Of a stretch of 42,387 bases of DNA, positions 1-42,387 are shown in pieces. Positions within the stretch are counted from its first letter, which is position 1. Each line of letters starts with the position of its first letter. The position numbers and the translations under genes were made by a program. This DNA comes from Sphingobium sp. (lineage in GTDB: Bacteria; Pseudomonadota; Alphaproteobacteria; Sphingomonadales; Sphingomonadaceae): NCBI GenBank assembly GCA_013911745.1, contig JACESO010000015.1:1-42387 (forward strand), in the 5' to 3' direction. The notes under the pieces are model-generated. The model saw only the letters and a program-made list of their open reading frames with translations, was not told the DNA's origin and made no database searches.

Positions 1-154
1 GCGTTCGCTGCTCTGGGACACGGCCGCGCCGTTCGTGGTATCGTGGGCGCATCTGGCGGTGCAACTGGCTGCCGCGACATCCCGCCGCATCCGCTGGGGC
101 GGGTGGAATTATGTGGTAAGGCGGGGGCGGGTCATCCGCATGACGCGCGCTTAA
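1..154 (+). CDS. C-terminal fragment of a probable family 2 glycosyltransferase
   Basis: Only the last 50 codons lie in the window; the frame is open from base 2 to a TAA at 152-154. The visible tail is hydrophobic (SWAHLAVQLAA) and then basic, with RRIRWGGWNYVVRRGRV near the end. A W-G-G-x-x-Y-x-V segment followed by a basic tail is what I associate with membrane-bound ceramide-glucosyltransferase-like or HpnI-like glycosyltransferases, where it follows the last membrane helices. That family call rests on this short pattern alone and is an inference. The gene converges on the DUF952 gene, with a hairpin between them. Confidence 0.4.
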   Translation, partial: RSLLWDTAAPFVVSWAHLAVQLAAATSRRIRWGGWNYVVRRGRVIRMTRA

Positions 155-194
155 CTTCGCACATTTCCCGTACATCTTGACATTTCGATGCGCG

Positions 195-217
195 GATAGG
201 AAATTTGGTTTCCTATC
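195..217. terminator. Hairpin between convergent genes, possible bidirectional terminator
   Basis: A perfect 9-bp inverted repeat, GATAGGAAA and TTTCCTATC, flanks a 5-base loop. It lies in an AT-rich 117-bp gap between the convergent glycosyltransferase and DUF952 genes, with T-rich sequence on one side and A-rich on the other. This is the usual place for a shared terminator. Confidence 0.45.
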
Positions 218-271
218 AAATACTTCTATCGAATTTTATAGCATAGGTGGCAAGAGACGGACAGAGTGGGA

Positions 272-615
272 TTAGAAACCGGCGGGGAACAGATGCCATC
301 CATCATCACCGATGCGCAGCACCACCTTGCCCGCTACCGCGCTCATCGGCAGATCGGCATAGAGGTGGGGGAAGAGCGCGCCGCCGCGCGACACCTCCCA
401 CTTCACCTTCTCTCCGAAAGGCGCGAGGTCGATCATCAGCATGACCAGCCTGTCCTGTCCGGCGAAATGTTTGGCGACCGTCTCCGCCGCCTGGTCGCGG
501 GTGGACATGTGGATATAGCCGTCCGCAAGATCGACCGGCGCGCCCTTGAACACACCGTCCGCCTTGAACTGCGCATATTGATCGGCGGTCAGCACCTTAT
601 AGGCGAAGAGATCGC

Positions 616-619
<4 letters not shown>
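272..619 (-). CDS. DUF952 family protein
   Basis: A 115-residue soluble protein with no signal peptide. The family pattern is clear: DGYIHMSTRDQAAETVAKHF near residues 33-52, and WEVSRGGALFPHLYADLP near residues 74-91. DUF952 proteins are small cytoplasmic proteins of unproven enzymatic function; the fold is related to ADP-ribosyltransferase-like proteins and the conserved His/Ser/Arg residues suggest a ligand pocket, but no reaction is established. It starts with GTG at 617-619, overlapping the gyrA stop (GTGA), so it is probably translated by coupling with gyrA. Its role next to gyrase is unknown. Confidence 0.85.
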
Positions 620-3309
<2,690 letters not shown>

Positions 3310-3382
3310 TGCGATTCTCTTTTTTTGGATGAATGTGCCTTTGTCCCATCCCTAGCGAAGCGAAACAAATCTGTCACCCCTC

Positions 3383-3398
3383 GCGCGCGTACGCGCGC
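3383..3398. repeat. 16-bp perfect palindrome of alternating purine/pyrimidine
   Basis: GCGCGCGTACGCGCGC is self-complementary and alternates purine and pyrimidine throughout, followed closely by another GCGCGCG run. It lies 74 bp upstream of the gyrA start in the gap before the divergent repeat-protein gene. Such sequence can form cruciform or Z-DNA under negative supercoiling. No regulatory role is shown. Confidence 0.5.
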
Positions 3399-3570
3399 CT
3401 GCGCGCGCCGCCAAGGCGGTGCATGGCGCTGCCGGAACGAAGCCCGCGCATAACGGTTGCAAAACATGCCGGAATAGGCTTGTTCAAAGCCCGTTCACGC
3501 GCCGGCCCCTAATCGGCGCAGCAACCCCTTGAAAGGTCGCCTGGTCCCAGGCGCAGAGGAGATGAGGATC

Positions 3571-4848
3571 ATGCGTTTTGTAACCCCCGTGGCGCTCACC
3601 CTGGCTTTGGCGATGACCGGAGGCGCCCTGTCCGTTCCTGCCTTCGCCGCCAAGAAGGAAGAGAAGAAGGCGGGCGCCCCCAAGCTCAACGTGTCGCCCG
3701 ACGTGATCAAGTCGCTCCAGGCCGCGCAGAAGGCACTGGAGGCGCAGGACTTCGCCGGCGCGAAGGCGGCGCTGGCGGAAGCCGACGGCAAGGCCAAGTC
3801 GAACGACGACAAATATCAGATCGGCGCAATCAAGCTGAACGCCTCGATCGCGGCGAAGGACAATGCTCTTCAGACCGAAGCGCTGAACCAGATGCTCGAC
3901 AGCGGCCTGACGCCGCCGGAACAGGCGGGCCAGTTCAATGCCGTGGTCGCGGACCAGGCCGTGGCCGCGAAGAATTATGACGTTGCGATCCAGCGGGCGC
4001 AGGCTGCGCTGGCGGCGGGCTACAAGCCCGAGGCGGTCAATCCTACGCTGGCGCAGGCCTATTTCGGCAAGGCGGGCACCACCAACGTTTCGGCTGAGCC
4101 GGCGCGCGGTTTCACTGTTCAGGGCCTTGCAGCGCTCAAGGCAGCGGCCCAGGCCATCAAGGCCTCCGGCCAGCAGGTTCCTGCGCAATGGTATCAGATC
4201 GGCGTCAGCCGCGCCGAAGCGGCCAAGCTGCCCGAAGTGACCGAATGGGCGACGATGGCGTACCAGGCCGAACCGAGCGGGCAGAATCTGCGCACGCTCG
4301 TCCGCCTGTTCCAGCGCGCCAATCCCAACATCTCCAATCGCGAAAATCTGGACGTGCTGCGCCTGCTGGGTGCATCGGATGGCCTCGTAATCGCCGCCGA
4401 CTATACCGAATATGCGGAAATGGCGTCGAAGACGGGCATCTATGGCGAGGTCAAGTCGGTCATCGACAAGGGCCGGTCGAAGGGCGTGCTGAACGCATCG
4501 CAGGGCGGCGATGTGTATCAGCCGGCCGTGGCCAAGATCGCGGGCGACAAGGCTTCGCTTGGTTCGGCCGAGGCCGATGCGCAGAAGGCTGCCAACGGCA
4601 AGATCGCGGCGGCGACGGCTGACGCCTATCTTGGCTATGGCGACTATGCAAAGGCCGCTTCGATGTTCGAGCTTGCCAAGCAGAAGGGCGGCGTGGACGC
4701 GGATGAAGTCAACACGCGCCTTGGCATCGCCAAGGCGATGGGCGGCGACATGACTGGTGCGAAGGCCGCTTTCTCGGCCGTGCAGGGTGGTTCGCGCAAG
4801 CAGGTCGCTGGCCTGTGGCTGGCCTATCTCGGCACCAAGGGCGCCTGA
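3571..4848 (+). CDS. Exported alanine-rich repeat protein, first of a tandem pair
   Basis: A 425-residue secreted protein of unknown function. The N terminus is a signal peptide (basic start, hydrophobic core, SVPAFA cleavage motif), followed by a lysine-rich linker and then regularly spaced helices rich in Ala, Gln and Lys that look like degenerate TPR repeats (for example KALEAQDFAGAKAALAEADG and KAAFSAVQ near the end). I choose the ATG at 3571 because GAGGAG sits 9 bases upstream; ATG 3562 and TTG 3529 are in frame but poorly placed. It is divergent from gyrA. The next gene is a paralogue with the same ending (GVDADEVNTRLGIAKA compared with GVDANRANTRLGVALA). TPR-type proteins mediate protein contacts, so an envelope scaffold is possible but unproven. 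Confidence 0.75.
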   Translation: MRFVTPVALTLALAMTGGALSVPAFAAKKEEKKAGAPKLNVSPDVIKSLQAAQKALEAQDFAGAKAALAEADGKAKSNDDKYQIGAIKLNASIAAKDNALQTEALNQMLDSGLTPPEQAGQFNAVVADQAVAAKNYDVAIQRAQAALAAGYKPEAVNPTLAQAYFGKAGTTNVSAEPARGFTVQGLAALKAAAQAIKASGQQVPAQWYQIGVSRAEAAKLPEVTEWATMAYQAEPSGQNLRTLVRLFQRANPNISNRENLDVLRLLGASDGLVIAADYTEYAEMASKTGIYGEVKSVIDKGRSKGVLNASQGGDVYQPAVAKIAGDKASLGSAEADAQKAANGKIAAATADAYLGYGDYAKAASMFELAKQKGGVDADEVNTRLGIAKAMGGDMTGAKAAFSAVQGGSRKQVAGLWLAYLGTKGA

Positions 4849-4855
4849 ACCTTTA

Positions 4856-4886
4856 GCGTGGCGCCGCCCCTGGGGCGGCGCCACGC
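4856..4886 (+). terminator. Strong GC-rich hairpin between the tandem repeat-protein genes
   Basis: A perfect 15-bp inverted repeat (GCGTGGCGCCGCCCC and its complement around a single T) starts 8 bases after the first repeat-protein gene and is followed by TCTT. In practice the innermost bases form the loop. The T tract is short, so it may attenuate transcription into the second gene rather than end it completely. Confidence 0.65.
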
Positions 4887-4919
4887 TCTTGCCGGATAAT
4901 GATTTTGGGGGAGGCCCTG

Positions 4920-6170
4920 TTGGCCGTGCGTTTCCGATTTTCCGTTTCCCGCCTGCCGGTCGCCCTGGCCGCGGCAGCGATCCTCGCCGTTCCGGCTGTC
5001 GCCAGGAAGAAGGAACCGCCGGTTCCTGGGCCGCCCATCGTCATGTCGGATGGCTTCCGTGCCGGGGCGCAAGCCGCCGGGGCGGCGCTGCGCGCGCAGG
5101 ATGTCGGCACCGCCGCGACGCGGGCGGCTGCGCTCATGCCCAGCAACGATATGGAAGCCTATATCGCGGCGGGCTTACGGTTCCAGCTGGCGGTGCAGCA
5201 GCGCAACCCCCAGGCGCAGCGGATCGCCCTGACCGACATGTTCAAGACGAATTCAGTGCCGCGCGCGGACGCGCCGCGCCTCCGCTTCATCGCCGCCTAT
5301 CTGTCCTACACCGTGGGCAATTATGACGATGCGGTCGCCCAGCTCGATTATGCCAAGACGCTGGGCTACAGCGGGGTGGATGCCATCATGCTGCGCGCCG
5401 ACATCGCGCTGCGCCGGAACAAGCCCAAGGAAGCGCGACCGTTCGTGCAGCAGGCCATTGCGGCGCAGAAGGACGCAGGCAAGGGCGTGCCGCTTTCCTG
5501 GACCGATCGCGCGATATCGATGGCCTATCAGGCAGGCGACTGGGTAGAGGTCGGGCAGCTTTATCGCGACCGGCTGAACATTCAGGATAGTAAGGAAGAT
5601 TGGCGCACGGCGCTGGTCAATTATCAGGCGGCGGCCGACCTCGATCCCCAGCTGGAGCTGGACCTGTATCGCCTGCAGGCTGCAAACGGCGCGATGGCGA
5701 GCGAACGCGATTATCAGGCTTATGCCCAGGCTGCGGAAAAATCGGGCTATTATGCCGAAGCGAAGGCGATTATCGAGGCAGGGCGGTCCGCTGGCAAGCT
5801 GATGCCGACGCAGGCTGCGACCAGCCAGTTGCTGAAGGCGGTCACGCCCAAGGCGCCCAAGGAAATTGCGGGTCTGCCGGCGCTCGCCAAGAAGGCGGCT
5901 GCTTCCAGCAGCGGCAAGGAAGCCATCGCATTGGCGGACGCCTATTTCTCGCTCGGGCAGTTTCCGCAGGCGGCCGAGCAATATCGCGCCGCGCTGGCCA
6001 AGGGTGGCGTGGACGCCAATCGGGCGAATACCCGGCTTGGCGTAGCGCTGGCGCGATCCGGCGACCTTGCCAATGCGCAGGCCGCGCTGGCGCAGGCGTC
6101 CGGCAAATGGGCCAGCGTCGCGGGTTTCTGGGCGGTGTGGGTAGAGCATCAGAACCGCAAGGCGGCCTGA
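4920..6170 (+). CDS. Exported alanine-rich repeat protein, second of a tandem pair
   Basis: A paralogue of the preceding gene, about 416 residues from the chosen start. It has a signal peptide (basic start, hydrophobic core, AVPAVA), then a proline-rich linker and helical repeats with TPR-like spacing (QLDYAKTLGYSGVDAIMLRADIAL, shortened here as QLDYAKTLGYSG, and QYRAALAKGGVDANRANTRL). I prefer the TTG at 4920 because GGGGGAGG sits 5 bases before it; the ATG at 4899 lies upstream of that ribosome-binding site and would lengthen the signal peptide. The function is unknown. Tandem duplication next to gyrA and conserved C-terminal repeats suggest the two proteins have related or complementary envelope roles. 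Expression may be limited by the hairpin just upstream. Confidence 0.72.
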   Translation: MAVRFRFSVSRLPVALAAAAILAVPAVARKKEPPVPGPPIVMSDGFRAGAQAAGAALRAQDVGTAATRAAALMPSNDMEAYIAAGLRFQLAVQQRNPQAQRIALTDMFKTNSVPRADAPRLRFIAAYLSYTVGNYDDAVAQLDYAKTLGYSGVDAIMLRADIALRRNKPKEARPFVQQAIAAQKDAGKGVPLSWTDRAISMAYQAGDWVEVGQLYRDRLNIQDSKEDWRTALVNYQAAADLDPQLELDLYRLQAANGAMASERDYQAYAQAAEKSGYYAEAKAIIEAGRSAGKLMPTQAATSQLLKAVTPKAPKEIAGLPALAKKAAASSSGKEAIALADAYFSLGQFPQAAEQYRAALAKGGVDANRANTRLGVALARSGDLANAQAALAQASGKWASVAGFWAVWVEHQNRKAA

Positions 6171-6196
6171 GCCGGCAGCGGCCCGGCAAGGTCGCC

Positions 6197-6670
6197 TTAG
6201 ACCGGCAGCGGAACGCCCGGCAGGTTCTTCGACGTGCGGATGGTCAGCGACGTCTTGACGCTGACCACATTGGGCGCGGGCGTCAGCTTCGATGTCAGGA
6301 ACTGCTGGAAGCTCTGCAGATCCCTGGCCACCACTTTCAGGATGAAGTCGATTTCGCCGTTCAGCATGTGGCATTCCCGCACTTCCGGGAGCGCGGCGAC
6401 ATGATCCTGAAAGGCCTTGAGGTCTGCTTCCGCCTGGCTTTTGAGGCTGACCATTGCGAAGACGGTGATGGTATAGCCAAGCATCGCCGGATCGACGACG
6501 GCGTGATAAGAGGTGATCGCGCCAGCCTCCTCAAGAGCCCGTACCCGGCGCAGGCATGGCGGCGCCGTAAGCCCGACTTTGCGGGCCAGCTCGACATTGG
6601 TCATCCTGCCGTCCTTCTGCAATTCTCCCAGAATTTGCAGGTCGATATCGTCAATATTGGGGCCGGCCAT
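6197..6670 (-). CDS. Lrp/AsnC family transcriptional regulator
   Basis: A 157-residue feast/famine regulator. An N-terminal winged helix-turn-helix (about residues 6-55, DDIDLQILGELQKDGRMTNV) is followed by the C-terminal RAM effector-binding domain (VFAMVSLKSQ... to the PEVRECHMLNGEIDFILKV strand). Family members form octamers or dimers, bind amino acids and control amino-acid metabolism genes. Its start (6670) is divergent from the histidine-kinase gene, and about 190 bp of intergenic sequence between them probably carries its operator. It ends close to the convergent repeat-protein gene (27-bp gap). The target regulon cannot be told from sequence. The second Lrp/AsnC gene at 16904 is more distant and belongs to the catabolic block. 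Confidence 0.92.
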   Translation of the reverse strand: MAGPNIDDIDLQILGELQKDGRMTNVELARKVGLTAPPCLRRVRALEEAGAITSYHAVVDPAMLGYTITVFAMVSLKSQAEADLKAFQDHVAALPEVRECHMLNGEIDFILKVVARDLQSFQQFLTSKLTPAPNVVSVKTSLTIRTSKNLPGVPLPV

Positions 6671-6860
6671 TAGCGTCGTTATTTCCTGTCCTGTTATCCT
6701 GAGCCATCATAATAATATTTCAGGGCATTGCAATTGTCCCACTATGCGACGATCGCTTTCGTTCGCGGCAACCGCCTCTTTCCCTTTGCCTCGTCCGGGC
6801 CTATCCACGGTGGAGAGCCGGTCGCGATGCAGTGCTCGACGATGCGCAAGCAGACGCAAA

Positions 6861-8591
6861 ATGGGGACTTCGGTGCGTTTCAATGATCTCATGCAGACGG
6901 TGCTGGCGGGCGATGACCGCAGTGGCCTCGGCGGAGTGACCTTATGGCGGCAGTGCGTCGACCTGCTGGCGCAGGGCGATCGCGCGGGCCGGCCGGCCAT
7001 GACCGCAGCGGAGCGCGCGGCATTGCTGGAGCGGCTTGAAAGCCTGCGTCCCAAGTTGAGTGAAACGCAACGACTCGCGACGGTGGTGGAACTGGGCGGA
7101 AGGCTTCGGTCGGCCAGCCTCGTGCGGTTTTTCGCCCATGACCGGCCTTCCGTCGCGGCTGCGGCAATGTCTCGTGCGCAACTGCCGGATGAGGCATGGA
7201 TTGCCCTGCTGCCGGATTTGACCCCCACTGCGCGGGGCGTGTTGCGCGCCCGGCGGGATGTCGGCGCGGCCACGCGACAGGCGCTGGAAGCGTTCGGCGC
7301 CCACGATCTGGTGTTGACGACCGAGCGGACCGACATGGTCGGCGACACCTACATGCTGCTGACGCAGGACATGGAGGCCGATGAGACGGCGGAAGCGCTA
7401 GCCCCCGCTACCGCCACTGTCACGCGCTTGCAGCCGCCGAAAAGCGACGAAGGACAGATCCGCAGTCTGGTCGATCGGATCGCCCGGTTCACCAGCGGCC
7501 GGAAGGCCGTCGAGCCGGAGGCGAGTCCAGCCGACGCGCGCCAGGTCGATATGCCCGCGCGATCCTTCGCGTTCGAAACCGACGCAGCCGGGGTCATCCT
7601 GTGGGTGGATAAGGGGCCAAGAGCGGCACTGATCGGCCTGTCGCTGGCGGAAATCGCGCTGGAAGGCGGCAGCGGCCCGGACGGCGCAGTCGCGGGCGCC
7701 TTCGCCCGGCGCAGCGCGTTCCAGCATGGCCGTTTTGCGATCGTCGGCGGAGCACTGTCGGGCGAATGGCGCATGTCGGCCACGCCTTTCTTTGATCCGC
7801 GGTCCGGCCGTTTCCAGGGCTATCGCGGACAGGCGCGGCGGCCTCATCTGCATGAAGTGGCAAGCCAGCCCCGTCCCTCGACCATGGCTGTGGCCGGCCT
7901 GTCGACGGATTCGCTTCGCCAGTTGGTGCATGAATTACGCACGCCGTTGAACGCCATTTTGGGCTTTGCCGAAATCATAGAGCAGGAACTGTTCGGTCCG
8001 GCCGGCGGCGAATATCGCGACATGGCGGGAAAGATCGTGGTCGATGCGCGGCACTTACTGTCCGCCTTTGACGACCTCGACCTGGCAGCGAAAATAACGC
8101 GCGGTGATGGCGCGGGCGTGCCGCAACTGATCGATCCCGCCCTGCTGGTGACGCAGGTCGCGACCCGGTTCCGCGATCAGGGAGGGCCGCCGGTCGATAT
8201 CGCCATCGCACCGGAACTGCCGCACATGCGGATCGACCCGGTGCAGGGCGAGCGCATGGTTCAGCATCTGCTGCGCACCGTCATTTCACTCACCACGCCC
8301 GGCGAGGCGGTGCGGGGGGCTTGCTGGCTCCAGCCTGACGGCGGGGGGGGACGTGTCGCGCTCAGCATCGACCGGCCTTCGAGCATCATGGGGCTGGACG
8401 AGGGGCAACTGCTCGATCCGGGGCATGACGGGGATTGGGCCGACGGACCTTTGCTTGGGCTGGGTTTCTCGCTGCGCCTGATCCGCGGCCTTGCGGCGAC
8501 AAGCGGCGGCGGACTGGACATCGAAGCGCGTCGGCTGGTGCTTACTGTTCCAGCCGTCAGCCTTGCGACCGACGCCGCTGGGCAGGCCTGA
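6861..8591 (+). CDS. PAS-containing sensor histidine kinase with degenerate ATPase domain
   Basis: About 576 residues and no membrane segments, so probably cytoplasmic. The N-terminal 150 residues are helical and resemble DUF2336/HEAT-like sequence. A PAS-like domain follows (FAFETDAAGVILWVDKG to FDPRSGRFQGYRG), then a good HisKA box with the phosphoacceptor H357 in LVHELRTPLNAILGFAEI. The ATPase part is poor: the N-box position reads LLRTVISLT, without the expected Asn, no clear DxGxG G1 box is seen, and only the G2-like GLGFSLRLIRGLA remains. It may therefore be a pseudokinase or phosphotransfer protein. The start is uncertain: ATG 6861 is used here, GTG 6873 has a better placed GGGGA, and the upstream extension to 6513 overlaps the divergent regulator and is not protein-like. 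No partner response regulator is adjacent. Confidence 0.82.
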   Translation: MGTSVRFNDLMQTVLAGDDRSGLGGVTLWRQCVDLLAQGDRAGRPAMTAAERAALLERLESLRPKLSETQRLATVVELGGRLRSASLVRFFAHDRPSVAAAAMSRAQLPDEAWIALLPDLTPTARGVLRARRDVGAATRQALEAFGAHDLVLTTERTDMVGDTYMLLTQDMEADETAEALAPATATVTRLQPPKSDEGQIRSLVDRIARFTSGRKAVEPEASPADARQVDMPARSFAFETDAAGVILWVDKGPRAALIGLSLAEIALEGGSGPDGAVAGAFARRSAFQHGRFAIVGGALSGEWRMSATPFFDPRSGRFQGYRGQARRPHLHEVASQPRPSTMAVAGLSTDSLRQLVHELRTPLNAILGFAEIIEQELFGPAGGEYRDMAGKIVVDARHLLSAFDDLDLAAKITRGDGAGVPQLIDPALLVTQVATRFRDQGGPPVDIAIAPELPHMRIDPVQGERMVQHLLRTVISLTTPGEAVRGACWLQPDGGGGRVALSIDRPSSIMGLDEGQLLDPGHDGDWADGPLLGLGFSLRLIRGLAATSGGGLDIEARRLVLTVPAVSLATDAAGQA

Positions 8592-8639
8592 TCCGCCAAG
8601 GAAACCCATTCGCAACCATTGATTGCTAAGGCATGTGCC

Positions 8640-9680
8640 ATGAGCTTGGCCCCGCATGACGGCAATCTGTTGCTGCCCCCTGACCCGCACGACATGATTG
8701 ATCTGGATGCCGATTTCGGCACGCGGTTCATGCTTTTCGTCGACACCGAAGAGGAGTTCGATTGGAACGCTCCATTCCAGCGTAGCGGTCATGGCGTAAC
8801 GGCGCTCGCCGGCATGGCGCAAGGGCAGGCGTTCTTCGCAGGCGCGGGCGTCAGGCCGGTCTATGTGACGGATTATCCGGTTGTTGACGATGATGCGGCA
8901 GCCGCGATGATGGCGCAGTGGGTCGATGCCGGAACGGCCGATATCGGGGCGCATCTGCACCCCTGGGTCAACCCGCCCCATGTCGAGGAGGTGAACGCGG
9001 CGAACAGCTATGTCGGTTTCCTGCCGGTGGAGGTCGAGAAAGCGAAGCTGGAAGCCTTATGCCAGAGGATCGAGCAGCGGTTCGGCCGGCGTCCGACCGC
9101 CTACCGCGCCGGGCGTTATGGGGTAGGGGCCCACAGCGCGCGGTTGCTGGAAGAAGCAGGTTTTCGGCTGGACAGTTCGGTTCGCAGCCGATTCGACTAT
9201 AGTCATCAGCATGGTCCCGACTTCAGGGGATTGCCGCAACATCCCTATTGGGCCGGGCCCCGCCGATCGCTGGTCGAACTTCCCCTGTCCACGGCCTTCG
9301 TCGGCTTGCTGCGGGGTGGGGGGGAGAAGCTCTATCAGGCGACGCGGAAGATGGGGCCTCTGCCTGGCGCCCTTTCGCGCGCACGAATGTTGGGCCGCGT
9401 GCCGTTGACGCCGGAAGGCGTGCCCGCGAACGAGGCGATCGCCGCGATCGACGCGCTGCTGGAGGAAGGGGTCAGGCTGCTCAATTTCAGCTTCCATTCG
9501 CCGACATTGGAGCCTGGCCATACGCCCTATGTGCGGGACGAGCGCGATCGCACCGCCTTCTATCGCTGGTGGGACAAGCTGCTTGCGCACATGGCGAAGC
9601 GCGGCGTACAAGCCGCCAGCCTGGATCAATTGCTGGGGGCCGTGCCGGCGCGCCAAGCACGGGCTTGCAAAGCGGCGTGA
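8640..9680 (+). CDS. Polysaccharide deacetylase-like protein (NodB-related)
   Basis: A 346-residue protein of the polysaccharide deacetylase superfamily, whose members remove N- or O-acetyl groups using a metal held by an Asp and two His. Visible family segments are FMLFVDTEEEFDW (motif 1 region, Asp), GAHLHPWVNPP (HxH region), TAYRAGRYGVGAHS, and FSFHSPTLEPGHTPYVRD near the C terminus. Motif 1 is not the classic TFDDG, which fits the divergent WalW-like branch found in sphingomonads. There is no signal peptide, so a cytoplasmic step in surface-glycan synthesis is possible. ATG 8640 is preferred, with AAGG 8 bases upstream; a TTG at 8619 is the alternative. It lies 48 bp after the kinase gene. 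Confidence 0.8.
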   Translation: MSLAPHDGNLLLPPDPHDMIDLDADFGTRFMLFVDTEEEFDWNAPFQRSGHGVTALAGMAQGQAFFAGAGVRPVYVTDYPVVDDDAAAAMMAQWVDAGTADIGAHLHPWVNPPHVEEVNAANSYVGFLPVEVEKAKLEALCQRIEQRFGRRPTAYRAGRYGVGAHSARLLEEAGFRLDSSVRSRFDYSHQHGPDFRGLPQHPYWAGPRRSLVELPLSTAFVGLLRGGGEKLYQATRKMGPLPGALSRARMLGRVPLTPEGVPANEAIAAIDALLEEGVRLLNFSFHSPTLEPGHTPYVRDERDRTAFYRWWDKLLAHMAKRGVQAASLDQLLGAVPARQARACKAA

Positions 9681-9710
9681 TGCTGCCTAATCCGCATCGC
9701 TCGACAGGTG

Positions 9711-9786
9711 GGGCCTGTAGCTCAATGGTTAGAGCTGGCCGCTCATAACGGCTAGGTTGCGGGTTCGAGTCCTGCCGGGCCCACCA
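9711..9786 (+). tRNA. tRNA with CAU anticodon, likely tRNA-Ile2 or tRNA-Met
   Basis: A full 76-base cloverleaf with encoded CCA. The acceptor arm GGGCCTG pairs with CGGGCCC, the D-arm is GCTC/GAGC, the anticodon stem GGCCG pairs with CGGCT around the loop CTCATAA (anticodon CAU), and the T-arm carries GGTTCGAGTCC. The anticodon fits elongator Met or the Ile2 tRNA whose C34 is changed to lysidine. The acceptor arm is like alphaproteobacterial Ile2 as I recall it, so Ile2 is slightly preferred. It is not an initiator: the 1:72 pair is a G-C Watson-Crick pair. A broken integrase follows it, so its 3' end is a likely integration site. Confidence 0.93.
9751..9786 (+). other. Probable integration site (tRNA 3' half) of a genomic island
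   Basis: P4-type tyrosine recombinases commonly integrate into the T-arm and 3' end of tRNA genes and restore the gene. Here an integrase remnant in the same orientation begins 145 bases after the tRNA, so the 3' half is the expected crossover. I saw no second copy of GGTTCGAGTCCTGCC or of the 3' end elsewhere in the window, so the other island boundary is outside it or lost. Confidence 0.45.
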
Positions 9787-9816
9787 TCGCTTCGGCGCAT
9801 GTCTTACATGTGATAT

Positions 9817-9844
9817 AGGAAAGTCCTCGTTCAAGGGCTTTCCT
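9817..9844 (+). terminator. Terminator after the tRNA
   Basis: A 10-bp stem, AGGAAAGTCC with GGGCTTTCCT (one G-U pair), has an 8-base loop and lies 31 bases after the tRNA. A T/C-rich stretch (CTCTTCTTATTA) follows shortly after. Confidence 0.6.
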
Positions 9845-9888
9845 GTGACTCTTCTTATTATGCGGCGTCATAGCTTCTCGCGAATCGC

Positions 9889-9928
9889 GGGGTATTTGGC
9901 GGGGTATCGAGATCCGAAAACGGGGTAT
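9889..9928 (+). repeat. Three direct GGGGTAT repeats before the integrase remnant
   Basis: GGGGTAT occurs at 9889-9895, 9901-9907 and 9922-9928, just before the ATG of the broken integrase. Spaced short repeats of this type next to P4-type integrases are candidates for arm-type recombinase sites in attP. The function here is inferred from position. Confidence 0.45.
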
Positions 9929-9930
9929 CG

Positions 9931-10790
9931 ATGACTCTCACATTCGCACCCATGAAAGCGGCTCAGCCGCGGCAAACCCTACAAGCTATCTGACCGGGAC
10001 GGCCTCTATCTGTTCGTCGCTGCCACCGGCACCAAATCCTGGCGCTACAAATATGATTTCGGCGGCAAGGAAAGGCTCCTGACGATCGGCCGCTTTCCCG
10101 AGATTAAGTCTGGCCGACGCCCATGCACTGCACGAAGAGGCCCGCGCGCTCATTCGCGCGGGAAAGGATCCGGTGGTAGAGGCCAAGCGCCAAAAGCAGA
10201 GCCAGATCACCACTACCGAGGCGACATTCAAGAAGTTCGCTGAAATCTGGCTGACGGAACAGCGGCCGCTCTGGCCGCCGGCTGACACCAAACGAGTCCG
10301 CCACCGCCTCGAAAACGACATCTATCCCTGCTTCGGCACCGTGCCGATCGCCAGCATCGATGGCGGGATGGTGCTGAACGCCCTTCGCAAGATCGAGAAC
10401 GTGGGTCGATAGAGACGGCGAAGCGGGTACGCGGTTACCAAAGGCGAACGGCTTGTCTGGCGCGAAGCTCTTCATGAGATTGACGACATTCGCGACGCAC
10501 TGCGACCTACTCCACGCGGTCGAAAAATGCCTGCCTTGACGAGCCTCACGGCGCTGCTGGATCTCCGGCTGACGGTCGACCGCTCTACCAGGGGAATGCT
10601 TGTGAAACTCGCGTCAAGGCTCATCGCCCTGACACAGGTGCGGGTCGGAGTTCTCCGCGCCGCAACCTGGGACGAGTTCGACGGGATAGACTGGTCCTGC
10701 CCCGATGCACCTTGTACGCGACCGATATGGCGCATCCCGTCGGAACGAATGAAGCTGGAGGTCGAAGACAAAGGCAATGCCGCCTTCATG
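9931..10790 (+). pseudogene. Broken P4-type tyrosine recombinase (integrase)
   Basis: Pieces of an integrase lie in order across several frames. The N-terminal arm-binding domain (DUF4102) reads KPYKLSDRDGLYLFVAATG, then SWRYKYDFGGKERLLTIGR, ADAHALHEEARALIRAGKDP, a core-binding part (FKKFAEIWLTEQRPLW to GTVPIASIDGGMVLNALRKIE) and part of the catalytic domain (LIALTQVRVGVLRAATWDEF, IWRIPSERMKLE). Frameshifts occur near 9965 and near 10107, a stop falls after LRKIENVGR at about 10410, and a shuffled stretch follows. The catalytic HxxR and Tyr are absent because the sequence switches abruptly to IS91 transposase at about 10790. It is non-functional. The intact enzyme would have catalysed integration at the upstream tRNA. 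Confidence 0.88.
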
Positions 10791-11487
10791 CCGGGTGGTG
10801 GTATTACGCTGGACGGGACGCGATGGATATCCTTGCGACCGGCCTTTCTCCTGCCAGTACGGGCTCTAGGCACACCGTTCCGCCGCCTCTTTCTCACGCG
10901 ACTGATCCAGTTGCACCGCACCAGCAAACTCACCTTCTTCGGGTCCATCGCCAGCCTTGCCCACAAGCCAACCTTCCATCGCCATCTGCCGCCGGTCAGG
11001 AAAAAGGGTGAGTGGTTTATGCTAAACCGCCCTCTCTGGTCTAGAGGCCGCACTGGCCTATCTCTCGCGCTACACCCATCGGGTTGCGATCTCGAACCGA
11101 CGCTTGGTCGCGTTCGACCGTCAGAACGTCACGTTCCGTTATAAAGATTATCGGTGTGCCGGCGACGAGCAGCAGGACATCGTGACGATCAGCGCGGACG
11201 AGTTTATCCGCCGCTTCCGCTCCATGTCCTACCACGCGGCTTCTACCCCATCCGCCACTATGGGCTGCTCGCCAGTTCCTCGCGCAAAACCAATCTCGCG
11301 CGTGCCCGCGAACTCCTCGACATCGTCCCGCCGACACCCGACGAGGGCGAACCGGACAGACCTCTCGACCTGCTTCCACCCTGTCCCTGCTGCCGTGGGC
11401 GTATGATCATCATCGAGGTCTTCTAGCGCTGGCGACAGCCGCAGCCGCCGCCATTCTTTGCATTACTGATCCGGGAGGTCGCGCTAT
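10791..11487 (+). pseudogene. IS91-family transposase remnant, 5'-truncated
   Basis: The transposase starts abruptly at PGGGITLDGTRWISLRP and continues through LPVRALGTPFRRLFLTRL and LTFFGSIASLA, shifts frame near 11040 to ALAYLSRYTHRVAISNRRL, shifts again near 11220 to LHVLPRGFYPIRHYGLLA, and reaches a zinc-finger-like CPCCRGRMIIIE. A stop at 11424 interrupts the tail, which stays readable to about 11487 (RWRQPQPPP). YLSRY is probably the YxxxY motif of this HUH rolling-circle family; the HUH part is missing. The first segment is in frame with the preceding integrase piece, forming a chimeric open frame of about 205 codons (10527-11144). No intact terminal oriIS/terIS could be assigned. Inactive. 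Confidence 0.85.
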
Positions 11488-11594
11488 GACCCGGCATGGC
11501 ATGACAGTAACGATGCTTGTGGGCACCATGCTCAGGGCAAAAGCCTTCTCGCGCAGTTTTACCTATACTGTGTGCCTATCGACACTGTTCGCCG

Positions 11595-11790
11595 CTGACC
11601 TTTGCCCAAAAAGGTGTTGCAGCCGGTGGAGATATCACCCGTCCCGTTCTTCTCGTCCACTTCCGCGATGAGTCGGACATAGTCGGCCGGGTCGGTGACG
11701 ATCGCCACACTTTCATGGTTCTTCGCGGCGGAACGGACCATTGACGGGCCGCCGATGTCGATATTCTCGATGACTTCCGATACCACGCCG
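11595..11790 (-). pseudogene. Fragment of purH (AICAR transformylase/IMP cyclohydrolase)
   Basis: On the minus strand about 65 codons read [20 protein letters not shown], followed by [20 protein letters not shown], matching the conserved IMP-cyclohydrolase part of PurH ([17 protein letters not shown]...V.DPADY). The homology stops on both sides; a complete PurH is over 500 residues. It is a stray fragment, presumably left by recombination in this mobile-DNA zone. An intact purH must exist elsewhere if the strain makes purines. Confidence 0.75.
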
Positions 11791-11880
11791 TCTTTGGGCA
11801 AGGTACAGCAGTTTATGCAGGCCCTGGCGGAATTTACGCGAGATAATCTTCCGAAAAGGCGCTGAAGGCGGCAGCCAATG

Positions 11881-11948
11881 CTTTGGCCGGGCGGGTACAT
11901 GCCATGCCGAGAGCGGGCATCGGACGGTGATTCCGTCCGGCCAAGGAG
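11881..11948 (+). promoter_or_regulatory. Structured leader that can pair with the Shine-Dalgarno of the GNAT gene
   Basis: CTTTGGCCGGGCGG (11881-11894) can pair along its length with CCGTCCGGCCAAGG (11933-11946), a 14-bp stem with two G-U pairs. The 3' arm contains the AAGG of the AAGGAG ribosome-binding site for the gene starting at 11956. A smaller hairpin (ATGCC/GGCAT) can form inside. This would hide the ribosome-binding site. It does not match a riboswitch class I know. Confidence 0.5.
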
Positions 11949-11955
11949 CAAAGGC

Positions 11956-12813
11956 ATGGCAGCAAGCATAGAGACGATGGTGGGGTTACGGCGGATGACG
12001 GCAGACGATCTGGTCGCCGCGCAGTCTCTTTCCAATGCGCAGGCATGGCCGCACCGCGTGGAGGACTGGGAAATCCTGCTGGGTCTGGGTTTTGGCTATG
12101 TCGCCGAGACCGAAGGCCGCATTGTCGGGACCGCGATGGCATGGCTGTATGGTGCGGACGCAGCGACATTGGGCATGGTGGTGGTTTCGCCAGACGCGGG
12201 CGAAGCCGGGATCGATCGACAGCTGATGAACGCCGTGCTGGGCGATCTGGGCGAGCGCACGGTGCTGCTCAATGCCCCGGCGGCAGGCGAGGCGCTTTTC
12301 GCTGCCATGGGCTTCACGCGTGGCCACGCCGTTTTCCAACATCAGGGCGCCGCCTTCGCTGTGCCGATCGCCGAACTGATGCCCAACGAACGCGTGCGCC
12401 CGCTGGGGAGCAAAGACATGCGAGCATTGCACGACCTTGCTCGCCGCGCGACCGGGATGGATCGCGACGCCCTGCTGAACGCGCTGGTCCCCGGCGCGCA
12501 AGGCGTCGTCCTGACCCGCAACAACGAGCCGGTAGGTTTTTCGCTGTTCCGCCGGTTCGGCCGGGGTCATGTCGTCGGGCCGACCATCGCTCCGGATACA
12601 GGTGGGGCGAAGGCGCTTATCTCCCACTGGCTTGGCTCAAATGCCGGCATCTTTTGCCGCATCGACATTCCCGAGGAAAGCGGCCTTGGCGAATGGCTCG
12701 AGGCGCTCGGCCTGCCTCGTGTCGGTCAGGTAAGGCGCATGGTGCGCGGCCGGACGCCCGATGTCGATCCAACTGCCCGGATTTTCACTCTCACTACGCA
12801 GGCCCTCGGATGA
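11956..12813 (+). CDS. Two-domain GNAT family N-acetyltransferase
   Basis: A 285-residue protein. The N-terminal half is a GNAT fold ([18 protein letters not shown], then [10 protein letters not shown]...[11 protein letters not shown], and [16 protein letters not shown]), and the C-terminal half is the Acetyltransf_18-like domain ([20 protein letters not shown] to [14 protein letters not shown]). The usual acetyl-CoA loop Q/RxxGxG/A is weak ([11 protein letters not shown]). Enzymes of this type transfer an acyl group from CoA to an amine; the substrate is unknown. ATG 11956 follows AAGGAG and a stem-loop leader; the frame upstream has no protein-like sequence. The stop overlaps the start of the aldehyde dehydrogenase gene (ATGA). 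A clear paralogue at 30318 shares GRGHVVGP and heads the second catabolic block. Confidence 0.85.
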
Positions 12814-14273
12814 CGATTTCCCTGAGCAACACCGATCTTTTCGTCCAGCGCGTCTACATCGGCGGCGAATGGTGCGGCGCGCGATCCGGCGCGACGATGG
12901 TTGTGGACAATCCGGCGACCGGCGCGGCCATCGGTACGATCCCCGATTGCGACGAGGCCGACACGCAGGCGGCGATCGACGCGGCAGAGGCGGCCTGGCC
13001 GGCGTGGCGCGCCCTTACGGCGGGGAACCGTGCCGCGCTGCTGGAGCGCTGGTATGCGCTGGTGATGGACAATGTCGCCGATCTCGGCCGGATCATGACC
13101 GCCGAGCAGGGCAAGCCGCTCGCCGAGGCGGAGGGAGAGATCCGCTATGCCGCAAGCTTCATCAAATGGTTCGCCGAGGAAGCCCGCCGCATCGACGGCA
13201 GTATTATCCCCGCGCCCGAAGCCAATCGCCGTATCCTGATCCTCAAAGAACCGGTCGGCGTGTCGGCCGCGATCACGCCCTGGAACTTCCCGGCCGCTAT
13301 GATCACCCGCAAATGCGCACCCGCGCTGGCGGCGGGGTGCCCGGTGGTGGTGAAGCCATCCGAACTCACGCCGTTCAGTGCGCTGGCACTGGTCAGGCTG
13401 GCGGAGGAAGCGGGCTTTCCCGCGGGTGTCATCAACATAGTCACGGGCCAGGCTGCGCCGATCGGGGGGGCGCTGACCGGCAGCGAGGCCGTCCGTAAAC
13501 TCTCCTTCACCGGATCGACACGCGTAGGCGCGCTGCTGATGCGGCAGAGCGCGGACACGATCAAGCGGCTGAGCCTCGAACTGGGCGGCAACGCGCCGCT
13601 TCTGGTATTCGACGACGCCGACCTGGACCTCGCTGTCGCCGCAACGATGGCGAGCAAGTTCCGTAACGCCGGCCAGACCTGCGTCTGCGCCAACCGCATC
13701 CTGGTGCAGGACGGCGTGTACGATGCCTTTATGGCCAAACTGGCGGCGGCGGTCTCGGCGCTGAAGGTCGCGCCGGGCGATCAGGAGGGCGCGACCATAG
13801 GCCCGCTCATCAACCGCGCGGCGGCGGAAAAGGTCAACGCTCATGTCGAGGACGCGCTGGCCCATGGCGCGACCATCTTCGCCCAGGCGCCCGCGGGCAC
13901 GACCGGCGAGCGGTTCGTGACGCCCCTGATCCTGACCGGCGCGACGCGCGACATGCGGCTCGCGAGCGAAGAGACGTTCGGTCCGGTCGCGCCCTTGTTC
14001 CGCTTCCATGAAGAGGCGGAGGGGATCGCTCTGGCGAACGACACCAGCTTCGGCCTGGCCAGCTATTTCTACACCGAAAATCTGCACCGCGCCTTTCGCG
14101 TCGGCGAGCAATTGGACGCGGGCATGGTGGTCCTCAACACCGGCGGCATGGCGATGGAGATGGCGCCCTTCGGCGGCATCAAGCAGTCGGGCCTTGGCCG
14201 CGAGGGCGCGCATGCCGGAATCGAGGAATATCTGGAGACCAAGGCGTTCCATATAGGCGGGCTGAAGCTCTAA
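12810..14273 (+). CDS. gabD: Succinate-semialdehyde dehydrogenase-type aldehyde dehydrogenase
   Basis: A 487-residue NAD(P)-dependent aldehyde dehydrogenase of the GabD branch. It has the cofactor-binding segment ITPWNFPAAMITRK, the catalytic Glu region LELGGNAPLLVFDDAD, the catalytic C291 in RNAGQTCVCANRI (the CxC pattern typical of succinate-semialdehyde dehydrogenases), EETFGPVAPLFRF, and the C-terminal GGIKQSGLGREG. The usual length for GabD is about 480 residues. GabD oxidises succinate semialdehyde to succinate in GABA breakdown; related enzymes accept glutarate or aspartate semialdehyde. It is translationally coupled to the upstream GNAT (ATGA overlap) and lies 13 bp before the tartrate-type dehydrogenase gene. 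With the class III aminotransferase downstream it would complete a transaminate-then-oxidise route. The exact semialdehyde is not decided. Confidence 0.9.
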   Translation: MTISLSNTDLFVQRVYIGGEWCGARSGATMVVDNPATGAAIGTIPDCDEADTQAAIDAAEAAWPAWRALTAGNRAALLERWYALVMDNVADLGRIMTAEQGKPLAEAEGEIRYAASFIKWFAEEARRIDGSIIPAPEANRRILILKEPVGVSAAITPWNFPAAMITRKCAPALAAGCPVVVKPSELTPFSALALVRLAEEAGFPAGVINIVTGQAAPIGGALTGSEAVRKLSFTGSTRVGALLMRQSADTIKRLSLELGGNAPLLVFDDADLDLAVAATMASKFRNAGQTCVCANRILVQDGVYDAFMAKLAAAVSALKVAPGDQEGATIGPLINRAAAEKVNAHVEDALAHGATIFAQAPAGTTGERFVTPLILTGATRDMRLASEETFGPVAPLFRFHEEAEGIALANDTSFGLASYFYTENLHRAFRVGEQLDAGMVVLNTGGMAMEMAPFGGIKQSGLGREGAHAGIEEYLETKAFHIGGLKL

Positions 14274-14286
14274 GACGGGGTGTTTC

Positions 14287-15357
14287 ATGGCGCGCAGCTA
14301 TTCCATCTCGGTCATTCCTGGCGACGGCATCGGCAAGGAGGTCATGCCCGAAGGCATCCGCGTGCTGGAGCGCGCGGCCAGTCTTTACGGCTTTTCGATC
14401 GAGCAAAAATGGCAGGATTTCGCCTGCTGCGACTATTATGCCAAGCATGGCCAGATGATGCCGGACGATTGGAAGGAGCGCATCGGTTCGCCCGACGCCA
14501 TCTTCTTCGGCGCGGTGGGCTGGCCCGACACGGTGCCCGACCATGTCTCGCTGTGGGGGTCGCTGCTGCAGTTCCGGCGCGAGTATGACCAATATGTCAA
14601 TCTGCGCCCCGTCCGCCTGATGCCTGGCGTGCCCTGCCCGCTGGTCGGGCGGGAGCCGGGCGACATCGACTTCTGGGTCGTACGCGAAAATACGGAGGGC
14701 GAATATAGTTCGGTCGGCGGCAAGATGTTCGCGGGCACGGACCGCGAGGTCGTGATCCAGGAAACGGTGATGACCCGTCATGGCACCGACCGGGTGCTGC
14801 GCTACGCCTTCGACCTCGCAGCGACGCGGGATCGCAAGCATGTCACTTCCGCCACCAAGTCCAACGGCATCGCCATCACCATGCCCTGGTGGGACGAACG
14901 GGTGGAGGAGATGGCGAAACATTATCCCGCCGTCACCCACGACAAATATCATATCGACATTTTGACCGCCCAGTTCGTGCTGAACCCCGACCGGTTCGAC
15001 GTGGTGGTGGCGTCAAACCTGTTCGGCGACATCCTCTCCGATCTCGGCCCGGCCTGCACCGGGACGATCGGGGTCGCGCCGTCGGGCAACATCAACCCGG
15101 ATCGCACCGCGCCCTCGCTGTTCGAGCCAGTCCATGGCTCCGCCCCCGATATAGCGGGGAAGGGGATCGCCAATCCGGTCGGGCAGATCTGGTCGGCGGC
15201 GATGATGCTGGAGCATCTGGGTGAGGCGAATGCCGCCGCCGCGATCATGCGCGCGGTAGAGACCGTGCTTGCCGAGCCAAGGCTGCGCACCGGTGACCTC
15301 AAGGGTAACGCCACGACCGAGCAGTGCGGCACAGCGATCGCGGACGCGCTCGCCTAA
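14287..15357 (+). CDS. Tartrate/D-malate-type dehydrogenase (isocitrate/isopropylmalate family)
   Basis: A 356-residue NAD-dependent beta-decarboxylating dehydrogenase. Visible are the N-terminal IPGDGIGKEVMPEG, the substrate-binding VNLRPVRLMPG, VVRENTEGEYSSVGG, the metal-ligand region VVASNLFGDILSDLGPA, and the NAD-binding EPVHGSAPDIAGKGIANP. Length and the ENTEGEYSSVGG segment fit the tartrate dehydrogenase/D-malate dehydrogenase (TtuC/DmlA/YeaU) subgroup rather than LeuB or Icd. These enzymes convert D-malate to pyruvate and CO2, or act on tartrate, with Mn2+ and a monovalent cation. GGGG lies about 9 bases before ATG 14287. A terminator follows, so it probably closes the GNAT-gabD-dehydrogenase operon. 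Its product, pyruvate, could serve the downstream aminotransferase as amino acceptor (inference). Confidence 0.88.
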   Translation: MARSYSISVIPGDGIGKEVMPEGIRVLERAASLYGFSIEQKWQDFACCDYYAKHGQMMPDDWKERIGSPDAIFFGAVGWPDTVPDHVSLWGSLLQFRREYDQYVNLRPVRLMPGVPCPLVGREPGDIDFWVVRENTEGEYSSVGGKMFAGTDREVVIQETVMTRHGTDRVLRYAFDLAATRDRKHVTSATKSNGIAITMPWWDERVEEMAKHYPAVTHDKYHIDILTAQFVLNPDRFDVVVASNLFGDILSDLGPACTGTIGVAPSGNINPDRTAPSLFEPVHGSAPDIAGKGIANPVGQIWSAAMMLEHLGEANAAAAIMRAVETVLAEPRLRTGDLKGNATTEQCGTAIADALA

Positions 15358-15368
15358 CCCGCGAAAGG

Positions 15369-15397
15369 GCGCGCGGCAGATTATGCCGCGCGCTTTG
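15369..15397 (+). terminator. Rho-independent terminator after the tartrate-type dehydrogenase
   Basis: A perfect 10-bp stem, GCGCGCGGCA and TGCCGCGCGC, with loop GATTA, followed by TTTGCTT. It separates the GNAT-gabD-dehydrogenase operon from the aminotransferase gene. Confidence 0.75.
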
Positions 15398-15474
15398 CTT
15401 CAAAGGCGCGCCCCGCGCCGCTGCACAGCACAACTTGGGCTTTCCCTCCGCCCCGCGCGGCTAGTCTGGTCGCC

Positions 15475-16887
15475 ATGACCACAATGGCGAGCCCGCTCAT
15501 GACGCTGCATTCCAATCGGTCGATCCTCGACATCGATCGCGACCATCTGATCCACCCCGTCACGTCTTTCCGCGCGCATGAGGCGCGGGGCGCAACCATG
15601 CTCCAGAGCGGCAAGGGCATGTGGCTGACCGATATGGACGGGCGCGAGCTGCTCGACGCCTTCGCCGGCCTCTGGTGCGTCAATGTGGGCTATGGGCAGG
15701 AGAGCATCGTCGAGGTCGCGGCTGAACAGATGCGCCGGCTGCCCTACGCGACGGGCTATTTTCATTTCGGCAACGAGCCCGCTGCCCGCCTTGCGCAGCG
15801 GCTGGTGGACCTCAGCCCGCAGGGGCTCGACCATGTCTATTTCACCCTGGGCGGGTCGGACGCGGTCGATGCCGCCATTCGCTATATCACCCATTATTAC
15901 AACGCGATCGGCAAGCCGCAGAAGAAGCAGTGCATCGCGCTCGATCGCGGCTATCACGGATCGACCAGCACCGGCGCCGGGCTGACCGCGCTCGCCAGTT
16001 TCCATCGCAATTTCGACCTACCGCTTCGGTGGCAGCATCATATTCCGTCCCCCTATCCCTATCGCAGCGATCTGGAAGGCGACGATGCCGCTATCATCGC
16101 CCGGTCGGTGCAGCAGTTGAAGGACAAGGTCGCCGAGCTTGGCGCGGACAATGTCGCCGCCTTCTTTTGCGAGCCGATCCAGGGATCGGGCGGCGTCATC
16201 GTGCCGCCGGTCGGCTGGCTGAAGGCGATCCGCGCTGCCTGCGACGAACTCGACATATTGATGGTCGCCGATGAGGTGATCACCGCCTTCGGCCGCACCG
16301 GCCCGATGTTCGCGTGCGAAGGGGAGGGCGTAGCGCCCGACCTGATGACCGTCGCCAAGGGGCTGACCTCCGGCTACGTACCGATGGGCGCGCTGCTGAT
16401 GTCTGACAGGGTCTATCAGGGCATCGCCAACGGCGCGGCGGCCGACGTGGTGATTGGTCATGGCGCGACTTATTCGGGGCATCCGGTGAGCGCGGCGGTG
16501 GGCCTTGAGGTACTGCGCCTCTATACCGAAGGGGGCATATTGGCGAACGGGCAGACGGTCGCTACGCGCTTCGCGGCGGGCCTGGCCGCCATCGCCGACC
16601 ATCCCATGGTGGGCGACACGCGCGGAAGGGGCCTGCTCGGTGCGATCGAACTGGTCGCGGACAAGGACAGCAAGGTGCGGTTCGATCCCGCGCTCAAGCT
16701 GCCCGATCGCCTCTTTGCCAAAGGCTATGCCAATGGTGTCATCTTCCGTGCCTTCGGAGACAATATCATCGGCCTCGCCCCCGCGCTCTGCGCGTCAGAC
16801 GAGGAGATGGACATGATCTTCGGGCGCATCCGCAAAACGCTGGACGACCTGCTGGAAGAGGCGGATATTCGCGCGGCGATTGCATAA
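15475..16887 (+). CDS. Class III (omega) aminotransferase
   Basis: A 470-residue PLP-dependent aminotransferase of fold type I. Family marks are GKGMWLTDMDGRELLDAFAG, YFTLGGSDAVDAAIR, DRGYHGSTSTGAGLTAL, EPIQGSGGVIVPP, the PLP-contacting Asp in MVADEVITAFGRTG, and the Schiff-base K295 in TVAKGLTSGYVPMGA. It resembles putrescine/GABA:pyruvate and omega-amino-acid aminotransferases, which move a terminal amino group to pyruvate or 2-oxoglutarate, leaving a semialdehyde for the GabD-type enzyme upstream. The exact donor cannot be assigned. ATG 15475 lacks a Shine-Dalgarno sequence; CTAGTCT ends 7 bases before it, so a leaderless transcript is possible, and ATG 15484 or 15499 are alternatives. The Lrp/AsnC gene follows after 16 bp. 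Confidence 0.9.
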   Translation: MTTMASPLMTLHSNRSILDIDRDHLIHPVTSFRAHEARGATMLQSGKGMWLTDMDGRELLDAFAGLWCVNVGYGQESIVEVAAEQMRRLPYATGYFHFGNEPAARLAQRLVDLSPQGLDHVYFTLGGSDAVDAAIRYITHYYNAIGKPQKKQCIALDRGYHGSTSTGAGLTALASFHRNFDLPLRWQHHIPSPYPYRSDLEGDDAAIIARSVQQLKDKVAELGADNVAAFFCEPIQGSGGVIVPPVGWLKAIRAACDELDILMVADEVITAFGRTGPMFACEGEGVAPDLMTVAKGLTSGYVPMGALLMSDRVYQGIANGAAADVVIGHGATYSGHPVSAAVGLEVLRLYTEGGILANGQTVATRFAAGLAAIADHPMVGDTRGRGLLGAIELVADKDSKVRFDPALKLPDRLFAKGYANGVIFRAFGDNIIGLAPALCASDEEMDMIFGRIRKTLDDLLEEADIRAAIA

Positions 16888-16903
16888 AGAGGGGTAAAAG
16901 GGC

Positions 16904-17407
16904 ATGCTGGGCGGACCCAGACTGGACAGGATCGATCTCAAGATTCTCACGCAGCTTCAGCGATCGGGCCGGGTCACCAACGTCGAACTGGCCGATGCGG
17001 TCGGCCTGTCGCCGAGCCCGTGCCTCACGCGCGTCAAGCGGCTGGAGAAGGCTGGTTATATCACCGGCTACGGCGCGCATATCAACCTGCACAAGCTCGG
17101 CGAATATCTGACCGTCTTCACCGAAGTGACGCTGGCGGAGCATCGCTCGGGCGATTTCTCCCGGTTCGAGGCGCGCATCCGTAAGCTCGACGAGATCGTC
17201 GAATGCCATCTGGTGAGCGGCGGGTACGACTATCTGCTGAAATTCGTCACGCGCGGCGTCGCGCATTACCAGTCGATCGTCGAAGGGATGCTGGAAAGCG
17301 ATTATGGCATCGAGAAATATTTCAGCTACGTGGTGATCAAGTCGCCTTTCATCAAGCATCATTATCCCATCCAGCATCTGTTCGGCGAACAGCGGCAGGG
17401 GGCGTGA
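16904..17407 (+). CDS. Lrp/AsnC family regulator of the catabolic block
   Basis: A 167-residue feast/famine regulator with a winged helix-turn-helix (LDRIDLKILTQLQRSGRVTN, VGLSPSPCLTRVKRLEKAG) and a RAM domain (VFTEVTLAEHRSGDF to VECHLVSGGYDYLLKFVTRG). The C-terminal tail is longer than usual (YPIQHLFGEQRQGA). It lies between the aminotransferase and the amidohydrolase in the same orientation, and its stop overlaps a possible GTG start of the next gene. Lrp-type regulators inside catabolic operons usually respond to an amino-acid substrate or product and control their own operon; DoeX in ectoine breakdown is a known example with a neighbouring class III aminotransferase and aldehyde dehydrogenase. 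Local autoregulation is inferred. Confidence 0.93.
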   Translation: MLGGPRLDRIDLKILTQLQRSGRVTNVELADAVGLSPSPCLTRVKRLEKAGYITGYGAHINLHKLGEYLTVFTEVTLAEHRSGDFSRFEARIRKLDEIVECHLVSGGYDYLLKFVTRGVAHYQSIVEGMLESDYGIEKYFSYVVIKSPFIKHHYPIQHLFGEQRQGA

Positions 17408-17412
17408 CCGCG

Positions 17413-18591
17413 ATGAGCGATCTGGCCGACCTCATCGAACCGCTCGTCGCCTTCCGCCGCGACATCCATGCCCATCCGGAACTGGGTTTCTGCGAGCATC
17501 GCACCGGCGGCCGGATCGCGGAGCAACTGCGCGCGCTGGGACTGGAAGTGCATGAAGGCATCGGCCGCACCGGCGTCGTGGGCGTGCTGCGCAACGGCGA
17601 TCCGACGCGCAGCATTGGCTTGCGCGCGGACATGGACGCGCTGCCGATCGAAGAACAGACCAACCTTCCTTATGCCAGCCGCACGCCGGGGCAATTCCAT
17701 GGCTGCGGCCATGACGGCCACGTCGCGATGCTGCTGGGCGCGGCGCAGCATCTGGCGCGCACGCGCCGCTTCGACGGCACCGTCCATTTCTTCTTCCAGC
17801 CCGCCGAGGAAGGGCAGGGCGGCGCGCGGGAAATGGTGCGCGAGGGGCTGTTCGATCGCTTCCCGTGCGAGCGCGTCTTCGCCCTGCACAACTGGCCGGA
17901 CCTTCCCGCTGGGACGATCGCCACGCGGCCCGGCCCGATCATGGGCGCGGCAGACAAGTTCGAGATAAGGCTGGAAGGGCGCGGCGGCCATGCCGCCATT
18001 CCTCAGGATACGCCCGACGCCATCCTTGCCGCGGCGAGCCTAGTGCAGCAATTGAACGCGATCATCTCCCGCCGGGTCGCGCCGACCGCGTCCGCCGTCC
18101 TGTCGATCACCCAGATTCACGGCGGCCACACACATAATGTGCTCCCCGCAACCGTAACCGTCTCCGGCACCGTCCGCACCTTCGATCCGCTGGTGCAGGA
18201 CCGGATCGAGGCGTCGATCCGCGAGATCGCCTCAGGCGTTGCGCTGGCGGGCGAAGTGACGGCGAGCGTCGAATACATCCGCTACTATCCCGCGACGATT
18301 AATGACCCGCAAGCGGCGGAGGAAGCGCTCGAGGCGGCGGCGACAGTCGGCGAAGCCCGGATCGCGCCCGATCCCGCCTTCACCTCCGAAGATTTCGCCT
18401 TCATGCTCCAGGCGTGCAAGGGCGCCTATATCTGGCTGGGGCAGGCGAAGGCGCCGGGCTCGCCGCCGCTGCACAACCCGCATTATGACTTCAACGATGA
18501 TGTGCTGGAACTGGGCGTTCGGCTGCATGTGGCGCTGGTGGAGCGGCACCTGGCGGTTGGTGAAAACGCGCCGGCCATCGCGACGCTATAA
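17413..18591 (+). CDS. M20-family amidohydrolase (hippurate/N-acyl amino acid hydrolase type)
   Basis: A 392-residue dinuclear-metal amidohydrolase. Metal-site segments are RRDIHAHPELGF, LRADMDALPIEEQT, HGCGHDGHVAMLLGAA, the catalytic Glu pair in FFFQPAEEGQGGARE, LHNWPDLPAGT, and the late FTSEDFAFMLQ. RGGHAAIPQ belongs to the dimerisation/lid domain. M20D enzymes hydrolyse N-acyl amino acids, hippurate, or N-acetyl-diaminopimelate-type amides. In this block it would release the free amine or amino acid from an acylated intermediate or an imported amide (inference). ATG 17413 has a G-rich ribosome-binding site about 10 bases upstream; GTG 17404 overlaps the regulator stop and is possible. The stop ends just before the long leader of the DUF1624 gene. 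Confidence 0.9.
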   Translation: MSDLADLIEPLVAFRRDIHAHPELGFCEHRTGGRIAEQLRALGLEVHEGIGRTGVVGVLRNGDPTRSIGLRADMDALPIEEQTNLPYASRTPGQFHGCGHDGHVAMLLGAAQHLARTRRFDGTVHFFFQPAEEGQGGAREMVREGLFDRFPCERVFALHNWPDLPAGTIATRPGPIMGAADKFEIRLEGRGGHAAIPQDTPDAILAAASLVQQLNAIISRRVAPTASAVLSITQIHGGHTHNVLPATVTVSGTVRTFDPLVQDRIEASIREIASGVALAGEVTASVEYIRYYPATINDPQAAEEALEAAATVGEARIAPDPAFTSEDFAFMLQACKGAYIWLGQAKAPGSPPLHNPHYDFNDDVLELGVRLHVALVERHLAVGENAPAIATL

Positions 18592-18716
18592 TGTTTCACG
18601 CAGGGCCGGCGGACCGGCAGGAAGCGCCGGGCGGGGGCCAAACTCGATATACGCCGCTTTGCAACATCCGCATGATCGGCGTGGAATTATGCCGCTTGGC
18701 GACAGGGGGATGGCAG

Positions 18717-19922
18717 ATGGCTAGCAATGCTTCGATGACACAGGCAATGGCCGCCACGGGCGCAGCCCGAACGCCAGCGGCGGCGGTCGCCGGCCGGCTC
18801 CAGAATATCGACGCGCTGCGTGGCTTCGTCATGGTGCTGATGCTGCTCGACCATCTGCGCGAGACATGGTTCGTCTATATCAATGTCACGGACCCGTTCG
18901 ATGCCCGCATGGGCCTGCCCGCCATGGGGTTTGCACGCTTCGTCGTCAGCTTCTGCGCGCCGGTCTTCGTCGCGTTGACGGGGTTGGGCGTCTACCTCTT
19001 CAGTATTCACCACACGCGGGAGGAAACTACCGCCTATCTCTTGAAGCGCGGCCTGCTGCTGATCGCGATCGAGCTGTGCTTCCTGTCTCCGCTCTACTGG
19101 GGGATCGTGCCGCAGCCGACATTCTGGTTGCAGGTCATCTGGTGCATAGGTCTCTGCATGATCGCGCTCGCCGGGCTGATGCGCTTGCCGCATCCGGTGC
19201 TGATCGGGCTTGGCCTCATCCTCGTCTGTTTTCACAATCTGCTCGATCAGATCCGCCTGACGCAGGGCGACCCGTTCTTCCCGCTCTGGGCCTTGCTGCA
19301 TCAGCGCGACACGATCCTTCTGCCCTTCGGTTTCGTCGCCAAGACCACCTATCCGATCCTGCCCTGGCTGGGCGTCATATCGCTGGGCTTCGGCATCGGG
19401 CCGTGGTTCCGACCGGAGGTCGATCCCGCCTCGCGCCAGCGCCGGCTACTGATGCTGGGCATCGGCATGATCGCGGCCTTCATCCTGCTGCGCCTGCATA
19501 ACGTCTATGGCGACAAGCCCTGGTCCGTGGTCGAGGATGACCCGGTGCGGACGCTGGTCGCCTTCATCTCGATGACCAAATATCCGCCCTCGCTGCTGTT
19601 CCTGCTGCCGACGCTCGGCGGGGGGGCGCTGCTGCTCGCCCTGTTCGAGCACATCCGGGCTTCGGGCGTGGTCGCCGCGCTTGCAGTGTTCGGCGGCGCG
19701 CCGATGTTCTTCTACCTGCTGCACCTCTGCGTGCTGCGCATCCTCTATCACAGCGCGCTTGCGATCTGGGGGGCGAACCATGGCGCGAATTTTGGCTTCG
19801 ACAATTATAACTGGGTGTTCGTCTGGTACGCCGCGATGATCCTGCCGCTTTATATCCCGACGGCCTGGTTCGCCCGGTTGAAGCGCCGCCGCCGCGACAT
19901 CGCCTGGCTCAAATATTTCTGA
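18717..19922 (+). CDS. DUF1624 multi-pass membrane protein (HGSNAT/YeiB-like)
   Basis: About 401 residues with around ten hydrophobic segments. The N-terminal signature RLQNIDALRGFVMVLMLLDH is that of DUF1624 proteins related to heparan-alpha-glucosaminide N-acetyltransferase and YeiB, which are thought to move acyl groups across the membrane. The conserved His of that segment (LLDHLRE) is present. ATG 18717 is preferred: AGGGGGA lies 6 bases upstream, while the longer frame from 18591 begins with unconvincing sequence. It precedes the ABC importer by 14 bp, so it may be cotranscribed. It could acylate or deacylate a periplasmic substrate before uptake, but that is inference and no substrate is known. 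Confidence 0.82.
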   Translation: MASNASMTQAMAATGAARTPAAAVAGRLQNIDALRGFVMVLMLLDHLRETWFVYINVTDPFDARMGLPAMGFARFVVSFCAPVFVALTGLGVYLFSIHHTREETTAYLLKRGLLLIAIELCFLSPLYWGIVPQPTFWLQVIWCIGLCMIALAGLMRLPHPVLIGLGLILVCFHNLLDQIRLTQGDPFFPLWALLHQRDTILLPFGFVAKTTYPILPWLGVISLGFGIGPWFRPEVDPASRQRRLLMLGIGMIAAFILLRLHNVYGDKPWSVVEDDPVRTLVAFISMTKYPPSLLFLLPTLGGGALLLALFEHIRASGVVAALAVFGGAPMFFYLLHLCVLRILYHSALAIWGANHGANFGFDNYNWVFVWYAAMILPLYIPTAWFARLKRRRRDIAWLKYF

Positions 19923-19936
19923 TCGAGGGCAAGCGC

Positions 19937-21475
19937 ATGGCGAACGTCATCTCCACCGACCTGTCTCGGCGGATGCTGCTCGGCGGACTGGGTGCGGGGG
20001 CGGCCGTGAGTGGAGCGGGCGCGGCGATCCGCCGGCCCAAGGTTGGCGGGCGCATCCGCGTCGCCAGCGTCGCAGCTTCTACCGCGGACACGCTCGATCC
20101 GGCCAAAGGCAATCTGTCGACCGACTATATGCGGCTGTACCTGATCTACAGCGGGCTCACCCAATATGACGGCCAGTTGCGCGCGGTGCCCGGTCTCGCC
20201 GAAAGGATCGAGACGCGCGACAATATCGTCTGGTATATCCGCCTGCGCAAAGGCGTGCATTTTCACAATGGCAAGCCGCTGACGGCGGACGACGTCGTCT
20301 ATTCGCTGATGCGCCACCGCGATCCTGCCACGGGCTCCAAGGCGCTGGCCGTCGCCGAACAATTTTCCCGCGCGCGCAAGATCGGCCCGCTCGACGTTGA
20401 ACTCCGTCTGATCGGCCCCAACCCCGACCTGCCCGTCATCCTGGCCCAGCCTCATTTCCTGATCGTGGAAAATGGCCGTCGCGATTTCAGCGTGGCGAAC
20501 GGCACCGGCCCTTATATCTGCCGCGCCTTCGCGCCGGGTATTCGGACGATCGTTCGGCGCAATCCCAATTACTGGAAGCCCGGCCGCCCCTATCTGGAAG
20601 AGATAGAGGTGATCGCCATCCCCGACGAGATTTCGCGGGTCAATGCGCTGCTCTCGGGCGACGTGCAGATGATCAACGCGGTCAGCCCCGGATCGGTGAA
20701 AAGGGTGCGCGCCTCGCACCGCCATGCCTTCATGGAAACCAAGTCGGGTCTCTTCACTGACCTCATCATGCGGCGGGACAATCCGGTGACGGGTCATCCC
20801 GATTTCGTGCTGGCGATGAAATATCTGCTGGACCGCGAACTGATCAAGCGCGCGCTGTTCCGCGGCTATGCGACGATCGCCAACGATCATCCGGTGCCGC
20901 CTTTCAGCCCCTATTACAATGCCGACATTCCCCAGCGGCCGTTCGATCCCGATCGCGCCCGCTTTCTGCTCAAGCGCGCGGGGCTGCTCGGTACGCGGCT
21001 GCCGGTCTTTGTCTCGCCGGCCGCCAACGGGTCGGTCGATATGGGGTCGGTACTTCAGGAACATGCCGCGCGCATCGGCCTGCATCTCGCCATCAACCGG
21101 GTGCCGAGCGATGGTTATTGGGCGTCGCACTGGATGAAGCATCCGCTGACCTTCGGCAACGTCAATCCGCGCCCCACAGTGGACATGATGTTCAGCCTCT
21201 TCTTCCAGTCCAAGGCGCTGTCGAACGAGTCGGGCTGGAGCAATCCGCGCTTCGACCGGCTGCTGCTGGAGGCGCGCCGATCGACCGACGAGGCGAAGCG
21301 CAAGGCCATCTACGGCGAGATGCAATGGATCGTGCACCAGCATGGGGGCGTGGGCATCCCTGTCTTCCAGAGCCTGATGGACGGCTTTGATCGGCGCCTG
21401 AAGGGTATTTTCCCGATCCCGCTCGGCGGCTTCATGGCCTATATGTTCGGCGACCATGTATGGTGGGACGCATGA
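19937..21475 (+). CDS. Peptide-type ABC transporter substrate-binding protein (family 5)
   Basis: A 512-residue periplasmic binding protein of the SBP_bac_5 (DppA/OppA/NikA) family. A twin-arginine type signal is visible (LSRRMLLGG, then a hydrophobic AGAAVSGAGAA). The family body shows VWYIRLRKGVHFHNGKPL, DDVVYSLMRHRDP, GTGPYICRAFAPG and FDPDRARFLLKRAG. Such proteins bind di- or oligopeptides, opines, nickel-ligand complexes or similar amides. Ligand choice is not readable, but its place after the amidohydrolase suggests an N-acyl amino acid, dipeptide or opine-like compound. Its stop overlaps the permease start (ATGA at 21472). Confidence 0.93.
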   Translation: MANVISTDLSRRMLLGGLGAGAAVSGAGAAIRRPKVGGRIRVASVAASTADTLDPAKGNLSTDYMRLYLIYSGLTQYDGQLRAVPGLAERIETRDNIVWYIRLRKGVHFHNGKPLTADDVVYSLMRHRDPATGSKALAVAEQFSRARKIGPLDVELRLIGPNPDLPVILAQPHFLIVENGRRDFSVANGTGPYICRAFAPGIRTIVRRNPNYWKPGRPYLEEIEVIAIPDEISRVNALLSGDVQMINAVSPGSVKRVRASHRHAFMETKSGLFTDLIMRRDNPVTGHPDFVLAMKYLLDRELIKRALFRGYATIANDHPVPPFSPYYNADIPQRPFDPDRARFLLKRAGLLGTRLPVFVSPAANGSVDMGSVLQEHAARIGLHLAINRVPSDGYWASHWMKHPLTFGNVNPRPTVDMMFSLFFQSKALSNESGWSNPRFDRLLLEARRSTDEAKRKAIYGEMQWIVHQHGGVGIPVFQSLMDGFDRRLKGIFPIPLGGFMAYMFGDHVWWDA

Positions 21476-22452
21476 GCGGCGCAACGGCCGCACCCCGCTG
21501 GCGGGGGCCGGTGAAACTCATCGGCCAGCGGATTGCGCTGGCTGCCCTGACATTGTTCCTGGTCTCGCTGGTCATCTTCACGATCAGCGGGCTGCTGCCC
21601 GGCGACGCCGCGCAGGAAGTGCTGGGGCAGAGCGCGACGCCCCAGCAGGTGGCGGCGCTGCGTCATGAAATGGGACTCGATCAGCCCGGCCCGGTCCGCT
21701 ACGCGCGCTGGCTCCAGGCGATCGTCATCGGCGATCCTGGCCAGTCGCTCGTCGCTAACCAGCCGGTGGCGGCCATCATATCCGAACGCCTGCCCAACAC
21801 GCTGACGCTCGCCGCGCTCGCCGCCCTCGTGTCGGTGCCCTTCGCCTTCCTGATCGGCATCGCCTCCGCTGTGGCGCGTGGGCGGGGGATTGATCGCGCG
21901 CTCAATATCCTCACCCTGTCAATGGTCGCGCTGCCAGAATTTCTGGTGGCGACGATCGCGGTTCTGACCCTGTCGGTGAAGCTGCTGTGGCTCCCTTCGA
22001 TCGCGCTGGTGCCCGAGGATCCGACGTTCGGTGAGTTCCTGCGCGCCTATGCGATGCCGGTGATGGTGCTGGCGGTCGGCGTGATCGCGCAGCTCGGCCG
22101 CATGATCCGCGCCGCGATCATCGCCGAGCTCGATCGCCCTTATGTCGAAATGGCGCGATTGAAAGGGGTGGGGCCTGCCCGGCTGATCTTCCGCCATGTC
22201 CTGCCCAATGCGCTCGGTCCCATCGTCAACGCCATGGCGCTCAGCCTGTCCTATCTTTTCGGAGGCGCGATCATAGTGGAAACGATCTTCAGCTATCCCG
22301 GCCTCGCCAGCCTGATGGTGAACGCGGTCACCTCACGCGATATGCCGCTGCTTCAGGCCTGCGCCATGATCTTCTGCGCCGCCTATCTGCTGCTCGTGCT
22401 GATCGCGGACACGGTTGCGATCCTCGCCAATCCGAGGCTTCGTCAGGGATGA
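21472..22452 (+). CDS. Peptide-type ABC transporter permease, DppB-like
   Basis: A 326-residue inner-membrane permease with about six transmembrane helices. The N-terminal helix (IALAALTLFLVSLVIFTIS) is followed by GDPGQSLVANQPVAAIISER, and the EAA loop is visible as EMARLKGVGPARLIFRHVLP, which contacts the ATPase. Length matches DppB/OppB (about 310-340). ATG 21472 overlaps the upstream stop; an ATG 12 bases upstream lies inside the binding-protein gene. It should form the membrane channel with the next gene product. Confidence 0.95.
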   Translation: MSGATAAPRWRGPVKLIGQRIALAALTLFLVSLVIFTISGLLPGDAAQEVLGQSATPQQVAALRHEMGLDQPGPVRYARWLQAIVIGDPGQSLVANQPVAAIISERLPNTLTLAALAALVSVPFAFLIGIASAVARGRGIDRALNILTLSMVALPEFLVATIAVLTLSVKLLWLPSIALVPEDPTFGEFLRAYAMPVMVLAVGVIAQLGRMIRAAIIAELDRPYVEMARLKGVGPARLIFRHVLPNALGPIVNAMALSLSYLFGGAIIVETIFSYPGLASLMVNAVTSRDMPLLQACAMIFCAAYLLLVLIADTVAILANPRLRQG

Positions 22453-23276
22453 AGCGCCGGAGCCTCCTTCGCCGCGCGGGGGCGCTGCCCCTGTCGGGCA
22501 AGATCGGTCTGGCGCTGGTCTGCTTCTGGATCGTCGCGGCGATCGCAGGACCGTTCCTCGCCCCCTATCCACCCGGCGCTTTCGTCAGCGAAGAGGTGTT
22601 CGCCGGGGCGAGCAGCCGTTTCTGGTTTGGCAGCGATTTCCTCGGTCGCGACGTGCTGAGTCGACTGCTGGTCGGGGCGCAGTTCACCGTCGGGCTGTCC
22701 GCCGTCGCCGTCGCCATCGCGGCGTCGATCGGCACCGGCCTCGCGCTCACCGCCTCGGTCGGCCCGCGCTGGCTTGACGAACTGCTCGCGCGCGGCATGG
22801 ACACGCTCATCTCCATCCCAAGCAAGATCTTCGCGCTGGTGCTGGTCGCCGCCTTCGGCTCGTCGTTGCTGCTGCTGACTTTGATCGTCGCGATCACCTA
22901 TGTGCCCGGCAATTTCCGCATCGCCCGGTCGCTGGCGGTGGGCCTCACGCGGCTCGATTATGTCGAGGTGGCGCGGGCAAGAGGAGAGGGCCGGCTGCAC
23001 ATCGCCCTTGTCGAAATGCTGCCGAACATGATCCGGCCGCTGTTCGCCGACATCGGCCTGCGCTTCGTGTTCATCGTGCTGCTGCTCTCGGGCCTCAGCT
23101 TCCTGGGGCTAGGCCTCCAGCCGCCCGACGCCGATCTTGGCTCGCTGGTGCGCGAAAATGTGTCGGGCCTGGCCGAAGGGGCGCTCGCGATCCTGGTGCC
23201 GGCTGTCGCGATCGCCAGCTTAACGGTCGGGGTCAACCTGCTGATCGACGCCGCGACCCAAGGAGGTGTCAAGTGA
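22449..23276 (+). CDS. Peptide-type ABC transporter permease, DppC-like
   Basis: A 275-residue permease, slightly shorter than typical DppC (about 290-300). The N-terminal helix (IGLALVCFWIVAAIAGPFLA) is followed by the family motif FWFGSDFLGRDVLSRLLVGA, and the EAA loop appears as VARARGEGRLHIALVEMLP. The C-terminal part has FLGLGLQPPDADLGSLVREN. It overlaps the upstream permease by ATGA and the downstream ATPase by GTGA, so all importer genes are translationally coupled. Confidence 0.95.
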   Translation: MKRRSLLRRAGALPLSGKIGLALVCFWIVAAIAGPFLAPYPPGAFVSEEVFAGASSRFWFGSDFLGRDVLSRLLVGAQFTVGLSAVAVAIAASIGTGLALTASVGPRWLDELLARGMDTLISIPSKIFALVLVAAFGSSLLLLTLIVAITYVPGNFRIARSLAVGLTRLDYVEVARARGEGRLHIALVEMLPNMIRPLFADIGLRFVFIVLLLSGLSFLGLGLQPPDADLGSLVRENVSGLAEGALAILVPAVAIASLTVGVNLLIDAATQGGVK

Positions 23277-25069
23277 GCGCGGGACCGCATGTCGAGGTAC
23301 GCGGCCTTAGCGTCACCGTCCGGGGACCGGACGGCGCGCCGTTCCGCATCGTGGACGATGTCTCATTCAGCGTTGCGCGCGGCCAGGTGCTGGCGCTGAT
23401 CGGCGAATCGGGCTCGGGCAAGACCACGATTGCCCTGTCGCTTATGGGTTATGGCCGGGGCGGGGCTGTTGTCGGTGGGGATATCCGGGTAGGCGACGCG
23501 CGGCTCGACGGGGAGGGAGGCTCATCGCTTGCCGCGCAACGCGGGAACCGCATCACCTATGTGGCGCAGAGCGCGGCGGCAGCGTTCAACCCCTCGCGCC
23601 GGATCATCGACCAAGTGATCGAGCCGGCGCTGATCCACCGCACCGCGACTCCCACCGCCGCTCGCGTCCGCGCGATCGACCTGTTCCGTGCGCTCGCCTT
23701 GCCCGAACCCGAAACGATCGGCAGCCGCTATCCGCACGAATTGTCCGGCGGCCAGTTGCAGCGGCTGATGGCGGCGATGGCGCTCATCACCAAGCCCGAC
23801 CTGGTCATCTTCGACGAGCCAACCACCGCACTCGACGTCACCACCCAAGTCGAGGTGCTTCAGGCCTTTCGCAAGGTGGTGCGGAAGGAAGGCGCAACCG
23901 GCGTCTATGTCTCGCACGATCTTGCCGTAGTTGCGCAGATGGCGGACCATGTCTTGGTGCTCAATCGCGGGCAGGTACGCGAGCAGAATGCCGTTCACGC
24001 GATACTGGAAGCACCGGCGGATGATTACACCCGGATGCTGATGGCCGCCGCCCATCCCGTCGTCGCGGCACAGGCGGCGTCGGCCCCGGCCACCGAACCG
24101 CTGCTGGCGATCGAGGGTGTGTTTGCCGGTTATGGCCCGATCGACAAGGCCGGTCGGCCCGCCAGTCCGGTGCTGAGCGACGTCAGCCTGACGATCGGGC
24201 GGGGCGCTGCTGTCGGCGTCATCGGCGAATCGGGGTCGGGCAAGTCCACCGTCGCGCGCGTTGTCGCCGGGCTGCTCGCGCCTACGGCCGGATCGGTCTC
24301 GCTGGACGGAAGGCCGCTCGCACCCACCCTCTCCGGCCGCACTCGCGAGCAGTTGCGCCGCGTCCAGATCGTGTTTCAGAATGCCGATGTCGCACTCAAC
24401 CCCGCGCACAGCGTCGGTGAGATATTGGGCCGCGTGCTGCGCTTCTACTACGGTCTGCGCGGGGCGGAGGCGGCGCGGCGGGTGGCGCAACTGCTCGACC
24501 TCATCCGCCTGCCCATCGGCGTCGCCGATCGCCGGTGTGCGGAATTGTCGGGCGGGCAGAAGCAGCGCGTCAATCTGGCGCGGGCGCTTGCCGCCGATCC
24601 CGACATCATCCTGTGCGACGAAGTGACCTCCGCGCTCGATACGGTGGTGCGCGGCGCGATCATCGATCTGCTGGCCGATCTGCGGCGCGACCTCGGCGTC
24701 GCCTACCTCTTCATCAGCCATGACATCGCGACGGTGAAAGCGCTGTGCAACGACATCGTCGTGCTCTACAAGGGCACCCGCGTCGAAAGCGGCAGTTGTG
24801 CCAGCTATGCCGCAGCGCCCTTCCATCCCTACACCGATCTGCTGATTTCGTCCGTGCCTGAAATGCGGACCGACTGGCTGGCCGACGAGAGCATGCGTGC
24901 CGCCGCACCCTTCGCGCATCTGGACGCGCAGCCGGCGCTGTGCCGCTTCCTGCCGCGCTGCCCGGTGGCGGTGCCCGGCCTGTGCGACAGCTTCGCGCCG
25001 CCGTTGAGGCCAATGGCTGCGGGGAACAGCATCCTGTGCCATCGCACCGAAGGGCAATTGACGCATTGA
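23273..25069 (+). CDS. Fused double ATPase of the peptide-type ABC importer (DppD-DppF fusion)
   Basis: A 598-residue protein with two complete ATP-binding domains, corresponding to DppD and DppF in one chain. Domain 1 has Walker A GESGSGKTT, signature LSGGQLQRLMAAMAL and Walker B LVIFDEPTTALD. Domain 2 has Walker A GESGSGKST, signature LSGGQKQRVNLARAL and Walker B IILCDEVTSALD, where Val replaces the usual Pro or Ala after Glu. The C terminus has the cysteine-containing oligopeptide-transporter region (CRFLPRCPVAVPGLCDSF), which in some homologues binds an Fe-S cluster. GTG 23273 follows an excellent AAGGAGGTG. It energises uptake through the two upstream permeases. A 139-bp gap to the next gene suggests the operon ends here. 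Confidence 0.95.
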   Translation: MSAGPHVEVRGLSVTVRGPDGAPFRIVDDVSFSVARGQVLALIGESGSGKTTIALSLMGYGRGGAVVGGDIRVGDARLDGEGGSSLAAQRGNRITYVAQSAAAAFNPSRRIIDQVIEPALIHRTATPTAARVRAIDLFRALALPEPETIGSRYPHELSGGQLQRLMAAMALITKPDLVIFDEPTTALDVTTQVEVLQAFRKVVRKEGATGVYVSHDLAVVAQMADHVLVLNRGQVREQNAVHAILEAPADDYTRMLMAAAHPVVAAQAASAPATEPLLAIEGVFAGYGPIDKAGRPASPVLSDVSLTIGRGAAVGVIGESGSGKSTVARVVAGLLAPTAGSVSLDGRPLAPTLSGRTREQLRRVQIVFQNADVALNPAHSVGEILGRVLRFYYGLRGAEAARRVAQLLDLIRLPIGVADRRCAELSGGQKQRVNLARALAADPDIILCDEVTSALDTVVRGAIIDLLADLRRDLGVAYLFISHDIATVKALCNDIVVLYKGTRVESGSCASYAAAPFHPYTDLLISSVPEMRTDWLADESMRAAAPFAHLDAQPALCRFLPRCPVAVPGLCDSFAPPLRPMAAGNSILCHRTEGQLTH

Positions 25070-25208
25070 TCCGCGCCGCCCGGCCGATGCAGCACCTGCT
25101 TCGCCGGGGCCCGCAAACGGCGCATTCTGCCAAGGCCCGGTCCAAATTGGTGAATCCTGCCGATCCCCCGCCATAGGCTCAATCGCATAACAGCAGTGGA
25201 GAAACAGC

Positions 25209-25949
25209 GTGGCGAAGTTCAAGTCCCTTGTATGGTCGGCCGCCATGGGCGCCGCCTTCCTCGCCCCCGCCGTCGCCGACGCACACGGCATCTGGTTTGC
25301 CCAGCGCGCCAAGCAGATCGCCGTCATCTACGGCGTGGGCGCGGACGACCTGGAGGCCGTCAAGCGCCAGCCCAATATGGAAAGCGTGCAGGCGTGGGAC
25401 GCCGATCTCAATCCGATCGGCGCGCAGCTTCGCACCAACGGGTCGCTGGTCGTCGTCGATACCGACGAGCCGCCCATGATCGTCAGCGCCGTGCTCCAGA
25501 ACGGCACTTGGTCCTGGGCACCCGACGGCGAGATCGTCAAGAAGACGCGGGAAGAGCTGCCGAACTCGACCAAGACCGAGACGACGATCAAATATGCCGT
25601 CACGATCCAGGGTTCGCTGACCAAGCCGATGCCGCTGATCCCCGCGCAGGCACTTCAGATCGTCCCAGTCGGCAAAATCCCGGATAAACTGGGCGAGTTG
25701 CTCACCTATCGCGTGACATGGATGGGCAAGCCCGCGGCCGGGGCCGGGGTGATCAATGACATGGTCAATGATCCCGACGCGGTGGAACTCAAGACCAAGG
25801 CGGACGGCACGGTGACGCTCCCGGTCCGCAACCAGGGGCTGAACGTCATCCGCGCCGTCCTTGTCACGCCGAGCGACAACCCGGCCAAGACGGATCGCTA
25901 CGAGCATACCGCGACGCTCGCCTTCACGCTGGCCCACAAGCCCGAATGA
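25209..25949 (+). CDS. Exported DUF4198 protein, predicted mature N terminus His-Gly
   Basis: A 246-residue exported protein. A 25-residue signal peptide ends in AVADA, and the mature protein is predicted to begin HGIWFAQ. DUF4198 proteins are periplasmic or surface beta-sandwich proteins often linked to nickel/cobalt or other metal uptake (NikM/NikK-like) and start with a His-rich segment. The body contains LLTYRVTWMGKPAAGAGV and the ending TATLAFTLAHKPE, typical of the family's Ig-like fold. GTG 25209 has GGAG 8 bases upstream. It is the first gene of a four-gene run with very short gaps. The exposed N-terminal His could bind a metal through its amino group and imidazole (inference). The metal is unknown. 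Confidence 0.85.
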   Translation: MAKFKSLVWSAAMGAAFLAPAVADAHGIWFAQRAKQIAVIYGVGADDLEAVKRQPNMESVQAWDADLNPIGAQLRTNGSLVVVDTDEPPMIVSAVLQNGTWSWAPDGEIVKKTREELPNSTKTETTIKYAVTIQGSLTKPMPLIPAQALQIVPVGKIPDKLGELLTYRVTWMGKPAAGAGVINDMVNDPDAVELKTKADGTVTLPVRNQGLNVIRAVLVTPSDNPAKTDRYEHTATLAFTLAHKPE

Positions 25950-25969
25950 CCTTGCCCGGAGAACCGACC

Positions 25970-26344
25970 ATGAAATTCCTATCGCTTGCAATCGTACCGG
26001 CGCTCGCCCTCTCTGCTGTCCCGGCCTTCGCTCATGGCGACGACAAGCCGCGCCATGGGGGGCAGGTCGTGGAAGTCGGCGAAACCGTGTTCGAGCTGGT
26101 TCGCGCCCCTGCCGGCGCGTCGCTCTACATGATTGAGGATGGCGACGAGGTGCCGGCGTCGTCGATGACCGGCAAGCTGATCGTCACCGTCGGATCGGCC
26201 AAGACCGAATTTCCGCTGGTCGCGGCCAAGGGCAACCAGTTCGTCGCCAAGGGAGCGAAAATCCCCGCCGGCGCGCGGGTCGGCGTGCTGGTCGTCAACA
26301 GGCAGACGCAGGCGCGCCAGGCGGCGACCTTCGCCATTAAATGA
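25970..26344 (+). CDS. Small exported protein with HGG motif, predicted mature N terminus His-Gly
   Basis: A 124-residue exported protein. A 21-residue signal peptide ends in VPAFA, and the mature form is predicted to start HGDDKPRHGGQVVEVG. A His-Gly-Gly near the N terminus followed by FELV...LYMIEDGDEV resembles small periplasmic metal-handling proteins and the N-terminal part of some heavy-metal efflux adaptors. I do not know a named family for it. ATG 25970 has GGAGA 7 bases upstream. Its stop overlaps the HupE-like start (ATGA). It may pass metal between the DUF4198 protein and the permease (inference from order). Confidence 0.78.
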   Translation: MKFLSLAIVPALALSAVPAFAHGDDKPRHGGQVVEVGETVFELVRAPAGASLYMIEDGDEVPASSMTGKLIVTVGSAKTEFPLVAAKGNQFVAKGAKIPAGARVGVLVVNRQTQARQAATFAIK

Positions 26345-27045
26345 AGGTGCGGCGGGCCGTCTTTCTTACTCTCGCCGGCTTCGCACTGGCGTCGGGCCTG
26401 ATCGATCCGGCCGTGGCGCATGGTGTGGCGGAAGGGGACAAGGCGTTCATCCAGAACAATCCTGGCGTCAACATCGTCCCCTATATCTATCTCGGCGCCA
26501 AGCATATGGTGACCGGATACGACCATCTGCTGTTCCTGTTCGGAGTCATCTTCTTCCTCTATCGGCTGAAGGATGTCGGCACCTATGTGACCTTGTTTGC
26601 GCTGGGGCACAGCACGACATTGCTGGCCGGCGTCTTCTTCAACATTCACGCCAACCCCTTCCTGATCGACGCGATCATCGGCCTGTCGGTCGTCTACAAG
26701 GCGCTCGACAATCTCGGCGCGTTCCCGACCCTGATCGGATTTCAGCCCAATCAGAAGGTCGCCGTGCTGATCTTCGGCTTCTTCCATGGCTTTGGCCTTG
26801 CGACCAAGCTTCAGGATCTGATTGCCTCGCGCGAGGGGCTGATCCCCAATCTTCTGAGCTTCAACATCGGGGTCGAAATGGGGCAGTTCATGGCGCTCAG
26901 CGTCATTCTGGTCCTGATAAGCCTGTGGCGGCGCTCGCCCGGCTTCGCCCGCAGCGTCATCGTCGCCAACAGCGCGCTGATGTGCGCCGGCATCGTCCTC
27001 ACCGGCTATCAGCTTGCCGGCTTTTTGATGGAGAAGAGCCTGTGA
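26341..27045 (+). CDS. HupE/UreJ-family membrane protein, putative metal permease
   Basis: A 234-residue membrane protein. A signal peptide ends in DPAVA, and the predicted mature start is again His-Gly (HGVAEGD). About six helices follow. The family motifs are clear: HX5DH as H55-MVTGY-D61-H62, followed by LLFLFG, ALGHSTTLLA, and FGFFHGFGLATKL. HupE proteins are nickel permeases associated with hydrogenase or urease, and the HX5DH motif is needed for transport in studied members. No hydrogenase or urease gene lies in the window, so the metal and purpose may differ. Its stop overlaps the GTG of the next gene, so coupling is expected. Confidence 0.9.
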   Translation: MKVRRAVFLTLAGFALASGLIDPAVAHGVAEGDKAFIQNNPGVNIVPYIYLGAKHMVTGYDHLLFLFGVIFFLYRLKDVGTYVTLFALGHSTTLLAGVFFNIHANPFLIDAIIGLSVVYKALDNLGAFPTLIGFQPNQKVAVLIFGFFHGFGLATKLQDLIASREGLIPNLLSFNIGVEMGQFMALSVILVLISLWRRSPGFARSVIVANSALMCAGIVLTGYQLAGFLMEKSL

Positions 27046-27644
27046 CTGCTCCCGATTCAGCAACACCCTATCAGGCGTCGCCGGCCACCCTGTGCCGCGC
27101 CGCCATCGCTGCTTTTGCCGGCGGCACGGCGATCCTGGTCCTGTTTGTGCTGCCGGCCGAATATGGCCTCGATCTGACCGGCGTTGGCGGCGCGATCGGC
27201 CTGACGCGGATGATGGGAGAGCAAGATGCAGCCGAACCGACCGAGCCCGAAGCGAAGGTCACTACCGCCGCCCATGCGGTCCCCGCGCAGACGCAGGCCA
27301 ATATCGCCAAGGCAACGCCCTTCCGCAGCGATGAAAAGACCCTGACCCTCGCGCCGCACAAGGGGATCGAGGTCAAGGCGCGGATGAAGGCGGGCGACAG
27401 CTTCAACTTTCGCTGGACCGCGACCGGGCCAGTGCGCGCCGACATGCATGGCGAACCGATCGGCGGCAAGGAAGACGCGTTCACCGACTATTGGAAGCAG
27501 AAGGATATAAAGAGCGCGCAGGGCAGCTTCACTGCGCCGTTCGCCGGCACCCACGGCTGGTACTGGAAGAATCGCCAGGATTTTCCGGTTACCATCTCCG
27601 TCAAGACCGACGGCTTCTACGAAATGTTGTTCGAGCGGAAATAG
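27042..27644 (+). CDS. Membrane-anchored periplasmic protein of the HupE module
   Basis: A 200-residue protein with one N-terminal transmembrane helix (AAIAAFAGGTAILVLFVLP), an acidic/alanine linker, and a C-terminal periplasmic domain of about 100 residues (LAPHKGIEVKARMKAGDSF to GTHGWYWKNRQDFPVTISV). The GTHGWYWKN segment and beta-rich pattern suggest a small sandwich domain; the conserved His, Trp and Tyr could form a binding site. It is of the kind often labelled transmembrane anchor protein beside HupE-like genes. No biochemical role is established to my knowledge. GTG 27042 overlaps the upstream stop. An upstream extension lies inside the HupE gene and is not credible. Confidence 0.78.
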   Translation: MTAPDSATPYQASPATLCRAAIAAFAGGTAILVLFVLPAEYGLDLTGVGGAIGLTRMMGEQDAAEPTEPEAKVTTAAHAVPAQTQANIAKATPFRSDEKTLTLAPHKGIEVKARMKAGDSFNFRWTATGPVRADMHGEPIGGKEDAFTDYWKQKDIKSAQGSFTAPFAGTHGWYWKNRQDFPVTISVKTDGFYEMLFERK

Positions 27645-27690
27645 TCCGGGCGAGGGGCGACGTTCTGGCTCGTACGAAGGATTGTCCCAT

Positions 27691-28581
27691 ATGCATTTCA
27701 TGACCGCATCCGGGGCGGCGGAGCTGGTTTCGCATGCAATGGGCTATGAGGCGGCGCGCGAAGCCTTCTTGGCCGCCGTCGAAGACGCCGTGCTGTTGCC
27801 GGCTGTGATCGCCCATAGATCGCAGTCGGCCAACCGCTTCGCGATCAAGTTCGCCGCCGCTAGGCCTTCGCGGGACTGAAGGTCGGTTCCTTCCGGCCCG
27901 GCAATGATGCATTGGGCCTACAGCGACATAATTCGCTAATGCTGCTGTTCGATCAGGAGATCGGGCGGATCGAGTGGTGATCGAGGCGAGCACGGTGAAC
28001 GCTTATCGCACCGCCGCCGCCGACGCGGTGTCGGCCGATGCGCTGGCGCCGCCGGATGCGTCTGTGCTTGCCATTTCGGCGGGGCAATGAGGCGCTTTAC
28101 GAGGCTGTGGCGATCGCGCGCATCCGGCCAATTGCCGAGATACTGGTCGTGGCGCGACCCGGCAGAAGCGGCGAGCTTCGTCGCGGCGCTTGCGGCGCAA
28201 GGGCTGACGGCGGTGTTGGCCAAGCCGGAACCGGCCTGCCGCCGCGCCGACATCGTCGTCACGGCGCCCCCGACACGCGCGCTATTGTTTGAGGCCGACT
28301 GGATTCGCCCCGGCACCCACGTCGCCAGTATGGGATCGGACGCGGCGGGCAAGCAGGAACTGCCGCCCGCCATCTTCTGTGACCTTCCCGCCAAGGCCGT
28401 CGTGATGGGCGATCTGCAGCATTTCTCCGGCGACCGCAGCCGGATCATCGCGATCGGCGACGTGTAGCGCGGGACGGTGGCGGGCCGCGCGGCACCCGAC
28501 AAGATTACGCTCTTCGAAAGTTCGAGCATCGCGCTTCAAGACTTGACCATCGCGCGCCGGCTGATCACTGGGCGGGGGTGA
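27691..28581 (+). pseudogene. Broken ornithine cyclodeaminase/mu-crystallin family gene
   Basis: The gene can be read in pieces: an N terminus (MHFMTASGAAELVSHAMGYE, RFAIKFAAA), then GLKVGSFRPGNDALGLQRHN, SLMLLFDQEIGRIE, VIEASTVNAYRTAAADAVSA, then the Rossmann part EALYEAVAIARIRPIAEILV, CRRADIVVTAPPTRALL, WIRPGTHVASMGSDAAGKQE, and finally KITLFESSSIALQDLTIARR. At least three frame changes and two stops (about 27877 and 28467) interrupt it. The family includes ornithine cyclodeaminase, alanine dehydrogenase, EutC of ectoine breakdown and iminosuccinate reductase (BhcD), so the lost activity cannot be specified. It sits between the metal module and the HAD-cupin operon. Confidence 0.85.
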
Positions 28582-28801
28582 GCCGGCAGGCCGCTGCGGT
28601 AGATCGTGCTGCCACCTACGCAATATAGACAAAGCTGTGCCATGCGCAGGGCTAAGAAGAACAGGATCGCGCCGTCCTGCGGCGCTACTCTCCTTAGGAA
28701 CGACGCCGCGATTGCGGTGGATGATGCCGCGCGATGGCACGGCATGATCTTCTGCCTAAGGTGGGCGTGGGGCGAACAGCTTTACCGACAAGGGGGTTCC
28801 C

Positions 28802-29470
28802 GTGACGACACTCAGGCCCAAATACATTACCTTCGACTGCTATGGCACCCTCATCAATTTCGAGATGGGGCCAGTTGCCCGCCGGGTTTACGCGGACCGC
28901 CTGTCGGGACAGCCGCTGGAGGATTTCGTCGAATATTTTTCCGCCTACCGGCTCGACGGCGTGCTGGGCGCGTGGCGGCCCTATCGCGACGTTGTCGCCG
29001 AAGCCTTGCAGCGCGCGGCCAAGCGCTCGGGCGTCGAATATCGCGATGCGGACGGCGAGGCGCTCTACGCCGCCGTTCCGACATGGAACCCGCACCCCGA
29101 CGTGGTCGAGCCGTTGAAGCGCGTGGGCGAGAAGATTCCGCTGGTCATCCTCTCCAACTCGATGGTGGACCTCATTCCCTACAGCGTTGAGAAGCTGGAA
29201 GCGCCGTTCCACACCGTCTGCACGGCGGAAGAAGCGCAGGCCTACAAGCCGCGGATGCGGGCGTTCGAGTATATGTTCGACACTCTGGGCTGTGGGCCGG
29301 AGGATGTGCTTCACTGCTCGTCCAGCTTCCGCTACGACATGATGACCGCCTATGACATCGGCATCAAGGACAAGGCGTTCGTCAATCGCGGGCATGAGCC
29401 GCTGAACGCCTATTATGAGGTTCATGACATTCCGAACCTAGGCGGGTTGCCGGGTCTGGTCGGGCTGTGA
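28802..29470 (+). CDS. Type II haloacid dehalogenase-like hydrolase (HAD superfamily)
   Basis: A 222-residue HAD-superfamily enzyme of the L-2-haloacid dehalogenase (type II) subgroup. Motif I is YITFDCYGTLINF with the nucleophilic Asp, motif II is VILSNSMVD, the Lys motif is YKPRMRAFEYM, and motif III lies in FRYDMMTAYDIGIKD. Type II enzymes replace a halide on 2-haloacids with water, but many members are phosphatases, so dehalogenation is not proven. GTG 28802 follows AGGGGG. The 220 bp upstream contain no gene. Its stop overlaps the start of the cupin gene (GTGA), so the two are co-translated and likely act in one pathway. Confidence 0.85.
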   Translation: MTTLRPKYITFDCYGTLINFEMGPVARRVYADRLSGQPLEDFVEYFSAYRLDGVLGAWRPYRDVVAEALQRAAKRSGVEYRDADGEALYAAVPTWNPHPDVVEPLKRVGEKIPLVILSNSMVDLIPYSVEKLEAPFHTVCTAEEAQAYKPRMRAFEYMFDTLGCGPEDVLHCSSSFRYDMMTAYDIGIKDKAFVNRGHEPLNAYYEVHDIPNLGGLPGLVGL

Positions 29471-30177
29471 GCGCGGTCATCGAGCGGACGGTCGGCGCGG
29501 TTGTGGACATGCGCGCTTATGCGGCGGGCACCGCGCCGTCCGTGGACTGGTTCGCCGGCCGCAAGGCACCCGCCTTCGCCGACGATGCGGCGCAGGTCGC
29601 CGCTTTCGCCCTGAGAGGCGAGGGACGGGTCGAGGGACTCGACGCGGATGAATTCGTGCTGGTGCTGAAGGGGTCGCTTGAGATTGAGAGCGATGCCGAC
29701 ACGCTCACGGTGCTGCCGGACGCCGGTGCTGTGCTACCGGTGGGAATTAAATTCCGCTGGCGCGCGTCGGACGACCTGCTGGCGATCGTCTATACAGCGC
29801 CGACGCAGGGGCAGGGGAGCGCCACTGCGCCGGTCCCGATCGATCTGGATGCGGACCTGACGCCGTCCGGCGCGCCCGCGACCGAAAATCTGATCGGCCC
29901 GGTGCCGTCCTGCCGCAATCATAGCGATTATCTGTCGGCGAACGGCGAATTCGTTTGCGGCATCTGGGATTCGACACCCTATCACCGGCGGCAGATAGCC
30001 TATCGCCAGGTCGAGCTGATGCTGTTGCTGGAAGGCGAAGTGCGCTTCAGCGATGCGGGCGGAAGCGTTGCCTTCCAAAAGGGCGACATTTGCATGTTCG
30101 TGCGCGGTGATGGCTGCGCGTGGCTGAGCGGGACTTATGTGAAGAAAATATACGCGACGCAGCGCCCGCTGTCTTGA
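29467..30177 (+). CDS. Two-part cupin-domain protein
   Basis: A 236-residue protein with two cupin-like halves. The first runs from about residue 40 to 105 (DADEFVLVLKGSLEIES, TVLPDAGAVLPVGIKFRW), the second from about 160 to 230 (RQIAYRQVELMLLLEGEVRF, VAFQKGDICMFVRGDGCAW). This resembles the DUF861 (cupin_3) family seen with amine and amino-acid catabolic genes. Metal-ligand His residues of classic cupins are largely absent, so it may be a binding or sugar/amine-handling protein rather than an oxygenase. GTG 29467 overlaps the HAD stop. A strong terminator follows, ending this two-gene operon. Confidence 0.8.
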   Translation: MSAVIERTVGAVVDMRAYAAGTAPSVDWFAGRKAPAFADDAAQVAAFALRGEGRVEGLDADEFVLVLKGSLEIESDADTLTVLPDAGAVLPVGIKFRWRASDDLLAIVYTAPTQGQGSATAPVPIDLDADLTPSGAPATENLIGPVPSCRNHSDYLSANGEFVCGIWDSTPYHRRQIAYRQVELMLLLEGEVRFSDAGGSVAFQKGDICMFVRGDGCAWLSGTYVKKIYATQRPLS

Positions 30178-30201
30178 CGGGCAGCAGCATCTGTCGCGAA
30201 C

Positions 30202-30244
30202 GCGCCGCGCCGCCGCAGGAGTGGTTGGTCGGCGCGGCGCTTTT
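30202..30244 (+). terminator. Rho-independent terminator after the cupin gene
   Basis: A perfect 11-bp GC stem, GCGCCGCGCCG and CGGCGCGGCGC, with a 17-base loop, is followed directly by TTTT. It separates the HAD-cupin pair from the next operon. Confidence 0.8.
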
Positions 30245-30317
30245 GGACGATGGTGCCAGCGCAGCCATGGCTTAATGTTATAACGCGGGATTAAGAGCGG
30301 GGAAGGACGGGCAATCG

Positions 30318-31187
30318 ATGACTGATGGAAGCCCTGCCCCGGACGCCGCAATCGGCGTGACCGACGCCATCCCACTGACGCGCGATCATCTGCCCCAGGC
30401 GCTTAGCCTGTCGCAGGCGGTGCAATGGCCTTATCGCGCAGAGGACTGGGCCTTCGCTCTCGATCTCGGCCGGGGGTTCGGGGTCGAGATGGACGGGCGG
30501 CTGGTCGGCACGGCGCTCTGGTGGCCGTATGGCGATGATTTCGCGACGACGGGCATGATTATCGTTGCGGAAGAAGCGCAGCGGCGCGGGATCGGCGCGC
30601 GGCTGATGGACGCGCTGCTGGCCGATGCAGCGGGGCGGCGCATCATCCTCAATTCGACCGCCGAGGGGCAGGCGCTGTATCGCAAGAGAGGCTTTGCGCC
30701 CTTCGACAGTGTGATCCAGCATCAGGCGGTTCTGGGCCAAGCACCGAAGATCAACCCGGCGGTGCCGCTACGTGTCGCCACCGCAGATGACCGTGGCGCG
30801 ATCATGGCGCTGGACGAGGCTGCGACGGGGATGGAGCGGATGGCCTTGCTCGACGCGCTGCTAGCGGTCGCCGATGTGCTGGTGGTGGAACGAGACGGCG
30901 CGGTAGCCGGCTATGGCTGTGTCCGCCGCTGGGGCCGGGGTCATGTCGTAGGGCCGGTCGTCGCCCGCGACGATGTAGACGCGAAGGCTTTGGTCACCGC
31001 ACTCGCTGCGCGCCATGTGGGCGATTTCGTGCGGATCGACGTCTATCGCAGCGGCGGGCTCAGCCCGTGGCTCGAAAGCCTGGGGCTGCCCCAGGTCGGG
31101 GAAGTGCTGTGCATGGCTCTCGGCGCGCCGCCCGTGCCGCAGGATGGAGTGCAACTTCATGCGCTCTCCAACCAATCGCTAGGCTGA
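30318..31187 (+). CDS. Two-domain GNAT family N-acetyltransferase, paralogue
   Basis: A 289-residue GNAT protein. Here the acetyl-CoA loop is well kept (EEAQRRGIGARLMDALL, matching Q/RxxGxG/A), unlike in the relative at 11956. Further family segments are LYRKRGFAPFDSVIQHQ and, in the C-terminal Acetyltransf_18-like domain, MERMALLDALLAVADVLVVE and [17 protein letters not shown]. It probably acylates an amine from an acyl-CoA; the substrate is unknown. ATG 30318 is preceded by GGGGAAGGA and, about 35 bases upstream, an AT-rich TTATAAC that could be a -10 element. It begins an operon with the PLP enzyme, FAD oxidoreductases and aldehyde dehydrogenase, 12 bp before the next gene. Confidence 0.88.
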   Translation: MTDGSPAPDAAIGVTDAIPLTRDHLPQALSLSQAVQWPYRAEDWAFALDLGRGFGVEMDGRLVGTALWWPYGDDFATTGMIIVAEEAQRRGIGARLMDALLADAAGRRIILNSTAEGQALYRKRGFAPFDSVIQHQAVLGQAPKINPAVPLRVATADDRGAIMALDEAATGMERMALLDALLAVADVLVVERDGAVAGYGCVRRWGRGHVVGPVVARDDVDAKALVTALAARHVGDFVRIDVYRSGGLSPWLESLGLPQVGEVLCMALGAPPVPQDGVQLHALSNQSLG

Positions 31188-31199
31188 AGGGGTATGGTG

Positions 31200-32330
31200 A
31201 TGATCGACACGATCGACACGCCGGCGCTGCTGCTCGATCTGGCCAAGGTCGAACGCAACATAGCGCGGCTGCGCGGCCGGCTCGATGCGCTCGGCGTCGC
31301 CTTCCGCCCGCACGTCAAGACCGCCAAGTCGATCGAAGTGGCGCGGCGGCTCTTCCCCTCGGGTGTCGGGCCGATCACCGTCTCGACGCTGGCGGAGGCG
31401 GACTATTTCGCCCGTGGCGGCTTTACCGACATCACCTACGCCGTGGGCCTCGGGCCGGACAAGATCGGGCGCGCGCGCGATCTGGTGGCGCGGGAGGTGG
31501 CTTTGTCGGTGCTGATCGATTCGGTCGCTCAGGCGGACGCGCTTGCCACGGCCGCACGCGACGGCGGGGCAATGCCAAAGGTGCTGATCGAGATCGACTG
31601 CGACGGGCACCGCGGCGGGCTTTTGCCGGGCGATCCGGCGCTGCTCCAGGTGGCGGATGTTTTGCGCGACGGCGGCGTGTCCCTGGCAGGCGTGCTCACT
31701 CATGCGGGCGAGTCCTATGGCGCACGGGACGGCGTCGGACTGCCCGAAGCCGCCGAGGAGGAACGCGCCGCCGCCGTTGCCGCAGCGCAGGTCTTGCGCG
31801 CCGCAGGCCACGCCGCGCCGGTGGTCAGCGTCGGATCGACTCCCACCGCCCATTTTGCGCGCAATTTCGACGGCGTGACGGAAGTGCGCGCGGGCGTTTT
31901 CATGTTCTTCGACCTCGTGATGCACGGCATCGGCGTCTGCGCGATCGACGACATCGCCCTGTCGGTGGTCGCGACGGTGATCGGGCACCGGCCGGAAAAG
32001 GGCTGGATATTGATCGATGCTGGATGGATGGCACTATCGCGCGACCGGGGGACGCAAAAGCATCCAGTCGATCAGGGCTATGGGGTTGTCTGCGACATCG
32101 ACGGGAGGCCCTTTACCGACCTGATCGTCGCCGATGCGAGCCAGGAACATGGCATCGTCGCGGTGCGCGAGGGCAGCGGCGCGAGCCTGCCCGACCTGCC
32201 GATCGGCGCGCGGATCCGCATCCTGCCAAACCATGCCTGTGCCACCGGCGCGCAGCATGACGCCTATCGAGTGGTCGGAGACGGAGAGGGCGCGATCGCC
32301 GCCACTTGGCCGAGGACGCGCGGATGGTGA
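31200..32330 (+). CDS. DSD1/D-threonine aldolase-family PLP enzyme
   Basis: About 376 residues of the fold type III (alanine-racemase-like) D-threonine aldolase/D-serine dehydratase family. The N terminus reads DTPALLLDLAKVERNI, and the PLP Lys lies in FRPHVKTAKSIEVARR. The C-terminal metal-binding part includes ILPNHACATGAQHDAYRVV, with the His and Cys used for the divalent metal in the family. Known activities include D-threonine aldolase, D-serine dehydratase, and the beta-hydroxyaspartate aldolase BhcC that yields glycine and glyoxylate; which applies is open. I choose ATG 31200 because AAGGGG lies 7 bases before it, whereas ATG 31194 has the ribosome-binding site only 1 base away. Confidence 0.87.
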   Translation: MIDTIDTPALLLDLAKVERNIARLRGRLDALGVAFRPHVKTAKSIEVARRLFPSGVGPITVSTLAEADYFARGGFTDITYAVGLGPDKIGRARDLVAREVALSVLIDSVAQADALATAARDGGAMPKVLIEIDCDGHRGGLLPGDPALLQVADVLRDGGVSLAGVLTHAGESYGARDGVGLPEAAEEERAAAVAAAQVLRAAGHAAPVVSVGSTPTAHFARNFDGVTEVRAGVFMFFDLVMHGIGVCAIDDIALSVVATVIGHRPEKGWILIDAGWMALSRDRGTQKHPVDQGYGVVCDIDGRPFTDLIVADASQEHGIVAVREGSGASLPDLPIGARIRILPNHACATGAQHDAYRVVGDGEGAIAATWPRTRGW

Positions 32331-32343
32331 TGGAAACACGCCC

Positions 32344-33624
32344 ATGAAGATGACCTCCTACTGGCTCGACACGGCAAAGCCCTTCGCGTCAGGCGCACAG
32401 GGTGGCCCGCACGGAACGGCCGATGTCGCCGTGGTCGGCGCGGGCTTTACCGGCCTGTCCGCCGCTCTTGCGCTCGCGAAGAAGGGCGCGAAGGTCGTCG
32501 TATTGGAGGCCGATCGCGTCGTCGGCGCGGCATCGGGGCGCAATGGCGGCATGTGCAACAACGGCTTCGCGCAGGACTATGCCGGCATGGTCGGCAAGCT
32601 GGGCCGCGAACGCGCCAACATCCTCTACCGCGCCTTCGACGTCGGGGTGGACAAGGTGGAATCGATCGTCGCGGAGGAGGGCATCGACTGCCATTTCGCG
32701 CGCGTGGGCAAGCTCAAGCTCGCCGCGAAGCCCGAACATTATGACCGGATCGTGCGCTCGCAGGCATTGCTGGCGGAGGAGGTCGATCCCGAGACGCGGC
32801 TGGTGCCCCGTTCGGAGATGCGCGGCGAGATCGGGTCAGACCGCTATTTTGGCGGGATGCTCTATTTGAAGGGCGCGAACATGCATATGGGGCGGTTCGG
32901 CCAGGGACTGGCGGAAGCCGCCGCCCGCCATGGCGCGCTGATCCACGAGCATAATCCCGTCATCGCCATGAAGCGGCTGGCGGGGCAAGCGCATGAACTG
33001 ACGACCCCGCACGGCAGCGTACGCGCCAATCAGGTGCTGCTGGCGACGGGTACGTCGGCGGTCGGGCCGCTGGGCTGGTTCCGCCGCCGGATCGTGCCGG
33101 TAGGTGCCTTCCTGATCGCCACCGAGCCGCTCCCAGTCGATCTGCTCGATCGGCTGACGCCGCATCGGCGCAACACTACCGACACGCGCAACTTCGTCAG
33201 CTATTTCCGCACATCGCCCGACAATCGCATCATCTTCGGCGGGCGGGCGCGCTTCTCGGGGCGCAGCGATGCGGCTTCGGATGCCAAGAGCGGCGTCATC
33301 TTGCGCCAGGCGATGATCAGCGTCTTTCCCGAGCTGGCGGACGCGCGGATCGACTATTGCTGGGGCGGGATGGTGGACATGACCCGCGACCGGCTGCCGC
33401 GCGCGGGCGAGCGCGACGGGGTGTTCTACTCGATGGGCTACAGCGGCCACGGCACGCACATGGCGACCCATATGGGTGCGATCATGGCCGAAGTGCTGGA
33501 CGGCCGCGCCGACCTCAATCCTTGGCGCGATTTCGACTGGCCGGCGATCCCCGGCCATTTCGGCAAGCCCTGGTTCCTGCCGTTCGTGGGCGCCTACTAC
33601 CGCTATCAGGACTGGGTGAAATGA
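32344..33624 (+). CDS. DAO-type FAD-dependent oxidoreductase (PuuB/DadA-like)
   Basis: A 426-residue flavoprotein. The dinucleotide-binding motif is VAVVGAGFTGLSAALALAKK, followed by VVGAASGRNGGMCNNGFAQD, where the GRNGG pattern is typical of PuuB-like gamma-glutamylputrescine oxidases and glycine/D-amino-acid oxidases. The C-terminal FAD segment is YSMGYSGHGTHMATHMGA. Such enzymes oxidise a C-N bond, giving an imine that hydrolyses to an aldehyde or keto acid. The next gene, an aldehyde dehydrogenase, overlaps it (ATGA), like puuB-puuC logic: the amine is oxidised to an aldehyde, which is then oxidised to an acid. The substrate is undetermined. The ribosome-binding site at ATG 32344 is weak. 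Confidence 0.9.
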   Translation: MKMTSYWLDTAKPFASGAQGGPHGTADVAVVGAGFTGLSAALALAKKGAKVVVLEADRVVGAASGRNGGMCNNGFAQDYAGMVGKLGRERANILYRAFDVGVDKVESIVAEEGIDCHFARVGKLKLAAKPEHYDRIVRSQALLAEEVDPETRLVPRSEMRGEIGSDRYFGGMLYLKGANMHMGRFGQGLAEAAARHGALIHEHNPVIAMKRLAGQAHELTTPHGSVRANQVLLATGTSAVGPLGWFRRRIVPVGAFLIATEPLPVDLLDRLTPHRRNTTDTRNFVSYFRTSPDNRIIFGGRARFSGRSDAASDAKSGVILRQAMISVFPELADARIDYCWGGMVDMTRDRLPRAGERDGVFYSMGYSGHGTHMATHMGAIMAEVLDGRADLNPWRDFDWPAIPGHFGKPWFLPFVGAYYRYQDWVK

Positions 33625-35078
33625 CGCTAGCTATTGAGGGCCCGAGCGGCGCGATCGCGCGGGCGGGGCAGGCCTATATCGGTGGCGTCTGGGTCGACCT
33701 GCGCGACGGCGAGATGCTGCCGGTCGTGGACCCGGCGACGGGCAACGTGGTGGCGAGAGTAGAGGGTGGCACGGCGGCGGACCTCGACCGCGCGGTCGCT
33801 GCCGCCCGTGCGGCTTTCCCGGCCTTCGCCGCCTCGCCGGTCGAGGATCGTCTCGCCTTGCTGGAGCACATCCGTGCGCTGATGCTCGACCGCGCGGAGT
33901 TGCTGGCGCAGACGCTGGTGCTGGAGATGGGCGCGACGATAAGCCATGCCCGCGCCGCCCATATCCCGCTGGCAGCCGCGCATGTGCAGGCCGCAATCGA
34001 CGTGCTGCGTGACTATGATTTCCTGACCATGCGTGGATCAACGGCGATCGTGCGCGAACCGATCGGCGTGTGCGGCCTCATCACCCCTTGGAACTGGCCG
34101 CTCTACCAGATCGCGGCGAAGGTCGCGCCCGCTCTCGCCGCAGGATGCACGGTGGTGCTGAAGCCCAGCGAATTGTCGCCACTGAGCGCGATCCTGTTCG
34201 CGCAGATCGTCCACGATGCGGGCGCACCGGCCGGCGTCTTCAACCTCGTCAACGGCACCGGCGCGGAGGTTGGCGCGGCGATGGCGGCACATGCCGATGT
34301 CGACATGATCTCCATCACCGGCTCCAATCGGGCCGGGGTGTTGGTCGCGCAGGCCGCGGCGCCGAGCGTCAAGCGCGTCACGCAGGAACTGGGCGGTAAG
34401 TCGCCCAACCTGATGCTGCCCGACGCCGATTTCGAGAAGGCGGTGCCGCTAGGCGTCCTCTCCGCCTTCCGCAATGTCGGCCAGTCGTGCAGCGCGCCCA
34501 CGCGCATGATCGTGCCGCGCGAGCGGCTGCGCCAAGTCGAGGCGATCGCCCGCGCAACGGCCGAGGCGATCGTCGTCGGCCAGCCGGCCGATCCGACAAC
34601 CGAGATGGGACCGATCTCCAATCATGCCCAATATCGGCGCGTGCAAGCAATGATCGCGGTCGGCATCGAGGAAGGCGCGCGGCTCGTCTGCGGCGGGCCG
34701 GGCCAGCCGGAAGGACTAGAGCAGGGCTTCTTCGTGCGCCCGACCATCTTTTCCGATGTGACCGCCGCCATGCGCATTGCGCAGGAGGAGATTTTCGGGC
34801 CAGTCCTCGTCATCATCCCCTATGACGATGTTGATCAGGCGGTAGAAGTCGCCAACGACACGATCTTCGGCCTCGGCGGTCATGTGCAGGGAACGGACCT
34901 CGACCAAGCGCGCGCTGTCGCCCGCCGCATCCGCACGGGGCAGGTGCATATCAATCACCCCGCCTGGGACTCGCATGCCCCCTTCGGCGGCTACAAGCGT
35001 TCTGGCAACGGGCGCGAATATGGCTCCTTCGGTTTTGAAGAATATCTTGAGGTGAAGTCCATCCTCGGCTTCGCCTGA
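33621..35078 (+). CDS. NAD-dependent aldehyde dehydrogenase
   Basis: A 485-residue aldehyde dehydrogenase with LITPWNWPLYQIAAKV, the catalytic Glu region TQELGGKSPNLMLPDAD, C290 in RNVGQSCSAPTRM, QEEIFGPVLVIIPY, and the C-terminal GGYKRSGNGREYG. The N-terminal portion has the usual DPATGNVVARV start. It is a different branch from the GabD-type enzyme at 12810 (about 35-40% alike by eye) and resembles betaine/aminoaldehyde-type dehydrogenases. The start ATG 33621 overlaps the oxidoreductase stop. It probably takes the aldehyde released by the upstream flavoprotein. The chain length and charge of the substrate are unknown. Confidence 0.92.
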   Translation: MTLAIEGPSGAIARAGQAYIGGVWVDLRDGEMLPVVDPATGNVVARVEGGTAADLDRAVAAARAAFPAFAASPVEDRLALLEHIRALMLDRAELLAQTLVLEMGATISHARAAHIPLAAAHVQAAIDVLRDYDFLTMRGSTAIVREPIGVCGLITPWNWPLYQIAAKVAPALAAGCTVVLKPSELSPLSAILFAQIVHDAGAPAGVFNLVNGTGAEVGAAMAAHADVDMISITGSNRAGVLVAQAAAPSVKRVTQELGGKSPNLMLPDADFEKAVPLGVLSAFRNVGQSCSAPTRMIVPRERLRQVEAIARATAEAIVVGQPADPTTEMGPISNHAQYRRVQAMIAVGIEEGARLVCGGPGQPEGLEQGFFVRPTIFSDVTAAMRIAQEEIFGPVLVIIPYDDVDQAVEVANDTIFGLGGHVQGTDLDQARAVARRIRTGQVHINHPAWDSHAPFGGYKRSGNGREYGSFGFEEYLEVKSILGFA

Positions 35079-35104
35079 CTGTCCGCTTTCTGGAGATTCG
35101 TTCC

Positions 35105-36430
35105 ATGCCCGCCCCGCTGCGTTTTATCGAGTCCTCGCCCGCGCTTCCGGCTGAGGCCGATGCCGTCGTGATCGGCGGCGGGATCATCGGCGCGTTCACA
35201 TCCTATTATCTGGCGCAGCGCGGCTTCAAGGTGGCGCTGGTTGAAAAGGGCGTGGTGGGGGGCGAACAGTCGAGCCGTAATTGGGGTTGGTGCCGACAAC
35301 AGAACCGCGACGAGCGCGAACTGCCGCTCGCTACCAAGGCGCTCGACCTGTGGCAGGCGTTCGGCGAGGATACGGGCGAGGATACGGGTTTCCGCCGCTG
35401 CGGCCTCTTCTACGTCAGCAACAATGACGACGAACTCGCCACTTGGGCGCGCTGGGGCGACTATGCGCGGTCGGTGGGGGTGGCGACGCGGATGCTGTCG
35501 TCGGAAGAGGCGACCCGTCATGCCAACTTTACCGGCGAGCGGTGGAAGGGCGGGGTCCATTCGCAAAATGACGGCATCGCCAATCCGGGCCTCGCCGTGC
35601 CGGCGGTCGCGCGGGCGCTGATGCGGATGGGCAGCACGGTGCATCAGGCCTGCGCCGCGCGGGGGATTGAAACCAGCGGCGGCGCGGTGAGCGGCGTCGT
35701 GACCGAGCGGGGCACGATCCGCACCCGGCTGGTGATCCACGCCGGCGGCGCCTGGGCATCTTCGTTCATGCGCCAGCTGGGCGTCGATTTTCCGCAGGCA
35801 ACGGTGCGCCAGACGATCCTGGCCGTGGGCACGAGCGGACTCAACCTGCCCGACGCCTTCTACACCCAGTCGCTGTCCCTCACCCGGCGCGACGATGGCT
35901 GCCACACGCTGGCGATCAGCGGCCGGGCCAAAGTCGATCCGACGCTGCAATTCCTGCGCTACCAGCATAAATTCCTGCCGATGTTCAACAAGCGCTGGCG
36001 CAGCTTGTCGCCGGGCGGATTGCACGGGGTGCGCGGTCGGCATGAGGGCCTGTCGCGCTGGAAACTCGACGGCCCGACACCGATGGAGCGGGTGCGCATC
36101 CTCGATCCGCTCGCCGACCCCAAGACGGTGCGCCTGACACTGAAGCGCGCCGCCAGGCAGATACCGGCGCTGGGCTCCGTGCCCATGGTGGCCTCCTGGG
36201 CAGGCTTCGTCGACAGCACCCCGGACGGCGTGCCGGTGATCGGCGAAATACCGCAGATTCCAGGCTTCATTTTGGCGGCGGGCTTCAGCGGTCACGGCTT
36301 CGGCATCGGTCCCGGCGCGGGGCATCTGGTGGCGGACATCGCGTCAGGCGATACCCCAATCGTCGATCCCCAACCCTATCGTCTGTCTCGCTTCGGCGGC
36401 GGCGGGAAAATTGACGTTTCGGAATTTTGA
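35105..36430 (+). CDS. Second DAO-type FAD-dependent oxidoreductase
   Basis: A 441-residue flavoprotein of the D-amino acid oxidase/DadA superfamily. The N-terminal motif is AVVIGGGIIGAFTSYYLAQR, followed by GEQSSRNWGWCRQQNRD, a pattern seen in opine-oxidase and DadA-like proteins; the C-terminal FAD segment is FILAAGFSGHGFGIGPGAGH. It differs from the flavoprotein at 32344 and is probably a separate enzyme acting on another secondary amine or amino acid, or a subunit of a multi-component oxidase. A 12-bp tandem duplication (GGCGAGGATACG twice, 35363-35386) gives GEDTGEDTG. GGAG lies 9 bases before ATG 35105. It ends the block-2 catabolic operon, followed by a 236-bp gap to the receptor gene. 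Confidence 0.88.
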   Translation: MPAPLRFIESSPALPAEADAVVIGGGIIGAFTSYYLAQRGFKVALVEKGVVGGEQSSRNWGWCRQQNRDERELPLATKALDLWQAFGEDTGEDTGFRRCGLFYVSNNDDELATWARWGDYARSVGVATRMLSSEEATRHANFTGERWKGGVHSQNDGIANPGLAVPAVARALMRMGSTVHQACAARGIETSGGAVSGVVTERGTIRTRLVIHAGGAWASSFMRQLGVDFPQATVRQTILAVGTSGLNLPDAFYTQSLSLTRRDDGCHTLAISGRAKVDPTLQFLRYQHKFLPMFNKRWRSLSPGGLHGVRGRHEGLSRWKLDGPTPMERVRILDPLADPKTVRLTLKRAARQIPALGSVPMVASWAGFVDSTPDGVPVIGEIPQIPGFILAAGFSGHGFGIGPGAGHLVADIASGDTPIVDPQPYRLSRFGGGGKIDVSEF

Positions 36431-36530
36431 TGCCCCGCATATTCGTGCCGTGGGACTTCCCCGATTCACAATATTGCGCCGGAGGGTAATGCGATTTTGA
36501 GGTAATATTTCCGTAACCGGCCTTAGCTTG

Positions 36531-36666
36531 ATCTGTAACAAGAGGTGGAAAGCCACCCCGGCAAAGGCTTCCGCGGAAGGGCCTAAAAAGGTCCGCCCGG
36601 GCATAAGAGCCAGCCCCCCGTTTCGCAGGCATCAGGGAACAGCGATCTTACAAGGGGTACCACATC
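36531..36666 (+). promoter_or_regulatory. Structured 5' leader of the TonB-dependent receptor gene
   Basis: Several small hairpins follow each other: GGTGG/CCACC (36544-36557), CTTCC/GGAAG (36568-36579), and GGGCC/GGTCC (36579-36594, one G-U), then GCCCGGGC (36595-36602). The ribosome-binding site AAGGGG lies at 36652-36657, 9 bases before ATG 36667. Receptor genes are often regulated by metal or vitamin riboswitches; no cobalamin box or other class I know matches. No Fur-like 19-bp palindrome was seen. Confidence 0.35.
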
Positions 36667-38837
36667 ATGCGCATGTCATCGGTCAGCCGTCTCGGCTTCC
36701 TTGCCGGTTCCGCCGCCATCGCTCTCTCTGCCATCGCTCTGTCCGCCGCGCCCGCCGCGCTGGCGCAGGCGCCGGCCGAGCCCGCCGCCGAGAGCGACAT
36801 CCTCGTCACCGGCCTCAAGCGGCAATATTTCGGCGACACGCCGGTCAAGGAAATCCCGCAGGCGGTGCAGTTCCTCGAAGGAAAGCTGCTCGACGACCTC
36901 AACATCACTCGCCTCGACACCGCGCTCGAATTGGCGAGCGGCGTGTCGCGGCAGAATAATTTCGGCGGCTTGTGGGATAGCTTCGCCATTCGCGGCTTTG
37001 CCGGCGACGAGAATTTCCCGAGCGGTTTCCTGGTCAATGGCTTCAACGGCGGCGCGGCTATGGTGGCCCGCGCGACGCATCGAACGTCGAGCGCGTCGAG
37101 ATACTGAAAGGCCCCAACTCCGCGCTGTTCGGGCGTGGCGAGCCGGGGGGTACAGTCAACATCGTGACCAAGAAGCCGACCTTCAAGGAAGGCGGCAGCT
37201 TCTCCGTATCGGCAGGGCGCTGGGAAACCTACCGGGTTGAGGGCGACTATAATCTGCCTCTGTCGGACAGCGTGGCGGTGCGTATCAACGGATCGTCCGA
37301 GCAGGCTGATAGCTTCCGCGACACGGTTGAGACGCAGAAATATACGCTTACGCCGTCCCTGCTGGCGAAGCTGTCGGACGCCGACATTTTCACCTACGAA
37401 CTGGAATATGTGAACCAGGAAGTGCCCTTCGAGCGCGGCGTGGTGGCGATCCCGACCGTCAACGCCAACGGCTCGATCAGTTACAATCTTGGCGCAGTCC
37501 CCAACAGCAGGTTCCTGGGCAATCCCAATGACGGCCCGACCAAGGTCGAGGTGCTGGGCCATCAGGCGCAATATCAGCATGATTTCAGCGAGGATTGGAC
37601 GCTGATGCTGGGCGCTGGCTACAAGGACACAACGTTCGAGGGCTTTTCCAGCGACGCGGAACTGGTGCTCGGCCGCCAGCGGCTCGACAATGACGGCCGC
37701 ACCCTGTCGCGCCAGCGCCGCTTCCGCGATTACAGCACCACCCACATGGTGTTCCGGGGCGAGATCAGCGGCAAGCTGAACACCGGATCGATCGTCCACA
37801 ATATCCGCATCGGCGCGGACTGGGACAAGTTCAAGATCAAGACCTTCCAGACCCGCTACCGCCCGAGCGCGGCCGACCAGTCCTATGCGATCGACATCTT
37901 CAACCCCAACTACAACATCCCCGCGCCGGTCCCGACCACGGTGATCCAGAATGCGACCGAAATCCAGAAGGCCTGGGGCATCTACGCGCAGGATCAGGTG
38001 GAGATCACCGAGCAGTTCAAGGTGCGGTTCGGCGGGCGCTATGATGATTTCAGCCAGGACATCGCCAATCGCGCCAATGGCACGAACCCGCAAAAATCCT
38101 ACACGAAATTCAGCCCGATGGCGGGCGTAGTGTTCGAGCCGAGCCGCAGCCTGTCCTTCTACGGCAGCTACGGTAAGGGGTTCCGTCCGAATAGCGGTGT
38201 GGGCTTCGACGGCCAGCCCTTCGCGCCGGAAATCAGCGAATCCTACGAAGTCGGCGCGAAGTTCGTGACGCCCGATGGGCGCATCACCAGCACCGTATCG
38301 CTCTACAAGATGAAGAAGGACAATGTGCTGACGACCGATCCGGCCAACGCCGGCTTCTCCAAGCCGGTCGGTTCGGCCAAGAGCAAGGGCATCGAGTTCG
38401 ACCTCAATGCCAAGCTGCCCGCCGGGTTCGAGCTGTTCCTGACCTATGCCTATACCGACGCCGAATGGGCAACGAACGCGCTCGATCCCAATTTCGGGTT
38501 CCAAATCCTGAAGGGCGATCCGCTGATCAACATTCCCAAGCATCAGGGCAACGCTCTGCTGTTCAAGAATTTCTCGGTCGGCGATCATGAAGCGATGCTG
38601 GGCGCGGGCGTCACCCATGTCGGCCGTCGGCTGGGCGAGACGGCGACGACTTTCTTCCTGCCGAGCTACACCATCGCCAAGGTGCTGGGATCGTTCAACA
38701 TCACCGACCAGATCAAGCTGTCGGCCGATGTGAACAACATCTTCAACAAGAAATATTATGCCAGCTCCTATGCGGCGCTATGGATCGCGCCCGGCACGCC
38801 CCGATCGTTCAGCGTGCGGGCCAGCTTCAACTTCTGA
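36667..38837 (+). pseudogene. TonB-dependent siderophore-type receptor, interrupted by one frameshift
   Basis: The full receptor would be about 723 residues. The first part (from ATG 36667) has a signal peptide (SAAPAALA), then ILVTGLKRQYFG (TonB-box region) and the plug with GVSRQNNFGGLWDSFAIRGF. Near 37051 the frame shifts: reading on in the other frame gives RGYGGPRDASNVERVEILKG, then NSALFGRGEPGGTVNIVTKK, the barrel, and a proper C terminus (SFSVRASFNF, terminal Phe). The lesion equals one missing G in a GGCGGGCGC-like context. The family moves iron-siderophores or other chelates across the outer membrane using TonB energy. If the shift is real, only a truncated plug is made; if it is a base-calling error, the gene is intact. 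Confidence 0.88.
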
Positions 38838-38843
38838 TAAAGC

Positions 38844-38879
38844 GCCATGCCGCCGACGTTGTTGCGCCGGCGGCATGGC
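38844..38879 (+). terminator. Terminator-like hairpin after the receptor gene
   Basis: A perfect 12-bp stem, GCCATGCCGCCG and CGGCGGCATGGC, with a 12-base loop, starts 6 bases after the receptor stop and is followed by TTCAGTTTATA. It should limit readthrough into the PepSY gene. Confidence 0.65.
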
Positions 38880-38900
38880 TTCAGTTTATAGGCGCATTCC

Positions 38901-39941
38901 ATGTCCCGGCCGCAATGGCTCCGCCTTCATCGCTATGCCGGCCTTATCATGGCGCTGTTCCTGCTGGTGCAGGCGATGACCGGGGCGCTGCTGCTCTATC
39001 GCGGGCCGGTGGAGCGGTTGCTCGATCCGGCGGGTCAGGCCAGCAGAGGCCATGGTCCGCTCCTCAGCGCGGGACAGGCGATGGCGCTCGCGAGCGTGGC
39101 GATTCCCGGTGCACGCGTGACGCGCCTGTTCGCACCCGACACGAGCCGATCGACCTGGTTCGCGCACATGGCGCGCGCGGACGGCGAAGCTGTTTATGCG
39201 ACGGTCGATCCGGCGGGCGGGGCGGTGCTCCGTGCTGGCGGCCTTTCGCGCTTCCCGCTAGAGGCGGCGCTACAACTTCATTACCGGCTCCTATCCGGCC
39301 GTGCCGGTATGGCCGTTATAGCGCTGAACGGGCTTGCTTTGCTGCTGATGGCGGGCAGCGGGCTTGCCTATTGGTGGCCGAAACGTAATCCGGCGAAGGC
39401 GCTGGCGGTCCGCTGGAGCCTGTCGCCCCGCCTGGTGCTGCGGCAGGCGCACCGCACGCTCGGGGTCGTCGCGGCAGCTTTTCTCATCCTGCTTTCCGCG
39501 ACGGGCTTTCTCCTCGTCTTTCCCGATCTTTTCGCCAGCGGCGGTAGCGCGCCTCCGGCTGTCGTGACGGCTGCTCAGGTCGATCGCGCACTCGCGCTCG
39601 CGCAAAGCGCCTTTCCCGGCGCGGCGCTACGAGACATCAGGATCGGCAGCGACCGGCTGACCGTCAACTTCCATGCGCCCGAACGCAATGCACGCGCCGT
39701 CCATGTCGTCGCTGTCTCGCTCGCCGGGGCGCACATCGTCAGCGCGAAACCCGCGCAGGCCAGCCGCGCGCTCTGGATGCCGCTGCTTCCGATCCATAGC
39801 GGCGAATTCCTCGCGCCAGTTGGCCCACCCGTCTGGCTGGTCGTCGCCTTGTCCCTCGCCGCTCTGGCGATCAGCGGCCCGATCATATGGTGGCACGCCA
39901 CCGCCCAGCGCCGCCGCATCCCCCGAAAGGCTCCCGCATGA
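38901..39941 (+). CDS. PepSY-domain membrane protein (siderophore-reductase/permease-like)
   Basis: A 346-residue inner-membrane protein with four main hydrophobic helices. The first (LHRYAGLIMALFLLVQAMTG) and later RQAHRTLGVVAAAFLILLSA carry the conserved His residues that could bind heme; SGLAYWWPKRNPAKAL lies between helices, and periplasmic PepSY-like portions separate them. This is the PepSY_TM family commonly encoded next to TonB-dependent siderophore receptors. Some members (FoxB/FsrB type) reduce ferric siderophores at the inner membrane. Position directly after the receptor supports a role in iron or other chelate release. Its stop overlaps the next start (ATGA). The ribosome-binding site is weak. 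Confidence 0.88.
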   Translation: MSRPQWLRLHRYAGLIMALFLLVQAMTGALLLYRGPVERLLDPAGQASRGHGPLLSAGQAMALASVAIPGARVTRLFAPDTSRSTWFAHMARADGEAVYATVDPAGGAVLRAGGLSRFPLEAALQLHYRLLSGRAGMAVIALNGLALLLMAGSGLAYWWPKRNPAKALAVRWSLSPRLVLRQAHRTLGVVAAAFLILLSATGFLLVFPDLFASGGSAPPAVVTAAQVDRALALAQSAFPGAALRDIRIGSDRLTVNFHAPERNARAVHVVAVSLAGAHIVSAKPAQASRALWMPLLPIHSGEFLAPVGPPVWLVVALSLAALAISGPIIWWHATAQRRRIPRKAPA

Positions 39942-40864
39942 CCCTGCTCTATACCTCCGATCCTACGCGCGGGCAGATCTGGCGCGACATTTTCGCTGCG
40001 GAGGCGCCCGACGTCGGCTTCGTCGCGCCGCCCACACCCTATGATCCCGCCACCATCCGCTATCTCGCGGCCTGGAGTCCGTCGGCGGACCTGATCGCCA
40101 GCCTCCCTAACCTGGAAGTGCTCTTCTCGATCGGGGCGGGGGTGGACCAGTTCGACATGGAAAGCCTGCCGCGGCATGTCGATGTGGTGCGGATGATCGA
40201 GCCGGGCATCGTCGCCGGCATGGTCGAATATGCGACGATGGCGGTACTGGCGCTGCACCGCGACCTCATCCCCTATCGCGCCGCACAGGCGGAGCAGCGC
40301 TGGGCACCGATCAAGCTCGTGCCGGCCGAGCAGCGGCGGGTGGGGGTGATGGGTCTGGGGCAATTGGGCAAGGCCGTGCTTGGGGCGCTTCGTCCCTTCG
40401 GGTTCGCGCTGTCGGGCTGGAGCCGCTCGCCGCATGACGTGGAGGGCGTCGCCTGTCATAGCGGGACCGACGGGCTGGACGCTTTTCTGAGGAACTGCGA
40501 CATCCTCCTCTGTCTGCTGCCGCTCACCCCCGACACGCGCGGCATCGTGTGCCGCAATCTTCTCGCGCGCCTTCCAAAGGGCGCGATGCTGGTCAACGCG
40601 GGGCGGGGCGGGCATCTTGTGGCGCAGGATTTGCTCGCCCTATTGGACGAAGGGCATATGTCCGCGGCCATGCTCGACGTGACCGATCCCGAGCCGCTGC
40701 CGCCCCGTCATCCTTTCTGGCATCATCCGCGCATCCTGCTTACCCCACATGTCGCCAGCATGACCCGCGCGGACAGCGCCGGGCGCGCACTCATCGCCAA
40801 TATTCGCCGGCACCAGGCGAACGAGCCGATGGACGGGGTTGTAGCGCGAGGTAGGGGCTATTAG
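39938..40864 (+). CDS. Glyoxylate/hydroxypyruvate reductase A-like 2-hydroxyacid dehydrogenase
   Basis: A 308-residue NAD(P)H-dependent D-2-hydroxyacid dehydrogenase of the GhrA branch. Rossmann motif RRVGVMGLGQLGKAVLGAL, the catalytic Arg in MLVNAGRGGHLV, the Glu in VTDPEPLPPRHPFW and the His in LLTPHVASMT are all present. The length matches GhrA (about 312). It reduces glyoxylate to glycolate or hydroxypyruvate to glycerate. It is coupled to the PepSY gene by ATGA overlap, an unusual pairing. It could dispose of a 2-oxoacid from the nearby oxidoreductases or aldolase (inference). Its end overlaps the end of the convergent CopB-like gene by 4 bp. Confidence 0.9.
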   Translation: MTLLYTSDPTRGQIWRDIFAAEAPDVGFVAPPTPYDPATIRYLAAWSPSADLIASLPNLEVLFSIGAGVDQFDMESLPRHVDVVRMIEPGIVAGMVEYATMAVLALHRDLIPYRAAQAEQRWAPIKLVPAEQRRVGVMGLGQLGKAVLGALRPFGFALSGWSRSPHDVEGVACHSGTDGLDAFLRNCDILLCLLPLTPDTRGIVCRNLLARLPKGAMLVNAGRGGHLVAQDLLALLDEGHMSAAMLDVTDPEPLPPRHPFWHHPRILLTPHVASMTRADSAGRALIANIRRHQANEPMDGVVARGRGY

Positions 40865-41574
40865 AGGCTGAAGCCGAAGCCGATCACCGCCGTGGTCGCC
40901 TGCCCTGTGTCGCCCTGCTCCTCCGCCAGCCGGCGCGTGCCGCCCACCAGCCGCTCGTGCGCGACGCCGATGTAGGCGTTGATCTTGGGCCGCAGCCGAT
41001 AACGTAGCCGCACCGACCCTTCCACCTCTCCGATCCCGGCGCGCACGCCCTGTTCGATCCAGCTGCGCGCCGCCCATCCCGCCGCCACCCGCGGCTCGAT
41101 ATAGAGTTTCTCGGCGATCGGCATGGCGTAGATCACCTGCCCCTCGCCGCTCAACCGGCCTCGGTCGGACAGGAAGATATAGGTTTCCCAGCTCAGGCGC
41201 GTGCTGACCGATCCCTGCGCACCGACGATCGCATGGGTGTCGCGCGGGGCAGGGGTGATGTCGTGGCGGACCCCGGCCAGCCAGGTCAAATTGCCTACCG
41301 TACGACCATAGAAGACGCGGATTTCGGACTGGTCGATCTGCGCCGACAATGGCCCTCCGCCTGTCGTGACCAGCATCAGCTGGTCAGTCGCGTCGCCATA
41401 GGAGAATGTTGCGTCCCACAGGAAAATGTCACCGCCCTTGTCGGCGCGCATTTCGATGAGGTCGAAGCCGCCGCTAAGCGTTGCGCCGCCGTCCACATCC
41501 TGTGCCCGCGAGGGCGTCGCGAACAGCGCCGCGCAGACGAGCAGAAGCCGACATGGACTTGAAACGCGCAGCAT
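40861..41574 (-). CDS. CopB-like outer-membrane copper-resistance protein, short form
   Basis: A 237-residue exported protein with a signal peptide (LLLVCAALFATPSRAQ). The body matches the C-terminal beta-barrel domain of copper-resistance protein B: FDLIEMRADKGGDIFLWDAT, VFYGRTVGNLTWLAGVRHDI, LRYRLRPKINAYIGVAHERL and a terminal FGFSL. It lacks the Met/His-rich N-terminal region of classic CopB (about 300 residues or more), so direct copper storage is doubtful. CopB proteins sit in the outer membrane and help sequester or export copper. AAAGGGG lies close before ATG 41574. It is a paralogue of the gene just upstream on the same strand (41698-42387). Confidence 0.78.
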   Translation of the reverse strand: MLRVSSPCRLLLVCAALFATPSRAQDVDGGATLSGGFDLIEMRADKGGDIFLWDATFSYGDATDQLMLVTTGGGPLSAQIDQSEIRVFYGRTVGNLTWLAGVRHDITPAPRDTHAIVGAQGSVSTRLSWETYIFLSDRGRLSGEGQVIYAMPIAEKLYIEPRVAAGWAARSWIEQGVRAGIGEVEGSVRLRYRLRPKINAYIGVAHERLVGGTRRLAEEQGDTGQATTAVIGFGFSL

Positions 41575-41675
41575 CGACCCCTTTCCGTTCGCGCTGAAGC
41601 TAGGGCCATGCGCGCGGGGCTATCGTATAAAGCTGCGTCTTCGTCGCCGCGAATGTAATGAAATCGGGTCAGGCT

Positions 41676-41692
41676 GCGGCATGTTGTGCCGC
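41676..41692 (-). terminator. Short hairpin after the second CopB-like gene
   Basis: GCGGCA and TGCCGC pair around a 5-base loop, 5 bases beyond the stop of the minus-strand CopB gene. No T tract follows, so termination would be weak. Confidence 0.35.
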
Positions 41693-41697
41693 GGGGG

Positions 41698-42387
41698 TTA
41701 GAACCAGAAGCGGACGCCCATGACGAGGCTGGTTGCGGAGGCCCGGTCTCCGGCGGCGTGGGCGTATCGCGCGGTGTCGCCGAGCTTGCGTTCCCAGTTG
41801 ATGCCCACATAGGGGGCGAATTCGCGCGCTATCTCGTAGCGCAGCCGCAGCCCCAGTTCGATGTCCGACAGGCCCGACCCGACGCCGATTTCGGGCACGT
41901 CCTGCGCGGCGAGATTCACCTCGACCGCCGGTTGCAGGATCAGCCGCTGGGTGATGCGCTGGTCATAGCTGCCCTCCAGCCGCAGATGCGCGTCGCCTTT
42001 CTGCGACACGAACAACTGCCCCTCGACCTCGAACCAGTAGGGGGCGAGGCCTTCGATCCCGATGGTGGCATAGGTGCGCTCAGGCTGCGGGCGGAAATCC
42101 TGCCGCACGCCGCCGACGATGTTCCACCAGGGATCGATGGCGCGGCTGTAGAGTGCCTGCAGTTCGGCCCTGTGCAGCGCGCCGTCGACGGCGCCCTCCC
42201 CTTCCGACTTGATGGCGAGGCGGTTGATGTCGCCGCCGATTCAGCCTTCACCTTCCCAATGATAGCTGTCGCCGCCCTTGTGCGCGCGATATTCGGCCCG
42301 GTCGATCATCAGTTGCGAGAAGGTCATGCCGCCATTTTCGCGGATCATCGCCGCGCGGGCGCGGGCCATGACGGCGGGATCGTACAG
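41698..42387 (-). pseudogene. copB: copB-like gene with in-frame stop, N terminus outside the window
   Basis: In the visible 230 codons the CopB barrel is continuous: MTFSQLMIDRAEYRAHKGGD, then YHWEGEG, a TGA (42241-42243), then IGGDINRLAIKSEGEGAVDG, LYSRAIDPWWNIVGGVRQDF, GLRLRYEIAREFAPYVGINW and terminal GVRFWF. The TGA falls where CopB homologues have Trp (WEGE.WIGGDIN), so it is a single TGG to TGA change. The part after the stop could restart only at an internal codon (Met at 42108). CopB is an outer-membrane copper-resistance protein, usually encoded with copA. Either a recent nonsense mutation or a sequence error. Confidence 0.85.

Follow-up and report, generated by a model that had tools for sequence, protein, structure and literature searches.

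Four adjacent genes of a Sphingobium sp. contig appear, on balance, to encode a cassette for metal handling in the periplasm and inner membrane, in the service of an island that would import and degrade a metal chelate, a role predicted from sequence and gene neighbourhood. Three of the products are exported proteins predicted to begin, once mature, with His-Gly (His1 proteins), and the fourth is membrane anchored. It lies within a conserved island that extends far beyond the four genes first noted, and whose predicted importer and catabolic enzymes are newly linked to the cassette here. Positions refer to the window, the whole 42,387-nucleotide stretch of DNA that was analysed, and all genes are on its forward strand unless stated otherwise.

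Predicted mature N-terminal histidines in the four-gene cassette

The four genes occupy the 25209-27645 region, as in the initial annotation. They encode a DUF4198 (NikK-like) exported protein (25209..25949, GTG start), which scores 54.9 bits against Pfam PF10670 (curated cut-off 34) and whose mature N terminus is His-Gly-Ile-Trp; a small exported protein (25970..26344); a HupE/UreJ-2 permease of a short type (26341..27045; PF13795, 180.7 bits against a cut-off of 24.5); and a membrane-anchored periplasmic protein (27042..27644), for which no Pfam family was matched and one plasmid record gives the label 'transmembrane anchor protein'. The small-protein and permease genes overlap at ATGA, and the permease and anchor genes at GTGA. 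ADA, AFA and AVA precede His-Gly in the DUF4198 protein, the small protein and the permease, respectively, as noted earlier. Cleavage sites were predicted with our own rule-based scorer, which was retuned after an early version missed the permease site and is thus not blind for the window proteins; its best site falls exactly before the His in the small protein and the permease, and two residues earlier (AVA before DAHG) in the DUF4198 protein. Ala directly precedes the His in 28/28 aligned DUF4198 sequences, the window protein included, and cleavage before the His is therefore regarded as settled for this family.

Conservation of the mature His in orthologues had been set beforehand as a refuting test, and poor conservation was not seen. 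The residue is kept in 80/80 permeases, 29/29 small proteins and 27/27 intact DUF4198 proteins; the DUF4198 frame of locus L013 is broken and was set aside from the count. The 80 loci are the best matches listed for the permease query (59-92% identity), so the sample leans to near relatives. A wider PF13795 sample from 200 genomes of the phylum, comprising 29 loci besides the window's own, has His first in 17/17 short-type and 9/12 long-type proteins. The background was taken from 672 gene calls (800 kb, three genomes of the same family), where His stands at +1 in 1 of 218 signal-peptide-like proteins, a set into which the scorer also lets some membrane proteins. A chance origin of the three His-first proteins, already considered very unlikely for three exported products of one translationally coupled operon, is ruled out by the conservation in homologues together with this background. 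A further His1 protein was counted in 45/80 of the listed loci, a figure that includes several spurious reverse-strand frames.

The metal role initially proposed for these proteins agrees with existing knowledge of DUF4198 and HupE/UreJ-2. The accompanying claim that such a system is undescribed no longer holds for its parts, because passages of PMC12537917 (2025) report His1 metal sites in a DUF4198 protein and in HupE/UreJ-2 fusions. That DUF4198 protein (IsDUF4198/NikK, PDB 9GCB) shares with the window protein its Pfam family, its export and its mature N-terminal His (sequence E 9.1e-07; profile E 1.4e-10), and binds Ni through His1, the published site consisting of His1 and His18. In contrast, position 18 of the window family is occupied by Val in 23 and Ile in 5 of the 28 aligned sequences, with no His at positions 16-22; this column rests on counting, and the PDB alignments begin only near residue 31. 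In the mature window protein, the next His after His1 are at residues 208 and 218. His218 is kept in 27/28 sequences, and Asp21-Asp22 in all 28.

The small protein, with a mature form H1-G2 ... P6-x-H8-G9-G10, matched no Pfam or NCBIfam family. H1, G2, H8, G9 and G10 are invariant in 30/30 aligned sequences, and a pattern scan caught four of five newly added small proteins (L183, L184, L186 and L187), leaving L185 unmatched. Its predicted model (mean pLDDT 94.0) is an eight-stranded β-sandwich, for which VIA gave CrdA (9ll4) as the top match (Z 11.1, rmsd 2.4, 91 aligned residues) and returned the P19/FetP/FtrA copper-binding proteins at Z 8.6-10.3. A DUF4426 protein with no metal role known to us is interspersed with these copper proteins in the same list, at Z 9.3. 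Foldseek placed CrdA at E 5.3e-03, none of its matches reached E 0.001, and sequence similarity to CrdA and P19/FetP/FtrA was not detected. The modelled likeness to Helicobacter pylori CrdA lies in a CrdA-like β-sandwich fold. CrdA is described in passages of PMC9182242 as lacking His and binding through a Met-rich motif, whereas that motif is absent from the small protein, which has two Met in its mature window form and the invariant His1 and His8. A CopC-like identity was set aside as less likely, with no sequence match to CopC and no CopC among the 50 VIA matches listed.

By sequence family, the window permease is a HupE_UreJ_2 member, predicted to belong to the nickel-permease class. Passages of PMC12537917 describe Cu and Ni binding by His1 domains of ~175 residues ('anglerases') fused to HupE/UreJ-2 permeases, with DUF4198 genes as frequent neighbours of the Ang-1 type. 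The window permease resembles Ang-1 and Ang-2 in carrying His1 after the signal peptide of a HupE/UreJ-2 protein, but it has no anglerase domain: in place of their folded ~175 residues, only 25 residues separate His1 from a G-x-x-H-x6-DH region. The distance to the first His motif is 22-25 residues in 17/17 short-type proteins, a type not described in sections 6 and 8 of PMC12537917. His1, His36, His64 and His123 are present in 81/81 sequences, and His29 in 80/81 (the best 80 listed matches and the window protein). The predicted model has a mean pLDDT of 78.7, and about 67 over residues 1-10, where the placement of His1 is not fixed; among PDB structures it matches generic transporter folds. 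The anchor gene lies beside the permease gene in 79/80 listed loci, and its product keeps His136 in 80/80 and His171 in 79/80 sequences. As the small protein is absent from 51/80 of the listed permease loci, permease and anchor also live outside the island.

Importer and catabolic genes around the cassette

Upstream of the cassette are genes for a family 5 substrate-binding protein (SBP) of the peptide/nickel/opine importer class (19937..21475; PF00496, 217.7 bits), two ABC permeases (21460-22452 and 22449-23276; PF00528) and the fused double ATPase of the importer (23273..25069; two PF00005 stretches and PF08352). A plain nickel transporter was rejected as the identity of this ABC system, because the SBP scores far below the cut-offs of NikA-type models and its PDB matches mix peptide, glutathione-type, heme, opine and nickel binders. 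Further upstream is a catabolic block (12045..18591) encoding a succinate-semialdehyde-type aldehyde dehydrogenase, a tartrate dehydrogenase, a class III aminotransferase, an Lrp/AsnC regulator and an M20 amidohydrolase, assigned through TIGR01780, TIGR02089, NF004625 and TIGR01891, all over cut-off, and Pfam; the first and last frames probably start further downstream than annotated. On the other side of the cassette lie genes for a HAD type II enzyme resembling L-azetidine-2-carboxylate hydrolase (28802..29470; TIGR01428 over cut-off) and for two FAD-dependent amine oxidoreductases of the DAO family. The first of these (32134..33624; PF01266, 224.5 bits, residues 97-453) probably has its true start inside the annotated frame, and the second (35105..36430) scores 238.1 bits with PF01266. 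These are followed by a TonB-dependent receptor, in two frames in this assembly (36668..38837; barrel frame PF00593, 210.1 bits), a PepSY-associated membrane protein (38901-39941; PF03929) and a D-2-hydroxyacid dehydrogenase (39887-40864; PF02826).

The closest solved relative of the HAD enzyme, by sequence, appears to be L-azetidine-2-carboxylate hydrolase (PDB 3smv), an enzyme grouped here with fungal AzhA as a nearest known system. The best PDB matches, 3smv, 8ywo and 9v14, score 82.4 bits (E 3e-22), with 8hp5-8hp7, which are named only (S)-2-haloacid dehalogenase, close behind at 74-78 bits; the first chains that bear the name L-haloacid dehalogenase reach 38 bits. In the alignment with 3smv, Asp12 falls on the FDCYGTL stretch and, with other residues, is invariant in 27/27 homologues; we take it to be the catalytic Asp of L-azetidine-2-carboxylate hydrolase (Gross et al. 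2008). An Asp at this position is common to HAD type II enzymes in general.

Linkage was assessed in 23 cassette regions, which were chosen for the cassette, against 13 control regions. A HAD homologue is present in 21/23 cassette regions, the SBP, each permease and the ATPase in 20/23, and the first amine oxidoreductase in 19/23, compared with 0/13 controls in every case. Each gene of the catabolic block occurs in 17-19 of the 23, the aldehyde dehydrogenase also in 1/13 controls; the second amine oxidoreductase is found in 11/23, the D-2-hydroxyacid dehydrogenase in 16/23 and a DUF4198 homologue in 23/23. The TonB receptor, with its barrel part as query, was detected in 15/23 regions and 0/13 controls, and the PepSY protein in 9/23; the absence of the former from 8 regions and of the latter from 14 indicates that an outer-membrane step is not general. 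The island part is missing from 2/23 regions, one of which (G352) was covered over only 20 kb. At the level of genomes, the HAD gene is present in 29/29 that carry the cassette, within 25 kb on the same contig in 21, and among 59 genomes of the family a close HAD homologue accompanies the small protein in 6/6 and occurs in 0/53 without it. These two counts are not fully independent, because G031, from the family sample, and G358 share identical coordinates and are apparently one genome. The partners in tight linkage are the importer, the FAD amine oxidases, the azetidine-hydrolase-like HAD and enzymes running towards pyruvate. Among the matches listed, the closest locus is that of Sphingobium fuliginis DSM 18781.

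Proposed metal handling and competing explanations

In the explanation that we favour, the TonB receptor, where present, would bring a metal-chelate complex into the periplasm, where metal and ligand would separate. The ligand would enter through the SBP5 ABC importer and then be digested. The released Ni(II), Cu or similar ion would be held by the two soluble His1 proteins, DUF4198 and the small protein with its CrdA-like predicted fold; the permease could take the ion over with its His1 arm and His motifs and move it across the inner membrane, assisted by the anchored protein with its two conserved His. A relay among the three His1 proteins may operate, and uptake of the metal seems somewhat likelier than its disposal. 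The invariant His1 in three families, the published Ni or Cu binding of related His1 sites, the copper-protein matches of the small-protein model, the pairing of permease and anchor, also next to metal genes on plasmids, and the island linkage favour this connection of cassette and island. Counting against it are the two regions that lack the island part, the patchy TonB receptor and PepSY protein, the permease loci devoid of the small protein, the Foldseek result and DUF4426 match for that protein, and the occurrence of HupE beside nickel-efflux genes, which could mean resistance, not uptake.

Metal resistance is a possible, though unlikely, alternative, in which the cassette buffers and removes excess Ni, Cu or Co and its link to the island only protects from metal released in chelate digestion. 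Permease and anchor adjoin RcnA, ncrABC or an RND-plus-MFS metal cluster on plasmids, CopB is encoded in the window (40861-41574, other strand), the model of the small protein resembles CrdA, a copper-resistance protein, and passages of PMC5557971 report that nickel induced a HupE/UreJ-domain gene more strongly than any other gene in Sphingobium sp. ba1. In the nickel-resistance islands, however (nreB-cnrCBA of Sphingobium sp. ba1; ncrABC plasmids), the HupE/UreJ gene, usually with the anchor, lies beside Ni/Co efflux genes, whereas the Pfam-scanned genes of the window include no NreB, RcnA or CnrCBA-type pump, and the genes around the cassette encode an ABC importer and catabolic enzymes. The four-gene cassette is itself without an efflux pump, and HupE/UreJ proteins are described, in passages of PMC5557971 and PMC12537917, as nickel permeases that accumulate Ni.

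It is unlikely that the enzymes digest a non-chelate amino compound, such as free azetidine-2-carboxylate, an opine or an ectoine-like solute, and that the metal cassette is carried for another reason. This would suit the M20 enzyme, whose score approaches, without reaching, the cut-off of the DoeB2 deacetylase model and which is encoded beside the Lrp/AsnC regulator and class III aminotransferase, an arrangement known from ectoine loci. A DUF4198 homologue is, however, present in all 23 regions and most of the enzymes are not, a point weakened by the choice of regions for the cassette, and a small free amino acid would not normally call for a TonB receptor with a PepSY protein.

That the island imports a ferric siderophore, with His1 proteins that handle iron rather than Ni or Cu, is quite improbable; HupE/UreJ-2 is not known to us as an iron transporter family. 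The TonB receptor and PepSY protein, the P19/FetP proteins of the fold list, which belong to iron uptake, and the DUF4198 genes of Caulobacter, described as Fur-regulated or iron-responsive in passages of PMC3751524 and PMC11870441, are consistent with iron; but PepSY and TonB are limited to 9 and 15 of the 23 regions, and the His1 sites measured in PMC12537917 favoured, in the passages concerned, Ni or Cu. Supply of nickel to nickel enzymes, which is the classical function of HupE/UreJ and the nearest frame of the initial annotation, accords with PF13795 membership and with the Ni binding of a DUF4198 relative (passages of PMC12537917) but is very improbable: 18 of 30 cassette genomes have neither urease nor NiFe hydrogenase, since strong matches (E below 1e-50 for urease) occur in only 12/30 and 1/30, respectively, and the reported lack of both near the cassette extends to the source genome (81% complete), in which urease alpha subunit and NiFe hydrogenase were not found.

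Plant metal chelators as a candidate substrate

Returning to metal-chelate breakdown, the predicted gene functions tentatively suggest that the island may effect bacterial digestion of plant nicotianamine and/or mugineic-acid phytosiderophores, a proposal in which we have less than even confidence. To our knowledge, nicotianamine and the mugineic acids all bear an azetidine-2-carboxylate end. The receptor and SBP5 importer would take in the chelate, and the amine oxidases would cleave it at the secondary amines, with aspartate or malate semialdehydes and azetidine-2-carboxylate as products. Opening of the azetidine ring by the HAD enzyme would give 2-hydroxy-4-aminobutyrate, which the class III aminotransferase and semialdehyde dehydrogenase would convert to malate. 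Tartrate dehydrogenase is malate-decarboxylating, and could take malate to pyruvate. The three His1 proteins, HupE among them, would capture the Ni, Cu or other metal leaving the ligand.

No published bacterial catabolic island for nicotianamine or phytosiderophores was found among titles and abstract openings of the mostly open-access literature that was covered, which is weak evidence of absence. A 2021 paper (PMC7786132) states that neither the taxa nor the genes behind phytosiderophore metabolism are known at present, and microbial breakdown is described in passages of PMC7946895 as limiting mugineic-acid-based iron fertilisers. With its named genes, its predicted pathway and a strain identified by name, S. 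fuliginis DSM 18781, the island would make the question directly testable. His1 metal proteins were recognized as a general class only in 2025; here three of them travel with an anchor as one unit, and the permease bears the His directly, with no extra domain. If the proposal is correct, a cassette of several His1 proteins devoted to the metal released from a digested chelate would represent a novel arrangement, and would link two fields, His1 metal proteins and phytosiderophore metabolism.

Histidine-first proteins of the cassette

The layout of the four genes in the initial annotation was borne out on reading the window: genes for a DUF4198 protein (25209-25949), a small exported protein (25970-26344), a HupE/UreJ-2 permease (26341-27045) and a membrane anchor (27042-27644) follow one another on the forward strand. 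The first two are separated by 20 bases and the following two junctions overlap (ATGA and GTGA), indicating tight coupling. The permease and the DUF4198 protein exceed the cut-offs of PF13795 and PF10670, respectively; neither the small protein nor the anchor reaches a curated-level match to any Pfam or NCBIfam family. The source genome comprises 2.89 Mb in 147 contigs and is 81% complete.

A GTDB genome collection was searched with the permease, and the best 80 loci were retained and screened for all four proteins. Among these loci the anchor adjoins HupE in 79, the small protein is present in 29 and DUF4198 in 28 (one broken); the nearest named relative is Sphingobium fuliginis (HupE identity 92%). 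The prediction that three cassette proteins begin, once the signal peptide is removed, with histidine (His1) holds in the orthologues: aligned to the window, His1 is conserved in 80/80 HupE, 29/29 small proteins and all 27 intact DUF4198 proteins. As background, His occupies position +1 in 1 of 218 signal-peptide-like proteins (800 kb from three genomes of the same family). Also invariant in the small protein are G2, H8, G9, G10, G16, E21 and G67. In HupE, His1, His36, His64 and His123 are invariant across 81 aligned rows and His29 is kept in 80, while the anchor retains His136 in 80/80 rows and His171 in 79/80.

The initial annotation read this arrangement as suggesting a metal relay, to its knowledge undescribed. 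That novelty no longer stands for two of the three families, in which His1 is already known. The published account reports a DUF4198 protein that binds Ni (Kd 18 nM) through His1 and His18, an N-terminal His in 79% of DUF4198 proteins, and two types of HupE/UreJ-2 permease, the anglerases, whose His1 domain binds Cu or Ni, DUF4198 being a frequent neighbour of the Ang-1 type (PMC12537917). The small protein is a further, nameless His1 family. Compared with anglerases, the window permease is of a short type, His1 and the first conserved motif lying 25 residues apart. Across 29 HupE/UreJ-2 loci read from 200 genomes of the phylum, 17 were short, all with His1 (17/17), and 12 long (His1 in nine, absent in three). 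The cassette DUF4198 differs from the published Ni site in having Val or Ile at position 18, the column being placed by counting, and after His1 the mature window protein has no His before residue 208. The invariant Asp21-Asp22 and His218 (27/28) are candidates for alternative second ligands. PDB entries 9mhi-9mho match the DUF4198 profile under the title phosphoribosylglycinamide formyltransferase, a label that looks odd for the sequence.

Relatives beyond the cassette and the predicted fold of the small protein

A HupE match occurs in 486 plasmid records, and on plasmids HupE and the anchor are found without DUF4198 and the small protein, in the neighbourhood of RcnA, of ncrABC or of an RND/MFS cluster. 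A further His1 protein lies within 3 kb of HupE in 45 of the best 80 loci, a rule-based count covering the proteins of the cassette as well as some spurious frames. The extra proteins outside the cassette include short His/Asp-rich ones, one of them annotated as DUF6488 in a plasmid record. Such a short, exported, His-first family lies downstream of the HupE-anchor pair at loci L032, L035, L053, L060 and L087 (the last annotated as DUF6488). At L060 (6296-7111) two tandem HupE homologues flank the anchor gene, the second also His-first.

The predicted model of the small protein (pLDDT 94.0) gave no Foldseek match at E 0.001 or better. A second structural comparison ranked Helicobacter pylori CrdA first (Z 11.1); copper-binding proteins of the P19/FetP type came next (Z 8.6-10.3), and a DUF4426 protein also matched (Z 9.3). 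CrdA lacks His and uses Met (PMC9182242), so any metal site in the small protein must differ. Relatives of the small protein found elsewhere in some genomes, at loci L124 and L125, start HAPPVG(V/A)HGG; the H1...H8-G-G motif is thus wider than the cassette.

A conserved island around the cassette

In the window a family-5 solute-binding ABC importer (solute-binding protein at 19937-21475) lies directly upstream of the cassette, and catabolic genes lie on both sides; two sphingomonad plasmids carry the cassette amid the same genes in different orders. We took 20-60 kb around the cassette from 23 genomes and scored 24 window genes at ≥40% identity, with 13 sets of random stretches as controls. 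The azetidine-hydrolase-like gene (HAD, 28802-29470) was present in 21 of the 23 regions; the solute-binding protein, both permeases and ATPase of the importer in 20 each; and the first aldehyde dehydrogenase, aminotransferase, Lrp regulator, M20 enzyme, HGSNAT-like protein, GNAT protein and amine oxidase 1 in 19 each. Tartrate dehydrogenase (17), hydroxyacid dehydrogenase (16), the TonB receptor (15), amine oxidase 2 (11), the second aldehyde dehydrogenase (10), and the cupin, D-serine-dehydratase-like and PepSY proteins (nine each) followed. In the controls every scored gene was found in 0/13, except the first aldehyde dehydrogenase (1/13). DUF4198, HupE and the anchor score 23/23 because the regions were picked for the cassette; the small protein scored 19/23, compared with 29/29 by profile, as the region search is less sensitive.

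Gene order in the island varies around a recurring block (hydroxyacid dehydrogenase-HAD-amine oxidase 1-solute-binding protein-permeases-ATPase). Two regions, G352 (only 20 kb read) and G353, showed no importer, and G354 carries the island on the opposite strand, ∼10 kb off. The window's TonB receptor gene (36668-38837) has plug and barrel in different frames, which reflects either a genuine frameshift or an error in the assembly. At the island's left edge a weak match to a Y2_Tnp transposase (10527-11144) may bear on its mobility, and a CopB-type copper resistance protein (PF05275; 40861-41574, reverse strand) lies just beyond the island.

HAD is present in all 29 cassette genomes (identity 53-92%): by hand-counted distances, on the same contig within 25 kb in 21, 53 kb off in one and on another contig in seven. 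In a sample of the family with one genome per genus (59 in all), the small protein occurs in six, precisely the six that carry HAD at ≥57% identity; the remaining 53 have no such HAD, one giving a 32% match. Leaving aside the window's own genome, HAD accompanies the small protein in 5/5 genomes, against 0/53 without it.

Metal and candidate compound

A nickel-enzyme role is unlikely to be the cassette's general one, since strong urease and hydrogenase matches occur in only 12/30 and 1/30 cassette genomes, respectively. The metal itself may be nickel, favoured by the permease family and DUF4198; copper, favoured by the small protein's predicted fold and the nearby CopB; or iron, favoured by the TonB receptor, PepSY and the DUF4198 genes that respond to iron in Caulobacter (PMC3751524 and PMC11870441). 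The gene most induced by Ni in Sphingobium sp. ba1 encodes a HupE/UreJ domain (PMC5557971), a finding that fits either uptake-linked buffering or resistance.

The best solved relatives of HAD are L-azetidine-2-carboxylate hydrolase entries (82 bits); it scores 74-78 bits against 8hp5-8hp7, compared with 38 bits against the first chains named L-haloacid dehalogenase. The hydrolase converts azetidine-2-carboxylate to 2-hydroxy-4-aminobutyrate, which is then transaminated (PMC8016842). The island's class III aminotransferase, succinate-semialdehyde-type dehydrogenase and tartrate dehydrogenase each exceed their NCBIfam cut-offs. Azetidine-2-carboxylate is the terminal group of nicotianamine and the mugineic acids, the main ligands of Ni, Cu, Zn and Fe in plants. 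The azetidine end of these compounds is covered partly by PMC7946895, and their place as plant metal ligands in part by PMC10341464. Our guess is that nicotianamine or mugineic acids are the most economical candidate for the island's compound, because they would account for the azetidine hydrolase, the amine oxidases, the metal-chelate-type importer and the metal cassette together. That guess leaves room for free azetidine-2-carboxylate or an opine, for which many of the same enzymes would serve, and for ectoine breakdown, which the M20 enzyme and Lrp regulator recall. The sequence observation itself is firm and conserved, and some of its parts are already known; as far as could be seen, the combination and the link to the island are new. 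The bolder reading, that the island acts on nicotianamine or mugineic acids, would bring an unanswered question in plant-microbe metal nutrition within reach of experiment.
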